Assembly (NCBI RefSeq): GCF_963678185.1 | Contig: NZ_OY782757.1 | Location: 3,252,001 to 3,316,000 of the forward strand | DNA: 64,000 nt | Direction of reading: 5' to 3' | From: an uncultured Tolumonas sp. | GTDB lineage: Bacteria; Pseudomonadota; Gammaproteobacteria; Enterobacterales; Aeromonadaceae | Part shown: piece after piece, positions 1-64,000 of the stretch | Numbering within the stretch: the first letter of the stretch is position 1 | Layout: the number at the start of each line of letters is the position of its first letter | Notes under the pieces: generated by a model | The model's input: the letters and a program-made list of their open reading frames with translations, nothing else | Database searches by the model: none | Told to the model about the DNA's origin: nothing | Made by a program: the position numbers and the translations under genes

Positions 1-1841
1 ATGCAGCGCGTAAAGCGATCATCGCCGCACTCGAAGCCAAAGGTCTGATGGACGAGATCAAAGATCACGTGTTACAGCAGCCTTACGGCGACCGTGGTGG
101 TGTACCAATCGAACCGATGCTGACCGACCAGTGGTATGTGCGTGCTGATGTGCTGGCGAAACCCGCGATTGAAGCGGTGGAAGATGGCCGTATTCAGTTC
201 GTGCCGAAACAGTATGAAAACATGTATTTCTCTTGGATGCGTGACATTCAGGACTGGTGTATTTCCCGTCAGTTATGGTGGGGCCACCGTATTCCTGCTT
301 GGTACGACAACAACGGTAACGTGTATGTTGGCCGTGATGAAGTGGAAGTACGTGCGAACAATGGTTTAGCGGCTGATGTGGCGTTACGTCAGGATGATGA
401 CGTGCTGGACACGTGGTTCAGCTCAGCATTGTGGACTTTCTCAACACTGGGCTGGCCGGAAAAAACACCTGAGTTGGAGATGTTCCACCCGACTGATGTG
501 TTGGTGACTGGCTTTGACATTATTTTCTTCTGGGTTGCCCGCATGATCATGATGACCATGCACTTCGTGAAAAACGAAGATGGCACGCCACAAGTGCCGT
601 TTAAGACGGTGTATGTGACGGGTCTGATCCGTGATGAAGAGGGCCAGAAGATGTCGAAATCCAAGGGCAACGTGCTTGACCCATTGGATATGATCGACGG
701 TATCTCATTGCCGGAGTTGCTAGAAAAACGTACCGGTAACATGATGCAGCCACAACTGGCTGAGAAGATCGGCAAACGCACCGAGAAGCAGTTCCCAGAA
801 GGCATTGAAGCGCACGGCACCGATGCGCTGCGCTTTACTCTGGCGGCACTGGCGTCGACTGGTCGTGATATCAACTGGGACATGAAACGTCTGGATGGTT
901 ACCGTAACTTCTGTAACAAACTGTGGAACGCCAGCCGTTATGTGCTGATGAACACCGAAGAGCAGGATTGCGGTTTTGCTGGTGGCGAAATGCAGTTCAG
1001 CTTGGCGGATCGTTGGATCACCTCACAGTTGCAACTGACCATTCAAGAGCTGCGTCATGCGATGGATACCTATCGCTTCGACCAAGCGGCGGGTGTGTTG
1101 TATGAGTTTATCTGGAACCAGTTTTGTGACTGGTATCTGGAGCTGACCAAGCCGGTATTGTGGCAGGGTAGCGAAGTCGAGCAGCGCGCCACGCGTCATA
1201 CACTGGTGACTGTGCTGGAAAGCCTGCTGCGTCTGGCACACCCGATTATGCCATTTATGACTGAATCAATCTGGAAGTCAGTGGCTCCGCTGGCAGGTAT
1301 TCATGCCGACACCTTGATGCTGCAAGCTTACCCTGAGTTTGATGCAGCGAAATTGGATGAAACCGCGTTGGCGGATCAGGAATGGGTGAAACAGTTTATC
1401 GTCAGCGTGCGTAACATTCGTGCTGAGATGAACGTGGCGCCAAGTGTACCGTTGACCGTGTTGTTGAAAGCCGATGCGCTGGACAGCCAACGTGCGGCAG
1501 ACAACGCAGCGTTCCTGAAATCACTGGCTAAGCTGGAAAGCATCACGGTGCTGGCGGCTACTGACGCAGAACCTTTATCAGTGAAGAAGCTGATCGGGAA
1601 CACTGAGCTGTTGATCCCGATGGCAGGTCTCATCGACAAAGACGCGGAACTGGCGCGTCTGGCGAAAGAAGTTGAGAAACTGGAAAAAGAGTGTGGCCGT
1701 ATCGAAGGCAAACTGGGTAACGAAGCCTTTGTGGCGAAAGCGCCAGAAGCGGTGATCGCCAAAGAGCGCGAAAAACTGACCGATTACCAAAGTCAGCTGA
1801 CCAAACTCAAAGAACAGCAAGAAACCATCAAATCACTGTAA
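1..1841 (+). CDS. valS: valine--tRNA ligase, 3' part (5' end outside window)
   Basis: This is the C-terminal part of valyl-tRNA synthetase, the cytoplasmic enzyme that charges tRNA-Val and edits misacylated threonine. The reading frame is open from base 3, so the start lies upstream of the window. The class I KMSKS signature (bases 648-662) is preceded by the usual [14 protein letters not shown] block, and an anticodon-binding region follows. The last 70 residues or so are rich in Lys and Glu and form the coiled-coil arm typical of ValRS. The HIGH motif and most of the editing domain must lie to the left. The gene ends just before a strong bidirectional terminator. The identification is very secure. 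Confidence 0.97.
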
Positions 1842-1860
1842 TAGTCTGATTTGATATGAA

Positions 1861-1890
1861 AAAAGCGCTGATATTTCAGCGCTTTTTTTT
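1861..1890. terminator. bidirectional Rho-independent terminator between valS and the LysR gene
   Basis: An 11-bp stem (1861-1871 with 1876-1886) closes a TATT loop. It has a T run on the plus strand and an A run on the left arm, so it can serve both strands. The stop codon of the minus-strand LysR gene (1876-1878) lies inside the stem. Confidence 0.9.
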
Positions 1891-2793
1891 ATCCAGCTGA
1901 TTAGCCAGAAAATCAAGTAACACCCGTACCCGATGGGGCACATAACGATTACTCGGCAGGATCGCGTAAATGCCTAAATCCGGTGTCGCAAACTCATCCA
2001 ATATATTTTCAACCGCGCCACTGGCCAGATAATCATTTACGATGAAATCGGGTTGCCGTGAGATGCCTAAGCCTTTTGCCACCGCTTCAGTCAGCGCATC
2101 GCCGTTATTTGCTTTGATCCGACAGTTGATATAAACCGTTTCATAGCGGCCGTCGATCAGATAAGTCCAGCTTGAGCCGCTGGCGGTGAGGGTATAACCC
2201 AGACAGTCGTGATGGATCAGCTCGGATGGATGGGTCGGTCGGCCATGTTTTTGCAGGTAATCAGGGGAGGCAATCGTCAGCAATTTACAGGAACTGAGTT
2301 TACGTACGATGTCACCGGGTTCCAGTTGTCCGGCAATACGGATGGAGAGATCCATACCTTCTTCAATCAGGTTCATCCTCCGGTCATCAAAATCGAGTTC
2401 CAGATTAATGTCTGGATATAAGGTGGAAAACTCCAGCAACAGCGGCGAAAGCACTTTCAAACCAAAACTGAGCGGTAAACCGATGCGGACATTACCTCTT
2501 GGTGTCAGACGCTCTTCCATCACACTGGCTTCGGCGGTATCAACCAAATCAAGAATGACCCGACATTTTTCCAGATAGGCGCTGCCAGCGGATGTCAGCG
2601 ACAGGCGTCGGGTATTCCGCACCATTAATTTCACGCCAAGGTGTGCTTCCAATGCGGCGATCTGTCGTGTGACGACGGAACGAGCTAGGCCCATCTGTTC
2701 GGCAACGGCCGTGAAACTACCGGATTCTACGATGCGCACAAATAAGTGCATGGCGTCGAGTCGATTCATTGTTGCTATTCCAGCAATTGACAT
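1876..2793 (-). CDS. LysR-family transcriptional regulator
   Basis: The protein has 305 residues, with an N-terminal winged helix-turn-helix (about 9-68, FVRIVESGSFTAVAEQMG) and a periplasmic-binding-like effector domain (about 95-300). This is the standard LysR layout. An AGAGGA ribosome site 9 bases upstream favours the start at 2793; a second ATG at 2769 (MNRLDAMHLF) would give the more usual N-terminus. It is divergent from doxX and a pirin gene. In E. coli the LysR protein YhaJ lies near a DoxX gene (yqjF) and a pirin gene (yhaK), and it responds to aromatic or quinone compounds. A similar role here is inference. Control of doxX and its own gene from the shared spacer is likely. Confidence 0.85.
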   Translation of the reverse strand: MSIAGIATMNRLDAMHLFVRIVESGSFTAVAEQMGLARSVVTRQIAALEAHLGVKLMVRNTRRLSLTSAGSAYLEKCRVILDLVDTAEASVMEERLTPRGNVRIGLPLSFGLKVLSPLLLEFSTLYPDINLELDFDDRRMNLIEEGMDLSIRIAGQLEPGDIVRKLSSCKLLTIASPDYLQKHGRPTHPSELIHHDCLGYTLTASGSSWTYLIDGRYETVYINCRIKANNGDALTEAVAKGLGISRQPDFIVNDYLASGAVENILDEFATPDLGIYAILPSNRYVPHRVRVLLDFLANQLDKKKR

Positions 2794-2846
2794 TTCTCTA
2801 TTGTCCTCTATTTAGCATCAATCTAAAAGACTATAGTTCGCTCAAC

Positions 2847-2862
2847 AACACCAACCGGTGTT
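2847..2862. promoter_or_regulatory. candidate LysR operator between the divergent genes
   Basis: This is a 16-bp inverted repeat, AACACC-N4-GGTGTT, in the 114-bp spacer between the LysR gene and doxX. It contains a T-N11-A-like geometry loosely compatible with LysR boxes. Binding is inferred only from position and symmetry. Confidence 0.45.
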
Positions 2863-2907
2863 TGAAACTTGTTCATCACTGATTCCATTTAAATGAGGAG
2901 ATCCACC

Positions 2908-3321
2908 ATGCAGATCATTAACCGTTTCGGACCACTGGTCGGCCGTATTTTGATTGCGCTGATTTTTGTCATGTCAGGTTTTGGCAAGATCACGGGTTTT
3001 GCCGGCACGGTCGGTTACATTGCCAGCCAGGGATTGCCACTCCCACAGTTAGCGGCTATCGCGGCGATTGTTGTTGAATTGGGCGGTGGCTTGATGGTGA
3101 TCGTGGGTTGGAAAGCGCGTTGGGCCGCTGCCGCAATGTTTATTTTTACCGCGATGGCCGCGTTTATCTTCCATGCTTATTGGGCGGCACCGGTTGAACA
3201 AGTGCAAAACCAAATGATCCACTTCATGAAAAATATTTCGATGATGGGCGGTCTGTTGTATGTGGTGGTGCATGGCAGTGGTGCTTTGAGTTTAGATAAA
3301 ACCAACGTTTCTAAATCATAA
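2908..3321 (+). CDS. DoxX family integral membrane protein
   Basis: This 137-residue protein has four predicted hydrophobic segments (about 9-27, 45-65, 70-90 and 105-127). It carries the DoxX hallmarks: an FVMSGFGKITGF stretch in the first helix and VELGGGLMVIVGW in the second. DoxX proteins are inner-membrane proteins linked to redox or quinone stress. The exact reaction is not established for most members. The ATG at 2908 is chosen because a GAGGAG ribosome site lies 7 bases upstream; an earlier ATG at 2893 is part of that site. It is probably controlled by the divergent LysR regulator and followed by the pirin gene. Confidence 0.85.
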   Translation: MQIINRFGPLVGRILIALIFVMSGFGKITGFAGTVGYIASQGLPLPQLAAIAAIVVELGGGLMVIVGWKARWAAAAMFIFTAMAAFIFHAYWAAPVEQVQNQMIHFMKNISMMGGLLYVVVHGSGALSLDKTNVSKS

Positions 3322-3341
3322 CGTTGCTAAATCATAACGTT
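3311..3341. repeat. 15-bp tandem direct repeat over the doxX stop codon
   Basis: CTAAATCATAACGTT occurs at 3311-3325 and 3327-3341, a 16-bp period. The first copy contains the last codons and stop of doxX. It looks like a local slippage duplication. Confidence 0.8.
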
Positions 3342-3350
3342 TTTAGGTAA

Positions 3351-3375
3351 TGCTGAGCCACTCAGCATACTTTTA
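3351..3375 (+). terminator. weak hairpin after doxX
   Basis: TGCTGAG (3351-3357) pairs with CTCAGCA (3361-3367) across a 3-base loop and is followed by TACTTTTAAG. The T run is imperfect, so it may attenuate rather than stop transcription into the pirin gene. Confidence 0.45.
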
Positions 3376-3416
3376 AGTCGTTTCCCGTCGTGATTGTTAT
3401 CAGAGGAGTTACGTAT

Positions 3417-4139
3417 ATGTTGGAAGTCAGAGCGTCATCCGATCGAGGCCATGCCAATTTTGGTTGGTTACTGTCAAAACACAGTTTTTCCTTTGGTAAT
3501 TATTACGATCCGCAGCAGCTTGGCTTTTCAGATCTGTTGGTGATTAACGACGATCAGGTCAAGCAAGGTAAAGGTTTTGATACGCACGGCCACCGTGATA
3601 TGGAGATCTTTTCCTATGTGTTGGAAGGGGCGTTGGAGCATAAAGATTCGATGGGTACGGGTTCCGTGATCCGACCAGGCGATGTGCAGATGATGAGTGC
3701 TGGTTCCGGCATCCGGCATAGTGAATACAACCCTTCCCGCGAAGAGTTGGTGCATTTTTTACAGATCTGGATCGTGCCCAATCGTAAAGGCGTGACCCCA
3801 CGTTATCAGCAGCAACACTTCGCGGATGCGGAAAAGCGTGGCCAGTTGCGCTTGATTATTTCACCGGAAGGGGAAGCGGGTTCACTGTCGGTGTATCAGG
3901 ATATCCGCGTGTATGCCGGGTTGTTTGACGGTGATGAGGCGCAGACGTTTACGCTGCCAGACAATCGTTATGCTTACGTGCATGTTGCGCGTGGCAGCAT
4001 CGAGATCAATGGTCAGCCGCTATCCGCTGGTGACGGTGCCCGGATCAGACAAGAGCAGCACATCACCTTGCAACATGGTGTCGCGGCTGAAGTGCTGCTG
4101 TTTGATCTGCGCCCCAACGAACTGGCACTGGTGCGTTGA
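3417..4139 (+). CDS. pirin family protein (YhhW-like bicupin, putative quercetinase)
   Basis: This 240-residue protein is a double-cupin pirin. The N-terminal cupin has the metal-ligand pattern DTHGHRDMEIFSYVLEG followed by GSGIRHSEYNPS, which is closer to E. coli YhhW (with quercetin 2,3-dioxygenase activity in vitro) than to YhaK. The second cupin (about 130-235) is degenerate, as usual. The start at 3417 has AGAGGAG 8 bases upstream; a GTG at 3390 has no comparable site. It lies downstream of doxX and converges on pepD, with only three bases between stop codons and no obvious terminator. A role in metabolising electrophilic or aromatic compounds together with DoxX is inference. Confidence 0.88.
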   Translation: MLEVRASSDRGHANFGWLLSKHSFSFGNYYDPQQLGFSDLLVINDDQVKQGKGFDTHGHRDMEIFSYVLEGALEHKDSMGTGSVIRPGDVQMMSAGSGIRHSEYNPSREELVHFLQIWIVPNRKGVTPRYQQQHFADAEKRGQLRLIISPEGEAGSLSVYQDIRVYAGLFDGDEAQTFTLPDNRYAYVHVARGSIEINGQPLSAGDGARIRQEQHITLQHGVAAEVLLFDLRPNELALVR

Positions 4140-4142
4140 TCG

Positions 4143-5609
4143 TTAGTTAAGCGTTTGCTCTTCTGTTGGGATTGCCGCCAGCGTGGCGGTCAGTAATTGC
4201 CAGAAACGTTCCACCGAAGGAATGGAAACCCGTTCCTCCGGTGAATGTGCCCCTTTGATGGTCGGCCCGATCGAGACCATATCTAAATCCGGATAGGCTT
4301 TCTTAAACAGACCACATTCCAACCCGGCGTGGATCACCATGATATTGGCTTTACTGCCAAATAAGCGCTGATGTTGTTGTTGCGTGATCTGCATAATTGG
4401 CGAATGGGGTTCTGGAGCCCAACCGGAATAATCGCCGGAAAACAGACACTGTGCGCCACTTAAACTGGCGATTGCCGAAAAGCTGGAACGCAGATGCAAA
4501 CGTCCTTCATCGGTGAGAGAGCGCACAAATGATACCGCGGTTAATGTTGTGCCTTCAGTCTTAACGATCCCAATATTGGTCGACGTTTCTACCACCCCTT
4601 TTACGGCGTGACTCATGCTGATCACGCCATTCGGCAGGGCGACTAACCCAGCTAACAGTTGTTGCTGGCAATTTTGTGTTAACACCAGTTCTGCTGATGG
4701 CGCATTAGCAACAACGAGCTGTAAACCGGCATCACTGTGTTGAAACTCTTTTGTCAGTAACTGTGTTTCTTGTGCCAGCCATGTCGTTAACTCATGCTGC
4801 TTTTCAGTTGGAATTGAAATTAGCGCAGATGCTTCCCGTGGTATCGCATTACGCAAGGTTCCGCCATTCAGAGCACTTATTCGGATCGGCAATGCTTGCT
4901 GCAAGCGAAATAAGGTACGGCATAACAACTGATTGGCATTGCCACGACCTTCATGAATATCAAGGCCGGAATGTCCGCCACGTAAGCCGGTGAGTTGCAG
5001 TTGACAGGTTTGATAATCAGCAGGACTTGGTTCAAAGGTCAGTTCAAAACAAAGTTTTGCTTCTAAGCCACCTGCGCAGCCCATGTAAATATCACCATCT
5101 TGTTCGGCATCGGTGTTGATCAGTATTTTACCCTGTAGCCAATCAGGTTGCAGTGCAAATGCACCGCCCATCCCGGTCTCTTCATCAACGGTAAACAGCA
5201 CTTCCAACGGCCCATGTTTCAGGCTGGGGTCGGTTAAGACCGCCAGACAAGCCGCGACGCCGATGCCATTATCGGCACCCAGTGTCGTCCCCTTGGCGCG
5301 CACCCAGTTGCCATCAATATACGGCTGGATGGGATCGCTGGAAAAGTCATGCCCGTTGCTGGCTTGTGGCACCATATCGAGATGTGCCTGCAATATCACT
5401 GGCTGGCATTGTTCCATGCCTATTGTTGCCGCTTTGCTGATCAGTAAATTGCCTTTAGCATCACTTTTTAAACTGAGTTTTTGCGCTGCCACCAACGAAG
5501 CAATCCAGTCACTTAAGGCCTGCTCTTGCTTGGAAGGGTGCGGGATCTGGCAGAGTTGCGCAAAGAAAGTCCACAGGCGTGATGGTTGCAGGCGGGTTAG
5601 CATGGTCAT
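4143..5609 (-). CDS. pepD: beta-Ala-His dipeptidase / aminoacyl-histidine dipeptidase (M20C)
   Basis: This 488-residue cytosolic zinc dipeptidase is the same length as E. coli PepD (485). Metal and catalytic motifs are visible: HLDMVP (His76, Asp78), GADNGIG (Asp113), DEETGMGG (general base region 142-144), NTDAEQ (Asp167), a lid with LRGGHSG, and the C-terminal GPTIKGAHSPEERV. It hydrolyses a broad range of unblocked dipeptides. It follows alr by 21 bases on the same strand, so the two are probably co-transcribed. With a dipeptide epimerase-like gene across the spacer, hydrolysis of epimerised murein dipeptides is a possible role (inference). The start is either of two ATGs six bases apart; the ribosome site is weak. 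Confidence 0.93.
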   Translation of the reverse strand: MTMLTRLQPSRLWTFFAQLCQIPHPSKQEQALSDWIASLVAAQKLSLKSDAKGNLLISKAATIGMEQCQPVILQAHLDMVPQASNGHDFSSDPIQPYIDGNWVRAKGTTLGADNGIGVAACLAVLTDPSLKHGPLEVLFTVDEETGMGGAFALQPDWLQGKILINTDAEQDGDIYMGCAGGLEAKLCFELTFEPSPADYQTCQLQLTGLRGGHSGLDIHEGRGNANQLLCRTLFRLQQALPIRISALNGGTLRNAIPREASALISIPTEKQHELTTWLAQETQLLTKEFQHSDAGLQLVVANAPSAELVLTQNCQQQLLAGLVALPNGVISMSHAVKGVVETSTNIGIVKTEGTTLTAVSFVRSLTDEGRLHLRSSFSAIASLSGAQCLFSGDYSGWAPEPHSPIMQITQQQHQRLFGSKANIMVIHAGLECGLFKKAYPDLDMVSIGPTIKGAHSPEERVSIPSVERFWQLLTATLAAIPTEEQTLN

Positions 5610-5630
5610 GGTTAGTTTATCCGTGTATGT

Positions 5631-6710
5631 TTAGGTCGACATGATCTGGCGTTGTACACGATTGGTGATTTTAATCACCAATTCATAGGCAATCGTGCCG
5701 ATGTGCCGCGCCACCTCTTCGGCTGGCAGGCCATGACCCCATAATGTCACTTCATCACCAACCTGATCGTGGCTCTCTGGGCCGAGATCAACCGTCATCA
5801 TATCCATCGACACGCGTCCAACCAACGCGACTTTGCGACCATTGACTAAAACTGGTGTTCCGGCAGGCGCCATGCGCGGATAACCATCACCGTAGCCCAT
5901 CGCAATCACGCCAATTCGGGTATCACGTTCAGCCACCCAGTGACCACCATAACCAATAGTGTCGCCAGCTTTGTGTTCACGCACTGCAATGAGCTGACTT
6001 TTCAGAGTCATGACGGGTAACAAACCTTCATCGATGCCGTTACTTTCTGCACGTGGCGAGATGCCATATAACGCTATGCCGGGGCGCACCCAGTCGAAAT
6101 GAGCATCTGACCAATATAAGACGCCAGCCGAGTTTGACAGGCTTTTTTCACCGGGGAAGGGCGCTGTTGCGGCAACAAAGCGGGTTAATTGCTCCAGCGT
6201 GGTGGCTGATGACAACTCGTCAGCCTGATAAAAATGGCTGACAAAACCGACGTCACCCACGACATTTTTTGAATGCATTAATTGGCTGACATAATGCGCT
6301 ACTTGTTCCGGATAGATGCCGATGCGGTGCATGCCAGTGTCGATTTTTAACCAGACTTTCAATGGGCTGGCTAACGAAGTTGAGAGAAGATCGGCTAATT
6401 GCCCGGCATGATGTATCACCGGCTGAAACTGAAATTGCGCGGCGGTGCGTAAATCGTCTGCGCAGAAACAACCTTCCAATAAGATAATGGGCTGGGTGAT
6501 CCCCGCTTGGCGCAAAATGACGGCCTCTTCAATGCGTGCAACGGCAAAGGCATCGGCGGCAGACAAGGTTTTGGCTACCGTTGTTGCACAATGGCCATAA
6601 GCATTGCCTTTCACGACTGCAATAATCTTACTGCGTGGGCTGAGTTGCTTTATGAGATTGAAGTTATGTTGTAAGGCATTCAGATCAATTTCAGCCTTTG
6701 CAGTTAACAT
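5631..6710 (-). CDS. alr: alanine racemase (PLP)
   Basis: The protein has 359 residues, the same length as E. coli Alr. It interconverts L- and D-alanine in the cytosol for peptidoglycan synthesis or D-alanine use. The PLP-binding lysine lies in VVKGNAYGH near residue 34. The second catalytic tyrosine lies in IGYGGHW, and VSMDMMTVDL forms the C-terminal barrel signature. The start is placed at the ATG at 6710 because AAGGTGG lies 5 bases upstream; a GTG at 6719 would put that site inside the gene. It is first in a likely alr-pepD operon that diverges from dgcN-dgcA. A catabolic (DadX) role cannot be excluded from sequence alone. Confidence 0.93.
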   Translation of the reverse strand: MLTAKAEIDLNALQHNFNLIKQLSPRSKIIAVVKGNAYGHCATTVAKTLSAADAFAVARIEEAVILRQAGITQPIILLEGCFCADDLRTAAQFQFQPVIHHAGQLADLLSTSLASPLKVWLKIDTGMHRIGIYPEQVAHYVSQLMHSKNVVGDVGFVSHFYQADELSSATTLEQLTRFVAATAPFPGEKSLSNSAGVLYWSDAHFDWVRPGIALYGISPRAESNGIDEGLLPVMTLKSQLIAVREHKAGDTIGYGGHWVAERDTRIGVIAMGYGDGYPRMAPAGTPVLVNGRKVALVGRVSMDMMTVDLGPESHDQVGDEVTLWGHGLPAEEVARHIGTIAYELVIKITNRVQRQIMST

Positions 6711-7077
6711 GGTGACCACCTTAGATAAGGGCTAACGGTAATTCGTACTCTCTGTGGTGTTATATGCTTACAGTTTTGTATTTACCATGTCAAATAACCC
6801 TTAAAAACAAAAATATATAGTGAATTAATCTAAAAAATTAAAAAATAAAACACTTTAAATTGGTTTGGTTTTATTTTTTGATATTTTTAAGTTAATAATT
6901 TCTAAAAAAGTTAATTTATCAGCATATCTGATTAATTAGTCTCATTTTTGTATTCATTAAAACTAAAAAAATGCCTCAAAATGGCGATCTTAAACTACAC
7001 ATTTGCACTGATTTGATGCAAAAAATTAGAAAAAAATGCTCACAGTGATATTTTATAAAAACACATATAAATCAAAC

Positions 7078-7224
7078 TGATATGTTGATTTGGTGAAAAT
7101 GGAACACTATAAAAAACTGCCATCAATAAAAAATGAAATAACTAGTGGTTTTTTATTCTGAATAAAAGCAAATATAAGGTTTGTTTATCTATATTTGAAT
7201 TGATATGTTGGTTTTATATGTTGA
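7078..7224. repeat. three ATATGTTG-type direct repeats upstream of dgcN
   Basis: TGATATGTTG occurs at 7078-7087 and 7201-7210, and the related ATATGTTGA at 7216-7224. They lie 15-160 bp upstream of the predicted dgcN promoter. They could be binding sites for an activator or chance in AT-rich DNA. Confidence 0.4.
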
Positions 7225-7237
7225 TATTTACTCATAA

Positions 7238-7267
7238 TTGACAATATTGTTTTTATGTAACTATTAT
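7238..7267 (+). promoter_or_regulatory. sigma-70 promoter candidate for dgcN-dgcA operon
   Basis: A perfect TTGACA (7238-7243) is followed after 18 bases by TATTAT (7262-7267). Transcription would start near 7274, about 90 bases before the dgcN start. Confidence 0.6.
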
Positions 7268-7365
7268 CATCTCAACAAAAACAACCCCTGTTTTTTGTCA
7301 GCGATATATCGGTTGGCGTGGTGTCGCTCTATCAGTTGATAATCTTTTTGTTGAGGATGATAAAT

Positions 7366-8358
7366 ATGGAAATTCAAAAACCTTACCTGCTGTTTTTAGG
7401 CGATGCGCATGACATTCTGGCCGCTAAAGTAGCGATTGGTATCAAGCAATGGCACCCAGAATACTGCGTTGGCCAATTCCGCATGGAAGATTGTCACGCC
7501 GATTGCCAACTGCCAGACATGGATATTGCTGCAGCGAAAGCGGCTGGCGCTAAAACATTGGTCATCGGTGTCGCAAACCGGGGTGGCATCATCTCTGACA
7601 AGTGGATCTCTATTCTGACCGAAGCGCTGGAAGCGGGTATGGATCTGGCCTCTGGTCTGCACAACCGCCTGACTGACGTACCAGAAATCAAAGCACTGGC
7701 TGACAAGCTGGGTCGTAAACTGTTTGACGTGCGTCATCCAACGCAGACTTTCCCTGTTGCCAACGGTAAAAAACGCGAAGGTAAACGTCTGTTGCCGGTT
7801 GGCACCGACTGCTCTTGCGGCAAAATGTACACCGCACTGGCGATTGAAAAAGAGATGCTGGAACGCGGTATGAAAGCGACCTTCCGTGCCACTGGCCAGA
7901 CCGGTATTTTGATCAGCGGCGCAGGTGTCAGCATCGATGCCGTGGTGTCTGACTTTGTTGCCGGTGCTGTTGAAGTGTTGGCGCCAGCGAACGATGCCGA
8001 TCATTGGGATGTGATTGAAGGTCAGGGTTCGCTGTTCCACCCATCATTTGCCGGTGTAACGACCGGTATCATTCACGGTGCACAAGCTGATGCGCTGGTA
8101 CTGTGTCACGAACCAACTCGTACCACTATGCGTGGCGTCGATTACCCCATCGTGGATCTGGGCGAGTGCATGGCGCTGAATCTGGCGATGGCGAAACTGA
8201 CGAATCCAAATGCCCGTTTCGTGGGGATCTCGGTTAACAGCGCTAAATTGTCGGAAAAAGAGGCGATTGCACTGATGGCCGATATCGAAGAGAAATATGG
8301 TCTGCCAACGGTTGATCCATTCCGTCAGGGTATGGGCCGCATTGTCGATCAACTGTAA
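7366..8358 (+). CDS. dgcN: DUF1611 family protein, probable D-glutamate N-acetyltransferase
   Basis: This 330-residue cytosolic protein has two domains. The N-terminal Rossmann-like part (YLLFLGDAHD) is followed by a P-loop-like segment PVGTDCSCGKMYTAL near residue 140, where a Met stands in place of the usual Ser/Thr after GK. It belongs to the DUF1611 family. A member named DgcN N-acetylates D-glutamate in a reported D-Glu catabolic route with the epimerase-like DgcA. The gene is directly upstream of an enolase-superfamily epimerase, as in that route, which supports the name. The start at 7366 has GAGGA 8 bases upstream. Its own promoter and lack of a neighbouring regulator leave control unknown. 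Family assignment is firm; substrate is inferred. Confidence 0.75.
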   Translation: MEIQKPYLLFLGDAHDILAAKVAIGIKQWHPEYCVGQFRMEDCHADCQLPDMDIAAAKAAGAKTLVIGVANRGGIISDKWISILTEALEAGMDLASGLHNRLTDVPEIKALADKLGRKLFDVRHPTQTFPVANGKKREGKRLLPVGTDCSCGKMYTALAIEKEMLERGMKATFRATGQTGILISGAGVSIDAVVSDFVAGAVEVLAPANDADHWDVIEGQGSLFHPSFAGVTTGIIHGAQADALVLCHEPTRTTMRGVDYPIVDLGECMALNLAMAKLTNPNARFVGISVNSAKLSEKEAIALMADIEEKYGLPTVDPFRQGMGRIVDQL

Positions 8359-8378
8359 TTCGCTAGGGTGGAATGAGT

Positions 8379-9356
8379 ATGGAAATCCGGGTATTTAGCG
8401 AAAGCTGGCCGATCCGAGGCTCATTCACCATCTCGCGCGGCAGCAAGACTGCCGCCGATGTGGTGGTGGTAGAACTCACGCAAGACGGCGTGACGGGGCG
8501 TGGTGAATGTGTGCCGTATGCGCGTTACGGTGAATCGGTGCCAGGTGTGATCGCTCAGATCGAAGCACTGATCCCGGCGATTTGCGATGGGCTTGATCGC
8601 GAAGGTTTGCAATCAGCCATGGTGGCGGGTGCGGCACGTAATGCCCTTGACTGCGCATTCTGGGATCTGGAAAGCAAACAGCATCGCCAGCGCATTTGGC
8701 AACGACTGAATAAACCAACACCAGACGCCTTATTGACGGCGTATACCTTGTCGTTGGATACACAGGAAAATATGCAGCGTGCAGCGACAGAGAACGCATT
8801 CCGCCCCTTATTAAAATTGAAGTTAGCCGGAGCTGGCGATCTCGAACGTGTGGCGGCGGTGCGTAAAGGTTCTCCGGCGGCGCGCATTATTGTGGATGCC
8901 AATGAAGGTTGGAATGAGCAGATCTATCGTGAGCTGATCCCGGAATTGCAAAAGCTCGGCGTTGAGATGATAGAACAGCCGCTGCCAGCCGGTAACGATA
9001 CCATTTTGGCATCACTGCCACGTCCGATCCCGATCTGTGCCGATGAATCTTGTCACGACAGTGCCACCTTGCATGAACTGGTGGGTCGTTATGACATGAT
9101 CAACATTAAGCTGGATAAAACCGGTGGTCTGACCGAAGCGCTCGAGTTGCGTAAGCAAGCGGAAGCCGCTGGTATGAAGATCATGGTGGGTTGCATGCTG
9201 GCCTCTTCATTAGCGATGGCGCCTGCATTTGTAGTGGCACAAGGCGCACAAGTGGTCGATCTGGATGGCCCGTTGTTGCTGCAAAAAGATCGCGAACCCG
9301 GTTTTGATTATTCCGACAACCTGATGCATGCACCCGATGCGGCATTGTGGGGCTAA
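8379..9356 (+). CDS. dgcA: enolase-superfamily epimerase (N-acetyl-D-Glu racemase or L-Ala-D/L-Glu epimerase)
   Basis: This 325-residue protein belongs to the enolase superfamily. The capping domain is followed by a barrel with KLKLAG (Lys acid/base), VDANEGW, EQPLP and ADES (metal ligands), and NIKLDKTGG (second Lys). It is strikingly like E. coli YcjG (L-Ala-D/L-Glu epimerase), and also matches the description of DgcA, which racemises N-acetyl-D-glutamate. The neighbour dgcN argues for DgcA; alr and pepD nearby would also fit murein dipeptide recycling. The ATG at 8379 is preferred to 8373 because an AGGGTGG site is 6-7 bases away. It lies 20 bases after dgcN and is co-transcribed. Confidence 0.78.
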   Translation: MEIRVFSESWPIRGSFTISRGSKTAADVVVVELTQDGVTGRGECVPYARYGESVPGVIAQIEALIPAICDGLDREGLQSAMVAGAARNALDCAFWDLESKQHRQRIWQRLNKPTPDALLTAYTLSLDTQENMQRAATENAFRPLLKLKLAGAGDLERVAAVRKGSPAARIIVDANEGWNEQIYRELIPELQKLGVEMIEQPLPAGNDTILASLPRPIPICADESCHDSATLHELVGRYDMINIKLDKTGGLTEALELRKQAEAAGMKIMVGCMLASSLAMAPAFVVAQGAQVVDLDGPLLLQKDREPGFDYSDNLMHAPDAALWG

Positions 9357-9383
9357 ATTAAATTGAATATTAAGGAGTCGGCC

Positions 9384-10244
9384 ATGAGTCGCATTGTGTA
9401 TGTTGATGGTCAGTATGTTGACGAAAAAGATGCAAAAATCTCGGTATTCGATCGTGGTTTTCTGTTTGCTGACGCCGTGTATGAAGTGACAGCAGTATTA
9501 AACAGCAAGCTGGTGGAATTTACTGGTCACTTGGAACGTTTGCAGCGTTCTTGCCGTGAATTATCGCTGTCGATGCCGGTGTCAGCGGCGCAGTTGAAAA
9601 TCATCCATGAAGAGCTGATCAAAAAGAATAATCTGGTGGAGGGGGGCATTTATCTGCAGATCAGTCGTGGTAATGCCGGTGATCGTGATTTTGCCTTTCC
9701 TTCTGCGGAAGTAAAACCAACGCTGGTGCTGTTCACTCAAGCTCGCCCGGTGATCGACAGCCCGAAAGTGCAAACCGGTATCAAAGTGGTCACTATGCCG
9801 GATATCCGCTGGCACCGTCGTGATATTAAAACCGTGGGGTTGCTGGCGCCGTGTCTGGCGAAAGAGTATGCCCATGCCAATGATGCGGACGATGCATTTC
9901 TGGTCGAAAACGGCTTTATCACCGAAGGCAGCTCCAGTAATGCGTATATTGTGCTGGCGGATAACACCATCGTAACGCGCCCATTAAGTAACGATATTCT
10001 GCACGGTATCACCCGTAAAGCACTGTTGGAACTGGCGGCACGTGATGGCATCAAAGTGGAAGAGCGTCTGTTCACACCCGATGAAGCCTATCACGCGAAA
10101 GAAGCCTTTATCAGTTCGGCGACCACCTTTGTGTGGCCAGTGGTCAGCATTGATGGCAAACCAGTGGGTGATGGCAAACCAGGCTCAATTTCACTGCGTT
10201 TGCGTGACATATATGTTGAGTTAGCGAAAGCAGAAGTGGCGTAA
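9384..10244 (+). CDS. D-amino-acid transaminase (fold type IV PLP enzyme)
   Basis: This 286-residue class IV aminotransferase has the D-amino-acid aminotransferase pattern: an N-terminal VFDRGFLFADAVYE, then RRDIKTVGLL with the Schiff-base Lys near residue 146, and ITEGSSSNAYIV for phosphate and substrate binding. Such enzymes exchange amino groups between D-amino acids (D-Ala, D-Glu, D-Asp) and 2-oxo acids. The ATG at 9384 has AAGGAG 6 bases upstream. As the third gene of the dgcN-dgcA operon, it could feed D-Glu into, or drain D-amino acids through, this pathway. An aminodeoxychorismate lyase or branched-chain transaminase role is less likely from context and motif. Confidence 0.85.
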   Translation: MSRIVYVDGQYVDEKDAKISVFDRGFLFADAVYEVTAVLNSKLVEFTGHLERLQRSCRELSLSMPVSAAQLKIIHEELIKKNNLVEGGIYLQISRGNAGDRDFAFPSAEVKPTLVLFTQARPVIDSPKVQTGIKVVTMPDIRWHRRDIKTVGLLAPCLAKEYAHANDADDAFLVENGFITEGSSSNAYIVLADNTIVTRPLSNDILHGITRKALLELAARDGIKVEERLFTPDEAYHAKEAFISSATTFVWPVVSIDGKPVGDGKPGSISLRLRDIYVELAKAEVA

Positions 10245-10271
10245 TTACCACTCTTTATCGTTTCTCCTGCC

Positions 10272-10298
10272 AAAGCCTCTTTCCATAGAGGCTTTTTT
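10272..10298 (+). terminator. Rho-independent terminator after the D-amino-acid transaminase gene
   Basis: AAAGCCTCT (10272-10280) pairs with AGAGGCTTT (10287-10295) around a 6-base loop, followed by T residues. Confidence 0.9.
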
Positions 10299-10338
10299 GA
10301 TCTATTCAAAGGTAAAACTTTTCAGATTTATTTGTTAC

Positions 10339-10375
10339 ATAGGTAAAACCTATTAAACAAATAGATCACAACTAT
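10339..10375 (+). promoter_or_regulatory. OxyR binding site upstream of ahpC
   Basis: The sequence reads ATAG-N7-CTAT-N7-ATAG-N7-CTAT with no mismatch to the four-tetranucleotide OxyR consensus. It sits immediately upstream of the -35 region of a promoter with -10 TATAGA at 10402-10407, the usual position for activation by oxidised OxyR. Confidence 0.92.
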
Positions 10376-10467
10376 TGGATAGAAAGACTTTTTTGGGCCA
10401 GTATAGATACATCGAGATGCGATGCACTCGAATCTGAATTAGATAACCCAACGAAGGAGCTACACTC

Positions 10468-11031
10468 ATGTCTTTGATTAACACTGAAGTTAAACCATTT
10501 GCAGCGACCGCTTACCACAATGGCAAATTCGTGCCTGTGACTCAGGAAGATCTGAAAGGCAAATGGTCAGTTGTATTCTTCTATCCAGCTGACTTCACTT
10601 TCGTTTGCCCAACTGAACTGGGTGACCTGGCAGACAACTATGCAGAATTCCAGAAACTGGGCGTAGAAATCTACGGTGTTTCTACTGACACCCATTTCAC
10701 ACATAAAGCATGGCACGACACTTCTGACACCATCGGTAAAGTACAGTACCCACTGGTTGGCGACCCAACTGGCGCGATCACCCGTAACTTCGACGTAATG
10801 ATCGAAGAAGAAGGTCTGGCACTGCGTGGCACTTTCGTTATCAACCCTGAAGGCCAGATCAAACTGTGCGAAGTGCACGACAACGGTATCGGCCGTGACG
10901 CGAAAGAACTGCTGCGTAAAGTTCAGGCTGCACAATATGTTGCGAACCACCCAGGTGAAGTTTGCCCAGCTAAATGGACTCCAGGTGCCGCCACCCTGTC
11001 TCCATCTTTCGACTTAGTTGGTAAGATCTAA
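10468..11031 (+). CDS. ahpC: alkyl hydroperoxide reductase subunit C (peroxiredoxin)
   Basis: This 187-residue typical 2-Cys peroxiredoxin reduces hydrogen peroxide and organic hydroperoxides in the cytosol. The peroxidatic Cys47 is in TFVCPTE and the resolving Cys166 in EVCPAKW, both at the canonical positions. It is re-reduced by AhpF, encoded next. AAGGAG lies 8 bases before the start. A perfect OxyR site and promoter lie upstream, so induction by peroxide is expected. A hairpin after the gene probably makes ahpC mRNA more abundant than ahpF. The identification is certain by motif and context. Confidence 0.98.
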
Positions 11032-11043
11032 TCTTGCACTGGA

Positions 11044-11071
11044 AATTGCCGGGTTAGCCCGGCAATTTTTT
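11044..11071 (+). terminator. intergenic terminator/attenuator between ahpC and ahpF
   Basis: A 10-bp perfect stem (11044-11053 with 11058-11067) with a TTAG loop is followed by a T run. No separate promoter is obvious before ahpF, so partial read-through is probably used to set the subunit ratio. Confidence 0.85.
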
Positions 11072-11103
11072 CTCTGGCTTTAATTCACGAGACGAGACTC
11101 ATT

Positions 11104-12669
11104 ATGTTAGACGCAAATGTAAAAACTCAATTAAAAGGCTATCTGGCCAATGTGACTCAGCCTATCGAAATCATCGCGTCCACCGATGACAGTGATTCAT
11201 CTCGCGAGTTACAGTCACTGCTAGCCGATATCGTTGAACAATCCGATAAGATTTCTCTGCGCCAATCGACCGACACAACTGCACGCAAGCCTTCTTTTGC
11301 CTTAAACCGTATTGGTTCTGACATGGGCGTGGCATTTGCCGGTTTGCCGATGGGGCATGAATTTACTTCGCTGGTGCTGGCTCTGCTGCAAGTCGGTGGC
11401 CATCCACCCAAAGCCGATGCTGAATTGCTGGAACAGATCCGCAATTTGCCTGGCGAATACAACTTTGAAACCTATATTTCGCTGACTTGTCAGAACTGCC
11501 CAGATGTTGTGCAGGCACTGAATCTGATGTCAGTGGTGAACCCTAAAATTCGTCATACCATGATCGATGGCGCTTTATTCCAAGATGAAGTGAACGCCCG
11601 TCAGATCATGGCAGTACCAACTGTGTTCCTAAACGGTGAAGTGTTTGGCCAAGGCCGCATGAGCGTTGAAGAGATCGTGGCGAAGCTGGATACCGGCGCT
11701 TCTGAGCGGGAAGCAGCAAAGATCAACGACAAAGCACTGTTTGATGTATTGGTCGTGGGTGGTGGCCCGGCTGGTTCTGCAGCCGCTATTTATGCGGCTC
11801 GTAAAGGCATTCGTACTGGCGTCGTCGCTGAGCGCTTTGGTGGCCAAGTGCTCGACACCATGAGCATTGAGAACTTTATTTCGGTGAAAGAAACCGAAGG
11901 CCCGAAACTGGCAACTGCATTGGAACAACACGTTAAAGAATATGACGTGGATATTATGAATCTGCAACGTGCCGCGAAGTTAGAGCGCAATGCCGATCAT
12001 GTAGAAGTTACCCTGCAAAGCGGTGCTGTGCTGAAGAGTAAGTCGGTGATCCTGGCGACCGGTGCCCGCTGGCGCGAAATGAACGTGCCGGGTGAGAAAG
12101 AATACCGAAATAAAGGTGTCGCTTACTGCCCGCATTGTGATGGTCCGCTGTTTAAAGGCAAACGTGTTGCTGTTATTGGCGGCGGTAACTCAGGTGTGGA
12201 AGCGGCTATCGATTTAGCGGGTATTGTTGCTCATGTGACCCTGCTGGAGTTTGACAGCAAACTGCGTGCTGATGCGGTATTGCAAAATAAATTGCACAGC
12301 TTACCGAACGTCACTGTCATCACCTCTGCGCTGACCACAGAAGTATTAGGCGATGGCACCAAAGTTTCTGCGCTGACTTATACCGACCGTGTCACTAACG
12401 AAGCACGTAAGGTTGAGCTGGAAGGGATCTTTGTGCAGATTGGCTTACTGCCAAATACCGATTGGCTGAAAGGCAGTGCGGTTGAGCTGAGTAATCGTGG
12501 CGAGATCATTGTTGGTGCCCATGGTAACACCTCAATGGAAGGTGTGTTCGCTGCCGGTGATGTGACGATTGTGCCGTACAAACAGATCATCATTGCGATG
12601 GGTGAGGGGGCTAAAGCTTCACTGGGCGCATTTGATTACCTTATCCGATCTTCAGCGCCTAAAGCCTGA
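11104..12669 (+). CDS. ahpF: alkyl hydroperoxide reductase subunit F (NADH-dependent flavoprotein)
   Basis: This 521-residue flavoprotein transfers electrons from NADH to AhpC. The N-terminal tandem thioredoxin-like domain (1-195) has a redox pair Cys129/Cys132 in LTCQNCPDV. The thioredoxin-reductase-like part has an FAD site [10 protein letters not shown] (about 219-228), the redox pair Cys342/Cys345 in YCPHCDG, and a pyridine-nucleotide site [10 protein letters not shown] (359-368). Length and order match the enterobacterial enzyme. It follows ahpC and is probably read from the same OxyR-dependent promoter. Confidence 0.98.
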
Positions 12670-12684
12670 TTATTGAATTAAATC

Positions 12685-12720
12685 AAAGCCGGCCTCTGAT
12701 ATCAGAGAGCCGGCTTTTTT
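12685..12720 (+). terminator. Rho-independent terminator after ahpF
   Basis: AAAGCCGGC (12685-12693) pairs with GCCGGCTTT (12709-12717). The loop is itself self-complementary (CTCTGAT/ATCAGAG), giving a long hairpin followed by T residues. Confidence 0.92.
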
Positions 12721-12978
12721 ATTGTTCTATTTGCTTTTATGTTCATTAACAAAATAGTTTTCGAATTAACTCGCTATTAACAGTACCGTATGTTCTAATC
12801 TTCTCCGGCCTGCAAAATCAGACCTATTTATGCCAGACATTTTGAAGTTAAGACCCCTGCCTGACCTTACCGTTTGTGCCGTTGTAGTAATATTTTCTTA
12901 GTGCCCCTCATAAGTATTGATAGATAAATCCGGCCATTATTGCCTTTTGTGGCACAAATTTATTTCTAAGGAAATGTT
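12721..12978 (+). other. leader region of the cold-shock gene
   Basis: This non-coding stretch of 258 bp precedes the cold-shock gene. Cold-shock genes often have long structured 5' leaders, and part of this is probably such a leader. I could not find a convincing promoter or a cold-box match. An AAGGA ribosome site lies at 12968-12972. Confidence 0.4.
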
Positions 12979-13188
12979 ATGTCTAAAGTTAACGGTTCAG
13001 TTAAATGGTTCAACGAAACTAAAGGTTTTGGTTTTCTGGCTCAAGACAACGGTGGCAAAGACGTGTTCGTTCACTTCTCTGCAATCGCTTCTACTGGCTT
13101 CAAAACTCTGATCGAAGGTCAAGCTGTATCTTTCGAAATCGAAGAAGGCCAACGTGGCCCATCAGCTGTGAATGTTACCATTCGCTAG
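12979..13188 (+). CDS. cold-shock protein, CspA family
   Basis: This 69-residue single cold-shock domain protein is an OB-fold RNA/DNA chaperone. RNP1 (KGFGFLAQD, residues 16-24) and RNP2 (DVFVHFSA, about 29-36) are intact, and the N-terminal [12 protein letters not shown] is standard. The protein melts RNA secondary structure, often after cold shock, though several paralogues are constitutive. The family is certain; which paralogue (CspA, C, D or E-like) I cannot say. It is monocistronic, with a clear ribosome site and a strong terminator after it. Confidence 0.95.
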
Positions 13189-13195
13189 TTGATAG

Positions 13196-13265
13196 TTGCG
13201 CATCTTGCATGCGCAATCTCCAGTTTATCTGGAAAGAAGAAACCTGCTGCGAAGCAGGTTTTTTT
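13196..13265 (+). terminator. two hairpins ending the cold-shock transcript
   Basis: An 8-bp stem (13196-13203 with 13209-13216) is followed by a classical terminator stem AACCTGCT/AGCAGGTT (13241-13248 with 13253-13260) and five T residues. Confidence 0.9.
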
Positions 13266-13292
13266 ATGGGTGAAAATCACCCTTGATGGCAA

Positions 13293-13949
13293 TTACAGTT
13301 CCGTTAATAGCTGCGTTACATACTCTTCTAAATATGTTCTGCGTTGTTCCGCCATTTGTTTGCCTGCGGTTGTTTGCATGGTGTCAGCGACTTTATACAG
13401 TTTCACAAAAAAATGATCGAGCGCGAATTGCATATCGTCTAACTGACGGTGTTTGGCTAATGGATCATACGGATCAAACATCTCCCGCTCCATCCGCCCT
13501 GAAGTATAAAACACACGCGCCAGCCCAATGGCACCTAAGGCTTCCATCCGATCAGCATCTTGTAGTAATTTCGCCTCCCAGGTTTCGGCGGGTAAATTAG
13601 CGGAAAAACTGTGGGCTTCGATCGCATGACCAACGGCATTGATTTTTTCTATGGGAAAACCCAGCTCAAGCAAGATCACCGCCGCTTCTTTAGCTGCCAA
13701 ACGTGAGCTCAGGTGCCGATCGGGGTGGTTTTTCGGCAGACTGATAATATCGTGCAGATAGGCTGCGGCCAGCAACACCAGCTCATCGCCTTGAGAACCT
13801 TCAGCCTCATTCAGTGCGCGTGCGGTTTTCCAGACTCGGCGAAAATGGGCAATATCATGTGCGCCATCGGTTTCGGTGTGGTGTTGTTCCAGCCAGTTTT
13901 CCAGCTGTTGTTGCCAGTGATCAAGCATGCTTTGCTTATTTTGATTCAT
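13293..13949 (-). CDS. HD-domain metal-dependent hydrolase (YedJ-like)
   Basis: This 218-residue HD-superfamily protein resembles E. coli YedJ (231 residues). The metal-binding set is visible: AHDIAHFRRV with His35, the HD doublet His66-Asp67 in YLHDII, and a later Asp in LLQDADRMEALGAIG (131/133). The family includes nucleotide phosphohydrolases, but the natural substrate is not established. It is on the minus strand, convergent with the cold-shock gene, and single. Family membership is secure; the function is unknown. Confidence 0.85.
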   Translation of the reverse strand: MNQNKQSMLDHWQQQLENWLEQHHTETDGAHDIAHFRRVWKTARALNEAEGSQGDELVLLAAAYLHDIISLPKNHPDRHLSSRLAAKEAAVILLELGFPIEKINAVGHAIEAHSFSANLPAETWEAKLLQDADRMEALGAIGLARVFYTSGRMEREMFDPYDPLAKHRQLDDMQFALDHFFVKLYKVADTMQTTAGKQMAEQRRTYLEEYVTQLLTEL

Positions 13950-14091
13950 CTTAATTTCTAGTGGTGACGAGATTTTTGAATTCTACACGTTAATTTCCTT
14001 GATGATCACAGATCAGATCCGTTTCAAATGATACATCCTTAACTATCCGGTTCTGATTTTTGAAGTTGTTATCTCATAAAGGATCTCTGTT

Positions 14092-14511
14092 ATGAAAAAA
14101 CATGTCTTGCTGAATGCGCCGTTGTCACATGTGATCGCTACGATGGGCCACACTGATCAACTGGCTGTTTGTGATGCCGGTTTACCTATTCCGGCGGCCC
14201 CAGAGCGGATTGACTTGGCGGTGAGTCGGGGTGTGCCGAAGTTTATGGATGTGGTGCAGGCCGTAACCGCAGAAATGCAGATAGAACGGGTGATCATGGC
14301 GCATGAATTTGCCGAGGTGAGCCCAGCGTTGCACATCGAATTACTCGCCCATCTGGAACATCTTGCGACTGAGCAGGACAGAACCATTAGCTTCGATTAT
14401 GTCAGCCATGACGAGTTTAAACAGCTGACGCATTTAAGCCGCGCTGTGGTGCGCACCGGGGAATGTACGCCGTACGCCAATGTGATTTTTGTCTCTGGCG
14501 TGGTGTTTTAA
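14092..14511 (+). CDS. rbsD: D-ribose pyranase, solitary copy
   Basis: This 139-residue cytosolic RbsD interconverts the beta-pyranose and furanose forms of D-ribose, helping delivery to ribokinase. Conserved His20 (MGHTD), Asp28 and the C-terminal [10 protein letters not shown] are present. It is a near-duplicate of the rbsD that heads the operon downstream: I count about 24 differences in 139 aligned residues. It has its own terminator after it and only a fragmentary match (14020-14030) to the RbsR operator before it, so it appears to be transcribed separately. AAGGA lies before the ATG. It seems intact, with all catalytic residues kept. Confidence 0.92.
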   Translation: MKKHVLLNAPLSHVIATMGHTDQLAVCDAGLPIPAAPERIDLAVSRGVPKFMDVVQAVTAEMQIERVIMAHEFAEVSPALHIELLAHLEHLATEQDRTISFDYVSHDEFKQLTHLSRAVVRTGECTPYANVIFVSGVVF

Positions 14512-14590
14512 CGCATTGGATTTAAAATGAAGCGGGCGGTTTGTATCCTTTCATTATTCAAATTTTCCTCTGCCAGATGACAACGACACG

Positions 14591-14634
14591 CCCTATAACA
14601 CTTATCGACAATAGATGGGTGTTGTAGGGTTTTT
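14591..14634 (+). terminator. terminator after the solitary rbsD
   Basis: CCCTATAACAC (14591-14601) pairs with GTGTTGTAGGG (14619-14629), with one G-T wobble, and is followed by six T residues. Confidence 0.8.
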
Positions 14635-14701
14635 CATTTAATAGCCCACAACAACGAACTCTATTTATAACCTTCTGTTAACACGATTCACTTAAATTTC
14701 T

Positions 14702-14719
14702 CATCGAAACGTTTCGATG
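14702..14719 (+). promoter_or_regulatory. RbsR operator of the rbs operon
   Basis: CATCGAAACGTTTCGATG is a perfect 18-bp palindrome with the central CG typical of LacI-family operators, and it closely resembles the E. coli rbs operator core (CGAAACGTTTCG). It lies 120 bp before rbsD, and rbsR is the last gene of the operon. Confidence 0.9.
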
Positions 14720-14838
14720 GTGATCACAATTATCAATACGGCTGCTGGAAAAGTAGGATGTTCTGGCTAAAACTGTTTATGCAGTACATGACCTTGCTGC
14801 TTTTATTTCTACTGTTTACTTATCCGGAGAGCCGGCTC

Positions 14839-15258
14839 ATGAAAAAACATGCTTTGCTGAATGCCCCTTTATCTCATGTTATCGCCACGATGGGGCATAC
14901 CGATCAGCTGGTGGTTGGTGATGCAGGGTTACCTATTCCTGCTGCACCAGAGCGGATCGATTTGGCGGTGAGTCAGGGCGTGCCGCGTTTTATGGATGTG
15001 GTGCGTGCGATCACGGAAGAAATGCAAATCGAGCGTGTGATCATGGCGCGTGAGTTCACCGAAGTGAGCCCAGCATTGCATGCGGAATTACTGGCACATT
15101 TGCAACACATCGCTGAGACCCAAAACAAAGCCATTGTTTTCGATTATGTCAGCCATGAAGAGTTCAAGTTAGCCACACACACCAGTAAAGCCGTGGTCAG
15201 AACCGGGGAATGTACGCCGTATGCGAATGTGATTTTTGTTTCTGGCGTCGTGTTCTAG
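14839..15258 (+). CDS. rbsD: D-ribose pyranase, first gene of the rbs operon
   Basis: This 139-residue protein has the same role and motifs as the solitary copy upstream (His20, Asp28, [10 protein letters not shown]). The ATG at 14839 has GGAGAG 8 bases upstream and gives the canonical [16 protein letters not shown] start. It leads the order rbsD-A-C-B-K-R, identical to E. coli, and its stop is 8 bases before rbsA. It is regulated through the RbsR palindrome just upstream. Confidence 0.95.
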
Positions 15259-15266
15259 GAGGCAAT

Positions 15267-16769
15267 ATGCAGCCCTTGCTACAGATGCAAAGCATCGATA
15301 AACAGTTTCCCGGCGTGAAGGCTTTATCGGGGGCATCACTGAGTGTTTATCCCGGTCGAGTCATGGCCTTACTGGGAGAAAACGGTGCCGGTAAATCAAC
15401 ACTGATGAAAGTGTTAACCGGGATTTATAGCAAGGATGCTGGGTCGATTCATTACCAAGGTCAGGAAGTTTCGTTCTCTGGGCCAAAACAATCGCAAGAA
15501 GCCGGGATCAGTATTATCCATCAGGAATTAAATCTGATTTCAGGTCTTACTATTGCGGAAAATATCTTTCTGGGTCGAGAGTTTGTCACCCGATTAGGTC
15601 GGATCGACTGGAAAAAAATGTATGACGAAGCCGATAAATTATTGGCGCGTCTGAAAGTGCCACACTCCAGCCGTAAGCTGGTTGGCGAGCTTTCCATTGG
15701 CACGCAGCAGATGGTGGAAATTGCCAAAGCACTGAGTTTTTCTTCCCGCGTCATCATCATGGATGAACCAACCGATGCATTGACCGATACCGAAACAGAA
15801 GCCCTGTTTTCGGTGATCTGCGAGTTGCGAGAAGAAGGGCGTGGCATTGTTTACATTTCCCATCGCTTAAAAGAGATTTTTGAGATTTGTGACGATGTCA
15901 CTGTGCTGCGCGATGGCCAGTTCATTGCGGAACGCACCGTCGCGTCACTGGATGAAGATGCTTTAATCGAAATGATGGTGGGGCGTCGCCTGGAAGAACA
16001 ATATCCACGCCTGACGATCCCACATGGTGAGTTGCGTTTGCAAGTAAACGACTTCTCTGGTGCTGGCGTAAAAGAAGCCTCTTTCTCGCTGCATGGCAGT
16101 GAAATTCTGGGGATCTGCGGCCTGATGGGCGCGGGGCGTACCGAATTGATGAAGCTGATTTACGGTGCTTACACCAAAACGGAAGGTGAGTTGGTGCTTG
16201 ATGGTGAACCGTTAACCATCAATTCAACGCAAGATGCACTGGATAACGGCATTGTGTATATCTCGGAAGATCGCAAAGGCGATGGGCTGGTGTTGGGCAT
16301 GTCGGTCAAAGAAAATATGACGCTGACGGCACTCAACTATTTCAGCTCAATCTGGGGTATCAAACATGCGGCGGAACAGCAGGCGGTGAGTGATTTTATT
16401 CGTCTGTTCAATATCAAAACCCCGACCATGCAGCAGCCCATCCGCCTGCTATCGGGTGGCAATCAGCAAAAAGTAGCGATTGCCCGCGGGTTGATGACAC
16501 GTCCTAAAGTATTGATTTTGGATGAGCCTACCCGCGGTGTGGATGTGGGCGCTAAAAAAGAAATTTACCAGCTGATCAATCAATTTAAGCAGGAAGGCTT
16601 AAGCATCATTCTGGTCTCTTCAGAAATGCCGGAGGTTCTCGGCATGAGTGACCGGATCTTGGTGATGCATGAAGGAAGAATATGCGGTGAATTTGATCGC
16701 GCTGACGCGACGCAAGAACGACTGATGGCCTGTGCCGTCGGTAAGAAAGAAGGACAACAAGCAGCATGA
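15267..16769 (+). CDS. rbsA: ribose ABC transporter ATP-binding protein
   Basis: This 500-residue protein has two fused ABC ATPase domains and powers ribose uptake at the inner face of the membrane. The first half has Walker [10 protein letters not shown] (37-45), a signature-like LSIGTQQ and Walker [12 protein letters not shown]. The second half has a degenerate Walker A (GLMGAGRTE), but LSGGNQQK and [11 protein letters not shown] are intact. This asymmetry is usual for RbsA/AraG proteins. AGGAGG overlaps the rbsD stop, giving tight coupling, and the stop overlaps the rbsC start (ATGA). Confidence 0.97.
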
Positions 16770-17752
16770 GCACTCAAACCATGAACGCCAAATCTACTTC
16801 TGATACATCCCGTTGGTTCAGTAAACAATGGTGGTTAGAGCAAAAAGCACTGATTGCACTGTTGATACTGATTGCGGTGGTTTCGGCACTAAATCCGAAT
16901 TTTTTCACGGTCGATAATTTACTGAATATTCTGCGTCAAACCTCAGTGAACGCCATTATGGCGGTCGGCATGACACTGGTGATCCTGACGGCGGGTATCG
17001 ATCTGTCGGTCGGTTCAGTGCTGGCGTTATGCGGCGCTTTTGCGGCAACCATGCTGGATAAAGAGCTACCTATATTATTAACGGTGCCAGCGGTGTTAGT
17101 GGCCGGCGCGTTATTAGGTGGCGTTAGTGGTGTCATCATTGCCAAAGGTCGTGTGCAGGCATTTATTGCCACCTTGGTTACCATGACCTTATTGCGTGGT
17201 GCAACGCTCGTCTTCACCGATGGTCGCCCGATTAGCACCGGCTTTTCTGATGCCTCCGATGCGTTTGCTTGGTTTGGTACTGGTTATCTGTTCGGTATTC
17301 CGGTGCCGGTTTGGTTGATGGTTGTAGTGTTTACAACTGTCTGGTATCTGCTTAATCACACTCGTATTGGTCGTTACATTTATGCATTAGGTGGTAATGA
17401 AGCGGCGACCAGTCTCTCCGGTATTAATGTTGACCGGATCAAAATCATTGTCTATGCCGCATGTGGTTTCTTGTCTGCGCTGGCCGGGATCATTGTTACC
17501 TCCCGTTTGTCCTCCGCACAACCAACCGCCGGCACAGGCTATGAACTGGATGCTATCGCTGCCGTTGTTCTGGGCGGTACCAGTCTCGCTGGTGGTAAAG
17601 GACGGATCTCGGGAACCCTGATCGGTGCTTTCATTATCGGCTTCTTAAACAATGCGCTTAACCTGCTCGATGTTTCTTCTTACTTCCAGATGATTGTCAA
17701 AGCGACAGTAATTCTGCTGGCAGTGTTGATTGATCACAAGAGCAGCAAATAA
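16766..17752 (+). CDS. rbsC: ribose ABC transporter permease
   Basis: This 328-residue inner-membrane permease is very hydrophobic, with about 8-10 membrane spans. Family hallmarks are [17 protein letters not shown] in the first half and [23 protein letters not shown] near residues 265-287. It pairs with RbsA and RbsB for ribose import. It overlaps rbsA by four bases and is followed by rbsB after 23 bases. Confidence 0.97.
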
Positions 17753-17775
17753 CCCCTGAATCGAGGAACAAAGCT

Positions 17776-18663
17776 ATGAACATGAAAAAGTTAGCAATTC
17801 TGGTTTCTGCTGTGGTGTTGAGTAGTTCAGTATCCGTTTCTGCTATGGCAAAAGACACCATGGCACTGGTGGTTTCCACTCTGAATAATCCGTTCTTTGT
17901 CACGTTAAAAGATGGCGCAGAACATAAAGCCAAAGCCTTGGGTTATGACTTGCTGGTGCTGGATTCACAAAATGACCCGGCGAAAGAGCTGGCTAACGTG
18001 GAAGACTTAACGGTTCGTGGGGTCAAAGTGCTGTTGATCAATCCGACCGATTCGGATGCCGTAGGTAATGCGATTGCGATTGCCAATAAAGCCAAACTAC
18101 CGGTGCTGACACTGGATCGTGGTGCGAACAAAGGCACGGTCGTGAGTCATATCGCTTCCGATAATATCGCAGGCGGTAAAATGGCGGGTGATTTCATTGC
18201 GACCAAATTGGGTGAAAAAGCCAAAATCATCCAATTGGAAGGGATCGCGGGGACCTCTGCTGCGCGAGATCGTGGCGCCGGATTCAAACAAGCAGCTGAT
18301 GCTCATGGCTTCCAGATGCTGGCCAGCCAACCTGCCGATTTCGATCGTACTAAGGGCCTGAACGTCATGGAAAACCTGCTGTCAGGGCATGGTGATGTGC
18401 AAGCAGTGTTTGCACAAAACGATGAAATGGCCTTAGGTGCGGTACGTGCGCTGCAAGCTGCTGGTAAAGACAAAGTGTTGGTGGTGGGTTTTGACGGCAC
18501 TGACGATGGCGTAAAAGCCGTTCATAAAGGCAAAATGGCTGCCACGGTAGCGCAGCAACCTGATCAGATTGGGGCGATTGGGGTTGAGACCGCAGACAAA
18601 GTGTTGAAAGGTCAAACTGTACCCGCCAACATTCCTGTACCGCTAAAAGTGGTGTCTAAATAA
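17776..18663 (+). CDS. rbsB: ribose-binding periplasmic protein
   Basis: This 295-residue protein has a signal peptide ([17 protein letters not shown]..., cleavage likely after AMA at about residue 25). The mature part starts [19 protein letters not shown], which is nearly the E. coli RbsB start. The ligand-binding blocks [18 protein letters not shown] and [10 protein letters not shown] are present. It delivers ribose to RbsAC and may also present ribose to a chemoreceptor, as in E. coli. A terminator follows, so rbsK and rbsR are probably read at lower level. Confidence 0.97.
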
Positions 18664-18671
18664 TGTCAGCC

Positions 18672-18700
18672 AGTACCCGCCTTTGTGCGGGTACTTTTTT
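18672..18700 (+). terminator. hairpin with T run between rbsB and rbsK
   Basis: AGTACCCGC (18672-18680) pairs with GCGGGTACT (18687-18695), followed by T residues. It probably reduces transcription of rbsKR relative to the transporter genes. Confidence 0.88.
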
Positions 18701-18708
18701 ATTCCAAT

Positions 18709-18741
18709 AGACGTTTATTCAAACAGACGTTTATTAAGATG
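18709..18741. repeat. short direct repeats before rbsK
   Basis: AGACGTTTATT appears at 18709-18719 and again beginning near 18725, and a decayed copy GAACATTTATT follows. The period is about 17 bp. The meaning is unknown. Confidence 0.5.
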
Positions 18742-18777
18742 AACATTTATTGCGGCTGAAGTTGATTGGAGCTGAAG

Positions 18778-19701
18778 ATGAGTAAAAAACTGGTCGTTCT
18801 CGGCAGCGTTAATGCCGATCACGTATTATCTGTGCCGCGCTTTCCACAACCGGGTGAAACGCTAGTCGGCAGCGGGTATCACATCGCTTACGGCGGCAAA
18901 GGGGCCAATCAGGCCGTTGCAGCCGGCAGAACCGGTGCAGATATTGCGTTTATTGCTTGTGTGGGCAGTGATGATATTGGCGCCCGCATGAAAGAACAGT
19001 TTGTTATTGATGGTATTGATACCCAAGCGGTGATGGCGGTTGAGGGCACAACGACCGGTGTTGCCATGATTTGGGTTTCTGCCGAAGGTGAAAATTGTAT
19101 CGGCATTTCTGCGGGGGCCAATGCTGAGCTGACACCAGAACGTTTACAGCCGCATTTATCGTTAATTAGCGAAGCTGATGTATTGCTGATGCAACTGGAA
19201 AGCCCGCTGAATACGGTAGAATTAGCGGCACAAACTGCCAAAAAAGCGGGTACACAGGTGATCCTCAATCCGGCACCGGCTCAAGCGTTACCGGAATCTT
19301 TATTGCAGGTGATCGATGTGATCACGCCCAATGAAACTGAAGCGCAGGCATTAACCAGCATTGTGGTAGAAACCGATGCCGATGCACAGAAAGCGGCGGA
19401 TGCTTTGCATGCTTACGGTATCAAAACTGTATTGATTACCCTCGGCGCTCGTGGTGTCTGGGTCAGTGAACAGGGAAAAGGTGAATTAATTCCCGGTTTT
19501 CGTGTGCAAGCGCTCGACACGACCGCAGCGGGTGATACCTTTAACGGCGCGTTAGTTACCGCGCAGTTAGAAGGGTTACCAATGGCACAGGCCATTCGTT
19601 TTGCCCATGCTGCCGCGGCAATTTCAGTGACACGTTCAGGCGCGCAGCCTTCAATTCCACTTCGGTCTGAGGTTGATGCATTTTTAGCTGCAAGGAGTTA
19701 G
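18778..19701 (+). CDS. rbsK: ribokinase (PfkB family)
   Basis: This 307-residue enzyme phosphorylates D-ribose at O5 with ATP. Both PfkB signatures are visible: GGKGANQAVAAGRTGAD near residues 38-54 and the C-terminal DTTAAGDTFNGAL with the catalytic Asp. The ATG at 18778 has TGGAG 6 bases upstream; an upstream TTG would be inside that site. It lies between rbsB and rbsR, 5 bases before rbsR. Confidence 0.97.
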   Translation: MSKKLVVLGSVNADHVLSVPRFPQPGETLVGSGYHIAYGGKGANQAVAAGRTGADIAFIACVGSDDIGARMKEQFVIDGIDTQAVMAVEGTTTGVAMIWVSAEGENCIGISAGANAELTPERLQPHLSLISEADVLLMQLESPLNTVELAAQTAKKAGTQVILNPAPAQALPESLLQVIDVITPNETEAQALTSIVVETDADAQKAADALHAYGIKTVLITLGARGVWVSEQGKGELIPGFRVQALDTTAAGDTFNGALVTAQLEGLPMAQAIRFAHAAAAISVTRSGAQPSIPLRSEVDAFLAARS

Positions 19702-19706
19702 CAGTT

Positions 19707-20717
19707 TTGGCCACCATGAAAGATGTCGCCCGCTTAGCGGGTGTTTCAACCTCCACGGTTTCACATGTGGTAAACAATACCCGCTTCGTCAGCGACGAAA
19801 TTCGCGAGCGTATTTTGAAAGTGGTGGCCGATCTTAACTATTCACCTTCCGCCTTAGCGCGCAGTTTAAAACTCAATCAAACCCGAACGCTGGGTATGAT
19901 GGTGACGACATCCAATAACCCATTCTTTGCGGAAGTCGTCGCTGGCGTAGAGCGTATCTGTTATCAGCGTGGTTATACCTTGGTATTGTGTAATACCGAA
20001 GGTGATCCGGAACGCTTAAGTCATAATCTCGAAGTGTTGCTGCAAAAACGCATTGATGGTCTGTTATTGATGTGCACCGAGGTGCGCTCGGCATCGTCTG
20101 AGGTGTTTGGCCGACATCCACCAGTACCAATGGTAGTGATGGATTGGGGGCCGTTAGGGAGTATTGCGGATCAAATCCAGGATAATTCCGAGCACGGTGG
20201 TTATCTTGCTACGCAACATCTGATTGCACAGGGACATCGTAATATTGGGCTTATTACCGGGCCGCGCGACAAACTACCGGCACAACGCCGTCTGGATGGT
20301 TATTGCAAAGCATTACAGGAAGCGGATATTTCATTCCGGCCTGAATATGTTGTCGAAGGTGATTTTGAGTTTGCGGGTGGCATTACCGCGATGCAGCAAT
20401 TACTAACGTTATCTGAACGCCCAACTGCCATATTTGCGGGCAACGATGTGTCAGCAGTTGGCGTCTATCAGGCGTTATATCGCGCCGGTTTGCATGTGCC
20501 GCAAGATATGTCAGTCATTGGTTATGATGACATTGAACTCGCTCGTTATTTGACACCGCCGCTAACCACGATCCATCAACCGCAGGAAGATTTATGTCGG
20601 CAGGCAGTTGATACGCTGCTGGAACGCATTCAGGGGGCTGATGATGCGCCAAGGATCATCTCTCTGGAGCCTACGCTCATTCAACGAGAATCGGTGTGTT
20701 GTATTAAAAGATCTTAA
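19707..20717 (+). CDS. rbsR: ribose operon repressor, LacI family
   Basis: This 336-residue LacI-family repressor has a helix-turn-helix MKDVARLAGVSTSTVSHVVN, a hinge PSALARSLKLNQTRT that is nearly identical to E. coli RbsR, and a periplasmic-binding-like ribose-sensing domain. Translation is assigned to a TTG codon at 19707 because AAGGAG is 9 bases upstream; the next ATG (19716) is 18 bases from it. The resulting MATMKDVARLAG matches the known RbsR start. It is expected to bind the palindrome at 14702-14719. Confidence 0.96.
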   Translation: MATMKDVARLAGVSTSTVSHVVNNTRFVSDEIRERILKVVADLNYSPSALARSLKLNQTRTLGMMVTTSNNPFFAEVVAGVERICYQRGYTLVLCNTEGDPERLSHNLEVLLQKRIDGLLLMCTEVRSASSEVFGRHPPVPMVVMDWGPLGSIADQIQDNSEHGGYLATQHLIAQGHRNIGLITGPRDKLPAQRRLDGYCKALQEADISFRPEYVVEGDFEFAGGITAMQQLLTLSERPTAIFAGNDVSAVGVYQALYRAGLHVPQDMSVIGYDDIELARYLTPPLTTIHQPQEDLCRQAVDTLLERIQGADDAPRIISLEPTLIQRESVCCIKRS

Positions 20718-20721
20718 AAAC

Positions 20722-20744
20722 GATCCGGTTAGATCGATCGGATC
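20722..20744 (+). terminator. weak hairpin after rbsR
   Basis: GATCCG (20722-20727) pairs with CGGATC (20739-20744) without a good T run. It is a poor terminator candidate. Confidence 0.3.
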
Positions 20745-20816
20745 TTAAACCTCGCCTGCGTTATGCCGATAACCAAAGAGCAATCTGGTATCTGCATGTT
20801 GTACTCGGGAGAGGTT

Positions 20817-21974
20817 ATGCGTATTACCCAGCAAACGTTGTCACTAAAAACAAGTTATGACCATCAGCAGGAATCGGTACGTAAACAGGAAGTCTTGCCC
20901 ACGATAGCCAAACCTGGCCAGCAGGATGTAAAAGTCGAAGTCAGTCTGCAACAACGTGATGCTCTAGGTGTCAGTCTCAGTCGCCGCGATCTGCAAAAAG
21001 CGGCAGAGCAAAATCGTCAGCAACAACCTGCGAACACTACGATCTCATTGCCTTCCAGTAATGCAGCGGTCAAAAAGAATAATACAGATCCCGTACCATC
21101 AGCCTCTTCAGGTACGACTTCAAGTCAGAAAACGTCGGATGACTTATCCGATGATGATCTATCTTTAGACGCCCATACTCGTCTCATCAAAATGATGATA
21201 GAAGCAATGACGGGTAAGAAGATCAAATTGATGCAACCGATTCAGCACTCCAGTGCAACAGAGCCATCATCAACTGCATCGAATGCGCCAACGACGGGTA
21301 ATCAATCAACACCCGCTGAACCTGATCATCAGGTTCGCATCACTGAATACACGTCAGAAAGTGAACGATTACGTTTTGCTGCCAGTGGCGAAGTGCAAAC
21401 GGCTGATGGCCGGACGATCAAACTGCAATTAGGTTTTGCCATGTCTTATCAAGATATGACGTTGTCGGAGCGTTTAACCAAGCAATCAGCATTAAAAGAT
21501 CCACTGGTACTCAATCTGGATAGTCAGTTTGCTGATCTCAAAGAGGCGCGTTTTAATTTTGATATCGATAGTGATGGCACGAAAGATTCGTTGCCTACAT
21601 TAGGTAGTGGTTCTTATTTTCTGGCGCTGGATAAAAATAACAATCAACAAATTGATGATGGCAAAGAGCTGTTCGGTGCGCAGAGCGGTAATGGGTTTGC
21701 TGAACTGGCGCAATATGACGAAGACGGTAACAGTTTTATTGATGAGGGCGACAGTATCTATGGCCAACTCTCTGTTTGGCGCCCCGGGAAGGGGATGGTG
21801 GTATTAGCTAATGTGGGGGTTGGCGCTATCTATCTGCATCCCGTTGAAACACAGTTTCAGAATCTGGGAAGTGATAGTAAAGGGGAAAATTTAGGGGTAT
21901 TACGTTCCAGTGGTGTTTACTTGAAAGAGGATGGCACGGCTGGCACCGTGCAGCAGCTTGATCTTCGTGCATAA
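20817..21974 (+). CDS. uncharacterised protein with EF-hand-like calcium-binding loops
   Basis: This 385-residue protein has no signal peptide or membrane span. Residues 1-185 are low-complexity, rich in Gln, Ser and Thr, and look disordered. The C-terminal half carries three Asp-rich loops resembling calcium sites: FDIDSDG (about 247-253), LDKNNNQQIDDGKELFG (271-287) and YDEDGNSFIDEGD (300-312). This pattern recurs in large RTX-type and hypothetical proteins of marine gammaproteobacteria. The start at 20817 has GGAG 5 bases upstream; the earlier ATG at 20763 has no site. It follows rbsR by 99 bases but is probably unrelated to ribose. I do not know its function. Confidence 0.7.
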   Translation: MRITQQTLSLKTSYDHQQESVRKQEVLPTIAKPGQQDVKVEVSLQQRDALGVSLSRRDLQKAAEQNRQQQPANTTISLPSSNAAVKKNNTDPVPSASSGTTSSQKTSDDLSDDDLSLDAHTRLIKMMIEAMTGKKIKLMQPIQHSSATEPSSTASNAPTTGNQSTPAEPDHQVRITEYTSESERLRFAASGEVQTADGRTIKLQLGFAMSYQDMTLSERLTKQSALKDPLVLNLDSQFADLKEARFNFDIDSDGTKDSLPTLGSGSYFLALDKNNNQQIDDGKELFGAQSGNGFAELAQYDEDGNSFIDEGDSIYGQLSVWRPGKGMVVLANVGVGAIYLHPVETQFQNLGSDSKGENLGVLRSSGVYLKEDGTAGTVQQLDLRA

Positions 21975-22067
21975 AACTATCTGCTAGTATTTGTTTAAGG
22001 TGATCTTTTTGGCCACCCAAGACGTTTTATTCTGAGTGTTATTTCCCCTAGGCCGGAGTTAAAAGTA

Positions 22068-22583
22068 ATGAATAATAAAAATCGGATCATTGCGGCGTGT
22101 TGCCTGAGTATGTTGCTGACCCCGTTTAGTTGGGCCGAGACAAAAGAAGTCGTTGTTCCCGTTAAAAAAGAAGTTTCTGCACCGGTTATTCTGTCTGTTG
22201 CTGGCCCTCAAGCTGCCGATTTTACGTTAGCGCAGTTACAAGCGTTACCACAAAAGACCGTTGTCACGACTACACCTTGGACGGAAGGCTCACATACTTA
22301 CACCGGTGTCTTATTACGTGACTTGCTGGATAAACAAGGGTTACAAAAAGCCGTTAAGCTGAATGCCAAGGCTTTGAACGATTATGTTACGACCATCACA
22401 GTGGCTGATGTTTATAAATATGATGTACTGCTGGCACTGACTCAAGATGGCAAATTACTAACTCGTCGTAATAAAGGGCCTGTGTGGGTGATTTATCCAT
22501 TAACTCAGCATCCAGAGCTGGATAAACCCTCTTATCACAGTGCGATGATATGGCAATTACGCTCTATCAGTGTGAGTGATTAA
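22068..22583 (+). CDS. periplasmic SUOX/molybdopterin-oxidoreductase-fold protein, PruR-like
   Basis: This 171-residue protein has a signal peptide (cleavage near FSWA, residue 23). The mature domain resembles the sulfite-oxidase/molybdopterin-binding fold: FTLAQLQALPQKTV, then TYTGVLLRDLLD, then GPVWVIYPLTQHPEL. The mature part contains no cysteine, so it lacks the molybdenum-ligating Cys of true oxidoreductases. It overlaps by one base a membrane GGDEF-EAL gene. Agrobacterium PruR, a periplasmic pterin-binding protein of this fold, controls the adjacent GGDEF-EAL protein DcpA, and this pair has the same layout. Pterin sensing here is inference from fold and neighbour; no pteridine reductase gene is in the window. 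Confidence 0.72.
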   Translation: MNNKNRIIAACCLSMLLTPFSWAETKEVVVPVKKEVSAPVILSVAGPQAADFTLAQLQALPQKTVVTTTPWTEGSHTYTGVLLRDLLDKQGLQKAVKLNAKALNDYVTTITVADVYKYDVLLALTQDGKLLTRRNKGPVWVIYPLTQHPELDKPSYHSAMIWQLRSISVSD

Positions 22584-24478
22584 TGGGGGGATATTCGAAG
22601 TTTATTGTCTTAGGGCTGCTGATCATTGGCATGACCATTGGCATGTTCAGCTCCCTTTACTCTTTTCAGACAGTGTCACAGCGCATTACCGCGCATTCGA
22701 CACTGAGCGCATGGTCGTTGGCGCAACTTGAGCTGGAATATCAGAAATTAAGTACCGAACTACAGCTCTATCGTGCCGGAAAGAGTGATAGCGATAAACT
22801 TTCTTTGGCTTATGACTTAGCCTGGAATCGGATGGATGTTTTTTTACACGGTGCCGAAAGCGCTGCAGTCAGAAGTCAATTTGGTGCTGAAGCTCTGATC
22901 CAAAAAGTGTTTTTTTTACTTCAGCAACATGAAGCGCTGATGGAAAATTTACCATCTCCCGATTCCCCTGAGTTAGCCGCATGGGAACAACAATTACTGA
23001 CGTTGCAACCAGATATTCGCCAGCTCATGATTCAGAATTTTACCGGCCCCGGTGCTAGACGGGGCATGGATTCTATCGAAGCGACGGTTAAGCATATTTC
23101 TTGGGTGTTGGCGGTTGTCGCACTGCTGAGTTTACTGGTGAGTTATCTGTTATTCCGTGAATCGCGGCAGCATTGGTTTTTATCACTGCATGATCCTTTA
23201 ACGACGCTGACCAATCGTGCGCATTTTTTAACATTACTCAAAGAGCGTTGTTATCAGGCGAGTGTAAAACGACAAGCGCTGAGTTTGTGCATCTTAGATA
23301 TTCAACGCTTTAATGAGGTCAATGACCTGTTTGGTTATCAAAACGGTGATGCTTTGCTGCAAGGTTTTGGGCAGATTTTGCGTTTGCGGTTTGGTAAGAC
23401 AGCTTTAGTTGGCCGCACCGGGGGCAGTGAATTTGCCTTATTAATTCCCCAGCATGAAGTAACAACTTTGCTGCCAGAGGTGCTGAAAGAACTCGACGCA
23501 TTTTTGCGAGAATATGATCCAGCGCATCGGGTCTATCTTTGCTGTGGGGTCAGCACCTACCCGGAACAATGTTCGACCGATGGCGAATTATTCCAATTTG
23601 CCGAACAAGCATTATCAGCCGCGAAGAAAAATAGTCCTCACCATTACCAGGTGTTTAATACGCGCATGTTGAGTGATTTTCAGCGTCGACGTGAGTTAGC
23701 TACGCACCTGCGAGCTGAATTACAAGTGCCTGATTCAGCCAAATTGTTTATGTGTTATCAGCCGGTGCACTCTGTTCTGCCATCAGACAAACTCGGTATG
23801 GAAGCGCTGTTGCGTTGGAAGCACCCATTATTTGGCTTTGTAGCGCCGCCGGAGATTATTGAGATTGCGGAAGAGCATGGGTTGGGTGATGCATTAGGCG
23901 ATTGGATATTCCGGCGTGTATTTAAAGACCTGGGTTCACTGCCGTTTTGGCAGCTCGAACGTATCTCCGTTGCGGTGAATCTCTCGGAATCTATGTTCAC
24001 GCTGAATTTACCGACCAAGCTGAACCAATTCTTACGCGACTGCCCCATCTTGCATGAACAATTGATCCTTGAATTGACAGAGACGATCGCATTGCATGAC
24101 TTTACCACCAGTCAGCAAATTCTGCGGGCGTTGCAAAAAGATAATATCCGCATTGCTCTGGACGACTTTGGTACCGGCTTTTCTTCGCTGGCCTATCTGA
24201 AAGATTTATCGCTCGATAAATTGAAGATTGATAAATCCTTTATTCAGCAAATTGACCTCGACCCTCGTCAGTTATATCTGGTGCGTCATATTACTGAACT
24301 AGCGCATGATCTGGGTTTGACTGTGGTCGCGGAAGGGGTGGAAACGGCCGTAGAATTAGAGGTTGTTGCCGAAATTGGCGTGGAGGAGATCCAAGGTTAT
24401 CACTACTCCCGGCCATTAGAATTATCGCATCTGATCAGTTATCTTTCGAAACATTTTCATCCGGAAACACCTTCATAA
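22583..24478 (+). CDS. membrane GGDEF-EAL protein, DcpA-like cyclic-di-GMP phosphodiesterase
   Basis: This 631-residue inner-membrane protein has two membrane segments (about 8-27 and 173-191) flanking a periplasmic helical domain of about 145 residues. The GGDEF domain (about 205-360) has GGSEF at 280-284, so the signature Asp is Ser and cyclase activity is doubtful. The EAL domain (about 375-620) keeps Glu407-Ala-Leu, the NLSE, ELTE, DDFGTGFSSL, KIDKSF and EGVET motifs, so cyclic-di-GMP hydrolysis is expected. Translational coupling to the upstream periplasmic protein suggests that protein controls it through the periplasmic domain. It could tune adhesion or motility. Confidence 0.85.
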   Translation: MGGYSKFIVLGLLIIGMTIGMFSSLYSFQTVSQRITAHSTLSAWSLAQLELEYQKLSTELQLYRAGKSDSDKLSLAYDLAWNRMDVFLHGAESAAVRSQFGAEALIQKVFFLLQQHEALMENLPSPDSPELAAWEQQLLTLQPDIRQLMIQNFTGPGARRGMDSIEATVKHISWVLAVVALLSLLVSYLLFRESRQHWFLSLHDPLTTLTNRAHFLTLLKERCYQASVKRQALSLCILDIQRFNEVNDLFGYQNGDALLQGFGQILRLRFGKTALVGRTGGSEFALLIPQHEVTTLLPEVLKELDAFLREYDPAHRVYLCCGVSTYPEQCSTDGELFQFAEQALSAAKKNSPHHYQVFNTRMLSDFQRRRELATHLRAELQVPDSAKLFMCYQPVHSVLPSDKLGMEALLRWKHPLFGFVAPPEIIEIAEEHGLGDALGDWIFRRVFKDLGSLPFWQLERISVAVNLSESMFTLNLPTKLNQFLRDCPILHEQLILELTETIALHDFTTSQQILRALQKDNIRIALDDFGTGFSSLAYLKDLSLDKLKIDKSFIQQIDLDPRQLYLVRHITELAHDLGLTVVAEGVETAVELEVVAEIGVEEIQGYHYSRPLELSHLISYLSKHFHPETPS

Positions 24479-24487
24479 GGGAATAAC

Positions 24488-24501
24488 GGTGTAAACCTTG
24501 C
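24488..24501 (+). promoter_or_regulatory. possible sigma-54 promoter before draG
   Basis: GG (24488-24489), ten bases, then GC (24500-24501) within CGGTGTAAACCTTGCTT. The -12 element TTGCTT is good; the -24 element matches only GG. A 13-bp palindrome GGTAAATTTTACC (24517-24529) overlaps the expected start region. Speculative. Confidence 0.3.
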
Positions 24502-24539
24502 TTAGCCTTCCTGATAGGTAAATTTTACCGGAGGATGAC

Positions 24540-25484
24540 ATGGATAAAGGGTTAGATCGTGCCCGTGGTTGTCTGGTTGGTTTAGCCGTGGGTGACGCAG
24601 TGGGTACTACACTGGAGTTTCGCCCCCGCGGTTCGTTTAAACCGCTAACTGATATGGTCGGTGGCGGTCATTTTTGTCTGCAAAAAGGTTACTGGACTGA
24701 CGATACGTCGATGGCACTTTGTCTTGCTCACAGCCTGTTAGAGTGCGAAGGTTTTAATGCGACAGATCAGATGCAACGTTACTGCAACTGGTATGACAAC
24801 GGTTATCTCAGCAGCATCGGTAACTGTTTTGATATTGGTACCACGGTTTCCAGTGCACTTCGTCGCTTTCAGAAAAATGGAAATCCCTTCTCTGGTATGA
24901 AAGCCACCTGGACATCAGGTAATGGCTCTATCATGCGACTGGCACCCATTCCAATTGCTTATACGCATGATGCAGAGCAAGCCATTCATTACGCGCGGCA
25001 AAGCTCCCGTACTACACATGGTGCTGAACTTTGTCTTGATGCCTGTGGCTGGATGTCGGCCCAACTGCTCGATTTGTTGCAAGGTGGTGATAAAGCAAGT
25101 TTGTTGCGTGTGTCTTATCCGGCACAAACTGAAGCGATTGCGACATTACAGCAATTCGATTTTCTGGATAAAAACTATCGCGATTTAAAAGGCACCGGTT
25201 ATGTACTGGAAAGTCTGGAAGCAGCGCTGTGGTGTTTTTGGCATACCCATTGTTATGCCGACTGCATTCTGGCGGCGGCTAATCTGGGTGATGATGCCGA
25301 CACGACCGCAGCCGTTGCTGGGCAGCTGGCGGGTGCTTATTACGGTTATCGGGGGATCAGGGAGGATTGGTGTCAGCATTTATACTGGCATGATGAGATC
25401 TGCGCACTCTCCGACAAACTTTATTATCTGCAACCTGCTGCTGAAGAATTAACGCCGGAGTGGCCGCATGCAGCCACTACCTGA
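24540..25484 (+). CDS. draG: ADP-ribosyl-[dinitrogen reductase] glycohydrolase
   Basis: This 314-residue ADP-ribosylglycohydrolase reactivates nitrogenase iron protein by removing ADP-ribose from an arginine. Motifs of the DraG fold are visible: GLAVGDAVGTTLEF at the N-terminus, YWTDDTSM with metal ligands at 53-55, TSGNGSIMR, and the C-terminal ANLGDDADTTAAVAGQLAGAYYG. GGAGG lies 5 bases before the ATG. It overlaps the following gene by 17 bases. That gene looks like DraT, which turns the generic glycohydrolase call into DraG. No nif gene is in the window. Alone, it might be called an ADP-ribosylglycohydrolase of unknown target. Confidence 0.88.
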   Translation: MDKGLDRARGCLVGLAVGDAVGTTLEFRPRGSFKPLTDMVGGGHFCLQKGYWTDDTSMALCLAHSLLECEGFNATDQMQRYCNWYDNGYLSSIGNCFDIGTTVSSALRRFQKNGNPFSGMKATWTSGNGSIMRLAPIPIAYTHDAEQAIHYARQSSRTTHGAELCLDACGWMSAQLLDLLQGGDKASLLRVSYPAQTEAIATLQQFDFLDKNYRDLKGTGYVLESLEAALWCFWHTHCYADCILAAANLGDDADTTAAVAGQLAGAYYGYRGIREDWCQHLYWHDEICALSDKLYYLQPAAEELTPEWPHAATT

Positions 25485-26280
25485 AGAACGCCTATTACTC
25501 GCCGAGTTAACCTTACCGATCAATCGCTGTAATGTGCCGGCACCAGTATTGGCGAGTTTGATCTTTCAGGAACATCCCATTCAGTTACAACTGGATGGGG
25601 TAGAGACGTTTTATTCTGAGCTGTTTGATCGTTTGGTTGTCTGCCGTGATGCCCGCCAGCGGGTGGACATCTTTAATGATTATATGGCGGTGCGCTTTCG
25701 GCTGCCGGAGGCAAAATTAGCACATCGGCCGGATGCCGACCCGGTGCCGCGTCCGCAAAGCAATTACCGGAAATTATTGCTGGGCTGGTTATTTGATTCC
25801 GACAGTGACGCCGGTGCGGCCTGGCGGCAATGGGTCGAGTCCCGATTCGGTTTGCGCACAATTTATCATCATGAGCTAATTTCTGAGCCGGAATCGGATG
25901 CGTATATCCGTTATATGCAGGCTTGTGTCAGATCAACTTATCAAACGAACGAATTAGCCAGCCAGCTGGATCTGTTATATAGCTTTTGTCAGTACCAATT
26001 GGTGCATCAACATCCAGAACAGCAATATCTGATTCTCTATCGGGGCAGTGATGAATCGCCTTGTTATCACTATCAGCAACATCCGGTATTAATACTGAAT
26101 AATCTTAGTTCTTGCAGCAGTGATGTCGATGAAGCATACCGGTTTGGCCCTCGTGTGGTCGAGCTACAGGTGCCATTGAGTAAAATTGTTTGCTTTGACG
26201 CGTTGTTACCGCGTGGATTAAATGGTGAGCAGGAATACATGGTTTTAGGTGGAATATATAAAGCCAAACAGGTCTGGTGA
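25468..26280 (+). CDS. draT: NAD+--dinitrogen-reductase ADP-D-ribosyltransferase
   Basis: This 270-residue protein resembles DraT, which inactivates nitrogenase iron protein by ADP-ribosylating an arginine when fixed nitrogen or darkness makes fixation wasteful. Family-like blocks are NRCNVPAPVLAS, FNDYMAVRFRL, YRKLLLGWLFDS and WVESRFGL. An R-S-E set typical of arginine-specific transferases is visible: Arg192 in LILYRGSDE, Ser214-Ser215, and Glu254-Gln-Glu256. Its start lies inside draG, indicating coupling. In Rhodospirillum the order is draT then draG, so this order is reversed. The organism is expected to carry nif genes elsewhere. Confidence 0.85.
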   Translation: MQPLPEERLLLAELTLPINRCNVPAPVLASLIFQEHPIQLQLDGVETFYSELFDRLVVCRDARQRVDIFNDYMAVRFRLPEAKLAHRPDADPVPRPQSNYRKLLLGWLFDSDSDAGAAWRQWVESRFGLRTIYHHELISEPESDAYIRYMQACVRSTYQTNELASQLDLLYSFCQYQLVHQHPEQQYLILYRGSDESPCYHYQQHPVLILNNLSSCSSDVDEAYRFGPRVVELQVPLSKIVCFDALLPRGLNGEQEYMVLGGIYKAKQVW

Positions 26281-26395
26281 ATAAAACTGCGTGATCCAGT
26301 TCATAACATCATGATTTGACAGTGAAGCTTCTCGGCTGTTTACAGCTAACTTAGTATCAATATGGTCTGGGTTCACATCGAATCAGGGAATTTTT

Positions 26396-28531
26396 ATGCG
26401 CAATTTTTCTATCCAATGGAAAATAACACTGTTGTCTGCCATTGGACTGCTATCGGCGGTCGTCCTGTTAATTGGTTTATCTGTTTATGCGTTGCAGTCA
26501 ACCAAAGGGCTGGTGCTGGAACAGACCGACAAAAAAATTAAAGAAGATGCGGTTCAACTGGTGCTGGGTCGTGGTGAAGCGGAAGTTTCTCATGTCACGA
26601 GTTATCTGCAGGAAGCTAAAATCCGCACCTCGATCCTGGCGGCCAGCTTGGTTGCGCAAAAACAGTATGCCCAAGAAAATTATTTAGGTTCAGGTATTTT
26701 ACGCCGTGCGCTGGGTAGCCAAATCTTGCAGGCAGCCAAAAGCGCGCCGTATGCGTTGGGTGCTTATGCGGTCATGTTGCCTGGTGCATTAGGGCATTCT
26801 GATGACACGTATGCCGGACAAAGTGATGCTGGTGGCAATGAGTCAGGTCGTTTCTCGGTGTATTGGAGTCGTAATGATAAAGGCGAACTGTTATCAGAAA
26901 ACCTGACTGAAGCCGATATTAAAAATACTGAACCCAATACGAACGGTTTTCCGTCCAATGAATGGTTTGCCTGTAGTATTCGGATCCATGCCCCCTGTTT
27001 GTTGAATCCTTACAAAGACACTAGTAATAATAAAGAATTACTGATGGTGACTGTAACTCAGCCGATCATTGAAGGTGATCAGGTATTGGGTGTGGTAGGG
27101 ATGGATATCGCGCTGGACTCTTTGCAATCCGCGATAAAAGATCTGGATAGTCAGCTATTTTCTGGTCACGGTAGTGCGGCATTGATTTCTGCTGATGGTA
27201 TTACTGTGTCTGTCAGCGACATGCCATTTGTGCCGGGTGAGGCAGTAGCAAAAAAAGATGCTAAACAAGCAGAGCAGCTAAAGAGCTGGTTAAAACAAGC
27301 CAAAGTTCAGGTGAACTGGCAAGGCGACAAATTACAACTGTTTATTCCGGTAAAAAATGATGGATTACCATCCTGGGGGATGTTGCTGGAGTTCCCTGGC
27401 GCAGATGTGTTGGCTGCAGCCCGCGATATCAGTTCATCCTTAGATCAACAAATTGGCAGTGCCATGACCCGGCAGGTAACCACCGGTATTATCATTACTT
27501 TGCTGGTATTATTGGCTATGTGGTGGAGTGCCAGCCGTATTGTGGCGCCGATGCGTACGGTGGTAGAGCGTCTGAACGAAATTGCCAGTGGTGATGGTGA
27601 TTTGACACAACGTCTGCAGGTGCAAAGTCAGGATGAAATGGGGGCTTTAGCGCGCGCATTTAATCTGTTCTTAGATAAGCTGCAAGGTACTATCACACAG
27701 GTGGTTGGTGCGGTCGCTGGCACACGAGATACCGCACAGCAAGCTAATGCCGTTTCTGGTCAGACTCGTGATCGTCTGCAATACCAGTTCCGTGAAATCG
27801 ATCAGGTTGCGGCTGCCTTTGAAGAGATGCATGCGACCTCGGCCAATATTGCCGACCGCGCGGGTCAGGCGGTAGAAGCTGCTGATGAAGCAGAACATGC
27901 AGCACAACACGGTAAAGCGGTCGTAGAAGAAAGTCTGCAAGCGATGGACTCACTGATGCGATATATCAGTGATGCCAAACCACAAGTAGAACGTCTGGCA
28001 GAAAACAGCAATAACATTAATAAGATCCTGGATGTGATCAAAGGCATTGCCGAACAAACCAATTTGCTGGCGTTGAATGCAGCGATTGAAGCAGCACGCG
28101 CCGGTGAACAGGGTCGTGGTTTTGCGGTGGTAGCTGATGAAGTGCGTAATCTGGCCTCTCGGACACAGGATTCTGTTGGTCAGATCCACAATGTGATCAA
28201 CGAATTACAAAGTGGTACTAACCGCGTGGTGAGCGCGATTTTGGGCAGCCATAAACAAGCTGATGAAACACTGCATAATGTGCAGCAATCGGTGGGCGTG
28301 TTAGAGCAAATCACCCGCTCGATTGGTGTGATCCAGGACATGAATGCGCACATTGCTCACGCTGTGCAAGAGCAAAGTAAGGTGAGTGGCGATATCAGTA
28401 GCAGCGTGAGTAACATCCGTGATGTCAGCAGTGACATTACCGGCATGGCTGACACCTCGGCAGATAATGCTGGCAAACTGAATGATCTGGCTAATCAGCA
28501 ACAAGAGTTGATGTCGCACTTTAAGGTCTGA
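26396..28531 (+). CDS. methyl-accepting chemotaxis protein with large periplasmic Cache-type sensor
   Basis: This 711-residue transmembrane chemoreceptor has TM1 at about 8-30, a periplasmic double-Cache-like domain at about 35-365, TM2 near 370-390, HAMP to about 445 and a long signalling coiled coil. The kinase-contact tip [37 protein letters not shown] is intact. The sensor lacks the R-x-WY amino-acid motif seen in the receptor at 33.5 kb and has two Cys ([12 protein letters not shown]) that could form a disulfide. There is no CheR-docking pentapeptide at the C-terminus. It is a single gene between draT and a terminator. The ligand is unknown. Confidence 0.93.
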
Positions 28532-28557
28532 TTCAAAGATAACTATTTTGGCAATAG

Positions 28558-28588
28558 TAAAAAGGCGCGTTAATTAACGCGCCTTTTT
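28558..28588. terminator. bidirectional terminator between the chemoreceptor and hemL
   Basis: A long perfect palindrome centred at 28573/28574 (AAAGGCGCGTTAA and its complement) is flanked by an A run on the left and a T run on the right, serving the convergent genes. Confidence 0.93.
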
Positions 28589-28605
28589 GTTTGCACAATA
28601 AATGG

Positions 28606-29901
28606 CTATTTCATCTGTGCAAAACAACGTTCTGCGGCAGCCAGTGTCTCGGCAATATCAGCATCGCTGTGAGCCAGTGACAGAAAACCGGCCTCATAAG
28701 CTGATGGTGCCAAATAAATACCTTCTTGTAACATCAAATGATAGAAACGTTTAAATGCCTCAATATCACAACGGCCAACTTGTTCAAAACAGGTGATTTC
28801 CAGCTGGTCGGTAAAGAAGAAGCCAAACATTGCGCCGACATAGTTAACCACCATCGGAATATCATATTTCGCCGCTGCCGCTTTTAAACCTTCGGCAACT
28901 TGCTTGGTTTTTTCCGCTAGTGTGTCGTAAATGCCAGGTTGTTGAATGGCCTTCAGCATGGCCAAACCTGCCGCCATAGCTACCGGGTTACCCGACAGCG
29001 TACCAGCCTGATAGACCGGGCCGGTTGGTGCTATATAGGCCATGATCTCTTTCTTACCGCCGAACGCGCCCACCGGCATACCGCCACCGATGATTTTACC
29101 AAGTGTGGTTAAGTCAGGAGTCACACCATAATAACCTTGCGCACCTTGTAAACTGACACGAAAACCAGTCATTACTTCATCGATGATCAGTAAGACACCG
29201 TATTGATCGCAGATAGCGCGTAAACCTTGTAAGAAGCCCGGTTGTGGTGGAATGCAGTTCATATTGCCGGCCACTGGTTCGACGATGATACAAGCGATAT
29301 CGTTACCATAACTGGCAAAGGTCGCTTCCACTGATGCTAGGTCGTTATAAGTACAAGTTAATGTATGTTTCGCAAAATCAGCCGGAACACCTGGTGAATT
29401 AGGCTGGCCTAATGTCAGTGCACCGGAGCCTGCTTTAACCAGCAAACAGTCGGCATGGCCGTGATAACAACCTTCAAATTTCACGATCTTATCGCGTTTG
29501 GTATAACCCCGCGCCAGACGAATGGCACTCATGGTGGCTTCAGTGCCTGAGTTCACCATACGCACCATTTCCATAGTCGGCATGATCTGGCGAATGGCTT
29601 CTGCCATCAGCACTTCACTTTCGGTTGGTGCACCGTAACTTAAACCATTTTCTACGGCAGCCAATACGGCGGATTTGATGGCTGGGTGGTTATGACCAAG
29701 CAACATTGGCCCCCATGAACCGACATAATCGATATAACGATTCCCATCGACATCATATAAATAGGCGCCATCCGCTTTGGCGATAAAGCGTGGTGTGCCA
29801 CCAACCCCATTAAAAGCGCGAACAGGTGAATTAACACCACCTGGGATCGATTGTTGTGCGGCGGAAAAAAGTTGTTCGGAACGTTGTGTGCTGTTGGCCA
29901 T
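28606..29901 (-). CDS. hemL: glutamate-1-semialdehyde 2,1-aminomutase
   Basis: This 431-residue PLP enzyme converts glutamate-1-semialdehyde to 5-aminolevulinate, the second step of the C5 route to haem. Motifs are [29 protein letters not shown] and [17 protein letters not shown] with the Schiff-base Lys near 265, and an N-terminal [10 protein letters not shown]. The ATG at 29901 has AGGAA just upstream; the frame continues upstream without a ribosome site. It is a single gene on the minus strand, convergent with the chemoreceptor and divergent from erpA across about 210 bp. Confidence 0.97.
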
Positions 29902-30110
29902 GGAATTCCTGTCTCTTCTATTTCGTTGTGAAATAATCAACCGACTATAACGCAAAAGCAGATAAAGCAGAAAACATCTACCAATGTTACATTATCGCTA
30001 ATAAAGCGATTTGGGTAATACTTGAACTGTTTGGTCAGGTATTACATAATTCGCTAATTAAATCGATCAGTTTACAGAGTTGTTTTGGCTATAAGCCATG
30101 AGAGGTAGTT

Positions 30111-30458
30111 ATGAGTGACGTAGCAGTGCAGTTTCCCATTGAGATGACCGATGCGGCGGCAGCGAAAATAAAAGCGTTGATCACCGAAGAGGAAAATCCG
30201 GAGCTGAAACTGCGGGTCTATATTACCGGTGGCGGTTGTTCCGGCTTTCAGTATGGTTTTACCTTTGATGAGAAGATCAATGATGGTGATACCGTGGTGG
30301 AAAAAGACAGCGTCATCATGGTGGTCGATGGCATGAGTCTGCAATATTTGGTAGGCGGTGTTGTTGATTATATCGATGGGCTGGAAGGTTCACGTTTTAC
30401 CGTGACTAACCCGAATGCCACAACAACCTGTGGCTGTGGTTCTAGCTTTTCTGTCTAA
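30111..30458 (+). CDS. erpA: iron-sulfur cluster insertion protein ErpA
   Basis: This 115-residue A-type carrier delivers Fe-S clusters to targets such as IspG and respiratory enzymes. The three cluster-binding cysteines are Cys43 (GGGCSGF), Cys107 and Cys109 (TCGCGSSF). The N-terminal [17 protein letters not shown] matches ErpA rather than IscA or SufA. It is a single gene divergent from hemL, an arrangement also seen in E. coli. AGAGG lies near the start. Confidence 0.96.
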
Positions 30459-30469
30459 TGTTGAATAAA

Positions 30470-30500
30470 AAACCCGCCAAGCTGATGGCCTGACGGGTTT
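30470..30500. terminator. terminator between erpA and the small lipoprotein gene
   Basis: AAACCCG (30470-30476) pairs with CGGGTTT (30494-30500) around a 17-base loop. The T run is best on the minus strand, so it mainly ends the lipoprotein transcript. Confidence 0.75.
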
Positions 30501-30506
30501 ACCAGA

Positions 30507-30689
30507 TTACTTCTTAGCTTCTTCAGTCGCTGGCGCAGCAGAAGTTGCAGCTGGTGCAGCCGCATCTGCTTTAGCTGGAGCTTCAGCAGCAGGTTGAGCT
30601 GCAGGTGCTGGTGCAGCTGCTTCTTCTTTTTTACCGCAAGCAGTCAGAGCTACAACCATCAAACCAGCCAGGATCAGCGCTTTTTTCAT
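30507..30689 (-). CDS. small Ala/Pro/Lys-rich lipoprotein
   Basis: This 60-residue protein has a lipoprotein signal peptide with lipobox LTAC (Cys18) in MKKALILAGLMVVALTACGKK. The mature part of 42 residues is almost entirely Ala, Pro, Glu and Lys and should be an extended, disordered tether. Such small lipoproteins are abundant in gammaproteobacterial envelopes, with no assigned function. AGGAT is placed a few bases before the ATG. A perfect CRP-type site lies about 55 bases upstream of the start, and a terminator follows, so it is an independent, probably regulated gene. Confidence 0.8.
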   Translation of the reverse strand: MKKALILAGLMVVALTACGKKEEAAAPAPAAQPAAEAPAKADAAAPAATSAAPATEEAKK

Positions 30690-30741
30690 CTTGGTATCCT
30701 CAGTAAAATTATATTCCCAGTGTCACTTATCTCCCAGATCT

Positions 30742-30757
30742 TGTGATTTTTATCACA
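30742..30757 (-). promoter_or_regulatory. CRP-type binding site upstream of the small lipoprotein gene
   Basis: TGTGA-TTTTTA-TCACA matches the CRP consensus core exactly, in the spacer between anmK and the lipoprotein gene. Its distance to the start codon (about 53-68 bp) fits a class I or II position. FNR would need TTGAT-N4-ATCAA, which is not present. Confidence 0.7.
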
Positions 30758-30840
30758 GACTCTGGTGATTCCATTCTACGCTTACACTCGCTTGCCCCTC
30801 AATAGTGCAAATTAAAACAGTCATAGATAGTGTTTGCTGG

Positions 30841-31947
30841 TTAATCTGCCGGATAAAATGCCCCTAATACTGCTTTTCTGCTGGCACCTGTCACTGCGGG
30901 CAGGTTTCCCGAGCGACGTTCACAAAAACAGTGGGCTAACCAAGCAAAGGCAATTGCTTCAACCCAATCGGGGTGCATATCCAGCGATGCTGTCGAAGTA
31001 ACTTGCCAGTCAGCTAATAATGTAGCAATGCGCTGGCACAATAATGGGTTATGCGCACCGCCACCACAAAGGTACAATTGTGCCGATGTTGCTAGTGGTT
31101 GCAGGGCTTCGCTTGCAGTCATGGCGGTAAATTCCAGTAATGTGCGCTGAACATCCACCGCACTAATGTCGGCAAAAGTACTCAGTTGCTGCAAAAGCCA
31201 ATCGAAGGTAAATGTCTCGCGGCCGGTACTTTTCGGGTAAGGCAAAGCAAAGTAGGCATGGGTTAATAATTCATTAAGCAATGAGTGATGGATCTGCCCC
31301 GAACTTGCCCACTGACCGCCTGCGTCATAACTACCTGTATTATGGTGGTGACGATACCAGCTATCTAATAGTGTATTGCCGGGGCCGGTATCAAAGCCAA
31401 ACACCTGCTCGGCATTTCCCGGTAAAACCGACACATTACTAATGCCACCAATATTGAGGATAAAACGCGGCTCATTTTTTTTTCCGAAAACGGCCTGATG
31501 AAACGCAGGCACCAATGGCGCGCCTTGTCCACCAAGAGCTACGTCTTTCATGCGAAAATCACAGATCACATCAATATCGGTCATCGCCGCTAATCGGGCG
31601 CCGTTGCCAATCTGTAAGGTAAAGCCTGATTCCGGGCGATGGCGGATCGTCTGCCCATGTGAGCCGATCGCACAAATTTGCTCTGGCGTTATATTGGCCG
31701 TTTGTAATAGGGCATGCACTGCGTGGGCAAATTCTTCTGCCACGCGCTGATCTAATACCCCCATGCGATCAATTTCATTATCGCCGGGCGTGCAGATCGT
31801 ATGCAGTTGCTGCACCAGCTCATTGGGCCAGGCTCTGGCATGGGTAGCCAGTAGACGGGGCTGGTCACTATCTGCACCAAACTCCACTAATGCGGCATCA
31901 ATACCATCCATGCTGGTGCCTGACATCAGGCCAATATAGAGCGCCAT
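30841..31947 (-). CDS. anmK: anhydro-N-acetylmuramic acid kinase
   Basis: This 368-residue sugar kinase (E. coli AnmK has 369) converts 1,6-anhydro-MurNAc, released by peptidoglycan turnover, to MurNAc 6-phosphate. The N-terminal YIGLMSGTSMDGIDAALVEF phosphate site, IGSHGQTIRHRP, NIGGISNVSVL, FDTGPGN and CGGGAHNPLL motifs are all present. The frame is open about 70 residues upstream, but the family start MALYIGL at 31947 is chosen; its ribosome site is weak. It is divergent from tyrS, as in several relatives. It links to the murein recycling theme seen near 5-10 kb. Confidence 0.96.
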   Translation of the reverse strand: MALYIGLMSGTSMDGIDAALVEFGADSDQPRLLATHARAWPNELVQQLHTICTPGDNEIDRMGVLDQRVAEEFAHAVHALLQTANITPEQICAIGSHGQTIRHRPESGFTLQIGNGARLAAMTDIDVICDFRMKDVALGGQGAPLVPAFHQAVFGKKNEPRFILNIGGISNVSVLPGNAEQVFGFDTGPGNTLLDSWYRHHHNTGSYDAGGQWASSGQIHHSLLNELLTHAYFALPYPKSTGRETFTFDWLLQQLSTFADISAVDVQRTLLEFTAMTASEALQPLATSAQLYLCGGGAHNPLLCQRIATLLADWQVTSTASLDMHPDWVEAIAFAWLAHCFCERRSGNLPAVTGASRKAVLGAFYPAD

Positions 31948-32056
31948 AAGATTGTTCTTCGATAATGAATTGAGTTGTGAGTAGTTTACTTGCTTTTCAT
32001 GTGGGCGGCCATTTCGTAAACTGTGCCCCATTTGCTGAATGTACTGGAGTAATAGC

Positions 32057-33256
32057 ATGTCCAATTTGGAAACCGCATTGGCTGAGATCAAGCGCGGTGC
32101 AGAAGAAATTCTGGTGGAAGAAGAATTAATCGCGAAATTAAAGGAAGGTCGTCCACTGCGTATCAAGCTGGGGATGGACCCAACTGCACCGGATATTCAC
32201 CTTGGGCATACGGTTATTCTGAACAAGTTGCGCACCTTTCAGGATCTGGGACATGAAGTGATCCTGCTGATTGGCGATTTCACGGCGCTGGTGGGGGATC
32301 CTTCCGGTAAAAATGCCACTCGTCCACCGTTGTCAGAAGAAGCGATCAAAGAGAACGCGCTGACGTATGCCGAACAAGCCTTCAAAATTTTGGATCCGGT
32401 TCGCACGCGTATTGAATACAACTCAACCTGGCTGAAAGAGCTGGGCGCAACCGGCATGATCAAGCTGGCAGCGAAACAAACCGTGGCCCGTATGCTGGAG
32501 CGTGACGATTTCAAAAAGCGTTATGCGAACGGCCAGTCGATTGCTATCCACGAATTTTTATACCCATTACTGCAGGGTTATGACTCTGTGGCACTGAAAG
32601 CCGATGTGGAATTGGGTGGTACGGATCAGAAATTCAATCTGCTGATGGGTCGTGAGCTGCAAAAAGATGCTGGTCAGCCGACCCAGTGCGTGTTGATGAT
32701 GCCACTGCTGGTGGGTCTGGATGGCGTGAAGAAGATGTCAAAATCTTCTGGTAACTACATCGGCGTGCATGATGCACCGAATGATATGTTCGGTAAGATC
32801 ATGTCGATCTCTGATGAGCTGATGTGGAGCTACTACGAGCTGTTATCCACACGCCCACTGGCGGAAATCACCCAGTTTAAAGCTGATATTGCGGCGAACA
32901 CACTGAACCCACGTGACGTAAAAATCTGGTTGGCGAAAGAGTTGATTGCCCGTTATCACGATGAAGCAGCAGCGGAAGCGGCGCATAACGATTTCACGCA
33001 GCGTTTTTCTAAAAATGCGATCCCGGATGAAATGCCGGAAGTGACTGTGTCAGCGCCTGCCGAAGGTATTGCGGTGGGTAATCTGCTGAAAGAAGCTGCG
33101 TTGGTGGAAACCACATCCGAAGCATTACGCATGATCAAGCAAAATGCAGTAAAACGTGATGGTGAAGTTGTTGCTGATGGTAAGTTGCTGGTCACTGTTG
33201 GTACGGCAGTATGGCAGGTCGGTAAACGTAAATTTGCTCGCATTACCGTTGCTTAA
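32057..33256 (+). CDS. tyrS: tyrosine--tRNA ligase (TyrZ/TyrS long clade)
   Basis: This 399-residue class I synthetase has the HIGH-like HLGH at residues 48-51, KKMSKSSGN for the KMSKS loop, [16 protein letters not shown] for the substrate region, and a C-terminal S4 RNA-binding domain (about 335-399, ending [11 protein letters not shown]). The start at 32057 has GGAG 7 bases upstream. It charges tRNA-Tyr. It is a single gene with its own terminator, divergent from anmK. Confidence 0.96.
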
Positions 33257-33281
33257 ATAAGCAGTTAGTTTTTTATTCTGG

Positions 33282-33308
33282 ATCCCGCCGTTGTGCGGGA
33301 TTTTTTTT
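33282..33308 (+). terminator. Rho-independent terminator after tyrS
   Basis: ATCCCGC (33282-33288) pairs with GCGGGAT (33295-33301) with a 6-base loop, followed by seven T residues. Confidence 0.92.
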
Positions 33309-33358
33309 ATCTGTCATAATGAAATCAAATGGAACAGCAAAATAATCTGTGTTTTATT

Positions 33359-33386
33359 TAAAGTTTAAGAAGATACGAGTCGATAT
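33359..33386 (+). promoter_or_regulatory. flagellar sigma-28 (FliA) promoter candidate
   Basis: TAAAGTTT (33359-33366) is a perfect -35 element. After 12 bases comes GTCGATAT (33379-33386), six of eight matches to GCCGATAA. It lies about 100 bases before a chemoreceptor gene, a typical FliA target. Confidence 0.65.
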
Positions 33387-33489
33387 GTTTGTTCGAGTTC
33401 TTACTAAATAAGAAAGGCATGGTTCGGAATAACATACTGGTAATCAAATAAAGGACAATGCGTGCCATCCTGTCATAAATGGAGATCAT

Positions 33490-35373
33490 ATGACCCTGAA
33501 TATTAAGAATAAACTACTATTAGCGCTGATCGCGTTGCTGGTGGTGATGACTGGTGTGCAGTTGTGGTCGAGCAGTCGCACTCAGGCTGATCAAGCCAGA
33601 AAAACAGTAGATAGCTATGCGCAAACCGTGGCGGCCGCGCAGGTGAATTATCTTAAATATTGGCTAGATAATAGTGCCAGTATCGTTAATGCAGCCAAGC
33701 AAGTTTTCGGTAAACCGGATATCGATCCGGTTCCAGCCTTAATCCAAGCTGCTTCTGCCGGCAAGTTTGATATGGTTTATGCGGGCACATCCGATGGTCA
33801 AATGAAGGTTTCTACTATCGGATGGAAAGCACCGGAGGGTTATGATCCTCGTCAGCGCCCTTGGTATCAAGATGCAAAAGCCGCCGGTAAACTGGTTGTA
33901 ACTGCACCGTATGAAGATGCATCTAGTCATGCATTAATGATCAGTATTGCCGAGCCTTATGATTTTGGTGCTAATCAGGGGGTTATCTCGGGTGATGTGG
34001 TGATCAAAGACCTCATTACTAACGTGAATAAAATTCAGTCCGATGGTGTGAGCGGTGTCTTGGTCGATGGCAGTGGCAATATTGTTGCATCTAAGGATGC
34101 AGCATTAACGTTGAAGCCTGCGACGAATTTAGCGGCCGACCTGAGTTTATCTGCTATCAAACAGATGGCGCAGGAAGGTGCATTACACGAAATCACCATC
34201 GGTGATGCTTCTACGTTTGTGGTGTTTAAACAGATCCCCGGCTATGACTGGTATTTCGGCTTGTTATATGACGAATCAGTCGCTTTCCAGAATATGCATC
34301 AACAACAAACACACACCATGCTATTTGGTTTGATCCAGTTGCTGGTTGTGGTTGGTGCAGCATTTGTGATCATTCGTGGCATGTTACACCCGCTGGATAC
34401 CATGGCTGAAGCAGTTGCAGCTTTGTCGCGCGGTAATGGTGATTTAACCCATCGTCTGACAGTAACCCAACAGGATGAAATCGGTGTTGTGACTCGACAC
34501 ATCAATACCTTCCTTGATCGACTGCACGACATGATGCTAAAAATTGCCAGCAGCTCGCGTGAATTGGATCAGCAGGCTGGTCAGTCACGAGACATGGCAG
34601 CGAAAAACAATGTTTCGTTGCAGCACCAGCAACAGGAAATTTCTCAGATCGCGACTGCAGTACATGAAATGTCGGCAACCGCCAATGAAGTAGCCAGCAA
34701 TGCTGAGCAAACTGCACAAGCAGTGCGTGAATCGGCGAATAACTGCGAGCAAGGCAAACAAGTTATTGCACGTAATCAGCAATCGATTACCCGTCTGGCT
34801 GGTGAGGTAGAACAAGCTTCCAACATCATTCGTGAACTGGAGCAGAACGCGCAGCAGATCAACACGATCTTGGCGACCATTCAGGGTATTGCCGAGCAGA
34901 CTAACTTGCTGGCATTGAATGCGGCGATTGAGGCAGCGCGTGCGGGTGAACAGGGCCGTGGTTTTGCTGTGGTGGCGGACGAAGTGCGTGTGTTGTCGCA
35001 ACGAACTCAGCATTCTACCGGTGAGATCCGGGCGATGATTGAAACGTTGCAACGCAACACACACCAAGCAGTTGCAACGATGGATCAAAGCCAGTCACTG
35101 GCGCAAGACAGCGTGGATGAAGCGCAAAGTGCGACCATTGCACTGGAGCAAATCACCCATGCGATCACGCAAATTGCGGATATGGCGATGCAGATCTCCA
35201 GCGCTGCGGAAGAGCAGCGTGCCGTCACGGAAGAGGTTGGTCGTAACATTCAAGCCACGAAAGATGTGTCTGATGAGTTGAGTGACACCGCGCGTCGTTC
35301 AAATGAACTTTCTGCCGATTTGCATGAAATTTCACGTGATTTGAATCAACAGGTGAATAGTTTCCGCGTATAA
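33490..35373 (+). CDS. methyl-accepting chemotaxis protein with dCache sensor, probable amino-acid receptor
   Basis: This 627-residue chemoreceptor has TM1 at about 8-27, a periplasmic dCache domain at about 35-270, TM2 near 280-300, HAMP and a signalling domain with the invariant tip [29 protein letters not shown]. The sensor contains [11 protein letters not shown] followed by APYED and a later SGDVV. This matches the R-x-WY...Y...D ligand signature described for amino-acid-binding dCache domains such as PctA. So amino acids are a reasonable prediction. A FliA-type promoter lies upstream, and a strong bidirectional terminator follows. There is no C-terminal pentapeptide. Confidence 0.93.
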
Positions 35374-35392
35374 ACCAGCAGTAATGTTGTTG

Positions 35393-35423
35393 AAAAAAGA
35401 CCGGCAGATCTGCCGGTCTTTTT
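35393..35423. terminator. bidirectional terminator between the chemoreceptor and nrtR
   Basis: A perfect palindrome centred at 35408/35409 (AGACCGGCAGA and complement) has an A run before and a T run after, serving both convergent genes. Confidence 0.93.
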
Positions 35424-35444
35424 GTTTGCCTCGGTTCTCCGAGA

Positions 35445-36125
35445 TTAATTTGATTCTTCGGCAACCACCCCTTGCATCATGCGATCAAACAAACGCACGG
35501 CACAATCTGGTTGATAACGGTAGATGGTGGCCAGTGAACCGCGACCCTGAACGCGCTGGCCGGTATCTTCCAGCACATTGGCACTTAAGATCCGTTCCCG
35601 AAATGCCCGTTTGTGCAATGGGTTGCCGAGTACTACTTCATAAATGCGCTGTAATTCGGGTAATTTCAATTCCTGTTCCGCGAGATAAAGCGGTAGGGTG
35701 CTGTAACGCGCTTTGGTGCTCAGTCGCTCCAGCACTTTTTCCAGCAAGGCATTGTGATCAAAAGGCAGCGTTTGATGACGTATTGCATCAACCGATATCC
35801 ATTGCGTATCTGCATGTGGTAATTCGGAACGGCTGTAACGGATCAATGCCAGCTGCAAAACGGTCATTGACCAGCCCGCCGGATCACGCTGGTGATTACC
35901 GATAGTGGCTACTTGCTCAATATAGTCGGGTTTTAAACCGACCTTCTGTTCCAAAATGCGGCAGGTTGCTTGCTCCAGTGTTTGATCGTGTTCTTCCAAC
36001 ACCCAGCCACCGGGTAAGGCCCATTCACCCGCAAATGCACGGCTATCTTGTGGTCGTTGCCAGAGCAAGACCTGTAATTCATTATCAGCAATGCGCAGTA
36101 ATACGGTGTCAATCGTGCTGATCAT
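35445..36125 (-). CDS. nrtR: NrtR-type Nudix-related transcriptional regulator
   Basis: This 226-residue protein has an N-terminal Nudix fold (ALPGGWVLEEHDQTLEQA near 36-54) and a C-terminal winged-helix part (about 150-226, PLYLAEQELKLPELQRIYEVV). The Nudix box lacks the REUxEE core (RILEQKVG instead), so it is a sensor rather than a hydrolase. NrtR represses NAD synthesis or salvage genes and is released by ADP-ribose or related metabolites. Here it is coupled (4-base overlap) to a NadD-like gene and faces pncB-nadE, exactly the genes NrtR is known to control. The DNA target is probably the inverted repeat at 36699-36748. Confidence 0.88.
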   Translation of the reverse strand: MISTIDTVLLRIADNELQVLLWQRPQDSRAFAGEWALPGGWVLEEHDQTLEQATCRILEQKVGLKPDYIEQVATIGNHQRDPAGWSMTVLQLALIRYSRSELPHADTQWISVDAIRHQTLPFDHNALLEKVLERLSTKARYSTLPLYLAEQELKLPELQRIYEVVLGNPLHKRAFRERILSANVLEDTGQRVQGRGSLATIYRYQPDCAVRLFDRMMQGVVAEESN

Positions 36126-36652
36126 AAAGTCGCGCCACTGTAGACAGGATGTGTAGCTAAGAAATCAGCCACTCTGGGCGTGGTCATCCCGGTGATAGAT
36201 TGATGTTGTTGTAACGCAGTACGTATTTTTGTACTCCGCACCGAAATTCGCTCTTTGACCACCAGCAATTGCCAGCGCTGACGAATGTCACTGGCGCGGT
36301 AAAATTTATCAAAGGCCGCGGCATTATCCGGCCCAATAACCAGCAGCAGTTGGTCATCCGGCTGAATTCGTGTTTGCAATTCTGCCAGCAAGTCAAAGCT
36401 ATAGACGGGCTTGTCACTGGCAATTTCATGTTCGATGGCACACAGACTGACACGCGGATCGGCGATATCTTCCACAAACTGTTTCACCATTTCACAGCGT
36501 TGCGGATAGGGCGCCATACTCTTTCCCCATGCATGACGGAAGGCGGGCACCAGCCAAACCTGATCGCAGTGCTTTAACGCCTGTTCCACCACATCTTTGT
36601 GGCCGAGCGACGGCGGATTAAAAGCAGAACCCATCACGGCAATTCGGGACAT
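36122..36652 (-). CDS. NadD-like nicotinate(nicotinamide)-nucleotide adenylyltransferase
   Basis: This 176-residue nucleotidyltransferase probably adenylylates NaMN or NMN to make NaAD or NAD. The N-terminal MGSAFNPPSLGHKDVV is the GxFxPxHxGH motif with Ser in place of the first His. The C-terminal SVRSTKIRTAL matches the ISxxxxR phosphate motif. It is shorter than housekeeping NadD (about 213 residues in E. coli), which is normally next to holA, so this is likely a second, salvage-linked copy. It is first in a two-gene operon with nrtR and divergent from pncB. AAGG lies 7 bases before the ATG. Confidence 0.82.
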   Translation of the reverse strand: MSRIAVMGSAFNPPSLGHKDVVEQALKHCDQVWLVPAFRHAWGKSMAPYPQRCEMVKQFVEDIADPRVSLCAIEHEIASDKPVYSFDLLAELQTRIQPDDQLLLVIGPDNAAAFDKFYRASDIRQRWQLLVVKERISVRSTKIRTALQQHQSITGMTTPRVADFLATHPVYSGATL

Positions 36653-36698
36653 CTCTAAACCTTATTTATTTTGCTTCTGGGAAATAATAATTGACACA

Positions 36699-36748
36699 TT
36701 GGTTCCTCTGCAATACCTTTATTTTTATTGGTATCTCATAGGAACCAA
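36699..36748. promoter_or_regulatory. inverted pair of 17-bp elements, probable NrtR operator region
   Basis: GGTTCCTCTGCAATACC (36701-36717) and, in reverse orientation, the element at 36730-36746 agree at 14 of 17 positions and are separated by a T-rich 12-bp spacer. Outer arms TTGGTTCCT/AGGAACCAA are perfect. A perfect -35 TTGACA (36691-36696) sits just upstream, so bound repressor would cover the pncB promoter. As RNA it could also fold into a long hairpin. Confidence 0.6.
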
Positions 36749-36764
36749 ATTGGTTGAATCCCCT

Positions 36765-37997
36765 ATGTCTGACACTCTCTGTGTACAAAGTCTGACCGAC
36801 ACCGACTTTTATAAACTCACCATGCAGCAGGCTTATTTGCATCAATTGCCTAATGCGGAAGGGGTTTGGGAATTTCGCTGTCGCACTGATGAAGACTTAA
36901 CACCTTATGCTGCTCAAATTCGCGAGCAATTAGCTGCGTTGGCAGATCTGTGCGTCACGGAAAACCAGCTCGATTATCTGCGTAGTCGCGCACCGTATTT
37001 AAAAGATGATTATCTCGCTTTCTTACGTCTGTTTCGTTTCAACATGGCGCAACTGGATGTCAGCATCGACAGAGGCAGTTTGGCTATCAAAGTGCAAGGG
37101 CCGCAACTGCATGTTTCGCCGTTTGAGATTCCCGTGATGGCGACAGTCAGCGAGATCCGCAATAAAATTCGTTATCCGGAAGTCGATGAATCGCAGATCC
37201 GTAACAGCACGCAACATAAAATTGAACAACTGACACGCCTCGGCGATGACGTCGATTTAACTGATTTCCGCTTTTTTGATTTTGGTACACGCCGTCGCTT
37301 CAGTTATCGCGCACAATACATCGTTGCCGATATGCTAAAAAAAGCCTTACCACAGCAATTTGGCGGCACCAGTAATCCGCATTTGGCGCAGGAATTACAG
37401 CTGCCGTTTTTAGGCACCATGGCACACGAGTGGCTGCAAACACACCAAGGCCTCAACTACCGCTTGGTCGATAGCCAGAAAGCAGCGCTGGAAAACTGGG
37501 TGCGTGAATATCGCGGCGATTTGGGTGTTGCACTGACCGATGTGATTGGCGTTGATGCCTTTTGTCGCGATTTAGACCGTTATTTCGCCAAACTGTATGA
37601 TGGCTTTCGCCATGACAGTGGCGATCCGCTGGTTTGGGGTGAGAAAATCATTGCTCGCTTAGAAGCGCTACGCGTTGATCCAACCCGAAAAATGCTGGTG
37701 TTTTCGGACGGGCTGGATTTCACGCGCGCCGTACAAATTTATAAACACTTCAAAGGGCGCATACAAACGTCATTTGGTATTGGCACCTGGCTAATGGCTG
37801 ATTTTGAAGTGAATAAACCACTGAATGTGGTGATGAAAATGGTCAGTCTCGGCGGACAACCGGTGGCGAAGATATCCGATAGCCCCGGCAAAACCATGTG
37901 CCACGATCGCGCGTTTCTGACCTATTTAATGGATGTTTTTGCAGTTGATGCCGGTGTGCGCGAGCATGTGTTGCTCCACGCCGGACAGGGAGTATAA
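36765..37997 (+). CDS. pncB: nicotinate phosphoribosyltransferase
   Basis: This 410-residue cytosolic enzyme makes nicotinate mononucleotide from nicotinate and PRPP with ATP, the entry step of NAD salvage. The N-terminal LTDTDFYKLTMQQAY, the central FFDFGTRRRFSYRAQ, and HDSGDPLVWGEK are family signatures. The ATG at 36765 gives the known start; the open frame runs far upstream across the operator region, which is not coding. No clear Shine-Dalgarno precedes the ATG. nadE starts 7 bases after its stop. It is likely repressed by the divergent nrtR product. Confidence 0.96.
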   Translation: MSDTLCVQSLTDTDFYKLTMQQAYLHQLPNAEGVWEFRCRTDEDLTPYAAQIREQLAALADLCVTENQLDYLRSRAPYLKDDYLAFLRLFRFNMAQLDVSIDRGSLAIKVQGPQLHVSPFEIPVMATVSEIRNKIRYPEVDESQIRNSTQHKIEQLTRLGDDVDLTDFRFFDFGTRRRFSYRAQYIVADMLKKALPQQFGGTSNPHLAQELQLPFLGTMAHEWLQTHQGLNYRLVDSQKAALENWVREYRGDLGVALTDVIGVDAFCRDLDRYFAKLYDGFRHDSGDPLVWGEKIIARLEALRVDPTRKMLVFSDGLDFTRAVQIYKHFKGRIQTSFGIGTWLMADFEVNKPLNVVMKMVSLGGQPVAKISDSPGKTMCHDRAFLTYLMDVFAVDAGVREHVLLHAGQGV

Positions 37998-38003
37998 CGA
38001 ATT

Positions 38004-40040
38004 ATGCGTCAAACACTGACAATCGCCACCGCGAGTATTAACACCACACCGCTCGATCTCGACGGCAACCTGGCGTTGATCCGCGCGGCGGTCGCTTCGG
38101 CGGTTCAACAACAAGCTGACTTATTGTTATTGCCGGAACTGGTGCTGACTGGTTATGGCTGCGAAGACATGTTTTTCTCCGCCGACTGGATTGAAACCAT
38201 CCCTGATTATCTGAATCAGTTAGCTGAGTCTTTACCGCCATCGTTAATGGTCGCGGTTGGTTTTCCGTTGTTGATCACCGGCGGGCAAGTTTTTAATGCC
38301 GTAGCATTGCTGAGCCAATACCAAATTCATGGTGTGGTGTGTAAACAACATCTGGCGCGCAATGGCATTCACTACGAACCGCGCTGGTTTACGCCGTGGC
38401 CAGCCGGCGAGGTGATGACGCTCGATCTGGCAGGGCAAAATGTACCGGTTGGCGACATCGTGTTTGAAGTGGAAGGCATTCGTCTGGGCTTTGAGATCTG
38501 TGAAGACTCCTGGGTGGCATCGCGCCCAGGCCGCAGTCTGTACGAACGTCAGGTTGATGTGATTTTGAACCCGTCCGCCAGCCATTTTGCCTTGGGTAAA
38601 CAAAAGGTACGTCGCCAGTTTGTCTGCGAAGGTTCGCGTGCCTATGGCGCAGTGTATGTCTACACCAACCTGCTGGGGTGTGAAGCTGGTCGTGCGGTAT
38701 ATGACGGTGATGCCATGATTGCTAGCAATGGTGAGTTGGTGATGAGTTCCGATCGTTTAAGCTTTGCGCCGTGGCGTGTGCAGTCGGCTACGGTTGATAT
38801 CGGGCTGAACCGTTCACAACGTATGATCAGCAGTCAACGTCTGCAACCCGCCGAACAGCGCGGTATCATTGAGGTGCCGTTTAACTGGCATGCCGAAGAT
38901 TACAGCCGTGTCTTGTCGCCACAAACTGCGTTTGCTGATGAAGATCCGCATGCGGCGGCGTGCCGTGCTATTGCGTTAGGCTTGTGGGACTGGCAGCGTA
39001 AAACTTACACCAGTGGTTATGCGTTAAGTCTCAGCGGTGGCGCTGACTCAGCACTATGTGGCACCTTGGTGTGGTTTGCTCAGGTGCAGGCGGCACTGAC
39101 ATTAGGCGAAGAAACTTACCGTCAGGTGTTGGCGCAAGGGCGTATCGATGTACCGGTGCGTGGCGATAAACCGCTGCTGGCGTGGATCCACGATGATGTC
39201 ATGCCGAATGTGCTGACCACTGTCTATCAAGGCTCAGCGCACAGCGGCAATGTAACGCGCAGTGCCGCTGCCGGTTTGGCCGATGAGATGGGCGCCCAGC
39301 ATCATGATTGGTCGATTGCCGAGCTGGTGGCGGGTTATCTGAAACTAGTCAACGATCTCACGCCTGAAAACCCAATGACGTGGGAAAAAGACGATCTGGC
39401 GCTGCAAAACATTCAAGCGCGGGTGCGTTCACCGGGGATTTGGCTGATTGCGAATCGCCAGAACAAGTTGCTGATGGCAACCTCGAATCTGTCAGAAGCC
39501 AGTGTCGGTTATTGCACCATGGATGGTGATACCTCTGGCGTATTGTCACCGATTGGTGGGGTCAGTAAATCGCGCGTGTTGCAGATCAATCGTTACATCA
39601 TGGAACAGGGAATTCCGTTACAAGACAGCCCGGATCTGCCGCGTCTGGCATTAGCCGCAATGGAAGCTATCGTTCATCAGGCCCCAACGGCTGAACTGCG
39701 CCCAGTGGAACAAACGGATGAAGCTGATCTGATGCCATATCCAGTGATGGATGCCATCCGTCGTATTAATCAGACCCAGAATGTGACACCGAAAGGGGTG
39801 TTGCAGGTGTTGTTACGTGGTGAATATGCGCAGATGTATTCCAAAGAACAACTGGTGGCGTGGATCAAACGTTATTTCGGTCTGTATTGCCGTAACCAGT
39901 GGAAACGTGAGCGTATCGCCGCCAGTTTCCATATTGAAGCCGACAGTGCCGATCCCAAAACCTATCGTCGTTTCCCGATCTTGGCCAATCAGCTCAAACG
40001 GGAACTCGCCGAAATGGAAGCGTTTGCGCGACAAATCTAG
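38004..40040 (+). CDS. nadE: glutamine-dependent NAD+ synthetase
   Basis: This 678-residue two-domain enzyme converts NaAD to NAD. An N-terminal nitrilase-like glutaminase carries the Glu-Lys-Cys triad (LLLPELVLTGYG, VVCKQHLARNG, and Cys166 in FEICEDSW). The C-terminal ATP-pyrophosphatase domain has the P-loop SGGADS at 344-349. The size matches the long, glutamine-using class (about 680 residues, as in Mycobacterium) rather than the short ammonia-using E. coli enzyme. It follows pncB in one operon and completes nicotinate salvage together with the NadD-like gene opposite. Confidence 0.95.
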   Translation: MRQTLTIATASINTTPLDLDGNLALIRAAVASAVQQQADLLLLPELVLTGYGCEDMFFSADWIETIPDYLNQLAESLPPSLMVAVGFPLLITGGQVFNAVALLSQYQIHGVVCKQHLARNGIHYEPRWFTPWPAGEVMTLDLAGQNVPVGDIVFEVEGIRLGFEICEDSWVASRPGRSLYERQVDVILNPSASHFALGKQKVRRQFVCEGSRAYGAVYVYTNLLGCEAGRAVYDGDAMIASNGELVMSSDRLSFAPWRVQSATVDIGLNRSQRMISSQRLQPAEQRGIIEVPFNWHAEDYSRVLSPQTAFADEDPHAAACRAIALGLWDWQRKTYTSGYALSLSGGADSALCGTLVWFAQVQAALTLGEETYRQVLAQGRIDVPVRGDKPLLAWIHDDVMPNVLTTVYQGSAHSGNVTRSAAAGLADEMGAQHHDWSIAELVAGYLKLVNDLTPENPMTWEKDDLALQNIQARVRSPGIWLIANRQNKLLMATSNLSEASVGYCTMDGDTSGVLSPIGGVSKSRVLQINRYIMEQGIPLQDSPDLPRLALAAMEAIVHQAPTAELRPVEQTDEADLMPYPVMDAIRRINQTQNVTPKGVLQVLLRGEYAQMYSKEQLVAWIKRYFGLYCRNQWKRERIAASFHIEADSADPKTYRRFPILANQLKRELAEMEAFARQI

Positions 40041-40052
40041 CGGTACTTTTTA

Positions 40053-40074
40053 TAGAGGGCATGTTTGCCCTCTA
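40053..40074. terminator. hairpin between nadE and copZ
   Basis: TAGAGGGCA (40053-40061) and TGCCCTCTA (40066-40074) form a 9-bp perfect stem with a 4-base loop between convergent genes. It lacks a T run on either strand. Confidence 0.55.
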
Positions 40075-40085
40075 AATTCCCCCGA

Positions 40086-40283
40086 TCAGATCACCGCTGG
40101 GGTGTAACCCGCATCATCCAGCAATGCGATTAATGCATCCGTTGTTAATGTGCCTTCCACCGCCACGTTATGCTGGCTTAAATCAATCTCAATCTTGGCG
40201 TTGTGATCGGCTTGTTGGATCAGTTTCGTGATCGTAGCAACACAATGCTGGCAAGTCATATCCGGTACGTGCAGTGTGGTCAT
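40086..40283 (-). CDS. copZ: copper chaperone, HMA domain
   Basis: This 65-residue single heavy-metal-associated domain protein has the copper-binding motif MTCQHC (Cys11 and Cys14) and the ferredoxin-like pattern ending AGYTPAVI. CopZ-type chaperones carry Cu(I) in the cytosol to CopA. It is divergent from copA, with its own CueR-type promoter in the shared spacer. In E. coli a chaperone arises by frameshift inside copA; here it is a separate gene. Confidence 0.92.
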   Translation of the reverse strand: MTTLHVPDMTCQHCVATITKLIQQADHNAKIEIDLSQHNVAVEGTLTTDALIALLDDAGYTPAVI

Positions 40284-40315
40284 GGTGTTTCTCCTCTGGT
40301 CTTTTTATTACTTTG

Positions 40316-40340
40316 CACCTTCCCATCGTTGGAAGGTCAA
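40316..40340 (-). promoter_or_regulatory. CueR-type promoter/operator for copZ
   Basis: ACCTTCC-N7-GGAAGGT (40317-40337) is a perfect inverted repeat. Read on the minus strand it follows TTGACC as a -35 box with a long 19-bp spacer, the hallmark of MerR-family activation. Confidence 0.82.
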
Positions 40341-40376
40341 GCCGGAATAACAGAAAAAATTGTTTAAATAACCAAC

Positions 40377-40407
40377 TTGACCTTGCCATGATGTCAAGGC
40401 TGAAGCT
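40377..40407 (+). promoter_or_regulatory. CueR-type promoter/operator for copA-cueR
   Basis: TTGACC (40377-40382) as -35, then CCTTG-N9-CAAGG (40381-40399) as the dyad, then GAAGCT near 40402-40407 as the -10 after a 19-bp spacer. It mirrors the copZ promoter on the other strand. Confidence 0.78.
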
Positions 40408-40438
40408 ATCACTATAGCAAGTGGGTTGGAGATAAATC

Positions 40439-42847
40439 ATGACCGAACATACAACACAGCGTATCGTTTTACCCATTCAGGGCATGCATTGCGCCGCCTG
40501 CGTAACACGGCTGGAAAAAGTGCTGGGGAAAGTGGCTGGAGTGACGAGCGCTAATGTCAATTTAGCAACCGAAAAAGCCCAGATAGAAAGTAACAGCCCG
40601 TTACCGGTTGCTGATTTGATAGCGGCGGTAGATAAAGCTGGTTTTGGCGTGCCACAGCGAGTCGTTACCTTACAGATCAAGGGAATGCATTGTGCTGCCT
40701 GTGTGACGCGACTGGAAAAAGTCTTACATCGCGAGCCGGGCGTTATTTCGGCGGTGGTGAATCTGGCGACTGAAAAGGCCCGTATTCAAGCAATCGTTGA
40801 TGTCACCGATGCGCAGTTGTTACAAGCGATCTCGCGGGCCGGATATGAAGGTCTGTTGCCTGACACTAACAACGCAGCCACTGCCGCAGAAAACAAAAAT
40901 AAGCGTGATACCGACCGCGACTGGTTGATTGCCGGTGCGCTTTTTACCACACCCTTGTTGTTACCGATGCTGGCCGGATTGTGGGGGGCGCAATTCCAGC
41001 TACCGGTGTTCTGGCAATGGGTGCTGGCTTCGCTGGTGCAGTTTGGGCTGGGCTGGCGCTTCTACCGTGGGGCTTGGGCGGCCGTGCGGGTAGGCAGCAG
41101 CAATATGGATGTGTTAGTCGCGTTAGGAACGACAGCAGCCTATGGCTTGTCGCTCTATCAATGGCTATTGCAGGCGCATCATGCTCATCTCTATTTTGAA
41201 TCCTCCGCGACGGTAATTACGCTGGTTTGGTTTGGTAAATGGCTGGAGCAACGCGCCAAACGGCAGACCAGTGAAGCGATCCGCGCATTACAGGCACTAC
41301 GCCCAGAACAAGCGTGGGTGGAACGCGATGGGCAGGCACAATGGCTGGCGCTGGCGCTATTACAACTGGGCGATCGGGTGCGGGTGCGTGCCGGCGAACG
41401 CATTCCTGTTGATGGCGTGATTGTCGATGGTGCCAGCCATCTCGATGAATCATTACTGACCGGCGAAAGTTTGCCGGTTAGTAAACAGACGGGTGATAGT
41501 GTTAGTACCGGTGCGATGAATGGGGAAGGGCTGTTGTGGCTAAAGACCACGGCATTGGGGGAAAACACCTTACTGGCGCGGATCATTGCGCGCGTTGAAC
41601 AGGCACAGATGGCAAAACCGCCAATCCAGCAGAAAGTCGATCAGATCAGTGCGGTATTTGTTCCGATCGTATTGGTTTTGGCGCTGCTTACCGTCACGGG
41701 TTGGTATCTGTTTACTGGCTTAGGCGAACCGGCACTCATTCATGCGGTTTCGGTGCTGGTTATTGCTTGCCCTTGCGCACTGGGGTTGGCAACTCCGGCG
41801 GCAATTATGGCGGGAACCGGCACGGCGGCGCGGCATGGCATTTTGATCCGCGATGCCGAAGTGTTGGAAAAAGCCGAAAAAGTGAACATGGTGGTGTTTG
41901 ATAAAACCGGCACCCTGACGCAAGGGCATCCGGCATTATGCGCCCAGCAAGCGGTTGGTATTAGTGAGCAACAAGCATTGTTACTGGCGGCGGCATTACA
42001 ACAGGGCAGCGCACATCCGCTCGGGGTGGCATTACAGAATGCAGCCCAACAGCAAGCCTTAGATTTACCGACATTGTCAGAGGTGAGCACGACAGCAGGG
42101 ATTGGTGTGCAAGGCCAATGGCAGAATGTCACTTATGCGCTGGTCGGCGGACAAGGATTAATACAACGCCAGTTAACACCAGAAAGCACCTTGCAAGCTG
42201 GTGTGGAATTACAATATCAGCAAGGGCGAACCGTATCCTGGCTGATTGCCGGTGAGCAAGTTGTGGCCTGGTTTGCCTTTCAGGATCCACCGAAAGCAGA
42301 AGCCGCGGCGGCCATCAAAACTCTGCAACAGCAGGGCATAAAAGTAGCGCTGTTAAGTGGTGATCATCAACAAAGCGTGCAGCAGATGGCCGATCTGCTT
42401 GGCATTGATGAAATGGCGGCCCAAGTGTTACCAGAGCAGAAAGCCGAAGCGATCGTCCGTTGGCGTGAACAAGGTTTCGTTGTCGCCATGGTCGGCGATG
42501 GTATAAACGATGCCCCCGCCTTGGCTGAGTCAGATCTTGGTATAGCGATGGGTTCGGGCACCGATGTGGCGATGGCCAGTGCTGCGATGACGTTGATGCG
42601 TAACGATCCACGTGCGGTAGCAGATGCATTAGTGATTGCCCGTTTAACCAGTCGCAAGATCCGGCAAAATCTGTTCTGGGCGTTTATTTACAATGTGGTG
42701 GCGTTACCATTAGCCGTATTGGGTTTTCTCGACCCAATGTTGGCTGGGGCCGCGATGGCATTCAGCTCCGTCAGTGTGGTGACGAATGCGTTATGGTTAA
42801 CCCGTTGGCAGCCTAAATGGTCGCTTGTAAAAGGAAAAGAGGTGTAG
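40439..42847 (+). CDS. copA: Cu(I)-exporting P-type ATPase
   Basis: This 802-residue P1B-1 ATPase pumps Cu(I) from cytosol to periplasm. Two N-terminal HMA domains each carry GMHCAAC (about 14-20 and 81-87). About eight membrane spans follow, with the transport site Cys444-Pro-Cys446 in ACPCALGLATP. Next come the phosphorylation motif DKTGT at Asp488, an HP dipeptide (AHPLGVAL) and GDGINDAPAL. These features define CopA. It is followed by cueR after 3 bases and controlled by the CueR promoter upstream. Confidence 0.97.
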   Translation: MTEHTTQRIVLPIQGMHCAACVTRLEKVLGKVAGVTSANVNLATEKAQIESNSPLPVADLIAAVDKAGFGVPQRVVTLQIKGMHCAACVTRLEKVLHREPGVISAVVNLATEKARIQAIVDVTDAQLLQAISRAGYEGLLPDTNNAATAAENKNKRDTDRDWLIAGALFTTPLLLPMLAGLWGAQFQLPVFWQWVLASLVQFGLGWRFYRGAWAAVRVGSSNMDVLVALGTTAAYGLSLYQWLLQAHHAHLYFESSATVITLVWFGKWLEQRAKRQTSEAIRALQALRPEQAWVERDGQAQWLALALLQLGDRVRVRAGERIPVDGVIVDGASHLDESLLTGESLPVSKQTGDSVSTGAMNGEGLLWLKTTALGENTLLARIIARVEQAQMAKPPIQQKVDQISAVFVPIVLVLALLTVTGWYLFTGLGEPALIHAVSVLVIACPCALGLATPAAIMAGTGTAARHGILIRDAEVLEKAEKVNMVVFDKTGTLTQGHPALCAQQAVGISEQQALLLAAALQQGSAHPLGVALQNAAQQQALDLPTLSEVSTTAGIGVQGQWQNVTYALVGGQGLIQRQLTPESTLQAGVELQYQQGRTVSWLIAGEQVVAWFAFQDPPKAEAAAAIKTLQQQGIKVALLSGDHQQSVQQMADLLGIDEMAAQVLPEQKAEAIVRWREQGFVVAMVGDGINDAPALAESDLGIAMGSGTDVAMASAAMTLMRNDPRAVADALVIARLTSRKIRQNLFWAFIYNVVALPLAVLGFLDPMLAGAAMAFSSVSVVTNALWLTRWQPKWSLVKGKEV

Positions 42848-42850
42848 GTG

Positions 42851-43285
42851 ATGTCTGAAATTTTTCTGACCATCGGTGAAATGGCCAAACGCAGTGGGCT
42901 GACCGCCAAGATGATCCGGCACTATGAAAGTCTGGGCTTGTTGCCACCGGCAGTGCGCAGTGACGCGGGTTACCGGCATTATCAGGAAGCGGATGTGCAG
43001 CAACTGCGCTTTATCCGACAGGCTAGGGAGCTGGGTTTCTCGCTACCGCAAATCGGTGAACTGCTTAATTTATGGCATGACCAACAACGGCCCAGCAGTA
43101 AAGTGAAGCAGGTCGCACAGCAGCATATCGCGGTATTAGAGCAAAAAATTACTGAATTAACGCAGATGAAAAGTGCGCTGGAAACACTGGTGAGTCGTTG
43201 TCATGGCGATGACAGTTCTGATTGTCCAATTTTAGATGAATTGGCCCAGCCATCGGGTGCGTGTTGTCATAAAGCGGAATTGTAG
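42851..43285 (+). CDS. cueR: copper-responsive MerR-family regulator CueR
   Basis: This 144-residue MerR-family activator has the N-terminal winged helix (IGEMAKRSGLTAKMIRHYESLGLL) and a dimer helix. The metal loop CHGDDSSDCPIL has the two Cys spaced as in CueR, which binds Cu(I), Ag(I) or Au(I) linearly. An ATG at 42851 is chosen over the GTG three bases earlier. A second C-terminal Cys pair (GACCHKAEL) is common in this group. It is co-transcribed with copA, so the operon is autoregulated. Confidence 0.94.
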   Translation: MSEIFLTIGEMAKRSGLTAKMIRHYESLGLLPPAVRSDAGYRHYQEADVQQLRFIRQARELGFSLPQIGELLNLWHDQQRPSSKVKQVAQQHIAVLEQKITELTQMKSALETLVSRCHGDDSSDCPILDELAQPSGACCHKAEL

Positions 43286-43305
43286 TAAGGGGATAAGCAG
43301 ATAGG

Positions 43306-43333
43306 ATAGCGGCATGATTGATCATGCCGCTAT
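43306..43333. terminator. strong hairpin between cueR and the third chemoreceptor
   Basis: A 12-bp perfect stem (43306-43317 with 43322-43333) with loop TTGA lies between convergent genes. No T run follows on either strand, so it may stop transcription only partly or protect mRNA 3' ends. Confidence 0.6.
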
Positions 43334-43340
43334 GGAGATA

Positions 43341-45044
43341 TTAATGGCGGGTCGGTAATGTATAACTACGAACCATTTCATCCATCACTTGGGCATGGTG
43401 GCTCAATGTTTTACTGGCTTGTGCTAAATCAGTGACCACCTGCTCGGTTTCTTCCACCGAATCACGAATAGCCACCAAGCTATCGGCAACCTGATCGGCA
43501 ACCACACCTTGTTCTTCGGCAGATGCCGCAATCATCTCACTGCGTTCCGCTAATTGACCGGTTTGTGCCGCAATTTCTTCAAAGCCAGTGCTGGCTTTCT
43601 GGGCATTTTCGACCGCCATATTAGCGGCATCAATACTGTTTTGCATCAATGAGACGGCCTGCCGCGTGCCTTGTTGCAGGCCTGCGATCATATTGGCGAT
43701 TTCCTGCGTGGCTTGCTGTGTACGACTGGCCAATGTACGAACTTCATCCGCCACCACGGCAAAACCACGACCTTGTTCACCGGCACGAGCTGCTTCAATT
43801 GCCGCGTTCAGTGCCAACAGATTGGTTTGTTCGGAAATGCCGCGAATGGTGTCAACGACCGAGCCGATCACCGCGACCTTTTGCTCCACACCATTTACGG
43901 AGTCCGCACTGGTAGACAAGTTATCAAACAGGGTGTTCATCGAATTAATCGCATCACGGATCTGTTTCACCCCAGAGGCGGCGAGATGGTCGGTATTCCG
44001 TGTGGCATCCGACGCATCATTGGCATTACGTGCCACTTCTCGCACGGTAGTAGCCATTTCTTCCATGGATGCGGCGACAGAATCCAGGCGCAGGCGTTCA
44101 TCCCGCACCGCATGATCAACATGACCCATGCCGGTATTCATTTGTGCCGAGGCGCTGGCCAGAGAAAGTGACATCTCTTGTTGTTGCAGCAGCATTTGCG
44201 CCAGGTTATTCCGGGTTTCCTCTACCGCGCGGTCAATTTGAGCAAACTCATCTTTCCCGCTGCTTTTTTGTGACTGGCTTAAATTGCGTTGTGTAATACG
44301 ACTTAATGCCTGCAACGAAGCGTGTACTTGCTGGCCAATTGCCTTACTAAACAGCGTAATAACGCCACCGATCAACAACAGCATGATGGCGATTAGCACG
44401 GCACTTTGTTTCAGATAATTGGTAAAGGCGCGATCAGCTCGATCAACGTAAACACCGGAAACCAGCATGTAATCCCCTAATGGGTAAACATGGGCAACCT
44501 TAAGAATACGCTCGGTCGTGCCTGGTTTTACATAAGGGTAAACAATCGATTCCGGGGTATTACCGTGACCAATACGTGCAAAGGCTTGGTTTACATTTTC
44601 ATCACGGCCTTCGACCTGTACAGGATCTAACATCCCGCCTTCACGGCTGGCACTGGGTGGATAAATAAGAAGTGTTCCCTGACGGTCAGTCAGAAAAGCA
44701 TAACCAGATTGATCTTTTTCCCATCGCGTATTCATCAGTGTTTGACGAGCTATGGGCATAAATTTCGCGGGCTCATTTTGTAATACCGCCGCAAGTTGCG
44801 CATGTAATCCCTGCACTTGATTAACCATGCCGTGCACAATTTCCTCTCGGATCACATCTCGCGCTGAATAGGCATTCCATAGGTTACCGGCAATGGTACA
44901 TAGCACCACCAATGCCAATAAAATCATCATTTTTCCGGCAAAACGGAAGTTAGCGATAAATTTGCTAAAACCGGATACGGAATGGCTCGTGGAGGTGCCA
45001 TATTCCGCTGTTCGGTAGGTATACGCTTCCTGATAACTGGCCAT
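43341..45044 (-). CDS. methyl-accepting chemotaxis protein with sCache sensor
   Basis: This 567-residue chemoreceptor begins with an unusual polar cytosolic extension of about 36 residues ([18 protein letters not shown]), then TM1 at about 38-58. A periplasmic single-Cache (sCache_2-like) domain at about 65-210 includes [17 protein letters not shown] and [12 protein letters not shown]2 lies near 215-238, followed by a HAMP-like region and a signalling domain with the invariant [29 protein letters not shown] tip. sCache_2 domains often bind small organic acids; the ligand here is unknown. The gene is preceded by a long AT-rich region with a 7-bp microsatellite. Confidence 0.93.
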
Positions 45045-45618
45045 GTTTTATTCCCTTGTGTATAAAGTTTTGTATTGTTATTTCTCGTTTAAATGAACGT
45101 CGGCGACATTTTTATTTAGGAATAAATTTAATATGTCGTCAGATTCTTATTATTTATTATTTATTATTTATTATTTATTTATGGATATATATAACTTATT
45201 TTTAATAAACGACCTTGCCATCGGTTGTATATTGCGCAGTTTAGCTGAAATTTATAAAAGGAGTAAAGTATTAGGTAAACCGTTTTCATAAGCGTTATTT
45301 GCTGGATTTTGTGCCTTTTTAGTGCAAAAGGCTAATGTTGCATTCATGTTATAAATAATAAAAACATATCTGTAACAATGTTACATTTTATTTTAATTTA
45401 CTTCATATTATTTCAAATCAGTATTTGTTTAAGATTTATAATCTATTTGTTAAGTCTAAATTTTATTAAAACTGAACAGGGTTTCAGATAACAACCAATC
45501 TGATCGAAGATCACAAATTTACATACGAAACTTTCATTATTGAATACGAATACCAGCTTTGGATCTACACTTTAGTTTGAGCTAAACAGTCAGCTGCTTT
45601 CTGACTAAGGTGTTTGAA
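45045..45618. other. AT-rich intergenic region upstream of the third chemoreceptor
   Basis: These 574 bp are strongly AT-rich and have no plausible gene. The region holds the promoter zones of two divergent genes and a TTATTAT microsatellite (45147-45181). I see no clear operator or terminator otherwise. Confidence 0.6.
45147..45181. repeat. 7-bp tandem repeat (TTATTAT)4 plus a degenerate unit
   Basis: Four perfect TTATTAT units (45147-45174) are followed by TTATTTA (45175-45181). It lies 103-137 bp upstream of the minus-strand chemoreceptor start, where slippage could alter promoter or UTR spacing. Confidence 0.9.
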
Positions 45619-45813
45619 ATGACGAAGTGTAAAACGATGGAATTAAGTTACGATCTTGACGGTATGACGCCCGTTGAAGAACAACAGTTCTGGTATGAAT
45701 TCGAAACCATGTTGTTCCGCGCACGCGATGGTGGTGGTATGCAATTGTCAAAAGTGAACATCATCAATCATTCAGTAACGTCTGGCTCTGAAGCTGAAAT
45801 TACTCTGCATTAA
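45619..45813 (+). CDS. small conserved-looking protein of unknown function
   Basis: This 64-residue acidic protein (MTKCKTMELSYDLDGMTP...) has no signal peptide or membrane segment. The ATG at 45619 has a TAAGG ribosome site 8 bases upstream, and codon use looks normal for the region, so it is probably a real gene. I do not recognise the family. Its 3' end overlaps the 3' end of the convergent TetR gene by 14 bases. It lies alone after a 570-bp AT-rich spacer. Confidence 0.6.
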   Translation: MTKCKTMELSYDLDGMTPVEEQQFWYEFETMLFRARDGGGMQLSKVNIINHSVTSGSEAEITLH

Positions 45814-46468
45814 GCATTAATCCGGCAATGGTGGCCCGACTGCAATGAGCCACCGTCGCTATGACCTGCCGCCATTCAACATTTGTTAATTCTATTGGCC
45901 AATTGAGACGCTTATTCAGTAAGGCCTTACCGCAAACAAAACCCACGAGTGGCCCCAGATAAGCCTGTGTTAGTAAGATATTGGCTTTTGTGTCGACTGT
46001 TGTATTCGTAATAAGGGCAATCAATTCACCGATGAGTTGATGGACGGGATCAATAAAACCGCGTTGTAAAATCGTCAACGCAGCAGTGGGATGAAACTGT
46101 TCTCGGGTCAAAAAAATGAACCAGCTGCTTTGATGCTCAGGAGTGAAGGCAATTTCTGCCAGTTTGACGGTGCATTCCAGTAACAGGTTTTGTGGTGCTT
46201 CGTGGTTAAGTCGTGAATGTATGTTTTTTTGCAACGCATTAACTTGTGGGCCCACTGAGGCGGCAATCTGTTCCGCAATCGCCAGATAAACCCCTTCTTT
46301 GCCACCAAAATGATAGGGGATTGCAGCCTGATTAACTTGCGCGGTGGTTGCTAACTGGCGAGTTGTCACGCCATCAAAACCATAGCGGCCAAATAGTGTC
46401 AGTCCGGTATCAATCAGACGTTGTCGGGTTGCTTCACTACGCGGATCTGTAAGAGGGATCGTCTCCAT
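45800..46468 (-). CDS. TetR-family regulator, CecR (YbiH)-like
   Basis: This 222-residue TetR protein has an N-terminal helix-turn-helix (TRQLATTAQVNQAAIPYHFGGKEGVYLAI). The ligand domain resembles E. coli CecR/YbiH, including the conserved FLTREQFHPTAA block. CecR controls a related exporter operon (ybhGFSR) and sensitivity to some antibiotics in E. coli. Here it is the last gene of the yhiI-rbbA-yhhJ-type operon, 12 bases after the permease gene, suggesting autoregulation of that operon. A palindrome at 51401-51416 is the best candidate operator. Confidence 0.88.
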   Translation of the reverse strand: METIPLTDPRSEATRQRLIDTGLTLFGRYGFDGVTTRQLATTAQVNQAAIPYHFGGKEGVYLAIAEQIAASVGPQVNALQKNIHSRLNHEAPQNLLLECTVKLAEIAFTPEHQSSWFIFLTREQFHPTAALTILQRGFIDPVHQLIGELIALITNTTVDTKANILLTQAYLGPLVGFVCGKALLNKRLNWPIELTNVEWRQVIATVAHCSRATIAGLMLNAE

Positions 46469-46480
46469 AATAAGCTCCCG

Positions 46481-47611
46481 TCAAACTTGGGTTTGTGTGA
46501 CAGCCCGGCGAAACCGGGTCAGCGCAACCAAAAAAAACACAACGCCAAGTCCGATCATTGCCAACAGATCGGGCCAGACGATCGTCATTCCTGCACCACG
46601 GTACAAAATAGCCTGCGCAACCCGGACAAAGTAAGTAGAGGGCGCTGCCAGCATGATGTGTTGCACCAATGGCGGCATGCTTTCACGCGGCGTGATCCCG
46701 CCAGAAAGCATCTCCAGCGGTACGATAGTTAAAATGATCAGCAAACCGAGCTGTGGCATCGAGCGGGCCAGTGTGCCGAGAAAAATACCGATGGAGGCCG
46801 CGGAAAACAGATAAAGCACGCTGCTAAACAGGAACAGAGGTAGGGAGCCTGCGATAGGAACCTCAAGCACACCTTGTATCACCAAAGTTAATGCGACGAT
46901 GGTGCCCAACAGTACGGCTAAACTGTTGGCCCATATTTTGGCCATCATAATTTCAAATGGCGTTAGTGGCATAACCAGTAGGTGTTCCAGCGTGCCATGT
47001 TCCCGCTCACGGATAAACGCTGCTCCTACCAGAATGATGGTCAACATATTGATGTTGTTGATCACCTCCATCACACCACCGAACCAGTAACCAGTCAGAT
47101 TCGGGTTAAAACGAACCCGGGTCACCAGTTGGATGGGTAATGTCGCGCTGTCGCGTTTCCCGGTCAGATATTCATTCAGTTCCGCCGCAAAAATTTGCTG
47201 GATGTAATTGGCTCCAATAAATGATTGGCTCATGACTGTGGCATCGATATTGATTTGGATAGTGGGGCGACGGCCTGCTTTCAGATCGCGCTGGAAATCA
47301 GAGGGGATCACAATGGCAAAAGAGTATTGCCCCTGATCCAGCGCAGTATCCATTGTTGGTAATGTAATTTGTTCCGGTGGATTAAAAAATGGTGGTGTCA
47401 GTGCGTTACTTAAACGCGCCGATAGTGGCGAGTGATCTTGGTCGACAATCGCGACTGGCGCATGATTCAGCTCCTGTGATACCCCTTTGGCGGCGCTGTA
47501 GATCCCACCGGTAAACGCCCAGACGATCAACAGTAATAGCACGCGATCTGCCCACAGACTGCGTAATTCTTTAATGCCCAATCGCCAGATGTTACTCACA
47601 TGTGCATTCAT
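46481..47611 (-). CDS. yhhJ: ABC-2 type permease, YhhJ-like
   Basis: This 376-residue inner-membrane permease has an N-terminal membrane helix (about 24-42), a large extracytoplasmic domain (about 45-170) and about five C-terminal helices (about 175-370) with the ABC-2 signature FIREREHGTLEHLLVMPLTPFEIMMAKIWAN. Its length and context match E. coli YhhJ (about 375). It is the second membrane half of the exporter whose first half is fused to the ATPases in the preceding gene. The gap from that gene is 6 bases. Confidence 0.9.
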   Translation of the reverse strand: MNAHVSNIWRLGIKELRSLWADRVLLLLIVWAFTGGIYSAAKGVSQELNHAPVAIVDQDHSPLSARLSNALTPPFFNPPEQITLPTMDTALDQGQYSFAIVIPSDFQRDLKAGRRPTIQINIDATVMSQSFIGANYIQQIFAAELNEYLTGKRDSATLPIQLVTRVRFNPNLTGYWFGGVMEVINNINMLTIILVGAAFIREREHGTLEHLLVMPLTPFEIMMAKIWANSLAVLLGTIVALTLVIQGVLEVPIAGSLPLFLFSSVLYLFSAASIGIFLGTLARSMPQLGLLIILTIVPLEMLSGGITPRESMPPLVQHIMLAAPSTYFVRVAQAILYRGAGMTIVWPDLLAMIGLGVVFFLVALTRFRRAVTQTQV

Positions 47612-47617
47612 GTCAGC

Positions 47618-50353
47618 CTACCTTTCCTGCTTGGGTAACAAGGCGAGAGAAAGCAGTGTCAGCACAGGAATAAATACGGCCAGCGCCAGTAACGGGCCGA
47701 TCAGATCGTAAAAGCCAAGCGCTTTGGTAAATACACCGCGGCTGATGATCAAAAAATAAGTTGCTGGAAAACATTGGCCGATACCATATGCCATACCGGT
47801 TAATGAACCCACGGGGGTAGTAAGACCGGAAAATTGTACCGTTGGTAACATGGTCAAGATTGCTGTACCAAACAATGCGGCGATCTGCGTGCGGGTGAAG
47901 GTGGAGATGACTAACCCAACGCCCGTGGTGGTGGTCACATATAACAACGCACCCAATGTTAAGGTAAACAGGCTGCCTTTTACTGGCACCTCAAATAGCC
48001 AGACTGCCTGTAATAACAGACATAAATAACTCGCCATCGATATAACAATGTAGGGCAGTTGTTTACCCAGTAAAAATTCAAGCCGGGTAACTGGCGTGAC
48101 ATAAAGATTAGTGATTGAACCGAGTTCTTTTTCCCGAACCACGCCCAGCGCCATTAAAATGGCAGGAATAAAGACCAGCAATAAGGGAAATACGGCTGGC
48201 ACCATGGCATAAATGCTGCGGAAATCCTGATTGTAGCGGTAGCGTAATGCCAGATCAGTGGGTAGCAACTGCGGGGTAGTCCCGGTCGTTTCAGTGATCA
48301 GATCGAGCAGATATTGCTGATGCAGACCTTGCACATAACCGAGCGCCGTTTCACCCCGATACGGTAAAGCGCCATCGATCCAGGCGGCTATTTCTGGATG
48401 CCGGTTGATACGCAGGTTATGACCAAACCCCGGTGGGATCTCCAGCGCCACAGTGAGTTCACCGCTGCGCATACGTTGTTCCAATTCCTGTTCACTGTGA
48501 AGCGGAGCTTGCTGCTGGAAATAACGGGAACCTGCCATGTTTTGTATATAAGCACGTGATTCCGGTGTTTGATCACGATCCAGCACCGCAAAGCGCAAGT
48601 TTTCGACATCCATCGAAATACCATTGCCCAGCACAAACATCAATAACACCGAACCTAACAGTGCAAATGACAGCCGGATGGTATCGCGTTTTAACTCCAG
48701 CGCCTCCCGATAGGCATACGCCAGCAATCGACGCAGGCTAAATACACGGTAGCGCGAGTTCTGTGGTGTCGTGACAGGGGGCTGCTGGTTATCAGGTTGT
48801 GCGGCAGCCTCTGCATTGTCGGCAGCCGAAGCCTCTTCCAGATAAGTAATAAATGCCGATTCCAATGTATCGGTGTTTTTGCTCTGTTTTAACGCCGCAG
48901 GTGTATCACTGGCGAGAACCCGACCGGCATGCATCAGTGAGATGCGGTCGCAACGTTCCGCTTCATTCATAAAATGGGTGGAGATAAAAATCGTCACACC
49001 TTGCTGTCGCGAAAGCTCTGCCAGTAGCGCCCAGAATTGATCGCGCGCTATCGGGTCAACGCCGGAGGTGGGTTCATCCAATATTAATAATTTCGGCTCA
49101 TGTACCACCGCTACCGCTAACGAAAGACGTTGGCGAATACCCAATGGTAAAGCATCCGCGGGATCATCCAGATAAGGCTCGAGTCCGAAACGGGTCAGCA
49201 ATGTTGTTACCCGTGCGCTGATTTTGTCTTCCGGCAGATGGAACAGCTGGGCATGTAATGTCAGATTCTGTAACACCGTTAGTTCGCCATACAGCGAAAA
49301 AGCCTGTGACATATAACCAACCTGCTGGCGGGTGGCGATATTTTTATTGTCCACTGGCGCACCAAACAGACGGGCATTGCCTTCGGTGGGTGGCAATAAC
49401 CCAGTCAGCATTTTCATGGTGGTGGTTTTTCCGCAGCCATTGGAACCGAGAAAACCAAAGATCTCGCCACGACCAATTGAGAAACTGACATTATCTACGG
49501 CGGTAAATTCGCCAAAGCGTTGGGTTAAACCTTCTGCCTCTATGGCCCACGGCTGATCGCCCGCTTCTCTTGGCGGGATCACTAATTGATGGTGGCCTTG
49601 TTGCCGCGCTATTGGCAGCAAGCGGATAAACGCTTCCTCCAAATTCTGACTGTGCGTGCTGGTTTTTAATTCAGTGGCGGTACCTGTGCCAATGACTTTG
49701 CCGGCATCCATGGCTACCAGCCAGTCAAAATTTTCCGCTTCTTCCATATACGCGGTTGCCACCAATACTGTCATATTAGGATGGCGAACCCGGATGCGTT
49801 GGATCAACTCCCAAAATTGACGGCGGGATAGCGGATCAACCCCGGTCGTCGGTTCATCCAAAATCAATAGATCCGGGTCGTGGATCAGCGCACAACACAG
49901 ACCAAGTTTTTGTTTCATACCGCCCGAGAGTTTTGCCGCCGGACGATCATGAAATGGTGCCAGCCCAGTTGCGTCGAGTAATTCTTTGATTCGGGCAAGA
50001 CGTTCATGGCGGTGTTGTCCAAACAGGCGGGCAAAAAAATCGACGTTTTCAGTGACTGACAACGTAGGGTAGAGGTTGCGTCCTAAGCCTTGCGGCATAT
50101 AGGCAATACGGGGCAGCAGTGTGTCGCGTAAATGGCGATCACCTATATCTGTATTCAGCACTTCAATCTGCCCTTGCTGGATCTTCCGTGCTCCGGCAAG
50201 CAAAGCCAACAGTGATGATTTCCCCACACCGTCGGGCCCGATCAAGCCGACCATGCCGCCAGCCGGTAAACTCAGGGTTATTTGATCCAGCGCTTTCACC
50301 GCACCATAAATCAGGCTGACGGCTGAAAGCGTGGCAACTGTTTGCGCGGTCAT
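47618..50353 (-). CDS. rbbA: fused ABC transporter: two ATPase domains plus ABC-2 permease (RbbA/YhiH type)
   Basis: This 911-residue protein is the same length as E. coli RbbA. The first ATPase has Walker [10 protein letters not shown], signature LSGGMKQK and [13 protein letters not shown]. The second has [10 protein letters not shown], a signature altered to [10 protein letters not shown], and [14 protein letters not shown] Gln/Ala linker leads to an ABC-2 permease with six membrane helices and [27 protein letters not shown]. RbbA is described as a ribosome-associated ATPase, and the operon partners suggest a membrane exporter; both roles remain open. The ATG at 50353 has GAGG 8 bases upstream and follows the HlyD gene by 5 bases. 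Confidence 0.9.
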
Positions 50354-50358
50354 CCTGC

Positions 50359-51342
50359 TTACCTCACAGGAAAGACGGCTGGCCACTTGGCGTTGGCATC
50401 CGTCTGTAAATAAACCACGCCGGGCATACCTGGTTTGGCCTGTGCGGCATGAGCTGCCAGCCAGGAGGGTTCGACTTTGACTTTGATACGAAACATCAAC
50501 TTTTCACGCTCGTTACGGGTTTCTACTTCTTTCGGCGTAAATTGCGCACGAGGGGAAACGAATATGACTTTGGCTGGAACCGTGTCTGGCAGCGCATCGA
50601 GCATAATTTTGGCAGACGAACCCAAGGTGATTTTCCCTGCGTCTGCTGCGGGTAGGTAAACCGACATGGTGACATCATTCAAATCGAGCAAGGTGACTAC
50701 CTTACCGCCTGCCGCCAGTACTTCTCCCGGTTCTGCCAGCCGGTAGAGGATCCGACCGGCAAGAGGGGCAGTTAAGCGGGTGTCTTGTAATGTGCTGCTG
50801 AGCGCATCGACATTGGCATCAGCAGCAGCAACCGCTGCATCGGCTTCTTGTATCTGGTTGCGTACGCCATTCAACGCGGCCTGAGCGACTTGCAAAGCAC
50901 TCTGGGTTTGATCCAATTGATCTTTACTGACAACGTTTTTACTTATCAGCTTGGCCGTACGATTGTGCGTCAGTTGGGCTAAATGTTGCTGACTTTCGGC
51001 GCTGGCAACACTGGTCCGAACGGTTTTAGCATTTTCCCGCGCCTGCTGCGCTTGTGCCTGAGCCCCCCGCAACTGAGCTTGCAGCTCTTTCACTGCTAAT
51101 GTGGCGACTAATTGCCCAGGCTGCACATCATCCCCTTCGTGTATGGTGACGGAATCTAAGCGTCCGGCCAGTTTGGTGGCTATATCAATTTCGGTCGCTT
51201 CCAGCCGACCATTGCCATACACCAGACCTGCGGGCAACGCCTCTGCTCGGTGGTAATACCAATAACCTGCCGCGGCGCTGGCGCCCAGCAGACACAATAA
51301 TATCCAGGGAAGATTGTGGTGAAAAAAGGAAGGAGAACGCAT
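50359..51342 (-). CDS. yhiI: HlyD/EmrA-type membrane fusion protein, YhiI-like
   Basis: This 327-residue periplasmic adaptor has an N-terminal membrane anchor (about 8-28). It is followed by a lipoyl/barrel-sandwich half ([23 protein letters not shown]), a long alpha-hairpin rich in Gln and Ala (about 85-180), and the second half [24 protein letters not shown]. It links the inner-membrane ABC complex to an outer-membrane channel such as TolC. An ATG at 51342 has AGGAG 7 bases upstream; a TTG at 51372 is not needed. It heads the operon yhiI-rbbA-yhhJ-tetR. Confidence 0.9.
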
Positions 51343-51390
51343 GGAACACTCCTGTCGCCGGATGGGCAACAATTCAAGTTTCCTGCTTTA

Positions 51391-51416
51391 AGTATAGTTC
51401 ATTCATTCAAATGAAT
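51391..51416 (-). promoter_or_regulatory. promoter and candidate TetR operator of the exporter operon
   Basis: On the minus strand TATACT (51391-51396) is a good -10. Just upstream lies ATTCATT-CA-AATGAAT (51401-51416), a 16-bp palindrome with 7-bp arms, positioned to block the promoter. The CecR-like regulator encoded at the operon end is the likely ligand. Confidence 0.55.
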
Positions 51417-51544
51417 TAAAAAATTGGCAAGGTTGAAAGTCTTATTCAAGAGACTGTGAGATGTCGCAAGGGCGATAACGTTCAAATCAGTTATACCTGA
51501 CTATAATTGTAAAAAGATCAGCGGCTTTCATAGGAGCAACGCGG

Positions 51545-54154
51545 ATGGCGATAGAAAATCCATGCGTGGTGATGATCATCGCAGATGAATCGCAGCAGCA
51601 GTGGTTATACGCGTTACTGAGCCATTATTATCGCGTGCTCACCACTTTACCGGCAGACGGCGACATTCAGCACGCCGATCTCTATGTGTTTGATGAATCA
51701 TCACTTAACGCTCATCAGGCATGGTTAAGTGCCTGGCGAAAACCGCTACAACCTGATTCTCCCTCGGTTTTATTGCTGAGCGACAATCAGCAGGCAACAT
51801 TGGCTGTTGAATTTGAAACGTTGGTGGATGAAGTGTTACCGGCTGAGATTGAAGCAGAGCAACTCAGGGAACATATCAACCAATGGCTGCAGTTAAGAGC
51901 AAGTGTGCTGGTTTGGCAACGCGCGTCAAATAGCCGTCAAACTCTGAATAAACCATTGGTTCACCCTGCGTCAGGGCTAAATTGCCCACTGCCACAAGCC
52001 TATCCAGAGCATAGCCACGCACAATCGCAACTATTGCCAGCATTAGAAGCAACGTTAATGACCTTACTGTTTGAAACTTCCTCGCAGGGTATGTTTGTCT
52101 GCGATATGGAAGGGCGGCTACTCACGGTTAACCCGGCGTTTGCGACGATTGTGGGTTACCGGCGTGAAGAGTTACTCGGCGCTAAACCGGATTTTCTGAT
52201 CCCACTGCGTGGGCATGACGAATATTTCCGCGAATTCCGGCGGCGGGTCTACAAACAAAATGGCTGGGACGGTGAATTATCCGCACGTCGTAAAGACGGT
52301 GATATTTTCCCTTTATGGTTGACCTTACGTTTCCAGTCTAATCAGCCAGAAATAATTGCAGGCGTAAAAGAGGGATATTACATCGGCATCATCACCGATT
52401 TGAGTGTCAGCCGCATGCTGGAAGACAGTGTTTTACAGTTATCCCGCACCGATTCGTTATCTGAACTCAATCGGGTGTTGCTGGAAGATCGCTTATCACT
52501 GGCGATCCGTCAGGCTGAACGACAGCAACAAGTGGTGGCTGTGTTGTATATCAATCTGCGTCGTTTTCGCATGGTGAATGACCGCTTTGGTTATGCGATT
52601 GGCGATTGGGTACTGATGGCACAATTGCAGCGTTTACGGAATTTGGTTGGAAACCACGGATTAGTCTGTCGTTTGTTTGCCAACAACTATGTGGTTGTGA
52701 TGTCTGAGCTGGATGATTTGGCACCGGTTCAGGTATTGGCTGAGCAAATCGTAGAGCAGCTGGCGCAGCCACTGTTTTATGACAACAAAGAAATTATTAG
52801 CCAACCGGTTGTGGGTATTAGTGATTATCCATCACATGGGCAAACAGCCGTTGAATTGATCCATAACGCAGACAGTGCCATGGATTGGTGCCGCCGTGAC
52901 GGTGCTTGTAATGTGCAATTATTCACCGAAGATTTACATTCCAACCTACAACAACGCCTTGATTTAGAAAAAGAACTCAAACAAGCCTTACAGCGGAATG
53001 AGTTTTTTCTGGAATATCAGCCGCAACTCAATCTGCAAACCGGTGATATTAAAAGTGTTGAAGCCTTGATCCGTTGGAATTCGCCACGGGGTGTCTTGCA
53101 ACCTAAAAATTTTATTCCCTTTGCGGAAGAATGCGATTTGATTATTCCCATCAGCAACTGGGTTATCCATGAGGCCTGTAAACAAGGTGCAGCGTGGATA
53201 CAACAAGGCTTGCAACTCACTATCGCCGTGAATCTTTCGGCATCGCATTTCCAAAATGAAAAATTGGTCGATCAGATCAGCCATGCCCTACAAGACAGTG
53301 GTTTCCCGGTTCGATTGTTAGAATTGGAGGTGACGGAAAGCTGCATTATGCAAGAGGTCGGCAATAGCATCACGACGCTCAATGCGCTGAAAAAACTGGG
53401 CGTATCGGTGTCGGTTGATGATTTCGGTACGGGGTATTCCAGCTTAAGTTATCTCAAACTATTCCCTCTCGATAAGCTCAAAATTGATCAATCGTTTGTT
53501 TGCGATTTATCCAGCAGTAACAGCGATGCCGTGATTGTCCGCGCCATTATCGCGCTGGGTCACGCCATGGGCTTAACGATTATTGCGGAAGGTGTTGAGA
53601 CACAAGAACAATATGCGTTGCTGCGTTCCTGGCATTGCGATGAGGTTCAGGGCTTTTTGTTCGCCAAACCGTGTGGGCCAAAAGACTTGCCTGCTGCCAT
53701 CAAACAGATCCATGTCCAGTCACAAGATTTTTCACTGACACGAGCCAAAGAAAACGGCCATGTGTTGTTACTGGTCGATGATGAGCCCTCGATTTTGAAT
53801 GCACTACGCAGAACGTTACGTAGTGCAGAATATAAAATTGTAATTGCCAATGGTGCAGAAGAGGCACTGGATGCGCTGGCTCATTACGATGTCGGTGTCA
53901 TTATTACTGACAACCGCATGCCAGGCGTCAGCGGTATTGAATTATTTCATCAGGTGAAACAACGTTATCCGCAGGTCACCCGGATCATGTTAAGTGGTTA
54001 TTCTGATTTCTCATCGCTCTCGTCGGCGATCAATGCGGGAGAAATATTCCGTTTTCTCAGTAAGCCTTGGGAAGATGATCAGCTTAAAGCTGCTGTACAT
54101 GAGGGCTTTATAAAATTTGATGATCAGAATTTACTGAATCAAATACCCCGTTAA
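51545..54154 (+). CDS. PAS-GGDEF-EAL-receiver protein (cyclic-di-GMP phosphodiesterase)
   Basis: This soluble 869-residue protein has a poorly defined N-terminal region (about 1-165, possibly a degenerate receiver) and a PAS domain (about 170-295). A GGDEF domain follows with the signature replaced by FANNY at 378-382, so it cannot be a normal cyclase. The EAL domain (about 485-725) keeps Glu506-Ala-Leu, NLSASHF, EVTES, DDFGTGYSSL, KIDQSF and EGVET. The C-terminal receiver (about 745-865) has phosphoacceptor Asp789 in ITDNRMPG. Receivers are usually N-terminal, so this order is uncommon. It is first of a four-gene operon ending in a hemerythrin kinase, the likely phosphodonor. Confidence 0.9.
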   Translation: MAIENPCVVMIIADESQQQWLYALLSHYYRVLTTLPADGDIQHADLYVFDESSLNAHQAWLSAWRKPLQPDSPSVLLLSDNQQATLAVEFETLVDEVLPAEIEAEQLREHINQWLQLRASVLVWQRASNSRQTLNKPLVHPASGLNCPLPQAYPEHSHAQSQLLPALEATLMTLLFETSSQGMFVCDMEGRLLTVNPAFATIVGYRREELLGAKPDFLIPLRGHDEYFREFRRRVYKQNGWDGELSARRKDGDIFPLWLTLRFQSNQPEIIAGVKEGYYIGIITDLSVSRMLEDSVLQLSRTDSLSELNRVLLEDRLSLAIRQAERQQQVVAVLYINLRRFRMVNDRFGYAIGDWVLMAQLQRLRNLVGNHGLVCRLFANNYVVVMSELDDLAPVQVLAEQIVEQLAQPLFYDNKEIISQPVVGISDYPSHGQTAVELIHNADSAMDWCRRDGACNVQLFTEDLHSNLQQRLDLEKELKQALQRNEFFLEYQPQLNLQTGDIKSVEALIRWNSPRGVLQPKNFIPFAEECDLIIPISNWVIHEACKQGAAWIQQGLQLTIAVNLSASHFQNEKLVDQISHALQDSGFPVRLLELEVTESCIMQEVGNSITTLNALKKLGVSVSVDDFGTGYSSLSYLKLFPLDKLKIDQSFVCDLSSSNSDAVIVRAIIALGHAMGLTIIAEGVETQEQYALLRSWHCDEVQGFLFAKPCGPKDLPAAIKQIHVQSQDFSLTRAKENGHVLLLVDDEPSILNALRRTLRSAEYKIVIANGAEEALDALAHYDVGVIITDNRMPGVSGIELFHQVKQRYPQVTRIMLSGYSDFSSLSSAINAGEIFRFLSKPWEDDQLKAAVHEGFIKFDDQNLLNQIPR

Positions 54155-54191
54155 TCAGGCTACTGGCTGATAAAAATGAAGGATCATTAGG

Positions 54192-55484
54192 ATGCCGACA
54201 CCGTTTACCATCCTGCTGGTGGATGATGAAATCAATATATTACGTGCTTTGCATCGCCTATTGCGGCCGGAAGGATACCGGATATTAACCGCTGAAAGTG
54301 GCGCAGCAGCATTGAGCCTGATGCGCAACGAACCGGTTGATTTGGTTATTTCTGATATGCGTATGCCTGAAATGGATGGTGCCGTATTTTTGGCTAAAGT
54401 ACGGCAGGAATGGCCGGACACCATACGTTTATTGCTGACCGGTCATGCGGATATGACGCAGACGGTGGCAGCGATCAATCAAGGCGAAATATATCGCTTT
54501 ATTGCTAAACCATGGAACGATCAGGAGTTACAACTTATCGTTCGGCAAGCCTTGGAACAGCTGTATTTACGCCGTGAAAACCAACGCTTATTAAAATTGA
54601 CCGCAGAGCAAAATGAAGCGTTAAAAGAAGCCAATAACACACTGGAACAGAAGGTTGCACAACGCACCGCAGAACTGAGCCAATTAGTTTCTTTTCTGGA
54701 ACTCACACAAGAAGAGCTGAAAACCTCATTCAGAACTTCTGTACAGGTATTCTCTGGCATTATTGAAATGCGTTTTGCTAATTGGACTGGCCACAGCTTA
54801 CGAGTCGTGACCTTGGCGGAACGCTTGGCAAAACGAGCTGGATTAAAAGCCGAAGAAATTGAAGCCGTAATGAATGCTGCTATGTTGCATGACATTGGCA
54901 AGGTTGCATTACCGGATACTTTACTCAGTAAAGCGTTTGCCAGTCACAATCGTCAGGAGCGCATAGAATATATGGAGCATCCGGCGCTCGGGCAAATGGT
55001 GTTGTTACCCATTCAGGAACTAAATCTTGCTGGTGTTTATATCCGCGGGCAGCACGAAAATGTGGATGGTAGTGGTTTTCCCGATCATTTGAAACTCAAT
55101 GAAATTCCGATCGGTGCCAGAATATTAGCCATAGTCGTTGATTATGATGAATTACAAATGGGGTTGCTGTTGCCTCGGGAAGTGACAGAAGAACATGCTC
55201 TTTTGTACATAAAAGAAAACAAAGGGCTACGCTACGATCCTGAATTGGTTCAGCTGTTTATACAATCGCTGGAGGCGGAACAACACCGCTACAAAGAAGT
55301 TGCATTGAGTAGCCAGCAATTAAAAACCGGTATGGTTTTGTCCCGGGATTTATACAGCGCCGGGCATTTTCTGTTGTTAGCCAAAGGCCGAAAACTGGAT
55401 CCATCTATCATCAAACATATTTGCCGTTTTGAACAAACAGACGGTAAACCGATCGTTGTTTATATTCGGCAAGATATAAATTAA
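54192..55484 (+). CDS. receiver/HD-GYP response regulator (RpfG-type)
   Basis: This 430-residue protein has an N-terminal receiver (Asp55 in VISDMRMPEMDG, then the Thr-Gly and Lys-Pro-Trp motifs), a coiled coil at about 125-170, and an HD-GYP domain at about 175-370. The HD doublet is His233-Asp234 in MLHDIGK. The second motif reads QHENVDGSGFP, so the first His of HHE is Gln and GYP is GFP. HD-GYP enzymes hydrolyse cyclic-di-GMP; the altered residues make its activity uncertain. It lies 37 bases after the EAL gene and 9 bases before the next receiver gene. Confidence 0.92.
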   Translation: MPTPFTILLVDDEINILRALHRLLRPEGYRILTAESGAAALSLMRNEPVDLVISDMRMPEMDGAVFLAKVRQEWPDTIRLLLTGHADMTQTVAAINQGEIYRFIAKPWNDQELQLIVRQALEQLYLRRENQRLLKLTAEQNEALKEANNTLEQKVAQRTAELSQLVSFLELTQEELKTSFRTSVQVFSGIIEMRFANWTGHSLRVVTLAERLAKRAGLKAEEIEAVMNAAMLHDIGKVALPDTLLSKAFASHNRQERIEYMEHPALGQMVLLPIQELNLAGVYIRGQHENVDGSGFPDHLKLNEIPIGARILAIVVDYDELQMGLLLPREVTEEHALLYIKENKGLRYDPELVQLFIQSLEAEQHRYKEVALSSQQLKTGMVLSRDLYSAGHFLLLAKGRKLDPSIIKHICRFEQTDGKPIVVYIRQDIN

Positions 55485-55493
55485 GGAGTCATC

Positions 55494-56048
55494 ATGGAAA
55501 AAGTTTTGTTGGTAGATGATGAACCATTGATCCTGAAAGCATTAGTCCGGTTATTACAGCGAACCCCCTGTCTCTGTGACGGGCGCCTGTTTAAACTGGA
55601 ACTTGTGACATTTTCTGAACCGTCCAAAGCACTGGAATATGCGCAGAATCACCAAGTATCGTTGGTTATTTCGGATTACCGAATGCCTGGTATGGATGGG
55701 GTTGAGCTGCTGACAGCGATTAAAACGCTGCAGCCGGATGCCGCGCGCCTGATTATTTCCGGTTATGCGGATCTGAATGCATTGATTAACGCCATTAATC
55801 GGGCGCATATTTATCGCTTTGTTGCCAAACCTTGGAACGACTATGAATTGGTCGCGACCATCGGGCAGGCATTACGCCACCGGCAATTGATCCTTGAAAA
55901 TCAGCGTTTGGCTGATTTAGAACGCGTTGCGCGCGGGCAATTATCTGACAGTGAATTGGCAGTAAGACAGTTAGAACGAGAAGCGCCCGGTATTACGAAA
56001 GTGAATTGGGCTGCGGATGGTTCTGTAATGCTGGACGATGAGGAATAA
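55494..56048 (+). CDS. stand-alone receiver protein with C-terminal coil
   Basis: This 184-residue protein has a receiver domain (1-125) with the acidic pair Asp8-Asp9, phosphoacceptor Asp61 in VISDYRMPGMDG, SGYADLN and the conserved Lys in AKPWND. The tail (about 126-184) is charged and probably helical, with no recognised output domain. AAGGAG lies before the ATG. The gene overlaps nothing but is only 2 bases from the kinase gene, so it is probably a phosphorelay or adaptor receiver of the same system. Confidence 0.9.
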   Translation: MEKVLLVDDEPLILKALVRLLQRTPCLCDGRLFKLELVTFSEPSKALEYAQNHQVSLVISDYRMPGMDGVELLTAIKTLQPDAARLIISGYADLNALINAINRAHIYRFVAKPWNDYELVATIGQALRHRQLILENQRLADLERVARGQLSDSELAVRQLEREAPGITKVNWAADGSVMLDDEE

Positions 56049-56050
56049 GC

Positions 56051-57550
56051 ATGGCGTTGGTATGGAGTGATGAGTATGTCACCGGTATTGCTGAGATAGA
56101 CCAACAGCATAAAGCCATTTTCCGTGAAATGGGCTCATTGGCGATGAGTTTACTGCAGGGAAAAAACTATACCGATGTGCAACGCGAACTTAAGCAATTA
56201 GCTCTCATCCTCCGCGAACATATCAATTATGAAGAACTGATGATGTTTCAGGAAGGTTGCCTGCCAGAAGTAATGTGGGGCCATTCCGAAGATCACCAAC
56301 TCTTTTTGCAGCACCTGCATACGGCCAGTAATGAGCTGATGAGCCATGATGAAATCCGGGCTTTCTTACGTTATGCCGTGTTTTGGATGCGTTATCACAT
56401 CCTGACGATTGATAAACCAGTGTGTGCTCAGTTTCTTGCTATGCGCAAAGGCATGAGTTCGGAAGAAGCATATAGCCACTCGGCAGCGGTTGTCATCGAA
56501 GCGGTTCCTTTGTTGTTAGGTGGTTTACATCAAACTTACTCCGAGCTTTACGATTCACAACTGCGCGTTGTGCATCAAAATAGCCATCTTTTGGACGTAC
56601 AGCAAAAACTGAAACAAACCAATCAGGAATTGGAAGATCGGGTAACCCAACGCACGAATGAACTGACCGAGGCCAACCGTAAATTGCAGGATGAATATGA
56701 AAAACTGCAATTACTGAATCAGAAATTAGAAAGTGCCCAGGGGCAATTATTACAATCGGATAAGATGGCGGCGATTGGTCAATTAGCGGCTGGTGTGGCA
56801 CATGAAATCAACAATCCCGTGGGGTTTGTTAATGCTAATCTGGGAACACTAAAAAGCTATGTCGATTCCTTGCTGTTATTGATCAGTACGTTTGAGCAGG
56901 TATCTGATGAATTACCGGCTGGCGTACAACAGCGTTTGCATGAAGTAAAAGAGAACATCGAACTGGACTATGTGCGGCAGGATATTATTGAGCTACTCGC
57001 TGAATCTGCCGATGGATTGGATCGTGTGAAACAGATCGTCCAAGATCTGAAAGATTTTGCCCGCGCGGGTGAATCCGTATGGCAGGATTCAGATTTGCAC
57101 CGTGGTTTAGACAGTACGCTCAATGTGGTCTGGAACGAGCTGAAATATAAAGCCAAAGTACATAAAGAATACGGCGATATTCCGTTGGTGCGTTGTGTTC
57201 CGGCACAGATCAATCAAGTCTTCATGAATATGATGATCAATGCAGCCCATGCAATTGAGGGTATGGGGGAAATTACACTAAAAACTGGTCGGGAAGGTGA
57301 AGAAGTCTGGATCTCAATTACGGATACCGGTAAAGGTATGTCGGAAGCAGTACGCAAACGAATTTTTGAACCATTTTTTACCACGAAAGCGGTAGGGCAA
57401 GGTACTGGCTTAGGTCTTTCTTTGGCATACAGTATCATTCAAAAACATAAAGGGCGTATTGATGTTGTTAGCACAGAAGGCATCGGCACAACATTCACTA
57501 TCTATTTACCTATCGCCGGTAAAGGTGAATCACCCACTGAAAGTGAGTAA
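56051..57550 (+). CDS. hemerythrin-domain histidine kinase, putative O2/NO sensor
   Basis: This soluble 499-residue protein has an N-terminal bacteriohemerythrin domain (1-130). All seven diiron ligands are visible: His20, His57, Glu61, His78, His82, His116 and Asp121, at nearly the same positions as in Methylococcus bacteriohemerythrin. A coiled coil (about 175-235) follows, then a histidine kinase: H-box AAGVAHEINNPVGF with His251, N-box NMMINAAHAIEG, GKGMSE and GTGLGLSLAYSI. It has no membrane segment. Reversible O2 or NO binding at the diiron site would control autophosphorylation and the three receivers encoded upstream in the same operon (inference). Confidence 0.92.
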   Translation: MALVWSDEYVTGIAEIDQQHKAIFREMGSLAMSLLQGKNYTDVQRELKQLALILREHINYEELMMFQEGCLPEVMWGHSEDHQLFLQHLHTASNELMSHDEIRAFLRYAVFWMRYHILTIDKPVCAQFLAMRKGMSSEEAYSHSAAVVIEAVPLLLGGLHQTYSELYDSQLRVVHQNSHLLDVQQKLKQTNQELEDRVTQRTNELTEANRKLQDEYEKLQLLNQKLESAQGQLLQSDKMAAIGQLAAGVAHEINNPVGFVNANLGTLKSYVDSLLLLISTFEQVSDELPAGVQQRLHEVKENIELDYVRQDIIELLAESADGLDRVKQIVQDLKDFARAGESVWQDSDLHRGLDSTLNVVWNELKYKAKVHKEYGDIPLVRCVPAQINQVFMNMMINAAHAIEGMGEITLKTGREGEEVWISITDTGKGMSEAVRKRIFEPFFTTKAVGQGTGLGLSLAYSIIQKHKGRIDVVSTEGIGTTFTIYLPIAGKGESPTESE

Positions 57551-57604
57551 TTTTTATAATTGAGAAAATCAATTTTGAACGTTGATAGTCAAAATTAACT
57601 GAGA

Positions 57605-57922
57605 CTATTTTGTCTGTTGTTTAACCTGAAACAATTCCAGCTTTTCTAATTCCATCTTATTTTCTTTTAGTGCCAATAAGCAGGCAAAAGTAACCGCAGG
57701 TTTTTGCTTTTTCACTTCTCCGGTAACCAGCCATTTATTTTGTACCGCCAGCGGTTTTACTTCGGTAACCTGAATATCCAATAACGAGCCCATACGGTAA
57801 GCCAACATCGTTTGACAGGTCTGTTGTGCTTGTTGCGCATAATTATCCGTGCTGGCGTGAACCAGAAAACAGAATAAGCCTAATGTCAGTAGGAACAAAC
57901 GGCCAAGGCGAGATAAGGTCAT
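57605..57922 (-). CDS. small exported protein of unknown function
   Basis: This 105-residue protein has a signal peptide (MTLSRLGRLFLLTLGLFCFLVHA, cleavage near residue 23). The mature part of about 80 residues has two cysteines (QQTCQTM and FACLLAL) that could form a disulfide in the periplasm. I do not recognise the family. It is a single minus-strand gene, convergent with the hemerythrin-kinase operon, with a weak hairpin between them. Confidence 0.65.
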   Translation of the reverse strand: MTLSRLGRLFLLTLGLFCFLVHASTDNYAQQAQQTCQTMLAYRMGSLLDIQVTEVKPLAVQNKWLVTGEVKKQKPAVTFACLLALKENKMELEKLELFQVKQQTK

Positions 57923-57990
57923 ATTCGAGTTTTATCAGAAACAAAAAAGTAGAACTAATTATCAAAGGATAATGAGTCCGGTGCAATAAC

Positions 57991-58014
57991 AAAAAACCCC
58001 CGCCGAAGCGAGGG
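57991..58014 (-). terminator. terminator of the porin gene
   Basis: On the minus strand CCCTCGC and GCGGGGG pair around a stable TTCG tetraloop, followed by six T residues (plus-strand stems 57997-58003 and 58008-58014). Confidence 0.92.
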
Positions 58015-58059
58015 TCCAATAGGCATTTACTTCTGGCTTACGCCATCTGCACAGGCAGA

Positions 58060-59121
58060 TTAGAAGAAGTATTTGAAACGTACGCGTCCACCGTAATCTT
58101 TAACGGTATCTGCTGAATCAACTTTAGTAGTGCCGTAAGAAGCACCTAAGTACATGTCGAAGTTATCCAGACCCATTACACCAGGGATCTTGTAAGAAGC
58201 GTAAACTTCGTTCATTTTGGTGTGAGAATCGGTAGTGCCTAATGCTGCATCTGTATCAGTGGTGTTTTTGCTGTACAGGTAAGCAACATAGAAGTTCTGG
58301 TATTGAGCACCTGGGCCAACGCTGTAGCTAGAACCAGCTACGTCGTCCAGATATGCGCCACGCAGATTCAGAGACAGGTCGTCGTTAACTTTAACGGTAG
58401 TAGTAGCACCGTAACCATTCCAAGAAGACAGATTTTCACCATCTACACCTTGAGTGTAAGCGTCGCTTACCAGGTTAAATTCACCACCAACTGCTACAGT
58501 TACAGTGTCACCAGTCCATGCAACAACAGGACGAGCAATCAACGGATCTTTGTTCTGTACTGCGCCGCTTACATTGTGATAGGTAGAACCGTTAAATGCT
58601 GGATCGCTACCGAACAGAGTTGAAACTTCAGCGTGCCATTGGCCAGCTTCTTTGCTCAGCATTACTTGGCTACCAGAAGACGCACGACCACGAGCTAACT
58701 TAGCACGGTAGCCTTCGTTACCAGTAGTGAAAGTGTCTTGGCCAGCTACAGACAGGTCATAAGCTTCGTAGTGACCCATTTTGAAGCCCCAGTCGTTTTT
58801 CACGCCGAAACCAAACCATGCATCTTCACCAGAACCTTCAACTGCGTTGGTATCAAAAGTAGGGTTTACTTTGAATGCAGCGTAGTTGCCGTTAGCCAGA
58901 GCACGTTCGCCTTCGATATCAACCAGAATACGACCGTTAGCTGATTGGTTATCAGTAACTAATGCGTCAGCATTGTTATGGGTTGCGTCCAAGTTGTATT
59001 CTACGTCGCCACCCAGAATCAGTTTACCCTGTGGAGTGTCGAAAGTCGCACCAGCGTGAGCAGCAGAAGCTACGAACAGTGCCAGTACGCTTGGTACTAA
59101 TACATTCAAGGTTTTTTTCAT
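58060..59121 (-). CDS. outer-membrane porin
   Basis: This 353-residue protein has a signal peptide (MKKTLNVLVPSVLALFVASAAHA). The mature chain is rich in alternating hydrophobic strands, Gly, Asn and Thr, and ends in Phe (RVRFKYFF), the usual outer-membrane barrel terminus. It has no cysteine. The start at 59121 has AAGGA 9 bases upstream; the ATG at 59127 is too close to that site. Codon use is highly biased, suggesting strong expression. Its substrate is not clear to me: it does not obviously match OmpF/OmpC, LamB or ChiP. A leader hairpin lies upstream of the ribosome site. Confidence 0.85.
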   Translation of the reverse strand: MKKTLNVLVPSVLALFVASAAHAGATFDTPQGKLILGGDVEYNLDATHNNADALVTDNQSANGRILVDIEGERALANGNYAAFKVNPTFDTNAVEGSGEDAWFGFGVKNDWGFKMGHYEAYDLSVAGQDTFTTGNEGYRAKLARGRASSGSQVMLSKEAGQWHAEVSTLFGSDPAFNGSTYHNVSGAVQNKDPLIARPVVAWTGDTVTVAVGGEFNLVSDAYTQGVDGENLSSWNGYGATTTVKVNDDLSLNLRGAYLDDVAGSSYSVGPGAQYQNFYVAYLYSKNTTDTDAALGTTDSHTKMNEVYASYKIPGVMGLDNFDMYLGASYGTTKVDSADTVKDYGGRVRFKYFF

Positions 59122-59524
59122 CGTCATCTTTCCTTGTTATGAGGGATGCCTGATTAACCTCAGGCTTGGTTAGTCTCTGAAAAGTTTTTTTTAATTTCTT
59201 GGGAACTTTTCTTGGGTTAACCATATCTAACTGATAACAGCGGTGCAAATGTGCAAGGCATTGGTGTTGTTGTTTTGTGAGCCAGCTGGCAATCTCTATT
59301 TTTGAGCAAAAATGATCTGTGATACTGATCTCTTTCTATCTATTCCTGCGTAGTAAACAATTCATTTAGCCTTTTAGTGACGCTATCCATTGATCGCAAT
59401 GATGGGCTTGCGTACCATTTCGCTTTCCGCTTACACCACGGAATGGTGTAATATGCATATATATCCACTCTCGTCGCTTGGATACTCAAATTTTTGATAT
59501 CAGCACCATGATCAGGAAGACAGC
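59122..59524. other. divergent spacer between the porin gene and ydiJ
   Basis: These 403 bp hold the porin promoter and leader and the ydiJ promoter. On the minus strand TTGCAC (59243-59248) and TATGGT (59220-59225), 17 bp apart, form a weak porin promoter candidate. No other gene is supported; an open frame at 59340-59588 overlaps ydiJ and has no ribosome site. Confidence 0.5.
59148..59165 (-). promoter_or_regulatory. hairpin in the porin mRNA leader
   Basis: GCCTGA-N6-TCAGGC lies 27-44 bases before the porin start codon. It could influence translation or small-RNA access, as is common for porin mRNAs. Confidence 0.45.
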
Positions 59525-62500
59525 ATGATCCCGAGACTGACACCCCAAGACAGCCTGAAACAACCTTATATTGCTTTTCTGGCGTCATTAGCGCGCGCTG
59601 GATTCAGTGGCGATATCGATTCCTCTTATTCCAGCCGTCTGGCTGTGGCGACTGATAACAGTGTGTATCAGTGGTTACCGCAGGCAGTAGTGCACCCAAA
59701 AACCACTGACGATATTGCATTAATGCTGAAACTGGCGTCAGAACCAGTTTATCGCCACATTACATTTTCACCACGTGGTGGTGGTACGGGCACTAATGGT
59801 CAATCGTTGAATGATGGCATCATGGTGGATCTGTCATTGTACATGACATCGGTATTAGAGCTGGATGTGGCGGCCCGTCGAGTCAAAGTGCAGGCAGGGT
59901 TGGTTAAAGATAAGCTGAATACGACGCTGAAGCCGCATGGTTTGTTCTTCTCGCCAGAACTGTCAACCAGTAATCGCGCAACGATTGGCGGCATGGTGAA
60001 TACTGATGCTTCAGGTCAGGGCTCGCTGAAATATGGTAAGACCTCGGATCACGTATTAGGTGTACGAGCAGTTTTAATGGATGGTTCGGTAATAGAAGCT
60101 TTACCACTGCAAGGTGAAGCATTGCAGGCGAAGTTGGCGCAGCAAGATCGAGAAGGTGAAATCTACCGTCTGGTGTGGGATATTGCCCGAAGAAAACGCG
60201 CAGATATCGAAGCGACATTTCCAAAACTAAACCGCTTTCTCACAGGCTATGATCTGACGCATGTCTATGATCCTGCTACTGAAACGCTGGATCTGAGCCG
60301 CTTATTGTGTGGTTCGGAAGGCACGTTAGCCTTTATTACTGAAATCTTGCTCGATCTGACACCGATCCCAACTTATCGCGCATTGGTGAATATTAAATAC
60401 GATAGCTTTAAATCTGCATTGCGTAACGCACCGTTAATGCTGGCAGCTGAAGCGATGTCGGTGGAAACCGTTGATTCACGCGTATTGGATCTGGCGCGTT
60501 CTGATATTGTCTGGCATTCAGTGAAAAACTTGATCACCGATGTGCCGGGTAAAGAGATGATGGGCTTAAACATCGTTGAATATGCTGGCGCCGAGGCGAG
60601 TGAGCAGCAGCCTAAAATGCAGGCATTGTGTCAGAAAATTGATGAACAGATGGCGGCAGGCAAAGCGGGCATTATTGGTTATCAGATCTGCGAAGATCTC
60701 GGCAGTATTGAAGCCATTTATGGTATGCGTAAAAAAGCGGTGGGTTTGCTGGGCAATGCACCGGGGCGTAAGAAGCCTGTAGCATTTACAGAAGATACGG
60801 CTGTACCACCTGAGAAATTGGCTGATTTCATCATGGAATTCAGAGCGTTACTGGATGATCATCAATTAACTTACGGTATGTTTGGTCACGTTGATGCGGG
60901 TGTGTTGCATGTGCGTCCGGCACTGGATATGTGCGACCCTGAACAGGAAGTGACTTTACGTAAAATCTCCGATCAAGTGGTTAAACTGACCGCGAAATAC
61001 GGCGGTTTAATGTGGGGTGAACACGGCCGTGGTTTCCGCTCGGAATATGGTCCGGAGTTTTTCGGTGAATTGTTTGTTGAATTGCGTCGTATTAAAGGAG
61101 CATTTGACTCAGATAATCGTCTGAACCCCGGCAAAATTTGTACGCCAATTAATTCCAACGATGAACTCGTTTCTGTCGATGCGACCAAACGTGGCGCGTA
61201 TGATCGCCAGATCCCGGTGAAGATCCGCGATTCCTTTAAAGAAGCTTTAGATTGTAATGGCAACGGCTTGTGTTTCACCTTTGAAACCAGTTCTCCAATG
61301 TGCCCGTCATTTAAACTCAGTGGTGATCGTCGTGAATCACCGAAAGGGCGCGCAGGTTTAATGCGTGAATGGCTGCGTCAGCTGGAAGTGCAAGGCGTGG
61401 ATGTGCTGACCGAAGAAGGGGCCATCCAACATGGAGTGTTCCGCTGGAAAGATCTGGTTGATCGGGCGCTAAACACCTTTGCTAAACGTCGTGGTGAATA
61501 TGATTTCTCACATGAAGTGATGGATGCGATGCAAAGCTGTCTGGCCTGTAAAGCCTGCTCTAGCCAATGCCCGATCAAGGTTGACGTGCCAGCTTTCCGC
61601 TCGCGTTTTATGCAGGTTTATCATCAACGTTATCTGCGCCCTGCAAAAGATTACTTTGTGGCAACGGTGGAAACTTATGCACCTCTCATGGCAAAAACGC
61701 CGGGAGCCGTGAATTTCTTTTTGAAACAAAACTGGGTGCAAAAGCTGACCGAAAAAACCATCGGTATGGTGGATGTGCCTATTTTGAGTCAGCCGACGCT
61801 GAAACAACATTTAGCCGGCCACGAAGCATTACTGTTCCAGTTGGAAAAACTGGAAGCTATGTCGCCGGATGCACGCAAGAAAGTGGTATTGGTGGTACAA
61901 GATCCATTTACTTCTTTTTATGATGCCGATGTGGTGCGTGACCTGATTCTGTTGCTGGAAAAACTAGGTTATCGTCCATTATTGTTGCCGTTCAAACCCA
62001 ACGGTAAACCGCAACATATCAAAGGGTTCCTGCGTAGTTTTGCGCGTACTGCAGCGGATAGTGCGCAGTTCCTGAATCGTTTACACAAACTGAATGTACC
62101 GATGATCGGACCTGATCCAGCCATGGTGCTTTGTTATCGTGATGAATATGTTCGTGCGTTAGGTGATGCACGTGGTGATTTTAAAGTGCAATTACCGCAA
62201 GAATGGTTACTGTCAGTGCTTGATTCGTTACCGCAAAAAGAGGCGAGTGATGAGATGTTCTACCTGATGGGGCATTGCACCGAAAAAACCGCAGAGCCAA
62301 GCAGTAATGGTGATTGGGCGAAAGTATTTAATCGCCTGGGGGCCAAATTGCAGCCGGTTGCCGTGGGTTGTTGTGGTATGGCGGGAACCTATGGCCATGA
62401 TGTTAAACATCTGGATGACTCACGTCAGATCTACAAAAACAGCTGGCAACCTGCTTTGGCAAAACTGCCAACCTCGCAGGCACTGGCGACCGGTTATTCC

Positions 62501-62575
62501 TGCCGTAGTCAGGTCAAACGGATCGATGGTAATAAACTAAAACACCCTGTGCAGGCATTGTTAGCATTGCTGTGA
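59525..62575 (+). CDS. ydiJ: YdiJ-type FAD/Fe-S oxidoreductase (D-2-hydroxyglutarate dehydrogenase family)
   Basis: This 1016-residue protein matches E. coli YdiJ (1018) in length and layout. The N-terminal PCMH-type FAD domain has SPRGGGTGTNGQ and GGMVNTDASGQGS. An FAD-linked oxidase C-terminal domain follows with GHVDAGVLHVRP, then a 4Fe-4S motif at Cys672, 675, 678 and 682. A CCG-type domain ends with MGHCTEKT and GCCGMAGTYGHD. YdiJ has been reported to oxidise D-2-hydroxyglutarate; lactate or another 2-hydroxy acid is the alternative. It is followed by ydiI, an order also seen in E. coli. Confidence 0.9.
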   Translation: MIPRLTPQDSLKQPYIAFLASLARAGFSGDIDSSYSSRLAVATDNSVYQWLPQAVVHPKTTDDIALMLKLASEPVYRHITFSPRGGGTGTNGQSLNDGIMVDLSLYMTSVLELDVAARRVKVQAGLVKDKLNTTLKPHGLFFSPELSTSNRATIGGMVNTDASGQGSLKYGKTSDHVLGVRAVLMDGSVIEALPLQGEALQAKLAQQDREGEIYRLVWDIARRKRADIEATFPKLNRFLTGYDLTHVYDPATETLDLSRLLCGSEGTLAFITEILLDLTPIPTYRALVNIKYDSFKSALRNAPLMLAAEAMSVETVDSRVLDLARSDIVWHSVKNLITDVPGKEMMGLNIVEYAGAEASEQQPKMQALCQKIDEQMAAGKAGIIGYQICEDLGSIEAIYGMRKKAVGLLGNAPGRKKPVAFTEDTAVPPEKLADFIMEFRALLDDHQLTYGMFGHVDAGVLHVRPALDMCDPEQEVTLRKISDQVVKLTAKYGGLMWGEHGRGFRSEYGPEFFGELFVELRRIKGAFDSDNRLNPGKICTPINSNDELVSVDATKRGAYDRQIPVKIRDSFKEALDCNGNGLCFTFETSSPMCPSFKLSGDRRESPKGRAGLMREWLRQLEVQGVDVLTEEGAIQHGVFRWKDLVDRALNTFAKRRGEYDFSHEVMDAMQSCLACKACSSQCPIKVDVPAFRSRFMQVYHQRYLRPAKDYFVATVETYAPLMAKTPGAVNFFLKQNWVQKLTEKTIGMVDVPILSQPTLKQHLAGHEALLFQLEKLEAMSPDARKKVVLVVQDPFTSFYDADVVRDLILLLEKLGYRPLLLPFKPNGKPQHIKGFLRSFARTAADSAQFLNRLHKLNVPMIGPDPAMVLCYRDEYVRALGDARGDFKVQLPQEWLLSVLDSLPQKEASDEMFYLMGHCTEKTAEPSSNGDWAKVFNRLGAKLQPVAVGCCGMAGTYGHDVKHLDDSRQIYKNSWQPALAKLPTSQALATGYSCRSQVKRIDGNKLKHPVQALLALL

Positions 62576-62605
62576 AATTAAAAGCGTAAAGTAAACGGAG
62601 AAAAC

Positions 62606-63043
62606 GTGGTGATTTGGCAACGAGATTTTACACTGGCGAGTTTAAATGCCGGCTCGGTAAATACACTGGTCGCTCATCTCGGTATCGAATACACCGCGTT
62701 TGGTGATGACTATCTGCAGGCGACTATGCCGGTAGATAGTCGCACCCACCAACCATTTGGCATGTTGCATGGCGGTGCGTCTGTTGTGCTGGCTGAAACG
62801 CTAGGTTCTGTGGCGGGGAATATGTGTGTTCCTCGCACACTTTGTTGCGTCGGGTTGGATATCAATGCCAATCATCTGCGCGCGAAACGCGATGGTATTG
62901 TCACTGGCACTGCACATCCAATTCATCTGGGGTCGACGACACAAGTTTGGCAGATCAATCTGCACGATGAACGTGAGCGTTTGTTATGCACCAGTCGGCT
63001 GACATTAGCGGTACTTTCTCAGAAAAAAAGAACTGTGAAGTAA
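62606..63043 (+). CDS. ydiI: hotdog-fold acyl-CoA thioesterase (MenI/YdiI)
   Basis: This 145-residue hotdog thioesterase resembles E. coli YdiI (MenI), which hydrolyses 1,4-dihydroxy-2-naphthoyl-CoA in menaquinone synthesis. The catalytic stretch QPFGMLHGGASVVLAETLGS carries the family Glu, and VGLDINANHLR is conserved. It starts with GTG at 62606 or 62609; GGAG precedes both and the second gives the E. coli-like MIWQRDF. It lies 30 bases after ydiJ, likely in the same operon. Confidence 0.92.
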   Translation: MVIWQRDFTLASLNAGSVNTLVAHLGIEYTAFGDDYLQATMPVDSRTHQPFGMLHGGASVVLAETLGSVAGNMCVPRTLCCVGLDINANHLRAKRDGIVTGTAHPIHLGSTTQVWQINLHDERERLLCTSRLTLAVLSQKKRTVK

Positions 63044-63073
63044 TTGTGACAAGCAAAAATTGTAAATTGGCTG

Positions 63074-63197
63074 TATAATAACCAGCGTAAAAGAGAGTCG
63101 AGTAAGAGACCGTGTAAGCCCACCCGTCTGAAAACTTCTGAAATTGCTGCGATAACTATCACATTTTTGGCGACAAAGCTCGTCCAGTGTGTATAAT
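63074..63197 (+). promoter_or_regulatory. two -10 elements in the deaD leader region
   Basis: TATAAT occurs at 63074-63079 and 63192-63197. The second has a TTGGCG (63167-63172) 19 bp upstream and lies about 80 bases before the deaD start. The first lacks a well-spaced -35 and could give a long leader of the kind seen for E. coli deaD. Confidence 0.5.
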
Positions 63198-63275
63198 CGC
63201 CACCCATTTCTTTGTTCGGGCCAGCAGCGTCTCCCTCGCTAAGTGCCCATCCTTGTAGAGTAGTGAAAAATAAAT

Positions 63276-64000
63276 ATGACTGATACCGAAAAATTGCCGA
63301 GCTTTAGCGAGCTGGGGTTAGCTGCGCCTATTCTGAAAGCCATAACCGCTGTGGGTTATGAAGATCCATCACCGATCCAAGCTGCTTCTATTCCGCCATT
63401 GTTGGAAGGCCGTGACCTGTTGGGTCAGGCGCAAACTGGTACAGGTAAAACAGGTGCGTTCGCCCTGCCAATCCTGTCTCGTCTGAATTTAACTCAGATG
63501 GATACTCAGGTGCTGATCCTGGCACCAACGCGTGAACTGGCTATTCAGGTTGCTGAAGCTTGCCAGAGCTACGCGCAATTTATCCCTGATTTCCATGTAC
63601 TGCCTATATATGGTGGTTCATCTTACGATTCACAACTGCGCGCACTACGCCGTGGTGCTCAAGTTGTTGTCGGTACTCCTGGCCGTGTTATGGACATGAT
63701 GCGTCGCGGTAAACTGGATCTGTCTGCACTGAAAACTCTGGTGCTGGACGAAGCAGACGAAATGTTGCGCATGGGCTTTATCGATGATGTGGAATGGGTT
63801 ATCGAACAATGTCCATTGGATCGCCAGATCGCGCTTTTCTCTGCCACTATGCCAGAACAGATCCGCCGCATTGCGCATCGTCACCTGAAATCCCCAGTGG
63901 AAATCAAGATCGCGTCTAAAACCAGCACTGCGACTAACATCCGTCAGCGTTACTGGTTGGTTTCTGGCTTGCATAAGCTGGATGCGATGACTCGTATGTT
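63276..64000 (+). CDS. deaD: ATP-dependent RNA helicase DeaD/CsdA, 5' part (3' end outside window)
   Basis: The frame is open from the ATG at 63276 (MTDTEKLPSFSELGLAAPIL) to the window end, giving about 241 residues. DEAD-box motifs appear in order: Q motif GYEDPSPIQAASIP, motif I AQTGTGKT, Ia PTRELA, GG, Ib TPGR, motif II DEAD in VLDEADEMLRMGF, and motif III SAT. The sequence is closer to E. coli DeaD/CsdA than to RhlB, RhlE or SrmB. DeaD unwinds RNA during ribosome assembly and mRNA decay, mainly at low temperature. The C-terminal helicase and RNA-binding domains lie to the right. Confidence 0.95.
   Translation, partial: MTDTEKLPSFSELGLAAPILKAITAVGYEDPSPIQAASIPPLLEGRDLLGQAQTGTGKTGAFALPILSRLNLTQMDTQVLILAPTRELAIQVAEACQSYAQFIPDFHVLPIYGGSSYDSQLRALRRGAQVVVGTPGRVMDMMRRGKLDLSALKTLVLDEADEMLRMGFIDDVEWVIEQCPLDRQIALFSATMPEQIRRIAHRHLKSPVEIKIASKTSTATNIRQRYWLVSGLHKLDAMTRM

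Follow-up and report, generated by a model that had tools for sequence, protein, structure and literature searches.

Gene content and conservation of the operon

The DNA analysed here (the window) is a 64,000-nucleotide stretch from an uncultured Tolumonas sp. Positions 51545-57550 carry, on the forward (+) strand, four genes encoding, in order, a PAS-GGDEF-EAL-REC protein with a degenerate GGDEF domain, a REC-HD-GYP protein, a small receiver protein and a soluble hemerythrin-histidine kinase (Hr-HK), separated by gaps of 37, 9 and 2 bp (Table 1). Pfam domains are PAS, GGDEF, EAL and REC in gene 1, REC and HD in gene 2, REC in gene 3, and hemerythrin, HisKA and HATPase in gene 4. An earlier note, made from the sequence alone, had given the coordinates, strand and short gaps correctly, and the hemerythrin ligands, kinase boxes and three phosphoacceptor-type aspartates (D789, D55 and D61) that it listed were borne out.

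Table 1. Genes and features of the operon (positions in the window)
Feature	Position	Strand	Basis or content
Gene 1, PAS-GGDEF-EAL-REC, 869 aa	51545..54154	+	~125 aa N-terminus, PAS, degenerate GGDEF, EAL, C-terminal receiver D789
FANNY replacing GGDEF, from residue 378	52676..52690	+	Sequence comparison
Gene 2, REC-HD-GYP, 430 aa	54192..55484	+	Receiver D55 and HD-GYP, NosR family NF053512
Q287 codon, at first His of HHE	55050..55052	+	Alignment with relatives
Gene 3, tailed receiver, 184 aa	55494..56048	+	Receiver D61 and conserved C-terminal tail
Conserved 34-residue C-terminal tail, LExExPGITxVNWxxDGSVxLDxDE	55944..56045	+	Alignment
Gene 4, soluble hemerythrin-histidine kinase, 499 aa	56051..57550	+	Pfam, hydropathy
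Hemerythrin domain	56051..56425	+	Ligands H20, H57, E61, H78, H82, H116, D121
Long predicted helix, residues 160-234, from sensor to kinase core	56528..56752	+	Structure model
Kinase core, HATPase and H251 in HEINN (codon from 56801)	56759..57520	+	Pfam, alignment

Hr-HK was present in six of the 11 genomes of the genus, and the gene arrangement was kept in all six, as far as their contigs extend. When the receiver of gene 2 was compared with the whole genome, the other two operon receivers were its best matches (92 and 89 bits) and the next scored 56, among 40 receiver matches with the query counted. Two further ideas about the locus were discarded. A plasmid origin found no near match among 72,556 plasmid records, and an FNR-type box upstream of gene 1 (51402-51415, two mismatches) is uninformative as a single site, because the window holds 68 such matches against 43 expected.

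The hemerythrin-histidine kinase

The diiron ligand set of the hemerythrin domain (five His, one Glu and one Asp) is complete, and all seven residues are retained in 6/6 Tolumonas orthologues. The Pfam score of the domain is modest (27.2 bits, cut-off 25.3), and the best match in a PDB sequence search was DcrH-Hr (2awc, E = 1e-4). HisKA scored 25.1 bits in gene 4, slightly below its cut-off of 26.9. H251 is invariant across a 67-row kinase alignment, with HATPase recognized in 67/67 rows and HisKA in 60/67. L136, with a kinase spread over several broken frames, was excluded from alignment A1. Hydropathy suggested no membrane-spanning segment in the kinase (top 19-residue Kyte-Doolittle mean 1.35).

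The structure model of the N-terminal part is weak: helices are predicted, with a mean pLDDT of 65 and values above 85 only at residues ~191-230. Compared with PDB folds it gave no match at E ≤ 0.001; the best-ranked, weak matches included hemerythrins (FBXL5, 4xpx). Among 368 other genomes of the class, the nearest hemerythrin domains (E ≤ 1e-10) lie in four proteins, three of which are Hr-GGDEF proteins. A shared origin of sensor plus linker with Bhr-DGC was considered and dropped: the hemerythrin domain matches Hr-GGDEF, and since the linker alone (residues 126-186) gave zero matches, no fusion history is claimed.

Output proteins

FANNY is common to the 4/4 Tolumonas gene-1 sequences compared (that of the window counted), so that the GGDEF cyclase signature is lost. 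The nine catalytic and metal positions of the EAL domain described in the EAL literature are intact (9/9) in the same 4/4 sequences. The best explanation of this pattern is a dead GGDEF domain beside an EAL domain predicted to be an active phosphodiesterase. The C-terminal receiver, which the earlier note had called unusual on an EAL protein, turned out not to be so in this setting: an EAL protein of this layout lies ≤ 5 kb from the kinase in 9/62 loci outside the genus. The N-terminal 125 residues had suggested, by eye and by predicted strand and helix order, a fourth, decayed receiver. We do not claim this: they gave no Pfam receiver match at E ≤ 10 and an HHalign probability of 2% against receivers, and their single-sequence model has a pLDDT of 48.6.

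Gene 2 scored 538.8 bits against NCBIfam NF053512 (NosR), of which the cut-off is 400. This cut-off was also passed in four other genomes of the genus, and the copy of G402 is cut by a contig end. The first His of the HHE motif, a metal-ligand position, is Q or L in 6/6 Tolumonas sequences, and the window reads QHE. Two of the 15 positions checked deviate in the window, this His and the Tyr of GYP, whereas the HD pair, the lysine, the HP histidine, the second His of HHE and both later Asp are retained. The Tolumonas domain thus falls short of the full metal-ligand set by one changed ligand-type position. Outside the genus, the first position is His in 30/40 relatives and Q in the other 10/40, and all ten Q-bearing relatives, the H-NOX-linked L166 and L172 included, lack the second His too. 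The H-NOX-linked L174 has the first His and is decayed elsewhere. HnoD and NosR, described members of the REC-HD-GYP family to which gene 2 belongs, are characterized as degenerate in published accounts.

Two altered enzymatic sites, as earlier proposed, are therefore confirmed (FANNY for GGDEF, QHE for HHE). Of the accompanying claim that both outputs degrade cyclic-di-GMP, the EAL half is supported by its intact site; the HD-GYP half is weakened by the ligand His missing in 6/6 sequences, and the domain may for that reason regulate rather than degrade. A model in which EAL and HD-GYP are both active phosphodiesterases, switched jointly by the kinase, appears somewhat unlikely. It gains from the small departure of the window (two of 15 positions), from the pair of HHE histidines kept in 20/40 relatives and from the nine ligand-type positions all kept in 10/40; because its other checked positions are retained, the HD-GYP domain may be active, which counts against the network proposed below. 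It loses by the Q or L in every Tolumonas sequence, by the loss of both histidines in the Q-bearing relatives and by the decay of L174 despite its first His.

Gene 3, described before as a stand-alone receiver, in fact ends in a conserved tail. Eleven tailed receivers outside Tolumonas were chosen by eye among 17 small receivers. The remaining six have no tail and, since two of these (L107 and L153) also adjoin a REC-HD-GYP gene, the tail is not universal beside REC-HD-GYP. The tailed receiver, for which we saw no protein family of its own, is a candidate part of this signalling module.

Kinase loci outside Tolumonas

Related kinases were followed at 62 loci outside the genus, a selection from the search matches in which several loci share one genome. 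REC-HD-GYP genes were counted 35 times ≤ 3 kb from the kinase (in 362.7 kb), whereas the 301.3 kb lying more than 5 kb away held none; of the 35, two belong to loci retrieved through REC-HD-GYP itself (L107 and L108). Without these two loci, REC-HD-GYP lies ≤ 5 kb from the kinase in 35/60. Among 11 gaps inspected in these neighbourhoods, three held an H-NOX-like gene, all three confirmed by Pfam. The refuting outcome named in the earlier note, a lack of conserved co-occurrence, did not appear within the genus, where the four genes stay together; outside it generally only parts are found together. REC-HD-GYP, a small receiver and an EAL protein all lie ≤ 5 kb from the kinase in only 2/62 loci, and this rarity counts against the network reading.

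A chance assembly of unrelated signalling genes in a signalling-rich genome is very improbable on these data: receivers and EAL proteins do abound in the genome and the whole set is rare elsewhere, but the order is kept in the genus, the receivers are akin and the kinase is linked with REC-HD-GYP in other families as well.

Hemerythrin was also found on the same kinase family in G682 and G646, as Hr-PAS-kinases that, unlike the Tolumonas Hr-HK, carry a PAS domain between hemerythrin and kinase. REC, HDOD and REC-HD-GYP genes adjoin the G646 kinase on the opposite strand, and REC-HD-GYP is absent from the stretch around the G682 kinase. The lack of REC-HD-GYP in the stretch of L129, one of these two distant kinases, counts against the network reading. 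The tree gave no firm sister relation for either.

NO-sensing components in the genomes

H-NOX (PF07700) was matched in 0/11 genomes of the genus, while a control search matched 1/14 genomes. A NosP-type FIST gene lies beside a paralogous kinase ~226 kb from the operon. The 10-kb stretch around this NosP-kinase pair contains no receiver gene and the operon contains no FIST gene, so that NosP encoded together with kinase and regulator, as in NosP-NosK-NosR, is not what we find. Scored by FIST genes above 140 bits, six of the 11 genomes have both NosP and Hr-HK, none Hr-HK only, two NosP only and three neither (P = 0.06); scored by kinase, the numbers are five, one, two (NosP-kinase only) and three. 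The association is only suggestive. One of the six Hr-HK genomes, G402, has one stop in the FIST frame, and a second kinase was not found there at E ≤ 1e-40. G401 (95% complete) and G398 (63%) carry the NosP-kinase but neither Hr-HK nor any NosR protein above cut-off, so this kinase may have other partners, a point against the network reading. Pairing the two kinases by specificity residues was uninformative, these being near-constant across 89 kinases; in the DHp stretch the NosP-kinase is 40% identical to Hr-HK and several foreign kinases are closer (up to 53%).

Two further explanations bear on these genes. Hr-HK might be mostly a phosphatase, the NosP-kinase or others charging the receivers and hemerythrin gating phosphate removal. 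HEINN fits a phosphatase motif, and NosK has been argued to act in this way in vivo, according to statements in PMC12570481; a NosP-type FIST gene (> 140 bits) occurs in 6/6 Hr-HK genomes, one with an internal stop. Given the only suggestive association (P = 0.06) and the complete kinase boxes, we regard this as unlikely. Less probable still is that hemerythrin mainly senses NO, the operon being a second NO input. In other systems H-NOX and NosP serve as NO sensors on this chassis, and H-NOX gave no match in the genome, but a NosP beside a paralogous kinase is already encoded, and the hemerythrin enzymes described in PMC9388753 respond to iron redox state.

Proposed network and comparison with known systems

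The kinase core with a NosR/HnoD-type REC-HD-GYP protein is of a known kind, elsewhere combined with the NO sensors H-NOX or NosP; what is new is that the kinase carries a fused hemerythrin domain with all seven ligands. We propose, with a probability of roughly 0.65, that the operon encodes a multi-receiver network of the Hno/Nos type in which hemerythrin is the sensor and which drives one active EAL phosphodiesterase. This is supported by the ligands in 6/6 orthologues, the passing of the NosR cut-off, receiver kinship and linkage of kinase and REC-HD-GYP, and also by the intact EAL site, the lost HHE histidine, the conserved tail and the receiver-less NosP-kinase pair. The H-NOX-like genes near related kinases, the branching Hno scheme, the reduced-form activity of hemerythrin enzymes and HEINN as a phosphatase motif also speak for it. 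One kinase feeding several cyclic-di-GMP receivers had already been suggested in the earlier note; synteny, receiver kinship and the Hno/Nos parallel are consistent with this.

In the proposed network, the N-terminal domain would bind a diiron centre and read O2 or redox state, or possibly NO; the helical linker would pass its state on to the balance of kinase and phosphatase activity at H251. Hr-HK would exchange phosphate with the three related receivers, and EAL-REC would be the active phosphodiesterase output. With its weakened metal site, REC-HD-GYP most likely regulates the EAL protein, as HnoD does HnoB, and may keep residual activity; for the tailed receiver the likeliest role is that of an adaptor or a phosphate sink. 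The distant NosP-kinase may feed the same receivers and so join NO with O2/redox inputs. As the likeliest sign we tentatively suggest that the diferrous form (low O2) turns the kinase on, activating EAL and lowering cyclic-di-GMP, by analogy with the two hemerythrin enzymes studied so far in this respect, whose activity follows iron redox state and is present in the reduced form (PMC9388753). NO signs differ among NosP systems, as stated in PMC12570481, and are therefore not transferable.

A broader reading, which we consider improbable, treats the operon as the hemerythrin form of a distinct module spread through several families of the class, with kinase, REC-HD-GYP and tailed receiver as its core; the tail would dock kinase, HD-GYP and EAL into one complex, where in Tolumonas O2/redox (hemerythrin) and NO (NosP-kinase) inputs would converge.

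In the Hno network of Shewanella oneidensis, HnoK/HnoS act on HnoB, HnoC and HnoD, as described in PMC6335343. The likeness lies in a kinase input to three response regulators, an EAL phosphodiesterase and a degenerate HD-GYP among them (PMC6335343, PMC8846402, as far as these describe it). Unlike Hno, Tolumonas has a fused hemerythrin sensor and no H-NOX match in the genome, and its third regulator is the tailed receiver instead of a transcription factor. The Tolumonas HD-GYP is also less decayed than the three H-NOX-linked relatives, the Hno proteins themselves being likened by description. With NosP-NosK-NosR of Burkholderia it shares a gene-2 product above the NF053512 cut-off and a soluble kinase; it differs by an operon without NosP, by the kinase-borne hemerythrin and by the presence of EAL-REC and the tailed receiver.

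The pairing of a hemerythrin sensor with a cyclic-di-GMP-lowering circuit of the Hno/Nos kind was not found in the searchable open literature. The operon suggests that heme NO sensors can be replaced, on a shared cyclic-di-GMP chassis, by a non-heme diiron sensor. It is also a compact model of the way in which a free-living bacterium could join O2 and NO inputs, and it provides a candidate input type for network kinases such as HnoS, to which a review (PMC6335343) assigns no signal.

In Bhr-DGC of Vibrio cholerae and Bhr-HD-GYP of Ferrovum, an N-terminal hemerythrin domain controls cyclic-di-GMP, but it sits on the enzyme itself and not on a histidine kinase. DcrH, source of the top PDB sequence match, shares the hemerythrin domain and differs in being a chemoreceptor that carries it at the C-terminus. 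Two proteins of DcrH-like layout are encoded elsewhere in the Tolumonas genome.

Organisation of the operon and the hemerythrin kinase

The four genes lie on one strand with gaps of 37, 9 and 2 bp (genes 1-2, 2-3 and 3-4), and their Pfam domains are those named in an earlier note, which had described a four-gene layout with gaps of 2-40 bp. The genome is a single contig of 3.95 Mb; no near plasmid match to the window was found, and the closest named relatives by kinase are Tolumonas MAGs (L001, 99%; L002, 89%). The minus-strand genes upstream likely form an efflux operon directed away from the signalling genes.

Coordinates of the operon and of related features (positions are in the window unless a fetched stretch, L, or a genome, G, is named).
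Feature	Location	Strand	Content
Gene 1	51545-54154	+	PAS, GGDEF, EAL, receiver (Pfam)
Gene 1, N-terminal 125 residues	51545-51919		predicted strands and helices alternate much as in a receiver
Gene 2	54192-55484	+	receiver, HD domain (Pfam)
Gene 3	55494-56048	+	receiver (Pfam)
Conserved 34-residue C-terminal tail	55944-56045; L003, L004, L116, L118-L120, L122, L123, L134, L154, L155		small receivers adjoining REC-HD-GYP
Gene 4	56051-57550	+	hemerythrin, HisKA, HATPase (Pfam)
Upstream genes	45800-51372	-	TetR/CecR-type regulator, ABC-2 permease, ABC exporter (by eye), HlyD-type protein
Another GGDEF-EAL protein and two chemoreceptors	22583-24478; 33490-35373; 43341-45044
NosP and adjoining kinase	L068 4249-6536 (G000:C1 about 3535248-3537535)		FIST, FIST_C; kinase
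Two DcrH-type chemoreceptor-like proteins, elsewhere in the genome	L181 342-2450; L182 2616-4718		C-terminal hemerythrin; chemoreceptor part by eye
Second EAL-receiver protein	G395:C1:3159287-3160468; G403:C5:110686-111849		NosR-type receiver; one internal stop in G403 match
G402 tailed receiver, interrupted by a stop	L072 (G402:C207) about 880-1305		draft genome; stop may be real or an assembly error
CheX/CheC-like phosphatase gene beside kinase in relatives	L160 8940-9548; L108 9597-10196; L164 9443-10117		Pfam-tested in L160 only; L108 and L164 by eye

Gene 4 encodes the hemerythrin-histidine kinase (Hr-HK), in which no membrane-spanning segment is apparent. All seven hemerythrin ligands are present (H20, H57, E61, H78, H82, H116 and D121) and are kept in 6/6 Tolumonas sequences as well as in two distant Hr-PAS-kinases, in agreement with the complete diiron domain described earlier. 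By sequence, the closest solved relative of this domain is DcrH-Hr (2awc, E=1e-4). A structure model of residues 1-235 was weak (mean pLDDT 65) and gave no fold match at E<=0.001, with hemerythrins among its weak top matches. The kinase phosphoacceptor is H251, inside HEINN, and the three phosphoacceptor-type Asp residues reported before were located as D789 (gene 1), D55 (gene 2) and D61 (gene 3).

Occurrence in the genus and beyond

Hr-HK was found in 6/11 genus genomes. Four of these (G000, which contains the window, G395, G400 and G403) carry the four genes in the same order; the contigs of G399 and G402 start within gene 1 and gene 2, respectively, and continue with the remaining genes in order, the G402 gene 3 receiver being stop-interrupted. 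Two others, G398 (63% complete) and G401 (95%), have only the paralogous kinase encoded beside NosP (NosP-kinase), and three have neither kinase at E<=1e-40. In samples of 394 order genomes (E<=1e-60) and 369 class genomes (E<=1e-85), the matches listed from outside the genus included none that covered hemerythrin and kinase together.

Wide stretches were surveyed at 60 kinase loci from the order and class searches and at two reached through REC-HD-GYP. A REC-HD-GYP gene lies within 5 kb of the kinase at 37/62 loci (35/60 without the latter two), with a density of 35 per 362.7 kb within 3 kb of the kinase versus 0 per 301.3 kb beyond 5 kb. REC-HD-GYP and a small receiver both occur within 5 kb at 16/62 loci, and an EAL-receiver protein joins them at only two of the 62. 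These counts speak against a widely conserved four-gene set: the co-occurrence expected in relatives holds within the genus (four full sets, two cut by contig ends) but, at the loci surveyed outside it, usually for parts of the set only. At 9/62 loci the kinase has an EAL protein with a C-terminal receiver no more than 5 kb away, so the domain order of gene 1, previously called unusual, is not so in this setting. Eleven gaps between or beside the neighbourhood genes were inspected; three hold a Pfam-confirmed H-NOX-like gene (L166, L172, L174), and in others there was either a CheX-like gene, tested with Pfam in L160, or no recognisable gene. None of the 11 genus genomes gave an H-NOX match.

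Pfam hemerythrin is present in 4/67 kinases of our alignment, namely that of the window, L129 (G682), L146 (G646) and, by inference, the Tolumonas row L104; apart from Tolumonas Hr-HK this leaves 2/65 rows, both Hr-PAS-kinases. Next to L146, on the opposite strand, lie genes for a receiver, an HDOD protein and an intact REC-HD-GYP; no REC-HD-GYP was found in the L129 stretch. A tree of the kinases groups all six Hr-HK sequences of Tolumonas together (100/100) and the seven NosP-kinases apart from them (100/100); L146 and L128 adjoin Hr-HK weakly (84/53) and L129 is placed elsewhere. Hemerythrin may have been gained once or several times. Among 368 other class genomes, four proteins have a matching hemerythrin domain (E<=1e-10), three of them Hr-GGDEF.

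A conserved tail on the small receiver

Gene 3 had been described as a stand-alone receiver, yet it is not bare, as it carries a conserved C-terminal tail. Outside Tolumonas, 11/17 small receivers end in the common stretch LExExPGITxVNWxxDGSVxLDxDE, all on the same strand as the adjoining REC-HD-GYP, with stop-to-stop frames overlapping or at most 25 bp apart; two of the six untailed ones (L107, L153) likewise adjoin REC-HD-GYP. A profile of the eleven rows, scanned against 5938 ORFs from the collected stretches, recovered the Tolumonas tails at 45.6-49.8 bits (best unrelated ORF, 8.9). No family covering the tail was found in Pfam or among the 25 NCBIfam matches listed.

With Tolumonas rows included in the profile, strong matches (>=52 bits) occurred in 10 of 369 whole class genomes, the window's own among them, and two further genomes gave marginal ones (22 bits). 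The nine others all fall within the 35 genomes in which the kinase search gave a match at E<=1e-85 (chance P about 1.7e-10, which overstates the case because seven of the nine contributed rows to the profile and an eighth, G798, had turned up in the preceding scan). Independent of profile building are G682 and the finding that the remaining genomes gave no strong match. The G682 tailed receiver lies near a REC-HD-GYP on the opposite strand, and no kinase of the Hr-HK family was found in its 18-kb stretch. As a guess, the tail could be a docking element.

Output domains

We take the EAL positions checked in gene 1 to be catalytic, and presume metal-ligand roles in the HD-GYP domain of gene 2. 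Nine EAL positions are intact in 4/4 Tolumonas sequences, in all of which GGDEF is replaced by FANNY. For the N-terminal 125 residues of gene 1, no sequence support for a receiver was found. In gene 2, Q or L replaces the first His of HHE in 6/6 Tolumonas sequences, and 5/6 read GFP instead of GYP; the other positions among 15 checked are all kept. Both altered sites noted before are therefore borne out.

Of 40 relatives from outside the genus, 30 retain the first His and the other 10 have Q there; 20 retain both HHE His, and 10 all nine ligand-type positions. The second His is missing in all ten Q-bearing relatives, whereas Tolumonas keeps it. The H-NOX-associated L166 and L172 are among these ten, and L174 has the first His but decay elsewhere. 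Given the first-His loss and this decay pattern, the likelier role for gene 2 is regulation rather than a second enzymatic activity, though some residual HD-GYP activity may persist. Of the proposal that both outputs degrade cyclic-di-GMP, the EAL half would stand but the HD-GYP half probably not.

Relation to known circuits and proposed mechanism

Gene 2 matches the NosR family NF053512 at 538.8 bits (cut-off 400). Among 40 receiver matches in the genome, query counted, its receiver is matched best by those of genes 1 and 3, at 92 and 89 bits, ahead of 56 for the next. About 226 kb from the operon, a NosP gene adjoins a kinase that shares 49% identity with Hr-HK over the core; no receiver or response regulator was found in the 10-kb stretch around this pair. 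The second EAL-receiver protein of G395 and G403 is absent among the matches listed for the window's genome.

In the Shewanella oneidensis H-NOX network, as excerpts of PMC6335343 describe it, HnoK and HnoS, the latter with no signal assigned there, branch to HnoB (EAL), HnoC and HnoD, a degenerate HD-GYP restraining HnoB; this branching to EAL and degenerate HD-GYP regulators parallels the operon. Phosphorylation of degenerate NosR by NosK, according to excerpts of PMC12570481, parallels the pairing of genes 4 and 2, and both systems are reviewed together (PMC8846402, in excerpt). The operon differs in its sensor, a hemerythrin on the kinase. The chassis of kinase and NosR-type REC-HD-GYP is known; what is new is its hemerythrin sensor, together with the tailed receiver. 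An excerpted review of hemerythrin sensors lists chemoreceptor, cyclase, HD-GYP and P-type ATPase as characterised classes, and no histidine kinase (PMC9388753). No study of a hemerythrin-histidine kinase was found in open-access PMC literature, and such fusions may already be among 56 architectures surveyed (PMC4919030, in excerpt).

We propose that the hemerythrin state would set the kinase/phosphatase balance at H251. Two studied hemerythrin enzymes are active when reduced (PMC9388753), which suggests that low O2 switches the kinase on; because NosP systems differ in sign (PMC12570481, in excerpt), we hold this direction as tentative and rather doubtful. Phosphate would pass to the three receivers of genes 1, 2 and 3, whereupon the EAL protein would lower cyclic-di-GMP, the HD-GYP protein would tune EAL output and the tailed receiver would act as adaptor or sink. 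The NosP-kinase may contribute to the same circuit.
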